This document shows positions 1-48,680 of a stretch of DNA of 48,680 nt, piece by piece. Made by a program: the position numbers and the translations under genes. The stretch covers positions 63,647 through 112,326 of the forward strand of contig DUBN01000038.1 of assembly GCA_012960315.1 (NCBI GenBank), given 5' to 3'. Below the pieces are notes generated by a model that saw nothing but the letters and a program-made list of their open reading frames with translations, searched no databases and was not told where the DNA came from. Every line of letters begins with the position of its first letter. The stretch's first letter is position 1. Source of the DNA: Acidimicrobiia bacterium. Its GTDB lineage: Bacteria > Actinomycetota > Acidimicrobiia > Acidimicrobiales > Poriferisodalaceae.

Positions 1-76
1 AATCGCTGCTAATCGCTGCTAATCGCTGCTAATCGCTGCTAATCGCTGCTAATCGCTGCTAATCGCTGCTAATCGC
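1..76. repeat. 10-bp tandem repeat, about 7.6 copies
   Basis: The unit AATCGCTGCT is repeated seven times without a mismatch, followed by a partial copy that runs straight into the TAA stop codon of the minus-strand reductase gene. Because the array begins at base 1, its true length is unknown. It occupies the place where a terminator of that gene would be expected. The unit is not a multiple of three, so it is unlikely to code for a simple peptide repeat. It may be a genuine minisatellite or an assembly artefact at a contig end. Confidence 0.9.
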
Positions 77-2359
77 TTAATCAGTATTGGCAGTGTTCTC
101 TTGGTTGTCCGGGTCACTCTGGCGTTGCGCCTCAGTTGCTTCTAGCGCTTCGATCAAGTGGATTGAGATATCCGCGACTTTGACCTCGTCTTCTTCGAAG
201 CCTTGAGCTTTTACGCCGTCGTCGATCATGACGTAGCAGAAGGGACAAGCTGTAGCTATGCGGGTCGCTCCCGTGTTTATGAGTTCTTGGGAGCGTTCGT
301 CGTTCACTTTTGTGCCGATGGTTTCTTCCATCCACATGCGTGCCCCTCCGGCACCGCAGCACATGCCGTTGTTTCCATTTCTTGGCGCTTCAACTATTTC
401 GACACCACCAAGGTTGCCGATGACGTTTCGAGGCGACATATACACGTCATTGTGACGCCCTAAATAACAGGAGTCGTGGTACACGATTCGTTCTTCCAAT
501 CGCGCTTCGCTTAGATCAAGCGCACCCGATTCCACAAGTTCTTCTAGGAACTGCGTGTGGTGAAGGACTTCCCAGTTGCCGCCGTACTGGGGGTATTCGT
601 TCTTCAATGTGTTGAAACAATGAGGGCACTGGGTGACAATTTTGCGAACTCCCATTTCATTGAGACTGTTGATGTTTTCAGTCGCAAGCATTTGGAAGAG
701 GTACTCGTTACCTGAACGGCGGGCGCTATCACCCGTGCACATTTCTGAAGGGCCAAGAATCGCGAAATCAACTCCCGCGCGGCGAAGTAATTTGGAAGTG
801 GCCTCTGAAACTTTCTGATTTTTGTCATCAAAAGAACCCGCGCAACCGACCCAGTACAGGTATTCGTGGTCAAAGGGATCCGAGGGATCAACCACTTCGA
901 TATCTAATTCGCTGGCCCAATCAGCACGTTCTCCGTTGTTCATATTCCAAGGGTTGGCATTGTTTTCCATGCCTCGGAAAGCGCTACTGAGCTCGCTTGG
1001 AAAGTCGCTTTCCATGAGCGTGAGATAGCGGCGCATGTCGAGAATTTTGTCGAGAATTTCGATGTTAACGGGACAGATTTCATCACAAGCTCGACAGGTG
1101 GTGCACGCCCAAAGTTCCTCAGTGCTAATACGTTCGAACAAGCTGTTGGCGCTTACGGTTATCTCGGTATCTGTACCAATTGGTGGGGAAACTTGTCCAT
1201 GTTCGCCAGTCGCCGCCATGACTTCGCCCGTCTTTAGGACGATTTCTCTCGGGTCGAGTGGTTTCCCTGTCGCGTGGGCAGGACACACCGCCGTGCAACG
1301 ACCGCACATGGTGCAGCTGTCAGTATCCAATAGCTGTTTCCAGGTGAAATCTTCGACGACCGACGCGCCGATGGTTTCAATGTCCTCTGCTTCCATGAGG
1401 TCCGGCAAGGCTCGCATTGCACCCTTCGGGCGTTCGCGGTCCTTGAGGTACATATTCAAAGGGGAAGTGAACATGTGCCGAAGCATCGTCACTGGCAACA
1501 TCACGAGAAACGCCAGGAAACAGAACACGTGGCTAATCCACATCACCTGATGCCATCCAGCCACAGCATCGACGCCGCTGACTAAAGCAGAAAGAGGGTA
1601 ACCAACGAAAGACCATTGTTCGTAGCTTGGGCGACCTTCCAGCGCGATGCGAAATGCTTCGGCGGCGAAACCAGTTATCCCGAGTGCCAATAGGACCCCA
1701 AGAATGAGGGCGTGTTCAGGTCTCGTTTTGATACGGATCCGATATGGCCTTTGTATATAACGACGAACTACTGACCAAAGCATTCCAACAGTGAAAGCAA
1801 GACCAGCGAGGTCGCCTACAAAGCTGAATCCTTGATAGGTGCCACCATGCAAGAACTTCAATCTTTCTGGAAGTTGATGATCAATCTCAAGGGTGGTGGT
1901 GACCGCGAGGAGCACGAGGAACCCGTAGTACAGAAGAGCATGCATGATCCCCGCCGCAGGATCACGCAGCAGGGTTTGCATAATCACCCCGGCTTTATAA
2001 TCGCGGACCCTTCGTCTGACGTTCGTCCCGGTTGTCGCCCGGAGATCGGGTGCGCCGCGCTCCCAATTTTTGACACGTTGAGCGAAATTCCAAGCCCCTA
2101 AAACAATGAGGAAAGGAGTTATGACATAGAAGGCAACCTGTAAGGCTCCAGGGATGTTGCCAAATACCTCTCTGTGTACCGGGTTGTAATTGTGGAACCC
2201 AAAAGCGGTCGCTGCGATTCCAGAACCCGCGGTCACTGAAGCGAACGCAACTCCAATCGCGAGCGCGAGATGGTGGGGCTTGACTCGTGCTTTCACGTAG
2301 GTCAAGTTACCGGACACAATGTCGACGGACCGCACCAACGGTCTGAAAGCTTCCATCAT
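77..2359 (-). CDS. etfD: EtfD-like membrane Fe-S reductase (heterodisulfide reductase-type)
   Basis: A 760-residue membrane electron-transfer protein. Residues about 30-300 carry several hydrophobic segments like the haem-binding nitrate-reductase gamma/HdrE fold. They are followed by two 4Fe-4S motifs, CTMCGRCTAVCP near 349 and CTTCRACDEICP near 419. The C-terminal half has two CCG (cysteine-rich) domains with Cys at about 506, 541, 578/581 and 631, 667/668, 705/708, including the CCGAGG signature. The architecture matches mycobacterial Rv0338c (EtfD), which passes electrons from electron-transfer flavoprotein to the quinone pool during fatty-acid oxidation. That role is inferred from family; no etfA/etfB lie in the window. 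The gene stands alone, divergent from the PII gene. Two consecutive ATG codons begin the frame. A glycolate-oxidase/HdrD-type function is the main alternative. Confidence 0.85.
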   Translation of the reverse strand: MMEAFRPLVRSVDIVSGNLTYVKARVKPHHLALAIGVAFASVTAGSGIAATAFGFHNYNPVHREVFGNIPGALQVAFYVITPFLIVLGAWNFAQRVKNWERGAPDLRATTGTNVRRRVRDYKAGVIMQTLLRDPAAGIMHALLYYGFLVLLAVTTTLEIDHQLPERLKFLHGGTYQGFSFVGDLAGLAFTVGMLWSVVRRYIQRPYRIRIKTRPEHALILGVLLALGITGFAAEAFRIALEGRPSYEQWSFVGYPLSALVSGVDAVAGWHQVMWISHVFCFLAFLVMLPVTMLRHMFTSPLNMYLKDRERPKGAMRALPDLMEAEDIETIGASVVEDFTWKQLLDTDSCTMCGRCTAVCPAHATGKPLDPREIVLKTGEVMAATGEHGQVSPPIGTDTEITVSANSLFERISTEELWACTTCRACDEICPVNIEILDKILDMRRYLTLMESDFPSELSSAFRGMENNANPWNMNNGERADWASELDIEVVDPSDPFDHEYLYWVGCAGSFDDKNQKVSEATSKLLRRAGVDFAILGPSEMCTGDSARRSGNEYLFQMLATENINSLNEMGVRKIVTQCPHCFNTLKNEYPQYGGNWEVLHHTQFLEELVESGALDLSEARLEERIVYHDSCYLGRHNDVYMSPRNVIGNLGGVEIVEAPRNGNNGMCCGAGGARMWMEETIGTKVNDERSQELINTGATRIATACPFCYVMIDDGVKAQGFEEDEVKVADISIHLIEALEATEAQRQSDPDNQENTANTD

Positions 2360-2538
2360 TTGTTACCGAAGAACAGACCGGTTGCTAGTTCGACGAGGTA
2401 GACCCGAAACGAGACATGTTTATGATCTGCGTTAGAGGCGAGAAGCCTGGAACCGTGATCTTTATTTCCCCGACGTTGGCCGGATGCTTGCTGGCGTGAC
2501 AAGGTTGATAGGTACGGAAGACGCGAAGAGGTGCGAAT

Positions 2539-2880
2539 ATGGTTCGTTTGGTTACCGCCGTAATTAAACCCCACCGCCTTGAGGCCGTTGTTGAAGCTTT
2601 GCAAGACACCAACGTTCAGGGCCTTACGGCATCTGAGGTACGGGGGTTTGGTCGTCAGGGAGGTCACACGGAGACGTATCGCGGAACCGAATATCACGTG
2701 GATTTCATCCCTAAGGTTCGGGTCGAAATACTGGTTGATGCCGCGGACACAGATCGAGTAGTTGACTGCCTTGTTCAGGCGGCGCGAACCGAAAAAATCG
2801 GTGATGGAAAGGTATGGGTCACCGAAGTGGAAAGCGTCACTCGTATCCGCACTGGCGAACGTGGGGTAGACGCTCTCTAG
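2539..2880 (+). CDS. glnB: Nitrogen regulatory protein PII
   Basis: A 113-residue PII protein, the usual family length. The T-loop carries the signature YRGTEY with the modifiable tyrosine at residue 52 (Tyr51 in E. coli numbering). The C-terminal signature GKIGDGKVWV-like stretch (here EKIGDGKVWV) and RIRTGERG are also present. PII trimers bind ATP/ADP and 2-oxoglutarate and report nitrogen and energy status to partner proteins. In actinobacteria the tyrosine is usually adenylylated. A ribosome-binding site GAAGAGGTG precedes the ATG. No ammonium transporter (amt) or glnD lies beside it, so glnB versus glnK cannot be decided from context. Confidence 0.93.
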   Translation: MVRLVTAVIKPHRLEAVVEALQDTNVQGLTASEVRGFGRQGGHTETYRGTEYHVDFIPKVRVEILVDAADTDRVVDCLVQAARTEKIGDGKVWVTEVESVTRIRTGERGVDAL

Positions 2881-2911
2881 GGGTCGAAACGTGTCACCCA
2901 AAGAGACAAAT

Positions 2912-3628
2912 TTAACTCAAATAGCGATCCGTAATCGGTAACGATTCAGCTGGCTTTAAATTGATGTCGAGGTCATAGACGAGTGGAGCGCCAGTAGGAA
3001 TTTCGAGATCACTGATTTCGTCGTCGGGTATCGCTTCCAAGTGCTTCACCAGTGCTCGCAGACTGTTTCCGTGGGCTGCGACAAGAACCGTTTCCAAATG
3101 TCTTAGATCTTCTGACAGCGGGCCTTCCCAATAGGGCATTAAACGTTGCAGGACATCGGCGAGACACTCGCTTCGGGGCAGCAAAGTGTTAGGAACAGAT
3201 GCGTAGCGGATGTCGTCATTAGGGTCATACGGGTGATTCGAGGGCATGTCAGGTGGTGCTGTGGAATAGCTCCGACGCCACAGGTGCACCTGCTCGGTGC
3301 CATGAAGGGCGACGGTTTCTTCTTTGATTAAGCCGGTGAGGGCGCCGTAGTGTCGCTCATTGAGTCGCCAGCTTCGCCGAACAGGAATCCAGAGCCGATC
3401 GGCGGCAGTTAAGGCCAAATTGGCCGTGGCAATAGCGCGTGTTTGAAGTGAAGTATGAACGACATCGGGTCTGATACCCGCCGCGCTTAATAACTCACCT
3501 GCTCTGGTTGCCTCGGTAACGCCTTTTTCGGTCAAATTAACGTCAAACCAGCCGGTAAATCGATTTTCGAGATTCCACTGACTTTGACCATGTCGAAGGA
3601 GGACGAGCCGCGTGGCCTTGCTGACCAT
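2912..3628 (-). CDS. gpmA: 2,3-bisphosphoglycerate-dependent phosphoglycerate mutase
   Basis: A 238-residue enzyme interconverting 3- and 2-phosphoglycerate in glycolysis. The phosphohistidine motif LVLLRHGQSQWN places the catalytic His at residue 13. The second active-site His lies in VAAHGNSLRAL (about 186), and the proton-donor region RSWRLNERHYGAL is intact (Glu about 91). The usual GLNK following it reads GLIK here. The frame is open for 26 more codons to a TTG, but that extension is hydrophobic, not family-like, and runs through the dnaK promoter. ATG at 3628 is therefore preferred, where conserved sequence begins. It is divergent from dnaK. Confidence 0.93.
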   Translation of the reverse strand: MVSKATRLVLLRHGQSQWNLENRFTGWFDVNLTEKGVTEATRAGELLSAAGIRPDVVHTSLQTRAIATANLALTAADRLWIPVRRSWRLNERHYGALTGLIKEETVALHGTEQVHLWRRSYSTAPPDMPSNHPYDPNDDIRYASVPNTLLPRSECLADVLQRLMPYWEGPLSEDLRHLETVLVAAHGNSLRALVKHLEAIPDDEISDLEIPTGAPLVYDLDINLKPAESLPITDRYLS

Positions 3629-3683
3629 AGATCGCACCCTATCTGGCTGAGACTGAAACAGGTTATTAAAGAAATCTAACAAG

Positions 3684-3716
3684 AAAGTTGTAAATGACAC
3701 ACTCAACTTTTATGAT
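3684..3716 (+). promoter_or_regulatory. dnaK promoter with overlapping HAIR-like operator
   Basis: The perfect inverted repeat AAAGTTG (3684-3690) / CAACTTT (3704-3710) is separated by 13 bases. The HspR operator HAIR is CTTGAGT-N7-ACTCAAG, i.e. CTTG-N13-CAAG. Here GTTG-N13-CAAC has exactly that spacing and the right half reads ACTCAAC. A sigma-70-like promoter lies on top of it: TTGTAA (3688-3693), 17-base spacer, TATGAT (3711-3716). Binding would block polymerase. The hspR gene is the last gene of this operon, supporting autoregulation. The match is degenerate, so the operator call is inference. Confidence 0.65.
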
Positions 3717-3810
3717 GGTAGGTATTCGGGAACGACAACACACCTGGTGTACTTGCTGTTCTAAGCGCCCGAGTTGCTCCCTGACCCACCCCCACAGGAG
3801 GAGAAATCAT

Positions 3811-5631
3811 ATGTCTAAAGCAGTTGGCATCGATCTTGGAACCACTAACTCAGTGGTATCAACGATGGAAGGTGGAGAGCCCACCGTTATCGCAAATGCC
3901 GAAGGTGACCGGACGACACCCTCGATCGTCGGATTTTCTAAGAGTGGTGAAGTACTGACAGGAGAGGTGGCCAAACGACAAGCGGTCACTAACCCGGATC
4001 GGACGTTAGCGTCGGTAAAGCGTCACGTTGGCACAAATTGGACAGTCGAAATTGATGACAAGTCGTACACCCCACAAGAGATTGCAGCCAGAGTTCTGCA
4101 AAAACTCAAACGCGACGCCGAGGAGTACCTTGGGGAAGAAGTCAATGAAGCAGTAATCACCGTTCCTGCTTACTTCGACGATGCGCAGCGGACCGCTACC
4201 AAAGAAGCAGGGCAGATAGCGGGACTCGAAGTTCTGCGGATCATCAATGAACCGACAGCCGCCGCCCTTGCATACGGCTTAGACAAAGAAACTTCGGATC
4301 AAACAATCTTGGTTTTCGACCTTGGTGGAGGCACCTTTGACGTGTCGGTACTTGAAATCGGCGACGGAGTCTTCGAGGTGAAATCCACAGCAGGTGACAC
4401 CCGCCTTGGTGGAGACGACTGGGACGAACGCGTTATCGATTGGTTATCTGATTCGTTCAAAGGTGACCATGGTGTCGATCTCAAGGCAGACGCGATGGCG
4501 CTCCAACGACTGAAAGAAGCCGGTGAGCAAGCGAAAAAAGATTTGTCATCAAAGCAAACAACTCAAATCAACTTGCCGTTCATTACTGCGACTGACAGTG
4601 GACCGTTGCATCTCGATTACGAGCTGACCCGAGCCAAGTTGCAGGAGATCACCGCTGACCTTGTCGACCGATGCAAAGCTCCCTTCAAACAAGCAATAGA
4701 GGACGCAAATTTAAACCCGAGCGACATTGACCACGTCATCATGGTGGGCGGGTCTACGCGAATGCCGGCGGTGCAAGATCTCGTTCTCGAAATGACGGGA
4801 AAAGAAGCTCATAAAGGGGTAAACCCTGATGAGGTAGTCGCAGTTGGTGCCGCTATCCAAGCAGGCGTTCTAAAAGGCGACGTGAAAGACGTCCTACTTC
4901 TTGATGTCACACCGCTGAGCCTCGGCATTGAGACCAAAGGGGGAGTGATGACAAAATTAATTGAACGCAACACCACGATCCCCACAAAACGGACAGAAGT
5001 ATTTACCACCGCTGATGACATGCAACCCTCAGTCGAAATCCACGTTCTACAAGGTGAGCGTGAAATGGCTTCAGGCAACAAAACTCTAGGCAAATTTCAG
5101 CTAGTCGATTTACCACCAGCGCCAAGGGGTGTGCCGCAAATTGAAGTCACGTTCGACATTGACGCCAATGGGATAGTCAATGTCTCGGCAAAAGATCGGG
5201 CAACTGATAAAGAACAATCCATCACGATCAGCGGCCAATCAAACTTGAGCGACGATGACATTGACAAGATGGTTCAAGATGCCGAAAGCCACGCGGAAGA
5301 AGACCGGCAACGCCGAGAAGTAGCAGAAGTTCGAAACAACGCAGACTCACTCGTCTACCAGATTGAAAAGGTGCTCACCGACCAAGGCGATCAAGTTTCC
5401 GACGACGATAAGGCCGAAGTCGAAGTGGCGTTAACCGCCCTCAAAGAAGCTTTAGAAGGTGAAGATGTGGACGCGATCAGCAAGGCAACCGAGGAACTCA
5501 CCGCGGCTAGCCAATCGTTCAGCCAAAAACTTTACGAGTCTGCAGCCGGAACAGCTGGCGACACTTCGACCGCTAACGCGGACGATGGGGACGACGTTGT
5601 TGACGCGGAAATCATTGATGAGGACCAGTGA
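3811..5631 (+). CDS. dnaK: Chaperone DnaK (Hsp70)
   Basis: A 606-residue cytosolic Hsp70. The ATPase domain starts with [14 protein letters not shown] and contains [26 protein letters not shown] and the phosphate-binding [10 protein letters not shown]. The linker and substrate-binding domain begin at [14 protein letters not shown], and the protein ends in the acidic DAEIIDEDQ-type tail. It refolds proteins with DnaJ and GrpE, encoded next. The frame is open further upstream, but the ATG at 3811 has a strong AGGAGGAG ribosome-binding site and matches the conserved N-terminus. The 3' end overlaps grpE by four bases (GTGA). Expression is probably controlled by HspR at the upstream operator. Confidence 0.98.
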
Positions 5632-6194
5632 CAGACGAAGATATCGACAATCCTGAACAGACTGAACTAGATCTTGATGTTGATGACTTAACCGATTCTG
5701 AAGCTGACTCTGACATCGAGAAGCCCGAACTGTTAACTGACGAACCCCTAGAACCTCTTTCAGTTGAAGCCCTAGTTGAGTCACTCGAAAACGTTACGGC
5801 GGAACGCGACGACTACCGAGACTCACTGCAGCGACTTCAAGCGGAATTTGAAAACTTCCGTCGACGAAGTTCGGGCGAGCTTGATCAACGGATTGCCAGT
5901 GGTATATCGCGACTAGCGGAATCGCTACTGCCTGTGTTGGATGCGTGCGATGCTGCCGAGGCTCAAGGCCTTGAAGAAGTAGCACCGATCAAGACCTCGT
6001 TAGAAGCCGCACTACAAAAAGGGGGGTTGAGACGTATCGAAGCTGTCGGAGCTCCGTTCGACCCCAACCAACACGAGGCAGTGCTGCACGAAACAGGTGA
6101 CGGCAGCGAGCAATTGGTTGTTGAAGAACTCCGCCCCGGGTTCTGGTGGGGTGAGCGAGTGTTACGTGCGGCCATGGTCAAAGTGCGTGACTAA
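5628..6194 (+). CDS. grpE: Nucleotide exchange factor GrpE
   Basis: A 188-residue GrpE. An acidic N-terminal tail (residues 1-45) is followed by a coiled-coil region with [15 protein letters not shown]. The C-terminal beta domain contains [12 protein letters not shown] and ends with [14 protein letters not shown], typical of the family. It releases ADP from DnaK. It starts at GTG 5628, which overlaps the dnaK stop as GTGA, indicating translational coupling in the dnaK-grpE-dnaJ-hspR operon. Confidence 0.95.
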
Positions 6195-6224
6195 TAGCTG
6201 GGTTTGATGACGAGGAGGTGAATG

Positions 6225-7139
6225 ATGACTATTCAGCGGGAATGGTTTGAAAAGGACTATTACGCAGTGCTTGGGGTGTCATCGAGCGCTCCCTCAAAAG
6301 AAATAACCAAGGCCTATCGGAAACTGGCACGAACCCATCACCCTGACGCAACTGGGGGGAACGAGGATCGCTTCAAAGAAGTGTCTGCTGCTTATGACGT
6401 TCTTGGTGATCAGACCAAACGCACGGACTACGACGAAGCTCGGCGTCTCGGGCCCTCCGCCACAGGTGGCTTTGCGTCAGGCCCGGACGGATTCAATGTA
6501 CATTTCGAAGATTTTGATGACCTCAGCGGCATGTTCGGAAATCTTTTCGGAAAAAATCGAGGGGCTAGAGGGCCTGTCCCTATGCGTGGAGTGGACCAAG
6601 AGACACGAATACACCTCGGATTTCGCGACGCCATTGACGGGGTCACTACCACTGTTGGCCTCGGCACCAACGCTGAAGGGGAACGCCGACAAGCCAAAGT
6701 GCGAATCCCTGCAGGGGTTGATAACGGACAACGCATACGGGTTGCCGGTAAAGGAGGTAACGGTCGCAATGGTGGGCCGAACGGTGATCTTTTCGTTGTC
6801 GTTGAAGTAGCGGATGATGCCATGTTTGGTCGAAAAGGTCGGCACCTCACTCTCTCGGTTCCAATCACCTTCCCAGAGGCGGCATTAGGTTCTGAAATTA
6901 AGATTCCAACCTACGACCACTCAACGGTGACGTTGAAGGTCCCAGCTGGCACTAAATCAGGAACCACGTTCCGAGTAAAAGGTCGAGGTATCGACACTCC
7001 AAAAGCTATGGGTGATTTGTTAGTAACTGTGGAAATAGCTGTCCCCAGTGAGTTGAACCCTAAAGAAAGAGCCGCAATTGAAGCGCTAAATGAGGTGACC
7101 GACTGGTCACCTCGAAATGAAGAACAGCAGGAGGACTGA
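6225..7139 (+). CDS. dnaJ: DnaJ/CbpA-type co-chaperone lacking the zinc finger
   Basis: About 304 residues. The J domain at the N-terminus has YYAVLGVSSSAPSKEITKAY and the essential HPD at 39-41. After a Gly/Phe-rich stretch (FGNLFGKN) come two beta-barrel substrate-binding domains (IPAGVDNGQRIRVAGKG, VPAGTKSGTTFRVKGRG). The four CxxCxGxG repeats of type I DnaJ are absent, so this is a type II (CbpA-like) protein although it sits in the dnaK operon. Two ATGs occur in tandem; the second (6225) is better spaced from GAGGAGGTG, while 6222 is possible. Confidence 0.92.
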   Translation: MTIQREWFEKDYYAVLGVSSSAPSKEITKAYRKLARTHHPDATGGNEDRFKEVSAAYDVLGDQTKRTDYDEARRLGPSATGGFASGPDGFNVHFEDFDDLSGMFGNLFGKNRGARGPVPMRGVDQETRIHLGFRDAIDGVTTTVGLGTNAEGERRQAKVRIPAGVDNGQRIRVAGKGGNGRNGGPNGDLFVVVEVADDAMFGRKGRHLTLSVPITFPEAALGSEIKIPTYDHSTVTLKVPAGTKSGTTFRVKGRGIDTPKAMGDLLVTVEIAVPSELNPKERAAIEALNEVTDWSPRNEEQQED

Positions 7140-7141
7140 TC

Positions 7142-7543
7142 GTGGATCCAATAGCCGTACCGCCTGATCCAACCCGGGCCGTCTATGTGATTTCAGTTGC
7201 CGCTGAACTAGCCGGCGTTCATGCCCAAACGCTCCGGATCTATGAGCGTAAAGGACTGGTTGAACCGGCACGTACGCCTGGCGGCAGTCGCAGATACAGC
7301 GAAATCGACATTGCTCTTTTACTGCGAATCCAAGAACTGACTAACGAAGGTTTGAACTTGGCTGGGGTGAAGCGAGTTCTTGCTCTGGAACATCGCGTCG
7401 CTCAACTCGAATCGGAGATGCGTGAACTCCAAGCCGCCACTGCGGCGACGGTCATTGAGACTCATCGTCAATACAGGAGAGATCTTGTACCTCTGCAACA
7501 AGCTGTTGTTCCTTGGATGGACCCGCGAAGAAGACGGCGTTGA
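7142..7543 (+). CDS. hspR: MerR-family heat-shock repressor HspR
   Basis: A 133-residue protein beginning at GTG two bases after the dnaJ stop, with a GCAGGAGG ribosome-binding site. The N-terminal MerR winged helix reads YVISVAAELAGVHAQTLRIYE with GLVEPARTPGGSRRYS, followed by a dimerising coiled coil (ALEHRVAQLESEMRELQ). The tail is strongly basic (RRRRR). In actinobacteria HspR, assisted by DnaK, represses the dnaK operon through HAIR elements. The operon position and the HAIR-like site at 3684-3710 fit this. It contains no cysteine-based effector site of metal-sensing MerR proteins. Confidence 0.93.
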   Translation: MDPIAVPPDPTRAVYVISVAAELAGVHAQTLRIYERKGLVEPARTPGGSRRYSEIDIALLLRIQELTNEGLNLAGVKRVLALEHRVAQLESEMRELQAATAATVIETHRQYRRDLVPLQQAVVPWMDPRRRRR

Positions 7544-7705
7544 CACGAACTTTTACTGATCCTGCGAATTCGTTTGAATCTAGACCTGCATAATTTGGCG
7601 GACAGCTAAAAATTTTCACTCATTCGCCGACCCACTTTTTGCTTGAGAATAAAAGAGGTTGTTAATCCACCCTGGTTAATGCAGGTTCAACAATTAGGAT
7701 TGGAC

Positions 7706-10262
<2,557 letters not shown>

Positions 10263-10266
<4 letters not shown>

Positions 10267-10709
10267 AGGTAGCGATTCTGATGGGCTCTCCCCGCGATGC
10301 CGAAAAGATGTCGGGTGCTTCGGAAATGCTTGACCGTTTCAATGTGGCCCACGAAGTTCATGTGATGTCCGCGCATCGGGCTCCCGCACAAGTGGCCGAA
10401 TTAGCGACTGATGCTCGAGCAAATGGTTACGGCGTAATAATTTGTGGTGCCGGGATGGCAGCCCACCTTGCTGGTGCCGTTTCGGCGCACACGACGCTGC
10501 CAGTGATCGGTGTTCCATTATCGGGTGGAGTAGGTGGTGGCATGGATGCACTTCTCTCAACTGTGCAAATGCCGCGCGGGATACCAGTAGCGACAGTCGC
10601 AGTAGATGGATCGGCAAACGCAGCGGTTTTAGCTATAGAAATTTTGTCAGTTAGCAACGCTGAACTTGCCGAACGACTCGCAACTTTCAGAGATGAGGGA
10701 GCACGGTGA
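10263..10709 (+). CDS. purE: 5-(carboxyamino)imidazole ribonucleotide mutase PurE
   Basis: A 148-residue PurE. Family motifs are MGSPRD at the N-terminus (commonly MGSxSD), [20 protein letters not shown] and [15 protein letters not shown]. It shifts the carboxyl group of N5-CAIR to give CAIR, or in class II enzymes carboxylates AIR directly. No purK is adjacent, so which substrate is used is open. Upstream in-frame codons lie inside purD; the ATG at 10263 overlaps the purD stop by four bases. The end overlaps purB (GTGA). Confidence 0.93.
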
Positions 10710-12142
10710 CTACCGAAAAAGCTCACGTCCCCAATGTCTTAGCAACCCGTTACGCGTCGCCAGAAATGGCCCAAATTTGGTCGTCTGAAGAAAAAATCGT
10801 TTTGGAGCGCGAATTGTGGATCGCGGTCCTTGAAGGACAACGAGACCTCGGCCTCGATATTGAAGAATCCGTTGTTGAGGCCTATAAATCTGTGATCGGG
10901 GAAGTAGACCTCGAATCCATTGAACGTCGCGAACGCGTAACCCTCCATGACGTGAAAGCCCGGATTGAAGAATTCTGTTCGTTAGCTGGGCACGAGCACA
11001 TCCACAAAGGCCTCACATCGCGTGACCTGACAGAAAATGTTGAGCAATTACAGATCAAGCGGTCCATGGTTTTGATTCAACAACGCCTCGTAGCTGTAAT
11101 TTCTCGGTTAGCGGAGCTAGCAATCGAGTACCAAACCACCATCATCACTGGTCGTTCCCACAACGTGCCGGCCCAAACTACGACCCTAGGTAAACGATTT
11201 GCCAACTTAGGGCAAGAAACCATTCTTGCATTTGAACGGCTCGAAGAACTCTTGCAGCGTTACCCGCTGCGTGGCCTAAAGGGTCCGGTAGGGACACAAC
11301 AAGACCTGCTGGACCTATTTGAGGGGGACTCCTCCAAAGTCAACGAGTTAGAGCAATTAGTTGCCGATCGTCTGGGTTTCGAGCGCACCCTAAATGCAGT
11401 GGGCCAGATATATCCTCGATCGCTCGATCTTGACGTCATCAGCGGTCTCACCCAAGCCGTGAGCCCATTAGGCAACATCGCCCTGCAAATTCGACTCATG
11501 GCTGGGTTGGATCTAGTGACAGAGGGATTCAGCGAAGGACAAGTGGGCTCTTCAGCCATGCCTCACAAAATGAATACTCGATCTGCCGAGCGGGTCAGCG
11601 GTTTCGTCGCGATACTGCGTGGCCACTTGACGATGGCTGCATCAATTGCTGGCGATCAGTGGAACGAGGGAGATGTCAGTTGTTCAGTAGTTCGCCGCGT
11701 CGTTCTCCCAGACGCGTTCCTTGCGCTCGATGGGGCAATAGAAACGATCCTCACTGTGCTTGACGGGTTTGGCGCCTATCCCCGTGTCATTGATCGAGAA
11801 CTAGAGCGATACCTACCCTTTCTCGCCACTACACGCTTACTGATGGCAGCGGTGAAAGCCGGCGCCGGGCGCGAACAAGCTCACGAAGCAATCAAGGAAC
11901 ATGCAGTTGCTGCCGCACTCGAAATCCGAGAAGGCGATTCTGGTCAGAACGACTTATTCGAAAGAATCGTTAATGATCCGGCTTTGCCCTTGGATGCCGC
12001 CGCGATCACCAACGCCGTGAACGATCACAACGCATTCATCGGCCTTGCTAATCTGCAAGTTGCAGACTTTGCTGGCGCAGCAGCGACCATCAATTCGCAA
12101 CATCCTGAGGGAGGGTCCTATCGCCCGTCCCCCATTCTCTAG
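10706..12142 (+). CDS. purB: Adenylosuccinate lyase
   Basis: A 478-residue member of the fumarase/aspartase superfamily. It releases fumarate in two steps: SAICAR to AICAR and adenylosuccinate to AMP. The superfamily signature loop is [17 protein letters not shown], and the conserved [17 protein letters not shown] contains the catalytic His region. THDVK-like sequence ([12 protein letters not shown]) and [10 protein letters not shown] are present near the N-terminus. It starts at GTG 10706, overlapping the purE stop. Confidence 0.95.
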
Positions 12143-12154
12143 TAGAGAAGAGGC

Positions 12155-13033
12155 GTGAACGAGCTTGAGTTACTCCATCGTGGCAAAGTCCGCGAGATGT
12201 ACGTCGTGGATGATCAACATCTCCTGATGGTTGCGAGTGATCGAATCTCAGCGTTTGACGTTGTTTTTAACGAACCGATTCCAGACAAAGGCCGAGTCTT
12301 AACAGCGATGACGGTTTGGTGGTCCGAGCACCTCGCTTCGGTTGCGTCTACCCATCTGGTATCGGCCGACCCAGCCGATTTTCCGACGGCGGCACAACGC
12401 CCCGATTGGGACGGCCGCGCACTCTTAGTCCGAAAGGCAAACATGCTGCCTCTCGAATGCATTGTGCGGGGCTATATAACGGGTTCCGCTTGGAAGGAAT
12501 ATCAACAATCGGGAACTATGCATGGATCTCTTCTGCCGGCAGGCTTACTGGAAGCTCAACAACTCCCTGAGCCAGTTTTTACTCCATCAACGAAAGCCAC
12601 CGAAGGCCACGACATCAACATCAGCTACCAAGAAGCGGTGGACATTGTTGGGTCTGATCTTGCTAGCCAGGCTCGGGATCTTTCCATAGAGGCATACCGA
12701 TCTGCTTCCGAACATGCCGCAAAAAACGGTGTCATCATCGCTGACACTAAGTTCGAACTCGGGCTAATTGACGACAAAATGGTAATCGCTGACGAATTGT
12801 TGACGCCTGATTCGTCGCGATTTTGGCCAGCTGAAAACTGGGCTCCAGGCGCCACACCGGTTTCCTTGGACAAACAACCCGTTCGAGATGCCACCGAAGC
12901 GACCGGGTGGGATAAATCACCCCCGCCACCGCAACTGTCAGCAGAAACGATCCAAACGACCCGCGATCGCTATGTAACTGCATACGAGCGGATTACGGGC
13001 GAGTCTTTTAACACATGGATTGGAGAAAACTAA
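12155..13033 (+). CDS. purC: SAICAR synthetase
   Basis: A 292-residue ligase joining aspartate to CAIR. Motifs are the N-terminal GKVREMY, the CAIR/ATP segment DRISAFDVVF, the family signature PLECIVRGYITGSAWKEY and IIADTKFELGL. It is the longer form seen in actinobacteria and eukaryotes. It starts at GTG 12155 after GAGAAGAGG. The stop overlaps the purS start by one base (TAATG). Confidence 0.95.
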   Translation: MNELELLHRGKVREMYVVDDQHLLMVASDRISAFDVVFNEPIPDKGRVLTAMTVWWSEHLASVASTHLVSADPADFPTAAQRPDWDGRALLVRKANMLPLECIVRGYITGSAWKEYQQSGTMHGSLLPAGLLEAQQLPEPVFTPSTKATEGHDINISYQEAVDIVGSDLASQARDLSIEAYRSASEHAAKNGVIIADTKFELGLIDDKMVIADELLTPDSSRFWPAENWAPGATPVSLDKQPVRDATEATGWDKSPPPPQLSAETIQTTRDRYVTAYERITGESFNTWIGEN

Positions 13034-13284
13034 TGCGCTTCGAAGTGAAGATCGAAGTTTTGCCACGGGAGGGAATTGCCAACCCTGAAGGTTCCACTAT
13101 TGAACGAACGCTTCCTGCTTTAGGTTTCGAAACCGCTGGTGACGTACGAGTAGGGAAAGTTATCCGGCTGCAGGTCGAAGCTGACTCGACCGATACCGCT
13201 AGAGCAATTGTGGAAGACATGTGCGACCGGTTTTTGTGCAACCCAGTTATTGAAGATGCGATTGTGGAAGTACTCACGGCATGA
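13033..13284 (+). CDS. purS: FGAM synthase small subunit PurS
   Basis: An 83-residue PurS, the usual size. The start MRFEVKIEVLPREGIANPEG matches the family, and the GF-(x)-VRVGK pattern is present. PurS bridges PurL and PurQ in the three-part formylglycinamidine ribonucleotide synthase. The ATG at 13033 overlaps the purC stop; a frame six codons longer exists but lies in the purC end. It overlaps purQ as ATGA. Confidence 0.94.
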   Translation: MRFEVKIEVLPREGIANPEGSTIERTLPALGFETAGDVRVGKVIRLQVEADSTDTARAIVEDMCDRFLCNPVIEDAIVEVLTA

Positions 13285-13994
13285 GTCGGCGCGTCGGTGT
13301 CATCCGTTTCCCAGGCACAAACTGCGAATTCGACACCGTTGACGCAATAAATGAACTTGGCGGCGAGGCAAAGGTTGTTTGGCACGGCGATTCGGACCTG
13401 GGAGACGTTGATGCGATCGTCATACCTGGAGGGTTCGCGCATGGCGATTATCTACGTTGCGGAGCAATTGCACGTTTCTCGCCGATTATGGACGCGGTCA
13501 GTACATTCGCGCGAAACGGCGGACCGGTATTAGGGATCTGCAACGGATTTCAGGTCCTAACCGAAGCAGGGTTGCTCCCAGGTGCGTTGCAAAAAAATGC
13601 GGGGCTGAAGTTCCTGTGTCGCATGGAACAAATCCAGTTCGCGTCGACGGCCAACGTTGTTGGTCTTGGGGCATCAGTTGGTGATCTTTTGAACATCCCC
13701 ATCAATCATTTTGAGGGTAACTATGTGTGCGCAAAAGAAACTTTGAAGCAACTTGAGGAAGAAAACAGAATTGTCTTTCGATACACCGACAACCCGAACG
13801 GTTCGATCGGAGACATAGCAGGAATTTCAAACAAACGTGGCAACGTCGTGGGGATGATGCCTCATCCCGAGAGGGCCACTTCGATGCTCCTTGGATCTAA
13901 TGATGGATCCTCTTTACTCCAATCTTTACTTTCCACGGAGCGAGCCCCATCAACTAATGAGAATGTTGCATCCACTCACGACGAGCGAATCTAA
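13281..13994 (+). CDS. purQ: FGAM synthase glutaminase subunit PurQ
   Basis: A 237-residue class I glutamine amidotransferase that supplies ammonia to PurL. The nucleophile lies in VLGICNGFQVLTEAGLLPGAL, and the triad is completed in GMMPHPERAT. The N-terminus RVGVIRFPGTNCEFD is typical. The last roughly 20 residues are polar and not conserved. The stop is followed by a 116-122-base gap before purL, the only substantial break in the cluster. Confidence 0.95.
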   Translation: MSRRVGVIRFPGTNCEFDTVDAINELGGEAKVVWHGDSDLGDVDAIVIPGGFAHGDYLRCGAIARFSPIMDAVSTFARNGGPVLGICNGFQVLTEAGLLPGALQKNAGLKFLCRMEQIQFASTANVVGLGASVGDLLNIPINHFEGNYVCAKETLKQLEEENRIVFRYTDNPNGSIGDIAGISNKRGNVVGMMPHPERATSMLLGSNDGSSLLQSLLSTERAPSTNENVASTHDERI

Positions 13995-14098
13995 CTTTCA
14001 CAAGTCGCTCGATGCCGAGACCAACGACTCTTGTGGCGAACCGCTTTCTGTTCCTAGGGCTAGTTGTTAGGCATCCGTTGATATTTCTGACACGCGAC

Positions 14099-14117
14099 TA
14101 GATTTGGAGTGTGAGTG
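14099..14117 (+). promoter_or_regulatory. Possible internal promoter at the purL start
   Basis: TAGATT (14099-14104) fits the actinobacterial -10 pattern TAnnnT, with TTGATA (14078-14083) fifteen bases upstream, a short spacer. Transcription would begin near 14111, exactly at a GTG in the purL frame, which would give a leaderless message. Alternatively TTGGAG (14104-14109) serves as ribosome-binding site for GTG 14117. The two readings cannot be separated by eye. Confidence 0.3.
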
Positions 14118-16342
14118 TGGCTCCCGAAGACGCATCGGTCCACCGCGTACTTGGATTAAGTGACGAAGAGTACGAGACCATTCACGGGTTATTAGGGCGA
14201 CATCCAAATCACCTCGAATTGGCCATGTACTCCGTTATGTGGTCCGAGCACTGTTCGTACAAGTCATCAAAGATTCATTTGAAGAGACTTCCCACTGAAG
14301 CACCATGGGTTTTGGTAGGTCCGGGCGAAAACGCGGGGGTCATCGATGTTGGTGATGGCATAGCTGTAGCGATCCGCATAGAAAGTCACAACCACCCTTC
14401 GGCGATTGAGCCATACCAGGGTGCAGCTACAGGAGTTGGAGGAATTCTTCGAGATATCTTCACCATGGGTGCCCGCCCCATAGCAGTGATGGACCCTCTC
14501 CGGTTCGGGCCTCTGGATGATCCACGGAGCCGATGGATCGCCGAAGGCGTGATTAGCGGAGTTTCGGGTTACGGAAACAGCGTTGGAGTGCCCACTGTTG
14601 GGGGAGAGATTGTTTTCGACGAGACATATAGAGGTAACCCTCTCGTCAACGTTCTTGCCATGGGAGTCCTCCCCGTCGAACGACTTGTTTTGGGACGGGC
14701 AAGCGGAGTTGGCAATCTTGCTGTGCTTCTCGGCGCCTCAACTGGCCGAGATGGCATAGGTGGAGTGAGTGTCTTGGCCTCCGCCGGCTTCGATGAGGCC
14801 TCTCAAAACGCTGACAAACGCCCAAGCGTTCAAGTAGGCGACCCCTTCGAAGAGAAGCGTCTATTGGAGGCATGCCTTGAGTTGTTAGACGAAGGACTCG
14901 TGACGGGTATCCAAGACTTGGGAGGCGCAGGAATCACCTGCGCTACAAGTGAGACGGCTTCACGCGGTGGTGCAGGAATGGACGTCGATGTTTCGGCTAT
15001 CCATTCGCGAGAAGAGGGGATGGAACCTTTTGAGTTGATGACTTCTGAATCGCAAGAGCGGATGTTGGCGATCGTGGAACCTGAAAGTCTCGACCGGGTA
15101 TTACAAATCTCTTCCCGTTGGGAGATATCAGCGAGTGTCATTGGACGCGTCACCGGGGATGGGCAACTAAGAATTCTTGATGGTTTCGATGGTGAGGTGT
15201 TGGCGGAACTCCCTGCATCCACTTTGCATGACGACGCCCCTGAATATGAGCGCCCCCTGTCGCCCCCTGAGAATTTGATTGAGCGTCGGTCACTTGACGC
15301 ATCGAGCGGTCCGGTTGACTGCGCCGCCGATTTGCTCGTTTTGTTACGAGATCCCGCTTGGGTATACAGCCAATATGACCATCAACTTTTCCTTAATACA
15401 GTGGTTGGGCCCGGTAGCGATGGGGCCCTCCTTCGGCTTCGTGACCCGAGGACGGGCCACGAAACTGGAAGAGCTTTGGGTATGTCTACGGACGGGAATC
15501 ACCGTTGGTGCCATGTAGATCCCCGCCAAGGAACGGCAATGGTGGTTGCCGAAGCTGTCATGAATATCGCGTGCGTGGGCGCAGAGCCGATGGCTGTCGT
15601 TAACTGTCTGAACTTTGGAAATCCTGAACATCCTGAGGTGATGTGGCAATTATCTGAAGCTGTGGACGGCATGTCTGAAGCGTGCCGAGCTTTTAACGCC
15701 CCAGTCGTGGGAGGGAACGTCAGCCTGTACAACGAAACTAACGCAGTTGATATCGCTCCAACCCCTGTCGTGGGGGTCATCGGCATGCACCCGAAGTTGT
15801 CAAACCCACCTCCCGGCATGACCGTCAGCCCTGACTTGACGCTTGTATTAGTTGGCCAGCAGCCAAATGAAGATGTTTCCATGGCTGGAAGTCGCTGGGC
15901 CTGGGAAATCGGCGGATGCAAAGACGGCACCCTCCCCGAATTTGACCTTCTTCAAACAGTACGAACGGCGGCGTATGTGACCGAGATAGTCCAAAGGAAC
16001 CAAGTCGAAGCAGTGCACGACGTGGGCGAGGGCGGGCTTGCAGTAGCTCTTGCCGAAATGGCTGTTCATAGCGGAGTCGGCATGCACATAAGTGGTTTCG
16101 ATGGCCACAGAGCACTGTTTAACGAATCAGGGGGACGTGTGATCGTTGCCCTCAACCGCACTGATCTGGAATCCTTCCTGAAAGAGACTTCGAATCGCGG
16201 AGTGCCCGCCCAAACGATCGGCAACACTGGCGGACCTTCCCTTGTCCTAGGGTCAACTATTAATCTTTCAATAGATGACTTGACCCGCGCCGCGCGAGAC
16301 GAACTCCCACAAGCACTCGGCCAGGGAACTGTTAGCGGATGA
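14117..16342 (+). CDS. purL: FGAM synthase large subunit PurL
   Basis: About 741 residues, the small (PurS/PurQ-dependent) form. It converts FGAR to FGAM using ATP and ammonia. Motifs are [12 protein letters not shown] near residue 45, [32 protein letters not shown] and in the second half [10 protein letters not shown] and [15 protein letters not shown]. Two GTG codons are possible, 14111 and 14117; the second has the better ribosome-binding-site spacing. It overlaps purF by four bases (ATGA). Confidence 0.95.
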
Positions 16343-17829
16343 CAAACCACACTCACGAAGTTGAACTCATTAAACCTCGCGAAGCATGCGGCGTTTTTGG
16401 AGTTCTGGCGCCTGGCAGCCCTGTCGCGCACCAGACTTATCTTGGCCTCTACGCGCTCCAGCATCGCGGGCAAGAATCGGCAGGGATAGCGGTGAGCGAT
16501 AGTTCGAACGTGACTGTCGTAAAAGACATGGGTTTGGTGTCTGGTGCTTTTGACGATCGAGTTCTTGCCGTCCTAGAGGGCGATATCGCTATCGGCCATA
16601 CCCGCTACTCAACGACAGGATCGAGCTCTTGGCGTGCATCACAGCCTTTCTATCGTGATGTCGGTGATCTCGAATTCGCGCTCGCCCACAACGGCAACCT
16701 GGTCAACACGGCAGCATTAGCGGCTGACGCAGGGATGCTTGACGGAACGGTCATGAGCGACAGCGATCTGGTAGCAGAACTGGTTGCTATCGAATTGGCG
16801 ACCGGAGAAGCACCCGGAGGTAACGAACTGCCTTGGGCTATGGCTCGCGTGCTACCGCAACTCCGCGGTGGATTTTCCTTCGTCGCTATGGATCGCCACC
16901 ATTTGGTTGGCGCCCGAGGACCCGAAGGATTTTGGCCGCTTTGTCTAGGACGCCTTGATAACGGTTGGGTTCTCGCATCAGAAAGCCCCGCCCTGGACAC
17001 GGTCGGCGCGCATTTTGTGCGAGAAGTAGACCCTGGAGAGATGGTTGTCATCAGTCGAGACGGATGGACCTCGGAACGGCCCTTTAAGAATCCCAACCCT
17101 CGGCTCTGTATGTTCGAATTCGTCTATTTCTCGCGACCCGACACTGTCCTCTACGGCCGAAATGTTCATGCCGCTAGACAACGCATGGGCGAACAACTTG
17201 CAGATCAGGCCCCAGTGATCGCCGACCTCGTAATGCCAGTGCCAGAATCAGGGATACCGGCCGCTCAGGGCTTCGCTCGCGCTAGCGGCATCCCATATCG
17301 GGATGGACTCGTCAAGAATCGCTACATCGGACGGACATTTATTGCTCCCTCTCAAGAAATGAGAGCCCTGGGAGTAAAAATGAAACTTAACCCCATCCGC
17401 CACAACATTGAAGGCCAACGACTCATAGTCGTTGACGACTCGATTGTCCGAGGCACAACCACACGAGCAATCGTCGAAATGTTACGGGCCGCCGGAGCCG
17501 CCGAAGTGCACCTTCGAATATCTTCGCCGCCATACAGATGGCCGTGCTTTTATGGAATGGATACAGGCACGAAAGCAGAACTACTAGCTGCCAACTTGAC
17601 CATGGATGAAATACGGGAGTACCTGGGTGTCAATTCCATCAGTTATTTAGAACTTGACCGTCTCATTGATGCAACCGGTGCTCCCGGAGCAGGGTTCTGC
17701 ACAGCTTGCCTTGACGGTCAATACCCAGTCGCCATTCCTCAAGGTCTCAACAGAGAAGTGCTGGGAGAACGGCGCGATGAGCCTGGGGCAACATTCGTCT
17801 CAGTGTCACAAATGAAGCTCGGGCAATGA
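16339..17829 (+). CDS. purF: Amidophosphoribosyltransferase
   Basis: A 496-residue enzyme catalysing the committed step of purine synthesis, PRPP plus glutamine to phosphoribosylamine. A 16-residue propeptide precedes the N-terminal nucleophile Cys17 ([12 protein letters not shown]), so this is the self-processed type. The PRPP motif is [15 protein letters not shown]. Cysteines in [17 protein letters not shown] and GFCTACLDG match the 4Fe-4S ligands of the B. subtilis-type enzyme. The ATG overlaps the purL stop and the stop overlaps purM (ATGA). Confidence 0.96.
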
Positions 17830-18860
17830 CTTCTGAGATCACCTATTCAGACGCAGGTGTCGACATCGATTTAGCTGACGAGGCTGTGCGACGCCTTACC
17901 CCACATGTTCGTTCAACTTTCAGACCAGAGGTTCTCAGCGACATAGGTGGGTTTGGTTCGGTCGTCGCGATACCGAACGGATACCAAGAACCTGTGCTTG
18001 TCTCGGGAAACGACGGAGCTGGAACAAAACCGCTGATCGCTATGGCGTTGGACCAATACGACACGATCGGTATAGATGTGGTGGCCATGTGCGTTGACGA
18101 CATCGTCACCACGGGCGCAGAACCGCTCTTTTTCCTTGATCAGATCACCGTCGGGAAAGTTGACCCTGACCGTATCGAACAACTAGTTATCGGTTTTGCG
18201 GAAGGCTGTCTCCACGCTGGATGTGCTCTCACTGGCGGAGAAATAGCTGAGCATCCAGACAGTATGGGCGAGGACGAATTCGACCTATCTGGCTTCGCTG
18301 TCGGAGTCGCGGAGCGAGCACACATCCCCTCTAAATCTTCTGTCAGCGAAGGTGACGTGTTAGTAGGTCTCGCATCACCTGGGTTGCGATGCAACGGTTA
18401 CAGCCTCGCTCGCAAAGTTTTTTTAGATGGGCGCCCACTCGATCAACCAGCCTGGATTGGCGCCAACACTTCTCTCGGTGAAGAACTGCTTCGACCGTCC
18501 GTAATTTACGCGCCTGCAGTATTAGAAGTGTTTGCTGAACTAGACGTACACGCAGCAGCGCACATAACGGGTGGAGGACTCCCTGGGAACCTCGCGCGAA
18601 TTATTGAAACCAACGTTGCAATACGCGTCGACCGCACCAAATGGCGGACACCGGAGATCTTCGATCGGGTTGCTACCGAAGGACCGGTCTCAGAAGACGA
18701 AATGAGAAAAGTATTTAATCTAGGAATCGGCATGGTCCTTGTCGTGCCAGCTGACCAAGCAAATGGGACCATTGAAATTGTTGCCCGAAACGGGCATGAA
18801 GCTTGGGTGATAGGAGATGTCATGGCAGGTACCGGCCAAGTGGGATGGTCCAACGAGTGA
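17826..18860 (+). CDS. purM: AIR synthetase (phosphoribosylformylglycinamidine cyclo-ligase)
   Basis: A 344-residue enzyme closing FGAM to AIR with ATP. Motifs are SGNDGAGTKPLIA, the conserved MCVDDIVTTGAEPLFFLDQ, ALTGGEIAEHPD, GLASPGLRCNGYSLAR and HITGGGLPGNLARI. Normal length. It overlaps purF by ATGA and pyrE by GTGA, so translation is probably coupled in both directions. Confidence 0.95.
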   Translation: MTSEITYSDAGVDIDLADEAVRRLTPHVRSTFRPEVLSDIGGFGSVVAIPNGYQEPVLVSGNDGAGTKPLIAMALDQYDTIGIDVVAMCVDDIVTTGAEPLFFLDQITVGKVDPDRIEQLVIGFAEGCLHAGCALTGGEIAEHPDSMGEDEFDLSGFAVGVAERAHIPSKSSVSEGDVLVGLASPGLRCNGYSLARKVFLDGRPLDQPAWIGANTSLGEELLRPSVIYAPAVLEVFAELDVHAAAHITGGGLPGNLARIIETNVAIRVDRTKWRTPEIFDRVATEGPVSEDEMRKVFNLGIGMVLVVPADQANGTIEIVARNGHEAWVIGDVMAGTGQVGWSNE

Positions 18861-19417
18861 CAGAACTAGACCCATCACGGAAAAATCTGAAAGATCATCT
18901 CCTTACCCACGCGGTACGTACTGGTGACTTTGTTTTGAAGTCGGGCCGCAAGAGCAATTGGTTCATTGACGGCAAACAAACCGCCTGCCACCCGGAAGGA
19001 ATCAAATTGGTTGCTGACATCATCCTTAGCGAAATCGAAGGAATAGATGCCATGGGTGGTTTGACAATGGGAGCCGACCCAGTTGCCTACGGAGTAGCCG
19101 CGATAGCAGCAGATCGAGGGCAGCCACTTCGCTCGTTCAGTATTCGTAAAGAAGCTAAAGACCACGGAGTCGAAGGCAGAATCGCCGGCGCCCTATATAA
19201 AGGCGACCGAGTAGCAATTATGGAAGACGTTGTAACTCGGGGTGTATCACCACTCGAGGCAGCTGAAGTTGTTCGAGCCTTCGGGGCTGAACCAGTCATG
19301 ATTATCGCGATCGTGGACCGCGGGGGAACCTGTGAGGCGATGGCCAAACAAGCAGAATTAACGTTCTTCCCTCTGCTAACAGCCCCTGATTTGGGTTTTG
19401 AGTATGAAGGTCCATAA
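18857..19417 (+). CDS. pyrE: Orotate phosphoribosyltransferase-like protein
   Basis: About 186 residues. It shows the orotate/PRPP folds: VLKSGRKSNWFIDGK near the N-terminus, the flexible-loop region FSIRKEAKDHG, and the PRPP-binding VAIMEDVVTRGVSPLEAAEVV. The typical loop is TTGGS; here it is TRGVS, a variation that should not be ignored. It would make OMP from orotate for pyrimidine synthesis. GTG 18857 overlapping the purM stop is preferred; an ATG twelve bases upstream (18845) is an alternative. It is the only pyrimidine gene in the purine cluster. Confidence 0.87.
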   Translation: MTELDPSRKNLKDHLLTHAVRTGDFVLKSGRKSNWFIDGKQTACHPEGIKLVADIILSEIEGIDAMGGLTMGADPVAYGVAAIAADRGQPLRSFSIRKEAKDHGVEGRIAGALYKGDRVAIMEDVVTRGVSPLEAAEVVRAFGAEPVMIIAIVDRGGTCEAMAKQAELTFFPLLTAPDLGFEYEGP

Positions 19418-19497
19418 AAATAAATGACGTAACCACATTTGGTCCCAGCACCCTCTCACGCCACAATAGAGCGCTCCCCTCTGCGCCAGGAGACTCA

Positions 19498-20898
19498 ATG
19501 TCGCGTCCAACAGCTGCTTTCTCTGCCACATTAGAAGTAGAGCTTGCTCACGAACCAGGCACCCTTGGGCGACTGTGCACCGCCATTGGCGATGTCGGGG
19601 GAAATATTCGTAGCTTGCGCGGATTCACCGTGACCGCTGGTTCCTTGCGCGAAGAAGTCGTCGTAGATGCCGCTAGCGAAGCTCACGTTGAAGAAATATG
19701 TGCCGCTGTCGACGGATTAAATGGCATCAAGGTGATCAGTGCCGTCGATAGAACCTTCAAGATGCACGAAGGTGGCAAATTAGAGACCATCAGTCGCATC
19801 CCCTTGCGTGACGCAGATGACTTGTCAATGGCTTACACCCCTGGGGTAGCCCGGGTATGTATGGCTATTCACGCCGATGAAGCCCTGTCGCACGAACTCA
19901 CGATAAGAAAAAACACAGTTGCCATTGTTAGCGACGGCACGGCTGTACTTGGCCTTGGAGCTATAGGACCGGCCGCAGCTATGCCGGTAATGGAAGGCAA
20001 AGCTCTTCTTTTTAAAGAATTTGCAGGGGTCGATGCGTTCCCCATCTGCCTGGACGTCGAGACACCTGAACAAATTATTGAGACGGTAATTCGGTTAGCG
20101 CCCACATTTGGTGGCATCAACCTTGAGGACATTGCCGCGCCGGGAGCGTTCGAAGTTGAAGCAGCGCTGCGAGAAGCACTCGACATCCCCGTGTTTCACG
20201 ACGACCAACACGGCACAGCAGTAGTTGCTCTAGCCGCGCTGGAAAACGCGGTTCGTCTCACAGGTAAAGATTTCAACGATCTTCGATGTGTCATCTTGGG
20301 TGCCGGAGCAGCGGGGGTTGCCTGCGCAAAGATCCTGTTGGGAAGAGGTATTGGAGACGTTGTCGTATGTGACAGGCAAGGCGCTATATATCCCGGTCGA
20401 GCTGGACTTAACTCGGCGAAGGAATGGTTGGCGCACAATACGAACACGGATGGCGTTACGGGGTCTGTCGCTGACGCGATGGTCGGAGCGGACGTGTTCA
20501 TGGGATTGAGCGGCCCAGGGCTCGTCACACGAGATGATGTAGCGGCGATGGCGGATAAGCCCATCGTTTTCGCGATGGCGAATCCGGACCCGGAAATTCT
20601 CCCCGAAGCAATTGCCGACATCGCTGCAATTGTTGCCACTGGCCGCAGCGACTATCCCAACCAGATCAATAACGTTTTGGCCTTCCCTGGGATCTTTCGT
20701 GGAGCGTTTGATGCCAGAGCGAGCGATATCACTGAAAATATGAAGATAGCTGCGGCTGGGGCAATCGCCGCCGCTGTTTCAAGCGATGACCTGGGTCCAG
20801 ATCTCATCATCCCTACTGCTTTTGATCGGTCAGTAGTGCCCGCGGTTTCCGAAGCAGTCGCCGCTGCAGCTATTGAAGATGGTGTCACCCGCCAATAA
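19498..20898 (+). CDS. NAD(P)-dependent malic enzyme with N-terminal ACT domain
   Basis: A 466-residue protein. Residues about 9-88 form an ACT domain (LEVELAHEPGTLGRLCTAIG). The malic enzyme core follows, with AYTPGVARVC, IVSDGTAVLGLG, VFHDDQHGTAVV, the nucleotide-binding GAGAAGVACAKIL and AMANPDPEI. It decarboxylates malate to pyruvate. The ACT domain suggests allosteric control by a small molecule, possibly an amino acid; the ligand is unknown. It starts at ATG 19498 behind CCAGGAG, 80 bases after pyrE, so it may be read through from the nucleotide cluster or have its own promoter. Confidence 0.93.
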   Translation: MSRPTAAFSATLEVELAHEPGTLGRLCTAIGDVGGNIRSLRGFTVTAGSLREEVVVDAASEAHVEEICAAVDGLNGIKVISAVDRTFKMHEGGKLETISRIPLRDADDLSMAYTPGVARVCMAIHADEALSHELTIRKNTVAIVSDGTAVLGLGAIGPAAAMPVMEGKALLFKEFAGVDAFPICLDVETPEQIIETVIRLAPTFGGINLEDIAAPGAFEVEAALREALDIPVFHDDQHGTAVVALAALENAVRLTGKDFNDLRCVILGAGAAGVACAKILLGRGIGDVVVCDRQGAIYPGRAGLNSAKEWLAHNTNTDGVTGSVADAMVGADVFMGLSGPGLVTRDDVAAMADKPIVFAMANPDPEILPEAIADIAAIVATGRSDYPNQINNVLAFPGIFRGAFDARASDITENMKIAAAGAIAAAVSSDDLGPDLIIPTAFDRSVVPAVSEAVAAAAIEDGVTRQ

Positions 20899-20922
20899 AT
20901 AGGTGCACAGCAGCTGATATCT

Positions 20923-20946
20923 CCAATAGGTAAGCCAACCTATTGG
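20923..20946 (+). terminator. Hairpin downstream of the malic enzyme
   Basis: CCAATAGGT (20923-20931) and ACCTATTGG (20938-20946) form a perfect nine-base stem with a six-base loop, 25 bases after the malic enzyme stop. No T-run follows, so if it terminates transcription it is not a classic intrinsic terminator; it could also protect the 3' end. Confidence 0.55.
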
Positions 20947-21010
20947 TGAGCGGATTTAATCAGTAGTCGCGCAGTGGGCGCCGTAGCTGTGCCCCAAAAT
21001 GCCCGAAAGC

Positions 21011-21029
21011 CAGGGGCTATTAACCCCTG
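21011..21029 (-). terminator. Hairpin downstream of the tRNA-Asp/tRNA-Phe pair
   Basis: CAGGGG and CCCCTG pair around a seven-base loop, about 12 bases beyond the 3' end of tRNA-Phe in the direction of tRNA transcription. On the minus strand it is followed by a short GGCTTTC rather than a long T-run. It is the best candidate terminator for the tRNA transcript. Confidence 0.45.
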
Positions 21030-21040
21030 ACTCCCTAGGG

Positions 21041-21113
21041 TGGTCGGGACCGGCGTCGATCCGGTGACCTCACGCTTTTCAGGCGCGCGCTCTGCCAACT
21101 GAGCTACCCGACC
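21041..21113 (-). tRNA. tRNA-Phe (GAA)
   Basis: A 73-base cloverleaf on the minus strand. The acceptor stem GGTCGGG pairs with CCCGACC and the discriminator is A. The D arm is GCTCAGTTGGCAGAGC. The anticodon loop CTGAAAA gives GAA between CGCGC and GCGTG. The T arm is ACCGG-ATCGACG-CCGGT, with ATCGACG in place of the usual TTCGANN loop start. The 3' CCA is not encoded. It begins one base after the tRNA-Asp gene. Confidence 0.93.
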
Positions 21114-21114
21114 G

Positions 21115-21189
21115 CGGTCCCGACGGGATTTGAACCCGCGACCTCCGGCTTGACAGGCCGGCGTGAACTCCAGACTTCACCACGGGACC
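21115..21189 (-). tRNA. tRNA-Asp (GTC)
   Basis: A 75-base cloverleaf on the minus strand. The acceptor GGTCCCG pairs with CGGGACC, discriminator G. The D arm is GTGAAGTCTGGAGTTCAC. The anticodon loop CTGTCAA gives GTC within a CCGGC/GCCGG stem, and the T arm is GCGGG-TTCAAAT-CCCGT. No CCA is encoded. It lies upstream of tRNA-Phe with a single-base spacer. Confidence 0.95.
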
Positions 21190-21274
21190 AACCGTGCTTG
21201 CTAACGGATACCCGTGCAGCAAGAAGTTGAAGTCTGGCGTGAGCAGTGTCGTATTGCAACCCGATAGACAGTAT

Positions 21275-21667
21275 TCACCGAACCTTGATGTGGCGAAACT
21301 CTTCTCGAATTTCGTTCGCTTGCGGTGGGCGCATCAACAACTCGATGGCGTTCCATAGGGTCCGTGACACGGGGTCAAACAAGATCGGGAATATCAGACC
21401 CGCTGGAGCCGCCAACAAAAGAAGAGTGGCGGTTGAAGTGTCGGTTCCGATTACTACCAATGCGAGGGCTACCACGGTTAACACCAACGCCGAACTCGTC
21501 ATGGTGTTTACGGCTACTGCCCCTAGCGAGTGACCATCCATGCGTTCGAAATGGAGACCGCAACGCGGACAGTCGTCAACCATTGCGAACATCCCCCACT
21601 TCCGAAATAACCTTCGACTGCCGCACACTCCACAGGCGAGAGTCAGCCCGCGCCACAAGACCTTCAT
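21275..21667 (-). CDS. DUF983 family membrane protein with zinc ribbon
   Basis: A 130-residue protein. CGVCG near residue 12 and CPRCG near residue 33 form a four-cysteine zinc-ribbon motif, followed by GLHFERMDGHSLG, the DUF983 pattern. Two membrane segments follow (about 55-75 and 79-98), with a charged C-terminus in the cytoplasm. The family function is unknown. Its ATG overlaps the TGA of the preceding YcaQ-like gene (ATGA), so the two are translated from one message. Confidence 0.8.
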   Translation of the reverse strand: MKVLWRGLTLACGVCGSRRLFRKWGMFAMVDDCPRCGLHFERMDGHSLGAVAVNTMTSSALVLTVVALALVVIGTDTSTATLLLLAAPAGLIFPILFDPVSRTLWNAIELLMRPPQANEIREEFRHIKVR

Positions 21668-22881
21668 GGTGCCTTCAGGGCCCTACTTAGCCGACGCGCA
21701 AGATTGCCCCGCTGACCCACGCGAACATGCTCAAGACCACGCCAGATTGCAAGGGAACGAAGTTCGTTAGCTAGAGCTTCAACTCCAAGATCGTCGAGAC
21801 CTTCCGGCTCAACGTAGGCGCCGGGAACATGCAGCACTTTTGTTTTCAGTTCCGCTCTCACGTCAACTCTGGCGGACAAATTGTTCTTGTACAGAAACGG
21901 CATTACGTAGTACCCATGCACGCGCTTCTCGGAGGGGACGTAGATCTCTAATCGATACTCAAAGCCAAAGAGTCGAGCCGCTCTTGGGCGAAACCACACG
22001 ATGGGATCGAAGGGACTGAGGAGCACAGAACGCGAAACCACATGACCAGATTTGGCATCAGGGGCCATGTACGCGGGGCGATCCCAACCCTGGACTTCAA
22101 CAGGTATGAGCTCCTTGTTCTCTACCAACTCCTTAACTCGCTCTTTACCCTCTTTCTTAGGGAGGCGGTGATAATCAACAAGGTCTTCACTGCTAGCTAC
22201 TCCTAGATGACACGCAGCGCGACGCAACAATTCGAGATGAGCCTCATTTTCGGCCGGAACATGTTCAAGTATTGACGGCGGTAACACTCGCTCAGATAAG
22301 TCGTAGTAACGAGTGAAATTATCTCGTTTGCTGACTGACAGCCTCCCAATCCAAAAGAGCCATTCGAGAGCAATTTTAGAATCTGACCACCCCCACCAAG
22401 AAGAGCGACGGCCCCTTTTTTGTAACTGCCCAGCGCTAACTGGACCAGCTGCTGTCACCTGACGTTCTACTTTTGAAATGAACCCTGAATTTTCTGCGGC
22501 AAACTCTCGAATGCCTTTCCACAACTCACCTTGCTCCGCCCGACGCATACGCCACCGGAACAACGGCCAATCTTGCGTCGGTAAGTAACTCGCTTCGTGG
22601 CACCAATACTCAGTTAACTCTCGATGCAGATAGGCAGTTCTTTCGAGTAAGCCCGACAAATCATTGTGGCAACCCCCAACACGAGATCTCAATACGAGTA
22701 GGTGAGAACGCGCTACTGCGCTGACGGCATCAATCTGGAGCACACCGATATTTCGAAACGCCTTACGCAGATGACGTCGATCCGGGCGCGCGACCACACG
22801 GAACTGGCCCAGCCCCTGAGCAGAAATTGCTACAGATCTTGCCTCTCGCTCTGACACTTCAATAGGTCTCGCAGCCACCAT
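21664..22881 (-). CDS. YcaQ/AlkZ-like DNA glycosylase (HTH_42 winged-helix family)
   Basis: A 405-residue protein of the winged-helix family that includes AlkZ and E. coli YcaQ, glycosylases which unhook interstrand crosslinks. The catalytic-site region reads GVLQIDAVSAVARSHLLVL; QID at 49-51 matches the Q-x-D form of the YcaQ branch. Other family features are TEYWCHEASYLP and LLSPFDPIVWFRPRAARLFGFEYRLEIYVP. It probably acts in repair of alkylated or crosslinked DNA; activity is inferred. It is co-transcribed with the downstream DUF983 gene. Confidence 0.82.
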   Translation of the reverse strand: MVAARPIEVSEREARSVAISAQGLGQFRVVARPDRRHLRKAFRNIGVLQIDAVSAVARSHLLVLRSRVGGCHNDLSGLLERTAYLHRELTEYWCHEASYLPTQDWPLFRWRMRRAEQGELWKGIREFAAENSGFISKVERQVTAAGPVSAGQLQKRGRRSSWWGWSDSKIALEWLFWIGRLSVSKRDNFTRYYDLSERVLPPSILEHVPAENEAHLELLRRAACHLGVASSEDLVDYHRLPKKEGKERVKELVENKELIPVEVQGWDRPAYMAPDAKSGHVVSRSVLLSPFDPIVWFRPRAARLFGFEYRLEIYVPSEKRVHGYYVMPFLYKNNLSARVDVRAELKTKVLHVPGAYVEPEGLDDLGVEALANELRSLAIWRGLEHVRVGQRGNLARRLSRALKAP

Positions 22882-22910
22882 ATTTGGGTCAAGAACCTAG
22901 TGAACTTGGA

Positions 22911-23075
22911 TCAGCGTTCCTCTTTAAAGATCACGTGCTTCCGAATTACCGGGTCGTATTTCTTTAGTTCGATTCGTTCTCGAGTGTTTGTTTTGTTCTT
23001 ACGCGTTGAGTACGTATACCCAGTGTCGGCCGTCGACTTAAGTCTAATGACTGGTCGTTTGTCGCTCTTTGCCAT
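22911..23075 (-). CDS. rpmG: 50S ribosomal protein L33
   Basis: A 54-residue L33, read directly from the sequence: it starts [15 protein letters not shown], contains [14 protein letters not shown] and ends KHVIFKEER. It lacks the zinc-binding cysteine pairs, so it is the C-minus type. Its ATG overlaps the rpmB stop by one base (TGATG), so it is translated directly after L28. Confidence 0.95.
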
Positions 23076-23311
23076 CAGACTTTCTCCCCACGCCGTCGAA
23101 GATCTGCCAATACCGACTCGATCCCGCGCTTGTTAATGATCTTGATGCCCTTCGCGCTAACTGTCAAAGTCACGTGCCGTTTTTCGTTGGGCACATAAAA
23201 CTTTTTCTTCTGGATATTCGGCTTAAACCATCGTTTGTTACGACGATGAGAGTGAGACACGGTGAAACCACTGGTAGGCCTACGACCGGTTACTTGACAG
23301 ATGTTGCTCAT
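23075..23311 (-). CDS. rpmB: 50S ribosomal protein L28
   Basis: A 78-residue L28 starting at [15 protein letters not shown], with the conserved [19 protein letters not shown] and an [15 protein letters not shown]-terminus. A frame ten codons longer exists, but this ATG matches the family. It carries only one of the cysteines of the zinc-binding type. It is the first gene of an rpmB-rpmG unit with a good promoter just upstream. Confidence 0.95.
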
Positions 23312-23339
23312 AAGAAATCTCGGGGTGGAGGAGTGACGC

Positions 23340-23367
23340 AATATGTCACGAGAATGACGAGAGTCAA
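23340..23367 (-). promoter_or_regulatory. Promoter of rpmB-rpmG
   Basis: On the minus strand TTGACT (23367-23362) and CATATT (23345-23340) are separated by 16 bases, matching five and four of six sigma-70 consensus positions. Transcription would start near 23332 and give a leader of about 20 bases before the rpmB ATG. No obvious Zur operator was found. Confidence 0.5.
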
Positions 23368-23418
23368 GGTTAACAGCGAGGCCAGCTAATCCCCATCTCG
23401 GATGTGTCTCATCGCCGA

Positions 23419-24489
23419 TTACACGTGTGGAATTATGTCCTTCCCGATTCGCTCAAGAACCTGGTATCGAGGATCGAAATTCGGCAGAATCATGAGTTGG
23501 TCCAGACCACGTTCTTCAAGTTGTTGCAACCGCTCAATGACTTCATCTGCCGTGCCAACAATGCAAGTGGCATCAATAAGTTGTGGAGTTACAAACCTTT
23601 CTTCCTCGGGGATCACCCAACAGTTGTGACCGGCGTGAATTCGTTGATGGATTCGTTCAGGGTCGTAGTCGGAAAGCATGGACGTGTATTCATCCCAAAT
23701 TTCTGTGAGGCGACTTCCCGGTGGACGCCCGTATTGCCGGTACTGGTCGTAGGAATAGTGGATAGAGGCCATCGCCATTGCGCCAGCCTCCGCTTTCACC
23801 CGGGGGCTTTCGATTGTTTCACCTTCATCGAGCACGACGATGGTGGTGAGAGAGCAGGTGAGGTAGTCATCGCGATCGAACTCTCTTCCTGAATCAGACG
23901 CTCCTCGTTCGATCATCTCCCACATACGATCCATGATCTGGGCATCGGGGGGGATAGACATAACGGCCCCGTCGCCGTGTTTACCCGCTAACGCCAGTGA
24001 TTTGGGACCGAAACCCGATACGTAAAGTGGGATTGGGTCATCAAAATTAACGAAACCCTTGTCGGGCATGATGTGTCGGATAGGGCTGACCTGACCCTCG
24101 AAATGATGTTGCGCCTCTTCGCCCCGCAAAAGTGGGCGAAGAGCATCTAAATACTGATCGAACTCAGCGATTCTTTGCGGTTTGTGCCCCATAATTCTCA
24201 TGGCCGTGTTTCCTGTCCCAATCCCGAGGAACGTTCGGCCTGGCGCTAGAGCGTTAATGGTGGCTATTGATGACGCCGTTACCGGCGCGGGCCGAGTGCC
24301 CGAAACGGAAACACCAGTTCCGATGTTGATTGTTGAAGTGCGATCGGCTGCCAAGGCAAGGGCGACGTAACAGTCAGACCAGATCATTTGGCTGTCCGCT
24401 AGCCAAGCATGTGAATATCCGAGTTCTTCAGCTCGAACCACGTAGTTAATGTCACCGACATGGGATGCAACACAAACGCCTATATCCAT
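23419..24489 (-). CDS. LLM-class (luciferase-like) flavin/F420-dependent oxidoreductase
   Basis: A 356-residue TIM-barrel protein of the bacterial luciferase-like family. Features are [29 protein letters not shown] at the start of the barrel, [35 protein letters not shown] and [21 protein letters not shown]. These resemble F420-dependent actinobacterial members such as methylene-tetrahydromethanopterin reductase homologues. Cofactor (F420 or FMN) and substrate cannot be told from sequence. It starts at ATG 24489 and is in the same direction as the lipoprotein gene upstream. Confidence 0.85.
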
Positions 24490-24512
24490 ATCGGAACCCT
24501 AGAACAGAAGCC

Positions 24513-26141
24513 TCATCGCTCGCCGATAGCGAACAAGCCGCCTTCGCGAGAGCCGATGTAGATACGCCCGTTCCAAACGGTGGGAGTTGCTTCAATGCAC
24601 CCACCGATTTCGATTCGCCAAATTTCTATTGGTTCAATCCGCGGGTCTTGGACCCCAAAGGCCCGTAAATATCCGCCACAATCGCCGACTATCAAGATGT
24701 CGTCAACAACTACCGGGGAACCCCAAAGTGGGCCTTCGAGCTGCTTGGACCACAGCAGTTGACCAGAATCACGATCCACGGACATCAACCGACCACTGTT
24801 GGTTGTGGCATAAAGCACATCTTTATGAAGCGCAGGGGTGCTCCAAATACCGCCCGGAGCCCTTTGATTGTCGTGAAGGGACCAAACCAAAGGAGCCTCG
24901 GGATTACCGGGGTCTAATTTGACTAGCTGCCCAACTTCGCGGGATCGCGCAGTACCGCGTTCATATTCGGCGGCGACGTAGAGGAAGCCATCCTTATCCA
25001 CGACAATTGTCGCGTCGATATCGTCCCCCATCCACCATCGAAAAGTTCGAATCGGGGTTTCTCCCCGGCCTAAGGGCTCCAGGTTCCACCCTTGCACGAG
25101 CCCCCCGGAATTTGCGAACCAAACGGTGTTACCTGAGATTGCCACCGAATTTTCGATCGAAACGTTGTTATCGCCCAGAGCCCGAAGAAGCTCTTCATCC
25201 CAACCTGGGGCCTGGAAAACTATTTCAGGATCCACTGAAACTAAACCTGAATTATCTAACTCTCGATTCAGACGGACAATGTGCAACCAACTGTTTTCGC
25301 CCCCGGTAATCAAATGATCTTTGAGGATTAACGGGGCGCCGTCCCAGTCATCGTTCCACATCATCGGGTTAACATCGTCGCCGGAAAGACTCCACAGTTC
25401 GACGAGTTCTTCAGGCCGGTCAAACGCTAAAATTCTTAGTTTCCCGTCCCGTGAACCGCTGTAGATCAGCGGAAAACCATCGGGATCAACAGTGAGAGAG
25501 CCCTTGACGATGTCACCCGTCGCGAATCTTTTTAGTCTTGGTTGCCCCGTCAATGCATCAAGAATGTGGATACCGCGGTCGTAGGCGCCAACCGCGAGCC
25601 AAGTTTCGGTGTCCACTTCCCACACGGCGGGCTGGCCAGTCCACCCGATCCCGCACCAGGTCGTGGTTCGCCCCTGTGTTGTTGACAGTGAACACAGTTT
25701 GTCTTTCTCAGGAAATCGCCATAAAACCTCCGGCATTAAAGGCACGGGGCCGCGTCCATACCAAGATCTTGTCGGCGACCCTCGAAAGGTCAGAACTCCT
25801 TGCACAGTTCCACCCCAAGGGCGTTGTACATCCTCCGGATTCCACCATCCTTCATAGAGTTGGGTCGTCGTCGTGGACTGCGATACCTGAGGTTGAGTGG
25901 TCGTCGGCAGTGCTGTTGTCGAAGATCGGTATGGCGAACTTGTAGAAGCAGGGGCCGTCTTTTGGAAGATGGAAGACGTAACCGGGCTACTTGAAACGAT
26001 GTTTGTCTTAGTTGACGAAACTGAATCTTCCCCCGTACAAGCGGTTATTAGAAGAACCAGCGCTGCGATTGCCATCAAGCGAGAGGTCGCTGTCGAGTCG
26101 ACATCATCTGAGAGCCAAAATTGGCGGCACGACCTGGTCAT
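24513..26141 (-). CDS. Lipoprotein with PQQ-like beta-propeller
   Basis: A 542-residue exported protein. The N-terminus has a hydrophobic stretch ending in the lipobox LITAC (Cys35), so it is probably a lipid-anchored surface protein. A Ser/Thr-rich linker (35-90) is followed by blades with repeated tryptophan-docking-like motifs such as SGRLMSVDRDSGQLLWSK and GGYLRAFGVQDPR. No quinone ligands can be assigned, so it may be structural or substrate-binding. A shorter start at 26075 would lack the positive charges before the hydrophobic segment. It is divergent from the two-component system. Confidence 0.82.
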   Translation of the reverse strand: MTRSCRQFWLSDDVDSTATSRLMAIAALVLLITACTGEDSVSSTKTNIVSSSPVTSSIFQKTAPASTSSPYRSSTTALPTTTQPQVSQSTTTTQLYEGWWNPEDVQRPWGGTVQGVLTFRGSPTRSWYGRGPVPLMPEVLWRFPEKDKLCSLSTTQGRTTTWCGIGWTGQPAVWEVDTETWLAVGAYDRGIHILDALTGQPRLKRFATGDIVKGSLTVDPDGFPLIYSGSRDGKLRILAFDRPEELVELWSLSGDDVNPMMWNDDWDGAPLILKDHLITGGENSWLHIVRLNRELDNSGLVSVDPEIVFQAPGWDEELLRALGDNNVSIENSVAISGNTVWFANSGGLVQGWNLEPLGRGETPIRTFRWWMGDDIDATIVVDKDGFLYVAAEYERGTARSREVGQLVKLDPGNPEAPLVWSLHDNQRAPGGIWSTPALHKDVLYATTNSGRLMSVDRDSGQLLWSKQLEGPLWGSPVVVDDILIVGDCGGYLRAFGVQDPRIEPIEIWRIEIGGCIEATPTVWNGRIYIGSREGGLFAIGER

Positions 26142-26202
26142 TGTTGAGGAGATCCTATTAGCGGGTAACCATTACATCGTGATGATGAATTCTTACCCGA
26201 CG

Positions 26203-26216
26203 TTCATGTTTATGAA
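26203..26216. promoter_or_regulatory. Inverted repeat between the lipoprotein and response regulator genes
   Basis: TTCAT-GTTT-ATGAA lies 16 bases before the response regulator ATG in a 90-base divergent intergenic region. OmpR-type regulators often autoregulate, so it could be a binding site, but the repeat is short and no second copy is clear. Confidence 0.25.
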
Positions 26217-26231
26217 GTACATCTGTATCTG

Positions 26232-26948
26232 ATGGATATATCTCAACAGCCTCTGTCGCAATCAACGGATGCCGTCGTCGCGGTAGTCGATGACGATAAG
26301 AGAATCCGTCGAGCATTAGAGCGGGCTCTCAAATCAGAGGGGTATGACGTCATAACAGCTGCCGACGGAGTTCAAGCATTAGAGATATCTGAGAAAGCCG
26401 ACGTCATGATTCTGGATATGACGATGCCAAATTTGGGCGGGATTGAGGTGTGCCATCGACTGCGCGCAAAAGGTTCAGAACTTCCGGTCCTCTTGCTCAC
26501 CGCCCGACATGGGACCGAGGATCGAGTGGCCGGACTTGATTCAGGTGCTGATGATTATCTTGTTAAACCCTTCGTTCTCGATGAGCTTCTTGCCCGATTA
26601 AGGGCGTTGCTCCGGCGGCGTCATCCAGCGGATACCCCATTTGAATCGACCACACTTTGTTTTGAGAACCTATGTATGGACCAAGTCGGCCGGCAAGTCC
26701 ATAGAGAAGACCAACTCTTAGACCTCACTCGAACGGAATATGAGCTGCTTGAACTTTTGCTCGAACACCCCAACCAAGTGCTGACTCGCGATCAAATTTA
26801 TGAAGCTGTGTGGGGCTACGACTCTGCTCTCGCATCAAACAGTCTTGAGGTCTATGTCGGGTATCTGCGCCGCAAAATCGAGATAGGCGAGGGAACACGT
26901 CTCATTCACACCGTCAGAGGCGTCGGGTACGTCCTCCGGTCGTCGTGA
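26232..26948 (+). CDS. OmpR-family response regulator
   Basis: A 238-residue regulator. The receiver domain has the acidic pair in VVDDDKR (20-21), phospho-acceptor Asp62 in MILDMTMPN, Thr90 in LLTARHG and Lys112 in YLVKPF. The C-terminal winged helix (about 135-238) has LTRTEYELLELLLEHPNQVL and the HTVRGVGYVLR wing. It resembles mycobacterial MprA. It is coupled to the kinase gene by a GTGA overlap and divergent from the lipoprotein gene. Confidence 0.95.
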   Translation: MDISQQPLSQSTDAVVAVVDDDKRIRRALERALKSEGYDVITAADGVQALEISEKADVMILDMTMPNLGGIEVCHRLRAKGSELPVLLLTARHGTEDRVAGLDSGADDYLVKPFVLDELLARLRALLRRRHPADTPFESTTLCFENLCMDQVGRQVHREDQLLDLTRTEYELLELLLEHPNQVLTRDQIYEAVWGYDSALASNSLEVYVGYLRRKIEIGEGTRLIHTVRGVGYVLRSS

Positions 26949-28297
26949 GCTTTCGGACTCGCGTCGCTCTATTGGTCGCTGCTGTTGTTGCCATTGTTGT
27001 CGCAGGTGTGGCGGGATCTTTTCTGTACTTGGCGCGAAGCAAAGCCCTTGAAACCCTTGATGTGAAATTAAGTTCGCGTGCTGCAGTCGTCGCACAACTC
27101 GGGGACAAACTTGGCCTTCGGGGCGACCCTCGGCTGTTCGGATTGTTCGGACGGTATTCACCCGACGATGTTTTGGTTCAAGTATTTGACGCCAACGGCC
27201 GCATTTGGGCGAGCAATGTTGAGCCGTTGCCTATCGATCGGATCGACCTCTCGATAGCGCGCACGAGATCGCAAAGTCCGATGGCGCGAAACGGACGTTT
27301 TGCCACTCTCGATATAGGTGGTCGCCGTATGCGTGTACTGACTATCCCAGTAAGGGCGAACGACAAAGCGGTAATGATCGCTCAGCCAATGGATGAAGTA
27401 GATGCCCAACTCTCTGGTTTGTGGCGCATCAGTTTTCAATTGTTCATCCTCGGCGTGGTGAGTTCCGGCGCTATCGGATTTATTGTCGCTGGACGGGTTG
27501 TACGCCCTATTCGACGGCTAACTGAGGCAGCTTCCAAAATTGCAGTTACCCAAGATGTCGATCAACCCATCCCCGACGACAGAGCTGATGAATTCGGGCA
27601 GCTAGCAAAGAGTTTTAACGAGATGCTGAATGCTTTGAGCCTTTCTAGAGATCAACAGCATCGTCTCGTAGCCGATGCCAGCCACGAACTTCGGACACCT
27701 CTCACAAGTCTTCGTACCAACCTGGAATATATGCAACGTACCGACCTAATAGAGAGCAGCGAACGTCGACAAGTTTTGGATGACGTCCTATTTGAATTGG
27801 ACGAACTAACTGAGCTCGTCACCGAGTTGGTTGAACTTGCCACCGATCGACATCAGATGGGCGAACCCACCGAGATGGAGTTAGATGAAATAGTTGACGC
27901 GATTGTTCAACGGCATAGACGCAGAAGTTCTTGCCCTATCGAGTACCGACTGGATCCATCACGTATTCGAGCCGTGCCAGCGTTGGTCGAACGGGCGGTA
28001 TCAAATCTGATTGACAACGCAATTAAATGGAGCCCGCCCGGTCAAACCATCGAAGTAAAGGTGAACTCAGGTTCGGTAGTTGTTCGCGACTACGGCCAGG
28101 GAATACCCGAACACGAATGGGAACGCGTCTTTGAGCGCTTTTACAGAACTGAAGACGCTCTTTCTTACCCAGGTTCAGGTTTAGGGCTGTCGATAGTTCG
28201 CCATGTCGCGGAAAGTTTTGGGGGGAGCGCGCGAGTGATTGCTCAGAGTGGACCAGGTACGTCTGTAGAGCTTTCTTTCCCGCTGCTAGATGGATAA
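26945..28297 (+). CDS. Sensor histidine kinase
   Basis: A 450-residue membrane kinase. The first membrane helix is at about 7-29, an extracytoplasmic sensor segment at 30-158 and a second helix at about 160-182. HAMP domain follows (RVVRPIRRLTEAASKIA). The phospho-acceptor is His247 in DASHELRTPLTSL; the ATPase domain has NLIDNAIKW (N box), DYGQGIP (G1) and GSGLGLSIV (G2). It would phosphorylate the response regulator encoded just upstream. It starts at GTG 26945. The stimulus is unknown; the domain order resembles MprB. Confidence 0.95.
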   Translation: MSFRTRVALLVAAVVAIVVAGVAGSFLYLARSKALETLDVKLSSRAAVVAQLGDKLGLRGDPRLFGLFGRYSPDDVLVQVFDANGRIWASNVEPLPIDRIDLSIARTRSQSPMARNGRFATLDIGGRRMRVLTIPVRANDKAVMIAQPMDEVDAQLSGLWRISFQLFILGVVSSGAIGFIVAGRVVRPIRRLTEAASKIAVTQDVDQPIPDDRADEFGQLAKSFNEMLNALSLSRDQQHRLVADASHELRTPLTSLRTNLEYMQRTDLIESSERRQVLDDVLFELDELTELVTELVELATDRHQMGEPTEMELDEIVDAIVQRHRRRSSCPIEYRLDPSRIRAVPALVERAVSNLIDNAIKWSPPGQTIEVKVNSGSVVVRDYGQGIPEHEWERVFERFYRTEDALSYPGSGLGLSIVRHVAESFGGSARVIAQSGPGTSVELSFPLLDG

Positions 28298-28334
28298 TTC
28301 TTGCAACAGGTTGAGTCAATTTTGAACGATTTAG

Positions 28335-28407
28335 CACCCCCAACGGGATTCGAACCCGTGCTGCCGGCGTGAAAGGCCGGTGTCCTAGGCCACTAGACGA
28401 TGGGGGC
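28335..28407 (-). tRNA. tRNA-Glu (TTC)
   Basis: A 73-base cloverleaf on the minus strand. The acceptor GCCCCCA pairs with TGGGGGT (first pair G-U), discriminator G. The anticodon loop CTTTCAC gives TTC within CCGGC/GCCGG. The T loop is TTCGAAT. The 3' CCA is not encoded. It is convergent with the histidine kinase gene, 37 bases away. Confidence 0.95.
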
Positions 28408-28441
28408 TTTAGCAGGCCCAGACTAGACCTCTGAGAAAGGG

Positions 28442-28467
28442 AAACCACCGTTCAAGTGAACGGGTTT
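28442..28467 (-). terminator. Terminator hairpin after the DUF2017 gene
   Basis: CCGTTCA and TGAACGG (28448-28454 / 28457-28463) form a tight stem extended by AAAC/GTTT. On the minus strand it is followed by TGGTTTCCCTTT, a weak T-rich run. It lies just after the DUF2017 stop and before tRNA-Glu. Confidence 0.5.
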
Positions 28468-28469
28468 AC

Positions 28470-28913
28470 CTAGCGCCCAGCAGCCTCAACAAACTCTCCG
28501 AGAAGATGGCTGAGATAGTGGTAGATAGCTTGTTGTTGTTCTTGTGGTTCCCCAGAGTCGAGAATTTTTGATTCGTCATCTTCACTCACATCTAGATGAG
28601 TGCCAAGTACCAGCCTTAAATCGTTCACCGTTGTGATCCAGGCAGTTACAGAATCAGAATCTAGTTCCGCATCGTTGAGTGTCGCTTCGACCACGTCGAG
28701 GTGCGATAACCGTCGTTCCAGCAGTTGATCTCTCGCCGAGCGTTGGTACTCCTGCTCATGGCGAACATCATCGACGTAGGCCGTGGGGTAGAGACGTCGG
28801 AGTGACGGGTCGAGCTTCCCTTCAGGGGACGTAGCCAAGAGCAACTCGCGCAGCTGATCAATGAGATCGCCGATAAGTTGACGTTCCTCCTCGCCGATCT
28901 TTACTTCCATCAT
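28470..28913 (-). CDS. DUF2017 family protein
   Basis: About 147 residues, helical and acidic, without membrane segments. It matches the actinobacterial DUF2017 pattern: GEEERQLIGDLIDQLRELL, RRLYPTAYVDDVRHEQEYQR and a conserved AWITTVNDLRLVLGTHLDV. Function is unknown. The family commonly sits next to clpS, as here (41 bases downstream), suggesting a link with regulated proteolysis. The frame is open further upstream, but ATG 28913 behind GGAGAG avoids overlapping clpS. Confidence 0.8.
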   Translation of the reverse strand: MMEVKIGEEERQLIGDLIDQLRELLLATSPEGKLDPSLRRLYPTAYVDDVRHEQEYQRSARDQLLERRLSHLDVVEATLNDAELDSDSVTAWITTVNDLRLVLGTHLDVSEDDESKILDSGEPQEQQQAIYHYLSHLLGEFVEAAGR

Positions 28914-28953
28914 TCCGTCTCTCCTTTGATGGAAGCGGTATCTGAAAAACACG

Positions 28954-29253
28954 TCAAACGTCTTTCTGCATAGTGGCCCAGAGCCCGAATTCATGAAGCC
29001 TGAATACATCCAGTTCAGCTTTTTCTCGGTTGCCATTCGATACAACGGCCCTGCCTTTGTGATGAACATCAAGCATTAGCTGGGTCGCCTTTTCGGAGCT
29101 ATAACCGAAGAGTTTCTGAAGAACGTGAACTACGTAACTCATGAGGTTTATTGGGTCATTCCACACCAAAACAACCCAAGGGGTGTCTTCGTCGGTGATG
29201 GAACCTGGACTTTCGTCATCAGTGACGACGGGCGAACTTTCGGTCTGACTCAT
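28954..29253 (-). CDS. clpS: ATP-dependent Clp protease adaptor ClpS
   Basis: A 99-residue N-end-rule adaptor. The core reads [22 protein letters not shown]-type sequence, with the N-degron-binding VWNDP and [10 protein letters not shown] that contacts the Clp ATPase. It delivers substrates with destabilising N-termini to ClpCP. The preferred start is ATG 29253 (MSQTESSPV); twelve upstream codons are in frame. Confidence 0.93.
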
Positions 29254-29290
29254 TGACCTATTTTGCGAAACGAAATATGGGTAGGCCAAG

Positions 29291-30178
29291 TCAACCCACC
29301 TCGCGGTGAGATGTTCGAGTGGCCAAGGTCAATCGGACTGCTGACATCCACAGAATTGTTGCGCCCGCTACATGAAACCCGACCAGTAAAACTGGTAGTT
29401 GCGTGAAGTATTGCGAGTAACCGATAACCGCTTGAAGGACCATCACAAGGAGAACGACGTTAACCCGGTGTTTCACCAATGTGTTCCCCGAATTCTGAAC
29501 ACGAAAACGCAGCGTCACGGTGAGTACCAAAAGGATGACGACGGCTCCGCCATGAACTCGCGCTATCTCCGAGAAAGGTAAACCCAGCCTCTCTACGCTC
29601 TCATCACCACCGTGTGGGCCGCTCCCAGTCACAAGTGTCCCGGTTACGACGACTAACGCAGTCGCAGCAGCCACGACGCCTATATGTCGATATAGAGATC
29701 GAGCAAGGTACCCGCTGCTGCCCATGGTGCTATTTGGTTGAGCGAGATCCTCAAGAACTACGGCGTTCCAGATCAGCACCATCGACAACAAAAAATGTCC
29801 CATAACAACTGGGGGTGACAAATGAGCGATGACGGTTATCGCGCCCAGGGCAATCTGCGCCGCCACTCCCGCTATGAGCCCCAAAGACCATCTAGTCAGT
29901 TTGGTGACGAGTGGTCTGCGCAGTGTTGACCCTGAAACCGCTAAGACCACAGCGATAGATACGAGACCAGTAATAATTCGGTTTCCGAACTCGACCCACG
30001 CGTGGAAGTCGGCTTCGGGAATTAGTTGGCCGGCTTCGCAGTTAGGCCAATCGCTGCAGCCGAGACCGCTGCCAGTGAGACGTACCGCTGCCCCCGAAAC
30101 CACTATGACTGCAAGGGACCACAGAGCAACACGCGTGATCAAGTGGTATTGCTGAGGAGTCAACCGGGGGAATGTCAC
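29291..30178 (-). CDS. ctaA: Haem A synthase CtaA
   Basis: About 295 residues with eight hydrophobic segments. It oxidises the methyl group of haem O to haem A for cytochrome oxidase. Features are [19 protein letters not shown], with the cysteine pair of the first extracytoplasmic loop, and histidines in [17 protein letters not shown] and LVGFHVAGA. The VEFGNR motif has Asn where many homologues have His. The longest frame adds 106 non-family residues that run into the divergent ctaB; GTG 30178 is chosen instead. It is divergent from ctaB with about 90 bases between. Confidence 0.9.
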
Positions 30179-30269
30179 GCTCTTGAAGCTAGAGGCCTGA
30201 CAACATTCGGAGCGAATCAACAGCCTGTAGTTGGGTAACCGGGCGTCTGGGGCCGTATCGTGGCGCCCG

Positions 30270-31187
30270 ATGGAGCACAGCACGACGACCATCGAAAAGA
30301 CTGATAGAGGTCTGGCCGCAACAGCGGCCGCTTTTGTGATGCTCACAAAGCCCCGAATCATTGAACTGTTGTTGATCACCACAGTCCCCTCAATGATTGT
30401 TGCCAAAGGTGGAATGCCTGATTTGTGGCTCGTGCTCGCGACTGTGGCAGGTGGGACGCTTGCTGCTGGCGGCGCGAACACCTTCAACATGTACATCGAC
30501 CGCGATATCGACCGACTAATGAAACGGACTCAAGGGCGCCCCTTAGTCACGGGAGCGGTCTCCCCTCGCGCCGCCCTCCTATTTGGGTTCGCGCTTGAAA
30601 TCACAGCTTTTGTTTTATTTGTGACTTGGGTGAATTTGTTAGCAGGGCTCTTAGCGGTTGGGGCTTGCCTGTTTTACGTCTTCATATACTCACTCTGGCT
30701 CAAGCGAACTTCAAAGCAAAACATCGTTATTGGCGGTGCAGCTGGCGCCGCGCCAGCCCTCATCGGTTGGGCAGCAGTGACGGGTTCACTTGCGTTAAGT
30801 CCGATTTTGCTGTTCGGAATCATATTTTTTTGGACACCACCACATTTTTGGGCACTAGCAATCAAATACGCAGATGACTACGAAGCAGCAGCCGTACCGA
30901 TGTTGCCAGTGGTCGTCAGCATCCGCAGCACAGCGATACAAATGTTTGGCTACACGATCGTTGCGATCGCTTTCTCGCTCTGGTTTCACGTAGTCGCTGG
31001 TACCAGCTTTCTATATTTAGCGGTGGCGCTGGTCGTCGGTTTGTTGTTCTTGTGGCGTACGTTTGGGCTGCTCCGCCGCCCAAACGCGGTGCAAGCAATG
31101 AAGGTATTCACCTTCTCAATCGTCTACCTGGGGGCGTTGTTTGTTGCTATCGCTATCGACGTGTTGGTCTTTGGGGCCGTTAGGTGA
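30270..31187 (+). CDS. ctaB: Protohaem IX farnesyltransferase (haem O synthase)
   Basis: A 305-residue UbiA-family membrane prenyltransferase that farnesylates protohaem to haem O. Signature motifs are LTKPRIIELLLITT, the Asp-rich NMYIDRDIDRLMKRTQGRPLV-type segment and the second Asp region IKYADDYEAAAVPMLP. WTPPHFWALA is typical of CtaB. ATG 30270 is preferred over an earlier start. Its stop overlaps the start of a small ORF (TGATG), and the cytochrome oxidase genes follow. Confidence 0.95.
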   Translation: MEHSTTTIEKTDRGLAATAAAFVMLTKPRIIELLLITTVPSMIVAKGGMPDLWLVLATVAGGTLAAGGANTFNMYIDRDIDRLMKRTQGRPLVTGAVSPRAALLFGFALEITAFVLFVTWVNLLAGLLAVGACLFYVFIYSLWLKRTSKQNIVIGGAAGAAPALIGWAAVTGSLALSPILLFGIIFFWTPPHFWALAIKYADDYEAAAVPMLPVVVSIRSTAIQMFGYTIVAIAFSLWFHVVAGTSFLYLAVALVVGLLFLWRTFGLLRRPNAVQAMKVFTFSIVYLGALFVAIAIDVLVFGAVR

Positions 31188-31378
31188 TGTTCTCTGACCC
31201 AAAGTTGCACCAAAAAGAGCTTGATAGAACCCTGCTTTGGAGTTACGCGACTGGCAATCTGGTGAGTAAAGTGCCCTCTCAGCACCTGCGCGGCTTCCCC
31301 CGCGCTTTCGGGCAGGGTCGATCTTCGGGTCGAGCCGCCACCCCAGTTATTGAGGCACCGACCAGCAGGACACGATGA
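31187..31378 (+). CDS. Candidate small protein coupled between ctaB and the ctaD paralogue
   Basis: A 63-residue frame begins at ATG 31187 (GTG 31184 also possible), overlapping the ctaB stop as TGATG. It ends at a TGA that overlaps the next gene's ATG (ATGA, 31375-31378). Such precise overlaps at both ends are what a real translationally coupled gene shows here. The product is basic and polar, with no membrane helix: MFSDPKLHQKELDRTLLW at the start, then QHLRGFPRAFGQGRSSGRA. I recognise no family. Without it, 187 bases between ctaB and the next gene would be empty. Confidence 0.4.
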   Translation: MFSDPKLHQKELDRTLLWSYATGNLVSKVPSQHLRGFPRAFGQGRSSGRAATPVIEAPTSRTR

Positions 31379-33051
31379 GCGAAAACAGCACTGCAACAAC
31401 GTCTCGGGGGGTACCTGTCGAAGACCCGACGCCGTTTGGGTGGTTAACCACCACGGACCACAAACGAATTGGACGGTTGTTCATCGTCAGCTCCATGCTG
31501 TTTCTAGTCGTAGGTATCTTCCTTGACTTGTTGGTCAGATTGGATCTGACATCAGCTACGGATTTTGTGAGTCTTGGGAGAGACGGTTTCGCCCAGGGCT
31601 TTACATTTTCTCGCGAAGCTCTAACGCTTCTATTCCTGATCCCGGCCTTCCTCGGCGTCGCCATCTACATGGTGCCTTTGCAGATTGGCGCGCCGAACCT
31701 TGCATTCCCCCGAGCCGCAACAGCGTCGTTCTGGGCATGGAAAGTATCTGCCGTTGTTCTAATTGGTGCGTATATCGGTAATGGTGGCCCCTATGGAGGC
31801 TGGGCAAACGGCGTCGATTTGCATTTGCTTGCATTGAGCGGCCTTGTCATATCGCTCTTACTTGGATCGATCGCCGTCGCTACAACGGTAATGACGATGC
31901 GATCGCCAGGGCTCTACCTCGACACGACCCCACCCTTTGCCTGGTCAGCTTTGGTGTCAGCATCAATGTTGGTTGTGAGCTTGCCAGTGCTACTTGGCCA
32001 AATAGGGATTCTCTATATCGACCACCGATACGGCCGGGTTTTTCTAGCTGGAAACTATGGAATCTGGGAACGGATCGACTGGATTCACCGCACGCCTCAG
32101 TTGTTTATTTACGTAGTCCCCATACTCGGCGTTACCGCTGAAATTGTTCTCGCTACGGCAAAACGCCGCGTCTTTGAACCCCTTGCGATGTATTTCACTC
32201 TTGGGCTCGTTGGTCTCTTTGGGTTCGGTGCTTGGGCCAACTTCTCAGTTACAGGCGAAGGCGCCGACATCATCGACGGCCTTGAAGGCGTTGTGTTGGT
32301 AGGCCTCTACGGGGGCGCCCTCCTCGGCACGGCCGGCCTTCTCGGTCTTCTGGGACTCGCTCTGATCCAAAACCGCAAAATGCCTAAAGTCTCCACCTCG
32401 CTTCTGGCGGCCCTAGGCGCTGGGACACTAATCCTCTTCGGAGCTCTGTACGGCCTGATTGGTGCGGCAACAGACTGGTTAGAAATCGCTGGACGTGGGA
32501 ACGACGGAAATCCTCAACTACGGATGACGACCTGGGTAACGGGACAACAATCCGTTCTGATATACGGTGCCGGACTCCTTGGACTTCTAGCCGCTATTCA
32601 TTGGTGGGCACCCAAAATCTGGGGCAGGCAACTAAACGATCTACTGGGCATACTCAACTTCGTTGTCATAGGCGTGGGAGCGCTACTGGCATTTCTTGGC
32701 CCAGCCTTGTCGGGGCTCTTCACTGAACAACCCGACTTTGTTTACGGAGATCCCAACGCAACTGCTATCTACGCGAGTTGGGTTGATGACACCGGCGCTG
32801 AGACTTTCAGCGCGATTGGTGTAGCAGGCGTAGTCATTCTCTTGGGAGGTGTTGGTCTGCTTTTGCTGAACCTGTTGATTTCAGTTGGTATGAAAAAAGG
32901 CATCGAGGCCGACGAAGATCCATGGGCAGCACAGTCGCCTGAATGGATGCTCCCTTCACCTCCACCAATTGGTGAACCAGATCAGTTGCCAACGCTTGTT
33001 TCGGGGACCCCGTTACTTGACGCCGCTGAAGCTGAGGAGGCGGCAGTTTGA
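31375..33051 (+). CDS. Haem-copper oxidase subunit I paralogue lacking all metal ligands
   Basis: A 558-residue, twelve-helix-like membrane protein homologous to ctaD (35641-37644) along its length: TTDHKRIG, YMVPLQIGAPNLAFPR, PQLFIYVVPILGVTAEI, WWAPKIWGRQLNDLLG and DPWAAQSPEWMLPSPPP. Yet every metal ligand is gone. The haem-a His of MHG is Ser79; GHPEVY reads RTPQLF (Thr240, Gln242, Phe244); the CuB His pair is Asn289-Phe290; AHFHY reads TGQQS (389-393). The K-channel Lys is also missing. It cannot bind haems or CuB in the normal way, but the frame is intact and membrane segments are kept, so it looks maintained. A structural, assembly or ion-conducting role is possible; the function is unknown. 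It sits between ctaB and the true oxidase genes. Confidence 0.88.
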   Translation: MSENSTATTSRGVPVEDPTPFGWLTTTDHKRIGRLFIVSSMLFLVVGIFLDLLVRLDLTSATDFVSLGRDGFAQGFTFSREALTLLFLIPAFLGVAIYMVPLQIGAPNLAFPRAATASFWAWKVSAVVLIGAYIGNGGPYGGWANGVDLHLLALSGLVISLLLGSIAVATTVMTMRSPGLYLDTTPPFAWSALVSASMLVVSLPVLLGQIGILYIDHRYGRVFLAGNYGIWERIDWIHRTPQLFIYVVPILGVTAEIVLATAKRRVFEPLAMYFTLGLVGLFGFGAWANFSVTGEGADIIDGLEGVVLVGLYGGALLGTAGLLGLLGLALIQNRKMPKVSTSLLAALGAGTLILFGALYGLIGAATDWLEIAGRGNDGNPQLRMTTWVTGQQSVLIYGAGLLGLLAAIHWWAPKIWGRQLNDLLGILNFVVIGVGALLAFLGPALSGLFTEQPDFVYGDPNATAIYASWVDDTGAETFSAIGVAGVVILLGGVGLLLLNLLISVGMKKGIEADEDPWAAQSPEWMLPSPPPIGEPDQLPTLVSGTPLLDAAEAEEAAV

Positions 33052-33644
33052 TGACTGACACCACCCCAACTTTGGCTTCAGGCGACCCCCAACGACCCCG
33101 AGCACAACTTGTGGCAACAGGTTTCGCGTGCGCGGCATGCTCCATGATGATGGCAGGAGCACTAGGGCTGTACATGGCTCGACGACACGCCTCTGGGCCG
33201 CACCCCGGCCATGATTGGCTCAATGGGTTAGCGGTACCCAATCCTCAGTTGGTGTACGCGTTACTCACTCTGGTTGCATCCATGGTGACGGCACACTGGG
33301 CCCTGTGGGCTAGCCGACGACGAGACAGCGCTCATGCCTGGACGGCGATCGCCACGACGCTTGTGTTAGGGCTGGGCTTCATCAACATGGTGATGTATAG
33401 CCTCAACCGTATGGGTCTGGAAATCGGAGCTGGGGAATACCAAAATCTTGCCTTCGCTACGACCGGGCTTGCCCTGGCGATTGTTGTTGTAGGACTCTTT
33501 TACCTGGGGCTGATGGGGCTCCGTTCGCTTGGAGGCAGTGTTGGACAGCAGGGGAGTACGGCGTTAGGAGCCGCAGTCTTCTTTTGGGATTTCGCAGTGC
33601 TGGCATGGGCTGTGACCTGGTACACCGTGTACGTGGTGAAGTAG
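33051..33644 (+). CDS. Divergent cytochrome oxidase subunit III-like membrane protein
   Basis: About 197 residues with five hydrophobic segments, like CtaE. The end FFWDFAVLAWAVTWYTVYVV aligns with YWHFVDIVWIVIFAVVYLI of the true subunit III (37637-38281), but the His and Glu residues typical of subunit III are mostly changed. It starts at ATG 33051 overlapping the stop of the subunit I paralogue (TGATG), or at TTG 33048, which is seven bases after GAGGAGG. The same GAGGAGG-TTG arrangement joins ctaD and ctaE, supporting duplication of an I-III gene pair. Function unknown. Confidence 0.7.
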   Translation: MTDTTPTLASGDPQRPRAQLVATGFACAACSMMMAGALGLYMARRHASGPHPGHDWLNGLAVPNPQLVYALLTLVASMVTAHWALWASRRRDSAHAWTAIATTLVLGLGFINMVMYSLNRMGLEIGAGEYQNLAFATTGLALAIVVVGLFYLGLMGLRSLGGSVGQQGSTALGAAVFFWDFAVLAWAVTWYTVYVVK

Positions 33645-33651
33645 GAGAACC

Positions 33652-34440
33652 ATGCTGGGCATAGCAAGTAGATACTTCGCCGGTCGTGTTGCCTTGACCA
33701 CCGCAGCAGCGGTGCTTCTTGGTCTCGTCACAGGCATGGACAACAACGGGCACATGGTCATGTTCGGCACGATTGTTTTGGGAACCGCTGCCGCAGCCTT
33801 TGCGCTTCTAGCAGGTCTCGCGTTGTCGGTTGGAGATGGCGATTCGATCGACCGTGATCGAGCTCACAACCATCCAGCCATCCCGGCATGGTGGCCCATC
33901 ATGGGTTCCCTGGGCTTAGGAATACTGATGGTTGGTCTCGTCACAGACGGATTTATCGCCATCGTGGGTATTTCTGCGATGCTCATCTCCGCTGTTGAGT
34001 GGACCTTTAGCTCATGGGCTGAGCACCTTTCGACAAACCAGGAAGCCAATTCAGTTGAACGCGACCGACTGTTAGCTCCATTTGAGATTCCCCTATACGG
34101 TGCACTCGCGATTGCTGTACCCGTCGTACTCATTTCCCGAATCCTGCTGACATCGAGCAAGAACGGTGCCAGCTTTTTCGCCATCATCGCTTCCGCCCTC
34201 ATCTTGGCTTTTGCCTTTCTTATCTATGCAAAACCTGAGTTACGCCGATCAGTGATCGCCTCATTCCTAGTGGTAGGAGGTCTCGCCCTCATCATCGGTG
34301 GCATCGCGGCAACCGCACGCGGTGAAAGGGACTTCGAGCATCACGGAGAAGAGGAAGATCACAGCGACTCCGACGACACTCACGGCTCGACGGATGAGCA
34401 CTCCGCTCCAGATCTTGACGCGCCGGTGGTGATCCAATGA
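33652..34440 (+). CDS. Uncharacterised membrane protein with acidic His-rich tail
   Basis: A 262-residue protein with about six to seven hydrophobic segments (roughly 12-28, 33-59, 82-118, 145-163, 171-193, 201-223). The segment AWWPIMGSLGLGILMVGLV resembles helices of small actinobacterial oxidase subunits. The tail from about 226 is rich in Asp, Glu and His (FEHHGEEEDHSDSDD) and might bind a metal. It starts behind AGGAG and overlaps ctaC as ATGA, so it belongs to the oxidase operon. I cannot assign it to a named family. Confidence 0.65.
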   Translation: MLGIASRYFAGRVALTTAAAVLLGLVTGMDNNGHMVMFGTIVLGTAAAAFALLAGLALSVGDGDSIDRDRAHNHPAIPAWWPIMGSLGLGILMVGLVTDGFIAIVGISAMLISAVEWTFSSWAEHLSTNQEANSVERDRLLAPFEIPLYGALAIAVPVVLISRILLTSSKNGASFFAIIASALILAFAFLIYAKPELRRSVIASFLVVGGLALIIGGIAATARGERDFEHHGEEEDHSDSDDTHGSTDEHSAPDLDAPVVIQ

Positions 34441-35606
34441 CCGCGACCAATACGAAACTAACTGAGGTAACGACAAACTCAATGACCACCAACCGCCCCA
34501 TTCTGTATCGAGCAGTTCGGCTCGGCGCTCTAGTTGCCCTAATCACAGCACTGACCTCATGTGCGACTGGGCGGATCGACCCAACTGATCCTGTTGGCGA
34601 AAATGCCAAACAAATCGATGCGATTATGCGGCTCTCGGGGTACCTCGCCGCAGCAGTGGGAATCTTCGTGGCGATCGCAGTGATCGTAGTCATCGTCAAA
34701 TTCAGGGCTCGACCTGATGATGACCCCGATGATCTTCCAGAACAAATTCATGGCAACAAAAAGGCTGAACTTACCTGGACGTTAATCCCGGTGGTGCTGC
34801 TGGTTTTTCTCACAGTTATCACCATCCCTGCAGTGTTCGATCTGAGCGCGAAAAGCGACGGGCGAACCATCAAAGTTGAAGGTCAGCAGTGGTGGTGGCA
34901 GTTCAGCTATGACATCGACGAAGACGGCACTCCCGACATCGTGACAGCGAACGACCTCGTGATCCCGATCGGCGAAGAAATCAACCTCGAAATTCTTTCA
35001 AACGACGTCATTCACTCTTTTTGGATTCCACAGTTGAACGGCAAAAAAGATGCTGTCCCCGGACGCGTTCATCATTGGCGGATTAGTTCCCCGGTGCCGG
35101 GAATCTTCTATGGAGAGTGCGTCGAGTTCTGTGGACTGAGCCATGCGAACATGCAGATGCGAACCGTAGCTCTAGAGCAAGATGACTACGATGCGTGGGT
35201 TGAGGACCAAATGAAAGCTTCGAGCGTCCCGACTGCCGCATCCGCGAAACGCGGATACGACCTTTTTGGTCGACATTGCATCAGCTGCCACGTCGTTAAC
35301 GGCGTGTATGAATCTGCGGCAAATGGCAACGCCAATCTCACCTCTGGATATGCGCCTAACCTGACACATCTAATGACCCGAACATCGTTTGCCGGTTCAG
35401 TCTTTGAGCTCTACAACGACGATGGTTCCCTAAACATTGCAGAGTTGCGTGAGTGGGTTCGGAATGCGCCCGCCCGGAAGCCTTCCCGCCCTGATAACCG
35501 TCAGGGCATGGTCTCATTTGCGGAGATTCTTAATGAGGCCGATCTTGATGACATCGTTACATACCTCAGTACGCTCGGTGGCCCCCCGCCACTGATGCCA
35601 AGTTGA
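34437..35606 (+). CDS. ctaC: Cytochrome c oxidase subunit II with fused cytochrome c (caa3 type)
   Basis: A 389-residue lipoprotein. The lipobox LTSC places the lipidated Cys at 42. Two membrane helices (about 66-88 and 113-135) are followed by the CuA domain: WWWQFSYD, His193 (VIHSFWIPQ) and GECVEFCGLSHANMQM with Cys228, Cys232, His236 and Met239. A cytochrome c domain follows, with CISCH at 281-285 and Met358 (RQGMVSF) as probable axial ligand. It takes electrons into CuA and on to CtaD. All ligands are present, in contrast to the upstream paralogues. Confidence 0.96.
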   Translation: MTATNTKLTEVTTNSMTTNRPILYRAVRLGALVALITALTSCATGRIDPTDPVGENAKQIDAIMRLSGYLAAAVGIFVAIAVIVVIVKFRARPDDDPDDLPEQIHGNKKAELTWTLIPVVLLVFLTVITIPAVFDLSAKSDGRTIKVEGQQWWWQFSYDIDEDGTPDIVTANDLVIPIGEEINLEILSNDVIHSFWIPQLNGKKDAVPGRVHHWRISSPVPGIFYGECVEFCGLSHANMQMRTVALEQDDYDAWVEDQMKASSVPTAASAKRGYDLFGRHCISCHVVNGVYESAANGNANLTSGYAPNLTHLMTRTSFAGSVFELYNDDGSLNIAELREWVRNAPARKPSRPDNRQGMVSFAEILNEADLDDIVTYLSTLGGPPPLMPS

Positions 35607-35640
35607 CCTGCCCGTCGCGGCTTTCAGGAGACCGAAACCT

Positions 35641-37644
35641 ATGGCCATGACCGAGGAACGACCCGAAGTCCTCGAACTTGAATCAGGCGAGACAACCCCC
35701 ACCACGGGCGTCTTCGCGCGTCCGACCAATGCCAGCGGTTGGCGTTCATGGTTCTTTACCGTTGATCACAAAAAAATTGGAATCATGTACGGCGCCGTCG
35801 CAATGTTTTGGTTTTTTTGGGGAGGAATCGAAGCACTTCTGATTAGGTTGCAGCTGTTTACCCCAAACGGCGACGTGTTGACCGCGGAACAGTACAACCA
35901 AATTTTCACGATGCATGGCACAACTATGGTGTTCCTCGTGATCATGCCGCTTGCAGCGGCGTTCGCTAACTACATGGTGCCCCTGCAAATCGGAGCCCGA
36001 GACGTTGCTTTCCCACGCATGAATGCTTTGGGCCTCTGGCTTTTTGTCTTCGGCGGAATTTTTCTAAATCTCAGCTGGTTCTTAGGTGGTGGTCCGGACG
36101 GTGGCTGGTTTGCCTACGCGCCTAATACTGGTGTTACTTATTCGCCCGGCACCGGCATGGATTTCTATACATTCGGGCTCCAAATAGCGGGCATCGCCTC
36201 CCTGGTAGGTTCGATCAATCTCATTGTGACGATCATCAATATGAGAGCGCCCGGAATGAGCATGCTCCGGATGCCCGTCTTCACATGGATGATTTTGGTA
36301 GTCCAGTTCTTGCTGCTCTTTGCCTTGCCGGTCATCACTGTTGCGCTGGTGCTCCTCAGCTTTGACCGGACCTTTGACGCCAACTTTTTCAACGTTGCCA
36401 TGGGCGCAGATCCGTTGCTTTGGCAGCATCTCTTTTGGATCTTTGGCCATCCAGAGGTCTACATCCTCATTCTCCCGTCATTTGGCATTGTCTCCGAAAC
36501 GTTGCCCGTGTTCTCACGGAAACCTCTTTTCGGTTATTCAGTCATCGTAATTTCAGGCGCGGCCATCGGGTTTATGGGCTGGGGTGTCTGGGCTCACCAC
36601 ATGTTCGTTTCTGGCCTCGGACCGGTCGGAGTAGCGGCTTTCTCCGCGACAACGATGTTCATCGCCGTACCGACTGGCGTCAAGATCTTGAACTGGATAG
36701 CAACAATGTGGGGCGGCAACATCCGATTCACATTGCCAATGATGTTCTCCGTATCGCTGGTTGCAATGTTCACAATCGGCGGGTTGTCGGGCGTGATGCA
36801 CGCGGTCGCACCCGCCGACACTCAACAAACCGACACCTACTTCATTGTCGCCCACTTCCACTACGTACTCTTCGGTGGCGCACTAATGGGGTTGTTTGCC
36901 GGGATGTATTACTGGTGGCCAAAAGCATTCGGCTACAAACTCAACGACGCGCTCGGCAAATGGCATTTCTGGTTCGTGCTCATTGGGTTCAACATGACGT
37001 TCGGCCCCATGCACATACTTGGGTTGCAAGGCATGGCGCGTCGACATAGCCGTTACGGACCTGAAGACGGTTTCGACTTTTGGAACGCCGTGGTAAGCAT
37101 CGGCGCTTTCGTGATCCTGATTGGCATGATTATCTTCGCGATTAACATTGTTCGGACATGGCTTGGCTATAAAGCGGGAACAGTTCCACAGGAGGGAGCC
37201 GATCCGTGGGACGGGAGGACCCTTGAATGGGCAATACCTTCACCCGCCCCTGAACACAACTTCGATTACGTCCCAGTGGTCACTGACCTTGACGATTTCT
37301 GGCACAAGAAATACCAGACAGATGGAACAGGCAAGCTCCGCAAAGTCGCAAATGGAAACGACATTGCTCAAAAGGGAGATCAACATCCCCACTTGCCTTC
37401 AGCGTCGTATTGGCCCATAGTCCTCGCCGCTGGGCTTCCTCTGATTGCGTTGGGGTTGATCTATAACCTCTGGCTTTCCGGGATTGGATTGTTGCTAATG
37501 CTTGGCTCTATGTTCGGATGGAGTCTGGAACCAGCTACTGATCCTGACGCCGGTCACGATGGACATGGAGATCATCAGGACCCGGATATAACTGATTCCG
37601 ATGGCAGCGACAACAACACAGCCGAGGAGGCCCCCGTTGGCTGA
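35641..37644 (+). CDS. ctaD: Cytochrome c oxidase subunit I
   Basis: A 667-residue catalytic subunit reducing O2 to water and pumping protons. All ligands are present: haem-a His92 (FTMHGTT) and His407; CuB His270 (GHPEVY, with the crosslinked Tyr274), His319 and His320; haem-a3 His405 (AHFHY). K-channel Lys348 (PTGVKI) and Glu272 place it in the A1 class. Two extra C-terminal helices (about 582-620) and an Asp/His-rich tail extend it beyond the usual 550 residues. It starts at ATG 35641 after CAGGAG. Its end overlaps ctaE. Confidence 0.97.
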   Translation: MAMTEERPEVLELESGETTPTTGVFARPTNASGWRSWFFTVDHKKIGIMYGAVAMFWFFWGGIEALLIRLQLFTPNGDVLTAEQYNQIFTMHGTTMVFLVIMPLAAAFANYMVPLQIGARDVAFPRMNALGLWLFVFGGIFLNLSWFLGGGPDGGWFAYAPNTGVTYSPGTGMDFYTFGLQIAGIASLVGSINLIVTIINMRAPGMSMLRMPVFTWMILVVQFLLLFALPVITVALVLLSFDRTFDANFFNVAMGADPLLWQHLFWIFGHPEVYILILPSFGIVSETLPVFSRKPLFGYSVIVISGAAIGFMGWGVWAHHMFVSGLGPVGVAAFSATTMFIAVPTGVKILNWIATMWGGNIRFTLPMMFSVSLVAMFTIGGLSGVMHAVAPADTQQTDTYFIVAHFHYVLFGGALMGLFAGMYYWWPKAFGYKLNDALGKWHFWFVLIGFNMTFGPMHILGLQGMARRHSRYGPEDGFDFWNAVVSIGAFVILIGMIIFAINIVRTWLGYKAGTVPQEGADPWDGRTLEWAIPSPAPEHNFDYVPVVTDLDDFWHKKYQTDGTGKLRKVANGNDIAQKGDQHPHLPSASYWPIVLAAGLPLIALGLIYNLWLSGIGLLLMLGSMFGWSLEPATDPDAGHDGHGDHQDPDITDSDGSDNNTAEEAPVG

Positions 37645-38281
37645 TACTGCTGAGGCCGAGACCTCTGAACTGGCGTACGGCCCAACTGATTGGGACGACC
37701 ACCATCACCTGCCGACGAATACTGGGCTGACCAACGAAAAGGTCACAATGTGGGCCTTCTTGGGTTCAGATTGCCTCCTTTTTGGCGCCCTCATCTCGAC
37801 CTATTTGCTGTGCCGAAATCGAGTCGGCCCCGCAACCAAAGGCCCGACAGCGGCGGATCTCTTTGACATTCCGTTTACCTCGGTGAGCTCGTTTGTTCTT
37901 CTGATGAGTTCGCTAACCATGGTGCTGGCGGTGACCTCCATACAAAGAGCCGAGATGGAGCGATGCAAACTGTGGTTGCTAACCACCGCCGCGTTGGGCT
38001 CAATTTTTATTGCCGGCCAGGTCTACGAATTCACAGGTTTCTATCGAGAAGGCCTTGGTTTCACGACCAACATCTCCTCGTCTGCTTTCTTCACCCTCAC
38101 CGGCTTTCATGGGGTGCACGTTTCTCTGGGCATAGTCATGCTCGTGACTATGTGGGTACTTGTCACGCGGGGAAACTTAGGTCCCGAACGCGCTGAAACT
38201 ATTGAAATAATCGGCCTTTATTGGCACTTTGTTGACATCGTGTGGATTGTTATCTTCGCGGTCGTCTATTTGATTCCATAG
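37637..38281 (+). CDS. ctaE: Cytochrome c oxidase subunit III
   Basis: About 214 residues with five membrane helices. Features are KVTMWAFLGSDCLLFGALI, VYEFTGFYREGLGFTTNI, the GFHGVHVSLGI motif and the C-terminal GLYWHFVDIVWIVIF, all classical for subunit III. TTG 37637 is chosen as start because it lies six bases after GAGGAGG and overlaps the ctaD stop by eight bases; the longer frame from 37601 has no such support. Confidence 0.94.
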   Translation: MADTAEAETSELAYGPTDWDDHHHLPTNTGLTNEKVTMWAFLGSDCLLFGALISTYLLCRNRVGPATKGPTAADLFDIPFTSVSSFVLLMSSLTMVLAVTSIQRAEMERCKLWLLTTAALGSIFIAGQVYEFTGFYREGLGFTTNISSSAFFTLTGFHGVHVSLGIVMLVTMWVLVTRGNLGPERAETIEIIGLYWHFVDIVWIVIFAVVYLIP

Positions 38282-38294
38282 GAGCATTGGTCAT

Positions 38295-38648
38295 ATGAAC
38301 ACCGCCACCGTCTCCGAAGACGAGGGACACCAAGAACATTCTGAACATGGGTTGAGCGACTTTGGGTATATCAAGATCGCTGTCATTCTTGCCACCCTCA
38401 CAGCTGCCGAAGTGGCGACCTATTTTTTTGATTTTGGAGTCGTGGAAATCCCGTCGCTGCTCATACTTATGGTCGTCAAGTTTCAAATCGTTGTCTCGTA
38501 CTTCATGCATCTGAAGTTTGACAGCAAGGTATTCAGCTATCTGTTCGTGACGGGGCTGATACTCGCAATGATGGTGTTCGCCGCGATGGGGACTTCGATG
38601 GCGTTCTGGCAGAATCCCTCTGGATGCGACGCAAGCGCGTTCTGTTGA
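38295..38648 (+). CDS. ctaF: Cytochrome c oxidase subunit IV
   Basis: A 117-residue protein with three membrane helices after a polar, His-rich N-terminus. YIKIAVILATLTAAEVATYF and VVKFQIVVSYFMHLKFDSK are the prokaryotic COX4/CyoD-like pattern, with the conserved FMHLKFD between helices. It stabilises the oxidase complex. It follows ctaE by 13 bases and ends the operon. Confidence 0.9.
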   Translation: MNTATVSEDEGHQEHSEHGLSDFGYIKIAVILATLTAAEVATYFFDFGVVEIPSLLILMVVKFQIVVSYFMHLKFDSKVFSYLFVTGLILAMMVFAAMGTSMAFWQNPSGCDASAFC

Positions 38649-38715
38649 GCTGTCCACCCAAAGACTGCGAATATAGAATTTATGAAGAGCCCCGCACCCG
38701 GTAGCTTCGGTTGCT

Positions 38716-39966
38716 GTGATTGACCTTCGCCGCTTACGAGAAAGCGCTGATTACCGTGACGGCGCGATAAAAAAAGGCGCAGACCCTGAGCTGATCGACG
38801 CAGTTTTAGAGGCAGACGAACGTCGTAGATCAGCTATGCACGATGCCGAAGAGGCTCGCGCGGCGCAAAACGCTGCATCGAAGGAAATAGGTAGAGCCGA
38901 ACCAAACGAACGTGAATCAAAGATCGCTGAAGCGACTCGATTGAAGACGGAGTTAGACAAGCTCGAAGCTGCCGAGAACACAGCCTCCATGGAAGTCAAC
39001 GAACTAGCGCTCCAGATTCCTAATCCGGCACACAGTTCTGTGCCGCCGGGCGACGAAAATAATTTCGTAACAGAACGTGAGGTGGGTGAGCGGACGCCTC
39101 CGCCCCCCCATGATCACGCAGAATTGGGTGAACTTTTGGGGCTTGTCGACAGTGAACGAGCTGTCAGAAATAGCGGCAGCCGATTTGCATATCTCATGGG
39201 TCCCGCGGTTCGCGTTGAATTCGCACTCGTCCAGTTCGCTTTCGATCTACTAGAAAAACAGAGCTTTGTGCCGGTAGTGCCGCCTGTACTGGTTCGCGAA
39301 GAGATGATGATTGACGCCGGGTTCTTCCCGACAGACCGACACCAGGTCTACGAAATAGCGGGCGACGATCTGTTTCTCATTGGAACTTCTGAAGTCGCCC
39401 TCGCCGGCCTTCATCGGGGGGAACACCTCGAACGAGACTCCTTGCCCATCCGCTACGCAGGGTTTTCTTCTTGCTTTCGCCGCGAAGCGGGAACCTACGG
39501 GAAAGACACCCGCGGTATTTTCAGAGTTCACCAGTTCGACAAAGTCGAAATGTTCTCTTTTTGCGACCCTGAAAGCAGTTGGGATGAATTGGAAACCCTC
39601 CGATCTATACAGGAGGAAATTGTTGCGTCCCTCGAATTTCCCTACCGAGTAATCAACGTTGCGGCTGGTGATCTTGGCGCGGCCGCCGCCAAAAAATATG
39701 ACCTCGAAGTTTGGTTGCCGTCTGAAGGTGCCTACCGCGAAGTGACGTCTTGTTCCAATTACACGGATTATTCAGCCCGACGTATGGGTAGTCGGTATCG
39801 CGGCGATGGCACGGGCTTGCTCCACACTTTGAACGGCACCGCTTGCGCGATTTCTCGCACGCTCGTTTTTCTGATGGAAAATGGACAGCAAGCTGATGGC
39901 TCAGTCTCGATTCCAGAAGCGTTGAGGCCTTACACGGGTTTCGATTCCATACCGGGACCGTCTTGA
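38716..39966 (+). CDS. serS: Seryl-tRNA synthetase
   Basis: A 416-residue class II synthetase. The N-terminal coiled-coil arm that grips tRNA-Ser spans about 30-100. Motif 2 is FRREAGTYGKDTRGIFRVHQF and motif 3 is in TLNGTACAISRTLVFLMEN; the serine/ATP loop YREVTSCSNYTDYSARRMG is present. It starts at GTG 38716. The stop TGA is directly followed, base to base, by the stop of the convergent fluoride-channel gene. Confidence 0.96.
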   Translation: MIDLRRLRESADYRDGAIKKGADPELIDAVLEADERRRSAMHDAEEARAAQNAASKEIGRAEPNERESKIAEATRLKTELDKLEAAENTASMEVNELALQIPNPAHSSVPPGDENNFVTEREVGERTPPPPHDHAELGELLGLVDSERAVRNSGSRFAYLMGPAVRVEFALVQFAFDLLEKQSFVPVVPPVLVREEMMIDAGFFPTDRHQVYEIAGDDLFLIGTSEVALAGLHRGEHLERDSLPIRYAGFSSCFRREAGTYGKDTRGIFRVHQFDKVEMFSFCDPESSWDELETLRSIQEEIVASLEFPYRVINVAAGDLGAAAAKKYDLEVWLPSEGAYREVTSCSNYTDYSARRMGSRYRGDGTGLLHTLNGTACAISRTLVFLMENGQQADGSVSIPEALRPYTGFDSIPGPS

Positions 39967-40287
39967 TCACATCCCCCAGTGAACACCTATCCACGCGGCA
40001 CAGACGCCCGTCAAAAGAGTCATGAAAAGGTACGTGGCGGCGCGTAGTTGAGAAACTGAAGCCAACGTAGAGACTTCGCGTGCTACTCCTGAAACTGTGG
40101 TCAGAGCGCCGATTCCCGCTGTTCCTACGACTGTGAGTAGCGTCCCTCCCAATCCTGCTAGAAACCCCAACCCAAAGGCACCGGCCATGTTCAGTGCCCA
40201 GGTACCCACCCGTCCCCAACGGTTGGTCATTTTCCAACGGGTTATTGCACCGAAGCTTGCAGCGAGAACGAACAACAGGATCGTCAT
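39967..40287 (-). CDS. crcB: CrcB/Fluc fluoride channel, second subunit
   Basis: A 106-residue, four-helix protein of the Fluc family, which exports fluoride as dual-topology dimers. The conserved Asn is in ALNMAGAFGLGFLAG (Asn33), but the usual GGFTTFS segment reads GIGALTTVSG, so the pore phenylalanines are replaced. Paired with the gene just upstream it probably forms a heterodimer, in which one partner often diverges. ATG 40287 overlaps the partner's stop by four bases (ATGA); the longer frame is not family-like. Confidence 0.88.
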   Translation of the reverse strand: MTILLFVLAASFGAITRWKMTNRWGRVGTWALNMAGAFGLGFLAGLGGTLLTVVGTAGIGALTTVSGVAREVSTLASVSQLRAATYLFMTLLTGVCAAWIGVHWGM

Positions 40288-40631
40288 CGACTGCCTCTGA
40301 ATGACCGACCGAGGTCGAAACCAACACCGCAACCGAGTAACGATGCAGCGACCCAGAGAGAAACATATGACCATCGTTGAGCTTCGAGTCCCGTAGCGAG
40401 TTGGACAGCCAACCCAGAAAAACTCGTGAATGACCCGCATAATCCAGCGGTTAACCACGCCTGGTCCCACTTGTGTTCCTGAGAGTGCGAAGCCCATCCA
40501 ATCAATGCGCAACCGGCGATGTTTGCTACTAATAGCCCGCACTCTTGGCCAACTGAGATGCCAAGGAGCCAGCGAGAACCTGCGCCGACCACTGCTGCGA
40601 CCATGACAGCGGACGCAGATCGTGTCGTCAT
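40284..40631 (-). CDS. crcB: CrcB/Fluc fluoride channel, first subunit
   Basis: A 115-residue Fluc homologue with four helices. It has LLVANIAGCALIGW with Asn37 and the signature GLCGSFTSFSGLA with both phenylalanines (68 and 71), so it is the more conserved half of the pair. ATG 40631 is chosen from the conserved N-terminus. It is divergent from pdxH, whose GTG lies 36 bases away. No fluoride riboswitch was recognised in this short gap. Confidence 0.9.
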   Translation of the reverse strand: MTTRSASAVMVAAVVGAGSRWLLGISVGQECGLLVANIAGCALIGWASHSQEHKWDQAWLTAGLCGSFTSFSGLAVQLATGLEAQRWSYVSLWVAASLLGCGVGFDLGRSFRGSR

Positions 40632-40666
40632 GGCATAGTGCCTAGTGGAGAAGCGGAGTCCGCACA

Positions 40667-41317
40667 GTGATGCCAGAATCGAATGAGTTGAAGACGATCC
40701 GTAAAAACCTGATGACACACGGGTTATCCGAAGTTGACGCTCCTGCCGACCCGATGTCTCTCTTTAACACTTGGATGGCCTACGCCGAAGAATTGAAGTT
40801 CCACAACGCGAACGCGATGACATTAGGAACAGTCAATGAGAGATCAGAACCATCGCTCCGCAATGTCTTACTTCGCGGTCACGCCGACGGCAGTTTTGCT
40901 TTTTACACCAATTATGAAAGCCGCAAAGGACGCGACCTGGCACAAAAAGAAACCGCCGCTGCCTTGCTTGGCTGGTTGGAATTAGAACGTCAAATACGAT
41001 TGACGGGGACAGTAGAAAAAATGAAGCCCGAAAGTAGTGACAGGTATTTCTCCGGTCGCGACCGCGGATCGCGAATTTCTGCAGTGGTATCAAACCAGAG
41101 TCATCCGGTGCGGGACCGTCGAGAACTTGAAGATAAATGGAGGCAACTCGACTCGGATCTGGGAGGCGCATCGCCGGAACGCCCCGCGCACTGGGGTGGT
41201 TACGTCTTGATCGCAGACTCGGTCGAATTTTGGCAAGGACGCCCCCACCGCCTCCATGATCGCCTGCTCTATACACGAACCGGTAAAACCTGGAGCTTGG
41301 AGCGCCTTGCCCCTTAA
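40667..41317 (+). CDS. pdxH: Pyridoxamine 5'-phosphate oxidase
   Basis: A 216-residue FMN enzyme making pyridoxal 5'-phosphate. Motifs are PSLRNVLLRGHADGSFAFYTNYESRKG (FMN binding), RQIRLTGTVEKM, the SRISAVVSNQSHPV segment, VEFWQGRPHRLHDRLLY and the terminal WSLERLAP, all typical. GTG 40667 and ATG 40670 are both possible starts. It ends three bases before the convergent hydrolase gene. Confidence 0.95.
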   Translation: MMPESNELKTIRKNLMTHGLSEVDAPADPMSLFNTWMAYAEELKFHNANAMTLGTVNERSEPSLRNVLLRGHADGSFAFYTNYESRKGRDLAQKETAAALLGWLELERQIRLTGTVEKMKPESSDRYFSGRDRGSRISAVVSNQSHPVRDRRELEDKWRQLDSDLGGASPERPAHWGGYVLIADSVEFWQGRPHRLHDRLLYTRTGKTWSLERLAP

Positions 41318-41320
41318 GGT

Positions 41321-41977
41321 CTAAAACTCGCCATGAAGACGGCACCAATCGCTGGCCGCTGTCGCTAACCCATCAATTAATGCTTCGTGATGAGGGACCC
41401 GTCCCGGGCCTTTGAAACCGGTCCACATCGGACTTTTCCCTCGGATACGTGGTGGTAGCTCGATTTGCACACCCCCGCTTCGGGGGAGATTCACCGGATT
41501 TCTGGCGTGTTGCCCGCGCAGACCTGGTGGTACTGAACCTATGTCGTGCACGATTTCATAATGAGGTAAATGGGCGATGAGCCGGCACGCAACGAATTCA
41601 GCCAACTCTCGGTTACGCCCCCCTAATAGAACTGACCGAAGTAAATCAGGTCGACCGAATCCATGAATTGCAACGACGACTTCCACATGCCCGAGGAAGG
41701 TATTTAGCGCTTCGGATTCTGCTGGGCTGACTAAATGCGATGGGATATGCCACTGGTCATCAGGTCCCTGGAGTACTCCGTAATAGGAAGCTCCTGATCT
41801 TTTTGCCGCAGCGTTCGCGATGTCATCGGTGACTTCTTCGAGCCATCCGCCATGAAAAGCCATAAATCCGAACTGTGAGCCCAGCTGTAACACTTCACTA
41901 ACCCCAGGTTGTGACAACAGAGAGCGGAAGGGTTGCTCTGCTTGTAATAAATCGTGATCGCCCAGGTGTAACGCCAT
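41321..41977 (-). CDS. Poly-gamma-glutamate hydrolase family protein
   Basis: A 218-residue protein matching the zinc-dependent gamma-PGA hydrolase/phage-related family. AFHGGWLEEVT (His42, Glu47) and VAIHGFG (His105) are probable zinc ligands, and NPVNLPRSGGVQIELPPRIRG is the conserved C-terminal motif. No signal peptide is seen, so it would be cytoplasmic or non-classically exported. It starts two bases after the ccdA stop, making it the third gene of a tlpA-ccdA operon. Its actual substrate is unknown. Confidence 0.8.
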   Translation of the reverse strand: MALHLGDHDLLQAEQPFRSLLSQPGVSEVLQLGSQFGFMAFHGGWLEEVTDDIANAAAKRSGASYYGVLQGPDDQWHIPSHLVSPAESEALNTFLGHVEVVVAIHGFGRPDLLRSVLLGGRNRELAEFVACRLIAHLPHYEIVHDIGSVPPGLRGQHARNPVNLPRSGGVQIELPPRIRGKSPMWTGFKGPGRVPHHEALIDGLATAASDWCRLHGEF

Positions 41978-41979
41978 CT

Positions 41980-42837
41980 TCAGAGTCTCTCAGGTGAGCT
42001 ATCTGACGACGCAGTCTCGAATTGAATCAACCAGACGATTAGGCCGAGAGCTAGGACGACGCTAAGAAGAACCCCAGTGCGTACTCCTCCCAGATCAGTG
42101 ACTGTGTTGCTCAGGTTTGCGCTCCATTTTTCGATCACGCTGATAAACCAGTTTGTTGGACTGCCGGTGCGTTCAGTTAGCCAGAACATGACTAGATAAA
42201 TACCGGCTAGCACCATTAACAACCCGGACGCTCGGTCAACGAAACGAACTAAGGAGCGCAATTTTTCAAGGAAAGAAGAGCGCGCCAAAGCCAAACTTAC
42301 GGTCAGAGAGAGCAATGTGATGGCCATGCCGAAGGCGTAGGTGAGAAACGCAAGCAACCCGGAGCTGAAACCATTAACTGAAGTGGAAACCACGACGATG
42401 AAGGTAGGAAGCCCACAAGAGATTGATGCCACAGCATAAGAAACACCAAAAAGGAGCAGAGACCGCAGGTCTTTGCGCCCGGTCCCTCTTTCAAATTTTG
42501 GTATCGCCAAGTCGATACGTTTACCAGCAGTTACTGCCGTGCCTAAAACCATCAGAGCTAAGCCCACTGCGACGGCTATCCAAGGGATTACTTCTCGGAT
42601 AGCTGTCAGACCCGCCGAAATCAATACACCGACGACTCCGAAGACCACCAAGAATCCCACTGAAACGACGGACCCCGTGGTGAGTGCACGAGCGATGCTT
42701 GCGCCTCGAGTGCCATCGGAGTTTGCCTCTATGCCCAGAAAGTAAGAGAGGTATGCAGGGAGCATCGCAAAGCCACAAGGGTTGATCGTGGCGACGATGC
42801 CAGCGGTAAAGGCAAAGGCCAGGTTGACGTCATTCAT
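41980..42837 (-). CDS. ccdA: CcdA/DsbD-type thiol electron transporter
   Basis: A 285-residue membrane protein. The two redox cysteines are Cys21 in ATINPCGFAMLPAYLSYFLG and Cys141 in VASISCGLPTF, the CcdA pattern. It carries electrons from cytoplasmic thioredoxin to extracytoplasmic thiol proteins, for example for haem attachment to cytochrome c; the cytochrome c domain of CtaC is a candidate client. Its start overlaps the end of the TlpA-like gene by eight bases. A longer C-terminal region adds a final helix. Confidence 0.9.
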   Translation of the reverse strand: MNDVNLAFAFTAGIVATINPCGFAMLPAYLSYFLGIEANSDGTRGASIARALTTGSVVSVGFLVVFGVVGVLISAGLTAIREVIPWIAVAVGLALMVLGTAVTAGKRIDLAIPKFERGTGRKDLRSLLLFGVSYAVASISCGLPTFIVVVSTSVNGFSSGLLAFLTYAFGMAITLLSLTVSLALARSSFLEKLRSLVRFVDRASGLLMVLAGIYLVMFWLTERTGSPTNWFISVIEKWSANLSNTVTDLGGVRTGVLLSVVLALGLIVWLIQFETASSDSSPERL

Positions 42838-43375
42838 CGCCGAAAAGCTTTTCTGTACGAGAGATCAGATTTGAATAGTCGAGCACGCCACTGTGGCTTT
42901 CGAGGAGCTCACCCTGTTTTGAGATAAAGACGGTAGTTGGCATTGCAACGCCGCCGAGTTTCACTAGGAGATCACTGTCGTCCAACCCTACGGGGTATGT
43001 AACGCCTGTCGACTCAACAATTCGACGTGCTGGACGCTCGCCCTCAACAGCAAGTCCAATTATTTGGAATCGTTCCCCATGACGTTCATGTAGTCGCTGG
43101 AAATCAGGCATCTCCTTGACACATGGCGTGCACCATGAGGCGAAAAAATTAACAATGAGTGGTGCCCCTGCGTAGTTGGCGAAAGAAGTTGTTACCCCAT
43201 CCAATGTCGTGAACTGCAACGAATACAGGTCTTGATCAAATCGTTGTTCCGTGTTCTTTGCTCCGACTTGATTTTGGCCTTGGGGGTTTCCCCCACCTGT
43301 CAGTAGGAACACTGAAGCGGCCACGACATAAACGGCGAGGACGCTAATTAAAGGTCTTCTCCACGGGTTGGCCAT
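42830..43375 (-). CDS. TlpA/ResA-like thioredoxin
   Basis: A 181-residue membrane-anchored thioredoxin-fold protein. An N-terminal helix (about 9-26) is followed by a TlpA domain with NFFASWCTPCVKEMPDF (Cys82, Cys85) and the cis-proline region GVAMPTTVFI. It would keep extracytoplasmic cysteines reduced using electrons from the CcdA encoded next, e.g. for cytochrome c maturation. ATG 43375 gives a normal signal-anchor; a GTG 14 codons upstream lacks a ribosome-binding site. Confidence 0.9.
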   Translation of the reverse strand: MANPWRRPLISVLAVYVVAASVFLLTGGGNPQGQNQVGAKNTEQRFDQDLYSLQFTTLDGVTTSFANYAGAPLIVNFFASWCTPCVKEMPDFQRLHERHGERFQIIGLAVEGERPARRIVESTGVTYPVGLDDSDLLVKLGGVAMPTTVFISKQGELLESHSGVLDYSNLISRTEKLFGDE

Positions 43376-43434
43376 GTCACTCTCACGGGTCGGATATTCA
43401 CAATTGGTTTGGGTCACCGTATCTTGATCGCGTT

Positions 43435-43465
43435 GGAGCCCCCAGGCATCAGGCCCAGGGGCTCC
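43435..43465 (-). terminator. Hairpin between whiB and the tlpA operon
   Basis: GGAGCCCC (43435-43442) and GGGGCTCC (43458-43465) form a perfect eight-base stem, with further GGC/GCC pairing possible inside. It lies downstream of whiB in its direction. No T-run follows. Probable transcription end or RNA-stabilising element. Confidence 0.5.
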
Positions 43466-43578
43466 TTGACCGAGCCGGCGATTCGAATGCTGTCGGGCGG
43501 CCGTTTCGGAAGCCCTCAGCGATAATCGCGCCGGTGGTCTGTCGCCGGAGAAGTAGAGGTTGCTTCTCCTGTGCTTGG

Positions 43579-43908
43579 CTAAGCCGGGATGAGCTCCGGT
43601 GGTACAGGAACTTCATCGACGGCAATAAGCGGGCGTGGGATTTTGGGTGGGCGACCCCGCCCTCGCTTGCCTACGACAATGCGCCCATTCTCAATTAGTT
43701 CGCCACCCCAAATGCCCCATAACTCCCGGCGCGTAATTGCGGCGTCGAGACACTCAGTATTTACCGGGCACTTGGCGCACATCGCCTTCGCTCTTGCTTG
43801 GTGAGCTATGTCATCGGAAAAGAACAGGTGAGTCAAGGTTCCGTTGTTGTCATTGCAGCGACCAGCAACGTTCCATTCATCTTCTGTTTCAATTAGAAGC
43901 TCGAGCAT
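43579..43908 (-). CDS. WhiB-family Fe-S transcription factor with AT-hook tail
   Basis: A 109-residue actinobacterial WhiB protein. The four cluster cysteines are Cys18, Cys44, Cys47 and Cys53 (MCAKCPVNTEC), followed by the GIWGG turn at 65-69. The C-terminus has KRGRGRPPK (81-89), an AT-hook-like minor-groove binder, and a proline-rich end. WhiB proteins bind the primary sigma factor and sense O2/NO or redox through a 4Fe-4S cluster. Which paralogue (WhiB1, 2, 3, 4 or 7 type) it represents is not certain; the Arg-Gly-Arg tail resembles WhiB7. It starts at ATG 43908 behind GGAG. Confidence 0.92.
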   Translation of the reverse strand: MLELLIETEDEWNVAGRCNDNNGTLTHLFFSDDIAHQARAKAMCAKCPVNTECLDAAITRRELWGIWGGELIENGRIVVGKRGRGRPPKIPRPLIAVDEVPVPPELIPA

Positions 43909-43931
43909 TGGATTCTCCGTGATTGTTTCGG

Positions 43932-43960
43932 ATTACTAGATAGAGGTCGGTTTCTGTCAT
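43932..43960 (-). promoter_or_regulatory. Candidate whiB promoter
   Basis: On the minus strand ATGACA (43960-43955) and AGTAAT (43937-43932) are 17 bases apart, giving five of six matches at -35 and an imperfect -10. A start near 43925 would leave a short leader with the GGAG ribosome-binding site before whiB. Confidence 0.4.
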
Positions 43961-43974
43961 GGTTTCAAAAGCAC

Positions 43975-44002
43975 AAAGGCCGCCGGTTATCCGGCGGCCT
44001 TT
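43975..44002. terminator. Strong 12-bp hairpin (bidirectional terminator)
   Basis: AAAGGCCGCCGG and CCGGCGGCCTTT form a perfect twelve-base stem with a TTAT loop. The A/T ends give a short T-run in both directions. It isolates whiB from the region to its right. There is no convincing gene pointing toward it from the left; on the minus strand it would end transcripts coming from the MBL-hydrolase side. Confidence 0.75.
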
Positions 44003-44092
44003 CGGTGGATTTTGAAATGTGCTTTCTGTAGCTACATTTGCTCCTCCGAAGGCCGCCCCGCCTGATGCTTGATACCGGTGAAATAAGTTCCG

Positions 44093-44281
44093 GTGGGCAT
44101 AGAAGCGAAGCCATTATTGAGCCATGTCGACATGCGTGAACTCGGAACGACGTTGGCGCAACGGGCGCGCGCCGACATATCCGAAGAAGATGTCCAGGTT
44201 GATGGGAAAGAAGTTCGCATAATCTTGGTTGGCTCGTGCCTACGTGAGTTGAGCGGTATTAATGCCATCACAAGTGCATAG
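44093..44281 (+). CDS. Doubtful small hypothetical protein
   Basis: A 62-residue frame starting at GTG 44093. Its composition is protein-like, with alternating charged and hydrophobic residues (ADISEEDVQVDGKEVRI, ILVGSCLRELSG), unlike the opposite strand. No ribosome-binding site and no family were recognised. It could be a remnant of a longer gene. Confidence 0.25.
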   Translation: MGIEAKPLLSHVDMRELGTTLAQRARADISEEDVQVDGKEVRIILVGSCLRELSGINAITSA

Positions 44282-44391
44282 ACCAGGTCAAACGAATAAA
44301 CCTGGACCAGCACAAACAATGCAACAGATGAGGGTAACCGTCCCGACGCCCGCTTCCTCATTGAGTGAAATTCAACTGGACCTGGGTGTTC

Positions 44392-45480
44392 TCAGTGAAA
44401 TGAATACTCCAACACGCCGCTGGGCGCTCGAGCGGCTTCAGTTTCGCCTGTTCGACGGAGGTGTTCTAGATGCGCAAAGGTTTCGGACTCGGCCATAGGT
44501 CCCCAAGAACGTTGTTGGAAAAGTTCCTTCATGTATTTGTGAACCGACGCGTTTCCCAATTTGTCGGACGCCTCGCGTAAAAGGTCGAGCCGTTCCTGAT
44601 GGTGTCGTTTGATGTCCTCAACGCGGGCGGGCAAATTTGTGAATGGTTGCCCGTGAGCAGGTAATGCGAGCTCGATACCTTCAAAATCAGCCACGCGATC
44701 GAGGCTAATGAAGAAGTCTTGGAGCGGATCAGCGGCAGGGCCAAACCCTGATATGTGTGGCGTGATGGTCGGCAAGACGTGATCCCCACAAAGCATCAAG
44801 CCGCCCTCAGGGTCATAAAGACAGAGATGATCGGTTGTGTGACCTGGGGTGTGAACGGCGACAAACTCTCTACGAGCGAGATTGATCCGGTCAGCATCCT
44901 CAATACGCTGTGTCGGTTTTGGAGTTGAGAACCACGACCCTCCCCAACCCTTTCGCATCATTGTGTAACCCAGTTGGTGGCGCCAAGGCATTTTGAAACG
45001 TTCACCACCCCAAGGAGTAGGCCCTTTAGGTCCGGGGCTTATCTCGGCAAATAGTGGATCGTCGCGCAATCCGGCGTTCTCGTCGACATCTGAAACGTTT
45101 TGAAGTGGCTCGTCATCTTCCTCTTCTAAGTTCCACCACATACGAAAATTTCGGTGAGTAATAATTTCGCATCCGTATTTTTCGTGGAAATGTCCCGCTG
45201 CTCCAAAATGGTCAGGATGGCTATGGGTAACCACTACTGAATGAACGCGTTCAGGTGGTACATCCGCTTGTTTCAGGCCCTTCATAAGAGCTTTCCAGTT
45301 TGCAGGCCCCGGTAAGCCAGGGTCTACTAATGCAGCGCCTCGTTCGTCGTCAAGGATGTAGCAGTTGACATGTCCCAAACCCGGCATGGACATTGGCAAT
45401 TGAAGCCGGCGCACATTTGGGGCTAACTCTACGATCCCTTCCTCTGGAGGTCGCTGCTCCTCACGTAGTGGGCGATCCAT
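44392..45480 (-). CDS. MBL-fold metallo-hydrolase
   Basis: A 362-residue metallo-beta-lactamase-fold protein. The metal motif is VVVTHSHPDHFGAAGH (His86, His88, Asp90, His91), with further ligands in VHTPGHTTDH, LCGDHVLP and LALPAHGQPF. The C-terminal helical extension (about 290-362) suits the glyoxalase II-like/LACTB2-type branch that often acts on thioesters or RNA. The substrate is unknown. It starts at ATG 45480, 28 bases after the oligoribonuclease gene in the same direction. Confidence 0.88.
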   Translation of the reverse strand: MDRPLREEQRPPEEGIVELAPNVRRLQLPMSMPGLGHVNCYILDDERGAALVDPGLPGPANWKALMKGLKQADVPPERVHSVVVTHSHPDHFGAAGHFHEKYGCEIITHRNFRMWWNLEEEDDEPLQNVSDVDENAGLRDDPLFAEISPGPKGPTPWGGERFKMPWRHQLGYTMMRKGWGGSWFSTPKPTQRIEDADRINLARREFVAVHTPGHTTDHLCLYDPEGGLMLCGDHVLPTITPHISGFGPAADPLQDFFISLDRVADFEGIELALPAHGQPFTNLPARVEDIKRHHQERLDLLREASDKLGNASVHKYMKELFQQRSWGPMAESETFAHLEHLRRTGETEAARAPSGVLEYSFH

Positions 45481-45508
45481 TCGGGTGATCCTATCGGGTT
45501 ATCTAATT

Positions 45509-46057
45509 TTAATTCGATTCCTTAGGCATCTTAAAAAAATGTTCCCGATAATGCTTGAGCTCGATGATGCTTTCGCGAATGTCGTCTAATGCTCTATGAC
45601 TCGTTTGTTTCTGAGGCACGCTCTTAAGTACCTCAGGGTTCCATCGCCGCGCTAGTTCCTTAATCGTCGAAACATCTACTGATCTGTAATGAAGGTAGTT
45701 CTCAATCGCTGGCATATAGATGTCAAGAAACCGACGATCAGTGCCGATCGAATTGCCGCAAAGAGGGACAGACCGAGCTTTCTTTACATGCTGCTTCATG
45801 AAATCAAGCGTTTGTTGGGTGGCCTCTTCCAGGGTCACTGAGGAAACCTCGATCAGTTCGAGAAGCCCGGAACGAGTGTGCATATCAACTACAAAGTCAT
45901 CCATTTCTGCGAGTTGTGCCTTGTTGGCATGAATAACCAAATCGGGACCTTCTGCGACGATTGCAAGGTCGTCGTCGGTGATGATCGTGGCGATCTCTAC
46001 GATGACATGGCGATCAGGTTCAAGCCCGGTCATCTCAAGATCCATCCAAACAAGCAC
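45509..46057 (-). CDS. orn: Oligoribonuclease
   Basis: About 182 residues of a DEDDh exonuclease degrading very short RNAs and pGpG. The catalytic motifs are VWMDLEMTGLE, LCGNSIGTDRRFLD and SHRALDDIRESI. The frame has no early ATG. GTG 46057 gives the conserved VLVWMDLEMTG start; the longer frame from 46153 runs through the dut start and has no family similarity. No strong ribosome-binding site is visible. It is divergent from dut. Confidence 0.92.
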   Translation of the reverse strand: MLVWMDLEMTGLEPDRHVIVEIATIITDDDLAIVAEGPDLVIHANKAQLAEMDDFVVDMHTRSGLLELIEVSSVTLEEATQQTLDFMKQHVKKARSVPLCGNSIGTDRRFLDIYMPAIENYLHYRSVDVSTIKELARRWNPEVLKSVPQKQTSHRALDDIRESIIELKHYREHFFKMPKESN

Positions 46058-46132
46058 GGGATCATGGTAGGCCAGCGGACGTTCATAAACGGGGTGCCTG
46101 CAGGAGCGACTAACTGTGCCTAAAGTCGCGGT

Positions 46133-46570
46133 GTGGTTGCCATCCCAGTCCAACGTCTCGATTCCGATCTCGCCTTGCCTAGTTACGCTAAGCCCGGTGA
46201 CGCTGGAGCAGATTTAGTAGCTAACGAAGATGTGACCCTCGCCCCAGGCGGGGGAAGAGCTTTAATCGGAACTGGTATCGCTATTGCCATCCCTCGCGGA
46301 TATGCAGGGTTTGTTCAACCTCGCAGCGGTCTCGCTCTACGTCACGGCGTGACGTGTTTGAACACCCCCGGCCTTATCGATAGTGGGTACCGCGACGAGT
46401 TGAAGGTCCTTTTGATCAATACCGACTCAAGCGAACCATATGAAGTTCGGCGAGGTGATCGGATCGCGCAGTTAGTTATTAAGAGTGTGGAAGAGGTCAT
46501 CTGGGAAGAAGCAGACGACCTCGATGAAACTGAAAGAGGCCAGGGCGGATTCGGGCATTCTGGCCGTTGA
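46133..46570 (+). CDS. dut: dUTP diphosphatase
   Basis: A 145-residue trimeric dUTPase that hydrolyses dUTP to dUMP, protecting DNA from uracil. The five motifs are visible: [44 protein letters not shown] and the C-terminal [10 protein letters not shown]. It starts at GTG 46133; the 5' end is close to the divergent oligoribonuclease gene, 75 bases from its proposed start. Confidence 0.95.
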
Positions 46571-46597
46571 CATGCAAATTCACTGTCCCACCCCGCT

Positions 46598-46861
46598 GTG
46601 ATTGTCGCGTGGATGGAGACCCCTACGCTTTTTGAGCTAAATCCGCTGCCCGAAAGCAACGCAAATGATTTCGGTCGTCTCAAAATCCAAACTTGCATAC
46701 GTGAAATGAATCACGAACGGATGAGCCGGCAAAATCAAAATCAAACGCAAGCACGCAGGTATGCGGCAATTGCGAGGCTACGTCGTCGCCGTCACGAGGC
46801 AGACGAAGTTGATCACGAATATTGGGTGCGTCGACGCAATAATCTTCGACTCGTCGATTGA
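46598..46861 (+). CDS. Small Arg-rich hypothetical protein
   Basis: An 87-residue frame between dut and the YbaK gene in the same direction, beginning at GTG 46598 (or ATG 46613). The second half is rich in Arg and Gln (QARRYAAIARLRRRRHEAD) and ends in RRRNNLRLVD, suggesting nucleic-acid binding. No family is recognised. Its position in a same-strand run with 27-base gaps on both sides supports a real gene. Confidence 0.5.
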   Translation: MIVAWMETPTLFELNPLPESNANDFGRLKIQTCIREMNHERMSRQNQNQTQARRYAAIARLRRRRHEADEVDHEYWVRRRNNLRLVD

Positions 46862-46888
46862 ACAAGTCCGCCAGGAAGTTGAACCACC

Positions 46889-47365
46889 ATGACACCGGCA
46901 ATCGAAGCTGCGGCTGCAGCGGGAATTAAGATCGGGGTTCACCCCTATGAGCACGATCCCGACAATCAGAAATACGGATTAGAAGCCGCCGAAGCACTGG
47001 GAGTTCCACTAGCCCGTGTGTTCAAGACGCTGGTAATCGATATCGGAGCAACGATGGACCCTCGATACGCGCTGGCGGTCTTGCCGGTTCCCCGAATCCT
47101 GAAACTGAAAGCTGCGGCTGGGGCCCTGGGGCAAAAGAAAGCGACGATGGCGGCTTCTCACAGAGCTGAGCGCATTACAGGTTACGTGCGTGGCGGAATC
47201 AGTCCCTTAGGTACGCGCACCCAACTCCCAACAGTGATCGATAGCTCGGCATGTGACTTCGATCGGATCTATTGCAGCGGAGGAAAGCGAGGACTTGATA
47301 TCTCGATTAGGTGGGAAGACTTAGTGCTTTTGACTACCGCAACACTGGCGTCAATTGTTCGATAA
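46889..47365 (+). CDS. ybaK: YbaK/EbsC-type aminoacyl-tRNA deacylase
   Basis: A 158-residue protein of the YbaK branch, which clears Cys-tRNA(Pro). Features are the N-terminal YGLEAAEALGVPLARVFKTLV, LAVLPVPRILKLKAAAGALG, and GYVRGGISPLGTRTQLPTVID with the conserved GGISPLG active-site loop. It starts at ATG 46889 after CCAGGAAG. It is convergent with tRNA-Lys. Confidence 0.92.
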   Translation: MTPAIEAAAAAGIKIGVHPYEHDPDNQKYGLEAAEALGVPLARVFKTLVIDIGATMDPRYALAVLPVPRILKLKAAAGALGQKKATMAASHRAERITGYVRGGISPLGTRTQLPTVIDSSACDFDRIYCSGGKRGLDISIRWEDLVLLTTATLASIVR

Positions 47366-47368
47366 AAG

Positions 47369-47441
47369 TAGGCCGCCCGGGGCTCGAACCCGGCACCTTG
47401 GGATTAAAAGTCCCCTGCTCTACCCGATGAGCTAGCGGCCC
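47369..47441 (-). tRNA. tRNA-Lys (TTT)
   Basis: A 73-base cloverleaf on the minus strand. The acceptor GGGCCGC pairs with GCGGCCT (first pair G-U), discriminator A. The D arm is GCTCATCGGGTAGAGC; the anticodon loop CTTTTAA gives TTT in a GGGGA/TCCCA stem. The T arm is CCGGG-TTCGAGC-CCCGG. CCA is not encoded. Confidence 0.95.
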
Positions 47442-47631
47442 GCCACCATCGTACCGGTGTGCCTGTACTAGGTCCTCCGGACAACCAGCCTCCGTCACCA
47501 TCATTTTCGGTCCTCTTAACAAACGCCTTGAACGTTGCTAATCGAGGTAAGTAACACGTGCAGGTCCGACTCTCGAGTGAGAGGGTGAATAAAGATGGCA
47601 CAGGGAGACTTCCAACCAAGGTGCATAACGC

Positions 47632-48270
47632 ATGGGACATGACGAATATGTCGAGGTTCGAGACGAACCGCGGCACAGACACCGTTTCGAGAACGACTAC
47701 ATACGGCTATACGACGTCTTGATTCCCGAAGGTGACCAAACGTTGTACCACCGCCACGACGTTGACACTTTTTACGTAATGATCGCAGATAGCTCTGTAG
47801 AAGATCGCACCTTTGGAGAGTCCACAAGCTCAACGGCGCAAATAACAGCTGGAGGAGCTTTCTTGCGTGCCCATCTTTCTGAGCCGCTCATCCATCGCGT
47901 TTGCAATATCGGATCGGGTGCTGCCCGAATGATTGGCGCCGAGCTAAAAGCAGCACCGCCGATGTCGGCTTCGTTCCCCCTCAACGTTCCCTGTCATTCC
48001 GTTCAAAAAGAACATGATCGACTGCGGGTATACCGGCTAAGAATTCAGCCCGAGGAAACGACCGGCCCGATCAGCTACGACTTCTATAGCCTCACCGTTG
48101 TATTAGAAGGTGCCGTTGTCCTGATAGAAGACGAACTGCACAACCAAACGTTGATGTCGTGTTCCGCCGGTGATGCCATATGGCAATCCCCTCGATCGAA
48201 TTTCACTATTTCGAACCCGGGCCGAGGAGAGTACCAAGCAATAGTGGCTGAATGGCGCAAGCAGTTATAA
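47632..48270 (+). CDS. Bicupin-like protein
   Basis: A 212-residue protein with two cupin halves. The first has LYHRHDVDTFYVMIAD with the metal-binding His pattern, and the second (about 125-205) has LTVVLEGAVVLIEDELH and a SAGDAIWQSP-type turn, where metal ligands are less clear. No signal peptide. Substrate unknown; such proteins include dioxygenases and sugar- or acid-binding proteins. Its stop overlaps the end of the convergent last gene by six bases. Confidence 0.7.
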   Translation: MGHDEYVEVRDEPRHRHRFENDYIRLYDVLIPEGDQTLYHRHDVDTFYVMIADSSVEDRTFGESTSSTAQITAGGAFLRAHLSEPLIHRVCNIGSGAARMIGAELKAAPPMSASFPLNVPCHSVQKEHDRLRVYRLRIQPEETTGPISYDFYSLTVVLEGAVVLIEDELHNQTLMSCSAGDAIWQSPRSNFTISNPGRGEYQAIVAEWRKQL

Positions 48271-48654
48271 AACGGTTTGTCCCTCGTTACCTAGTTCTAA
48301 TGCTTCCACCAAGGGGCGCTGACGCATGCCGCTCGCTCGGAGACGGTCGGGTTCAAGCTCTAGTTCGAGGGGGTCGACCTTGCATTTGGGGCATAGACAA
48401 GGTGGGTGCATTAATGGATTAGGAGGAGAATCCCAATCGTTCTCGAGAGCTGTGCACTCAACCTCTTCCACAAAAACAATTGTACGACCCCAAATGGATT
48501 CAAGTCCCGAGTGAATCTTCGCCATCGAGTTGAACTTGACCCGTGTAACGAGACTTCCACCAAGCTGTCCAGCGCTGCGAATGAGATTTCGTGAAACCTG
48601 AGAGCTGAGAAGGATACGGTACGAACAGCGATCTGGGGCTCCTATGGAACACAT
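48265..48654 (-). CDS. Hypothetical protein with CxCxxC cluster
   Basis: A 129-residue frame at the end of the window; an in-frame stop just upstream shows it is complete. It has a CLCPKC cluster (86-91) after a Pro-rich stretch and an acidic, Leu-rich tail. The cysteines could bind zinc. No ribosome-binding site is obvious and no family is recognised. Overlap with the bicupin stop is only six bases. Confidence 0.45.
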   Translation of the reverse strand: MCSIGAPDRCSYRILLSSQVSRNLIRSAGQLGGSLVTRVKFNSMAKIHSGLESIWGRTIVFVEEVECTALENDWDSPPNPLMHPPCLCPKCKVDPLELELEPDRLRASGMRQRPLVEALELGNEGQTVL

Positions 48655-48680
48655 AACTGTCTACACAGCTGGACATATTT

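Follow-up and report, generated by a model that had tools for sequence, protein, structure and literature searches.

Subunit I of the A-type cytochrome oxidases (CtaD/COX1) carries the ligands of haem a, haem a3 and CuB, the cross-linked Tyr and the K-channel Lys. The CydB subunit of cytochrome bd belongs to a protein family unrelated to oxidase subunit I. According to the passage cited here, CydB shares the fold of CydA, contains no metal cofactor and is arranged pseudo-symmetrically to CydA (PMC8951039). A third reference is the actinobacterial aa3 oxidase of the bcc:aa3 supercomplex, with its subunit III (CtaE) and subunit IV (CtaF). A search confined to the openly licensed literature, with subscription papers outside its scope, found no description of a ligand-free COX1 homologue in an oxidase operon.

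The window, a stretch of 48,680 nucleotides from an Acidimicrobiia bacterium (GCA_012960315.1, contig DUBN01000038.1, positions 63,647 to 112,326), contains an oxidase operon with such a gene. This second subunit I homologue, which we call D' (31375–33051, + strand), is followed in the same direction by E' (33051–33644, +), a homologue of subunit III (COX3), and by orf3 (33652–34440, +), which combines a putatively subunit-IV-like N-terminal half with further TM helices and lacks the cupredoxin domain of its early-branching relatives. The three genes form a block between ctaB and ctaC. The ATG of E' at 33051 overlaps the TGA stop codon of D' (33049–33051), and the ATG of ctaC overlaps the stop codon of orf3. 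Upstream of the block, ctaB (30231–31187, +; start uncertain) encodes haem o synthase, with NF003349 and TIGR01473 above cut-off, and ctaA (29291–30496, −; start uncertain) encodes haem a synthase (COX15-CtaA, 70.9 bits). Downstream, ctaC (34437–35606, +) encodes a caa3-type subunit II that includes a cytochrome c domain (COX2, COX2_TM and Cytochrom_C), and ctaD (35641–37644, +) encodes the true subunit I, in which every ligand is present and a subunit-IV-like domain is fused at the C-terminus (COX1, 520.9 bits; Cyt_c_ox_IV, 31.8 bits). The true subunit III gene, ctaE (37601–38281, +; COX3, 63.6 bits), has an uncertain start and overlaps ctaD, and ctaF (38295–38648, +; COX4_pro) encodes a small subunit IV. 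The subunit-IV-like C-terminus is fused to ctaD although this separate COX4_pro gene is present. D' and ctaD are the two COX1 genes of the source genome. A promoter and terminator scan found fewer promoter-like sites than in shuffled sequences.

The D' frame comprises 558 amino acids, starts with ATG and contains no internal stops. Pfam COX1 (PF00115) scores 156.2 bits on D' against a cut-off of 34.8, and the protein aligns with CtaD of the same operon over nearly its full length (26% identity, 566 columns, E 2e-49). The NCBIfam equivalog model of CtaD, TIGR02891, reaches 205.7 bits on D', below its cut-off of 670.75. An AlphaFold model built from 65 sequences (mean pLDDT 86.3, pTM 0.90) matches oxidase subunit I chains with TM scores of 0.69–0.81 by query length among the 50 matches listed; Z reaches 39.1, and the top-ranked chain aligns over 501 residues. 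From the COX1 fold, D' presumably has 12 TM helices. Its most conserved residues are mostly structural and common to CtaD (among them P101, Q103, G137, G138, R176, P241, W411, E523 and W524). Pfam, the CtaD alignment and the fold thus agree with the initial annotation, which had described a full-length oxidase subunit I homologue inside an oxidase operon. By its defining features, D' is no functional haem-copper oxidase subunit I and is a homologue that keeps the COX1 fold.

D' shares the fold, the length, many structural motifs and the operon context of CtaD, but the D' of the window lacks every one of the cofactor ligands. The haem a, haem a3, CuB and K-channel roles of its positions are those we assume from A-type oxidases. 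None of the six ligand sites is occupied by His in the alignment: the haem a sites are Ser79 and Ser393, the a3 site is Gln391, and the CuB sites are Thr240, Asn289 and Phe290. The cross-linked Tyr is replaced by Phe244, the HPEVY Glu by Gln242, and the K-channel Lys by Leu, the last at a place where the alignment is less certain. The HxH motif of CtaD aligns with Q391-Q392-S393, and this register is supported because a relative carries GHLH at the same place (L021/L046). The initial annotation had reported that all six metal-ligand His, the cross-linked Tyr and the K-channel Lys are gone, which the alignment bears out; its choice of Gly390 and Gln392 as the HxH equivalents is one position off, the a3 and haem a places being Gln391 and Ser393. 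Ligand His at shifted places, which it had named as a possible objection, do not occur in these motifs. The loss extends to the relatives of the window's family, with none of the six ligand His in 20/20 rows.

The loss of all catalytic residues might indicate a decaying pseudogene. This reading is ruled out by the median dN/dS of D' in the window's family, which is 0.058 over 10 pairs, far from 1, and by the homologues that persist through much of the order; in the 37 further family genomes with D', the matches contain no internal stop, one of them being split into two contig pieces. The initial annotation had argued against decay from the uninterrupted frame, and these data agree. The corresponding medians (Nei-Gojobori) are 0.065 for ctaD (10 pairs), 0.062 for E' (11), 0.075 for orf3 (10), 0.046 for ctaE (11), 0.090 for ctaC (10), 0.124 for ctaF (11) and 0.212 for ctaB (9), with stop-to-stop frames used for the relatives and only pairs with dS between 0.02 and 1.5 counted. 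Order-wide, the divergence of D' is much faster than that of ctaD, with a median pairwise identity of 0.32 versus 0.64 (1225 pairs, 50 genomes), which suggests that any interface D' may have is under no tight constraint. The identities of the two proteins correlate with r 0.93 in these 50 genomes; this value reflects common descent and is no sign of contact, because any vertically inherited pair would correlate.

D' was found in 38/39 genomes of the window's family, its own genome counted, once as two contig pieces. At E ≤1e-15, the orf3 marker occurs in 199/298 genomes of the order Acidimicrobiales. Homologues in related genomes, for which the initial annotation had proposed to look, are widespread in the order. 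Among the genomes with at least 90% completeness and at most 5% contamination, the marker is present in 152/226 and absent in 74/226. Some families, e.g. f3 and f5, show no match in their listed genomes, where a divergent orf3 may escape; the 99/298 genomes without the marker are an upper bound on absence for the same reason. Within this bound, the block appears dispensable in evolution. Among plasmid records, 760 matches were obtained, all below 60% identity and none covering 80% of the query.

This distribution bears on the view that D'-E'-orf3 acts as a transient chaperone for assembling CtaD, CtaE and their cofactors and is absent from the final enzyme. The position of the block between ctaB and ctaC and beside ctaA would suit such a platform, as would the subunit I motifs and C-terminal tail kept by D' and the haem-a site kept in its early relatives. 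We nevertheless consider it unlikely, given that the genomes lacking the orf3 marker presumably build their oxidase in the absence of the block. In the form given by the initial annotation, a platform for haem A, the idea is weakened because the window's family has none of the six His.

A search with the motif [VLI]AFPRAA[AT]A yielded 106 loci, of which the best 80, the named loci, were used; the conservation of this stretch in all of them is a consequence of that selection. Among the recognised genes of these best 80 of 106, the order D'-E'-orf3-ctaC-ctaD is found in 62, and 48 of those 62 have the complete set of eight genes, ctaB through ctaF. In sixteen of the remaining 18 loci, a contig end shortens the run and the order is unchanged; one of these (L240) has ctaB and D' in one frame. 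A further locus (L193) has orf3 and ctaD each split into two pieces. The order is broken in one MAG (L187), where orf3 is broken and neither ctaC nor ctaD is recognised in 8 kb downstream; natural loss or misassembly may be responsible. D' and E' are open in this locus (5422–13428) and are followed, as judged by eye, by an ABC transporter ATPase and a CcdA-like protein on the other strand. Named carriers of D' include MedAcidi-G3 (a marine actinobacterium), MED-G01, several Candidatus Microthrix-labelled MAGs, the cultured strain Aquihabitans sp. G128 (L225) and the isolate Salinilacustristhrix flava EGI L10123. In EGI L10123, which is cultured, D' keeps the haem-a His pair (L048/L200). The cited passage on this isolate describes its oxidase genes as highly expressed and does not state which COX1 gene is concerned (PMC11697166). 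The same paper names a published transcriptome of the strain, SRR25905596.

Fast divergence and the loss of the redox residues would also fit a new membrane function of D' apart from the oxidase, such as an ion, gas or lipid pathway or a sensor, which stays in the operon by history. Such a role is improbable, since D' keeps its place between ctaB and ctaC in all long-enough loci with one exception and is accompanied by III-like and IV-like partners. The K-channel Lys is absent in 85/85 D' and no more than 14/85 retain the Glu, as counted in one alignment with divergent rows. These counts make proton or ion conduction through the known oxidase channels less likely, and the ion pathway suggested in the initial annotation loses ground to that extent.

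The partners of D' resemble subunits III and IV to different degrees. Pfam COX3 scores 31.1 bits on E' against a cut-off of 23.8, and 24/25 E' members match COX3 at E ≤0.01; NF050119 reaches 42.1 bits with a cut-off of 190. Against the PDB, the E' profile matches subunit III (E 4.4e-26) in chains of 8hcr and 6adq, that is, CtaE of the actinobacterial aa3 oxidase. The N-terminal half of orf3 is best matched by subunit IV (CtaF) of mycobacterial aa3, which is the first PDB match both by fold and by profile, each weak: 8hcr_H in Foldseek, with an orf3 model of pTM 0.49 (E 0.042, prob 0.99), and 9wcx_m for the profile (E 0.058). PF12270 gives 10 bits on the orf3 of the window, with a cut-off of 26.9, and matches orf3 members weakly (2/23 at E ≤0.5, best 0.0008). 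Positions ~80–137 of the orf3 profile match the subunit-IV-like C-terminal extension of ctaD, and positions ~145–262 match a TM and cupredoxin gene close after ctaF in other families of the phylum. Compared with CtaF, orf3 contains additional TM helices and, in the early branches, a cupredoxin. The orf3 of the window has no Pfam cupredoxin match, and no such tail is seen in its family. Because E' is III-like and orf3 is IV-like, the block may be read as a I'-III'-IV' set without its own subunit II.

The genes after ctaF in other Actinomycetota resemble the second half of orf3 but are separate genes. Six loci (L112, L113, L114, L115, L117 and L118) have a separate TM and blue-copper membrane protein close after ctaCDEF, with Pfam cupredoxin confirmed in L112, L113 and L118. 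Only one COX1 gene was recognised per locus in this set (L112-L118). The TM and cupredoxin protein is possibly an electron donor or a copper chaperone of those oxidases.

Trees were built without the ligand columns from 89 rows (45 D') and from 81 rows (75 D'); the 81-row tree leaves out ten near-identical rows of the window's family, which the ligand count over 85 rows includes. In both trees, D' forms one side of a branch with an SH-aLRT of 100. The origin of D' as a duplicate of its own ctaD is not favoured, as it groups with the shorter CtaD of other oxidases (L084, L093), and not with the long CtaD, at an SH-aLRT of 96 in the 89-row tree, while the 81-row tree gives no decision and D' branches are long.

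Ligand loss is graded across this clade. CuB His residues number zero in 80/85 D', one in 5/85 and more than one in 0/85. The a3 His is kept in 12/85 and both haem-a His are kept in 28/85, which makes haem binding likely in part of the D' family; none of the six His remains in 45/85. In the 81-row tree, the two first-branching clades are family f21 (10 rows) and a 19-row clade that comprises f8, f11 and others. Both haem-a His are present in 24/29 rows of these two clades versus 4/56 elsewhere, and a blue-copper cupredoxin in orf3 in 24/29 (2 unreadable) versus 1/56. In f21, f8 and f11, both haem-a His are found in 18/18 genomes, with 54/504 gap-free columns invariant; 15 of the 18 form the unbiased part, because each family was chosen for one His-keeping member. 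This is good, though not final, evidence that the D' proteins of these families still bind a haem. The a3 His is kept in 6/8 of the f8/f11 group. Copper sites were called by the pattern C..H..M with an upstream His, which the orf3 cupredoxin shows in 17/18 genomes of f21, f8 and f11, the 18th being cut by a contig end. Pfam Cupredoxin_1 matches both orf3 proteins of D' blocks that were tested (E 1.6e-11 and 1.1e-9). The C-terminal domain of orf3 in the f2 rows aligns with the cupredoxin but lacks the copper ligands, and the one member tested has no Pfam match; no such domain is seen in the rows that are neither f2 nor copper-bearing. On this scale, the D' of the window appears to be a fully stripped late stage.

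Some D' proteins retain more of the active site. In L091 (2971–4599), L095 (6480–8102) and their relatives, three haem ligands, the Glu and the Tyr are kept, and the first CuB His is replaced by Arg (RPEVY/RPEIY). These proteins are possibly relics of a di-haem oxidase without copper.

The two remaining redox features were lost in the same direction without being strictly coupled. Among the 75 D' rows of the tree, 23 have both the haem-a pair and the copper site, 41 have neither, 4 have the His pair only, 2 have copper only and 5 have no usable orf3. Strict coupling is not supported, given the six rows with a single feature. By parsimony, the tree needs no fewer than 6 changes in the haem-a pair and 3 in copper. 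A test with phylogenetically independent pairs gives no significant result (median p 1 over 5 pairs; too few events).

A redox role may be considered for the early-branching families, in which the copper of orf3 would pass electrons to haem a of D' as a relay, a reservoir or a redox sensor, the window's family being left with a scaffold remnant. The recurrence of the haem-a pair and of the copper pattern in the same families, with two of the cupredoxins confirmed by Pfam, points to such a system. We regard it as rather unlikely, as the window has neither the haem-a nor the copper site, the families were chosen for members that keep the His, the pair is lost in 5/29 rows of the two clades, and the losses of the two features are separable. 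It is far less probable that D' binds haem or metal by residues other than the classical His. The D' proteins with the haem-a pair and the Gln at the second CuB His place in 44/65 rows might be cited for it, but the haem-a places in the window's family are Ser, Thr or Ser, and H29, which is also present in CtaD, is the only His or Cys among the 60 most conserved positions.

The reading that we prefer, with a probability of about one in two, is that D' is a conserved pseudo-subunit I and that D'-E'-orf3 forms a structural protomer beside CtaC-D-E-F of the caa3 oxidase, in the manner of CydB. An oxidase-like copy of subunits I, III and IV would have arisen, probably once, with the CuB site already broken before the lineage diversified. 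The module would then have kept haem a and a cupredoxin-bearing orf3 in the early lineages, and in the window's lineage it would have lost all redox sites while its chains remained under strong selection. This order of losses on the oldest branch is inferred, as are the scaffold role and a physical complex with CtaCDEF. The product would copy the oxidase membrane core without its metals and without a subunit II of its own, and may assemble beside CtaCDEF into an asymmetric oxidase or supercomplex. The likeness to CydB concerns the way of working: D' is a cofactor-free homologue of a catalytic subunit, is encoded beside ctaD and is under purifying selection. Unlike CydB, D' comes with its own III-like and IV-like subunits, has living intermediates of cofactor loss and would belong to a predicted complex. 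The structural partner proposed in the initial annotation is still the best of its three ideas, on the understanding that its assembly with the oxidase is deduced; that account was right about the ligand loss and omitted the companions E' and orf3, the stepwise loss and the homologues that still keep haem ligands.

A broader statement is offered tentatively. The respiratory oxidase of Acidimicrobiales may be asymmetric, one of its protomers being the demetallated fossil of a second oxidase, with living stages in which CuB is gone, a3 is partly kept and haem a and the cupredoxin are kept, followed by those in which all are gone. The stages in between would be 'half-oxidases' for electron transfer, with haem a and no oxygen site. 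A cofactor-free subunit I that keeps its fold, its operon and its selection is unexpected, and the living intermediates make the conversion of a redox enzyme into a structural subunit testable while its stages are still visible. Annotation will probably take D' and E' for working subunits I and III of cytochrome c oxidase, which would inflate the oxidase counts in this group.

The source genome has a match to PF13631 (cytochrome b family) of 138.8 bits, with one stop inside the stretch. A PQQ-type beta-propeller protein is encoded at 24513–26141 (−). A response regulator and histidine kinase pair at 26232–28297, 1–2 kb upstream of ctaA and ctaB, is a possible regulator.
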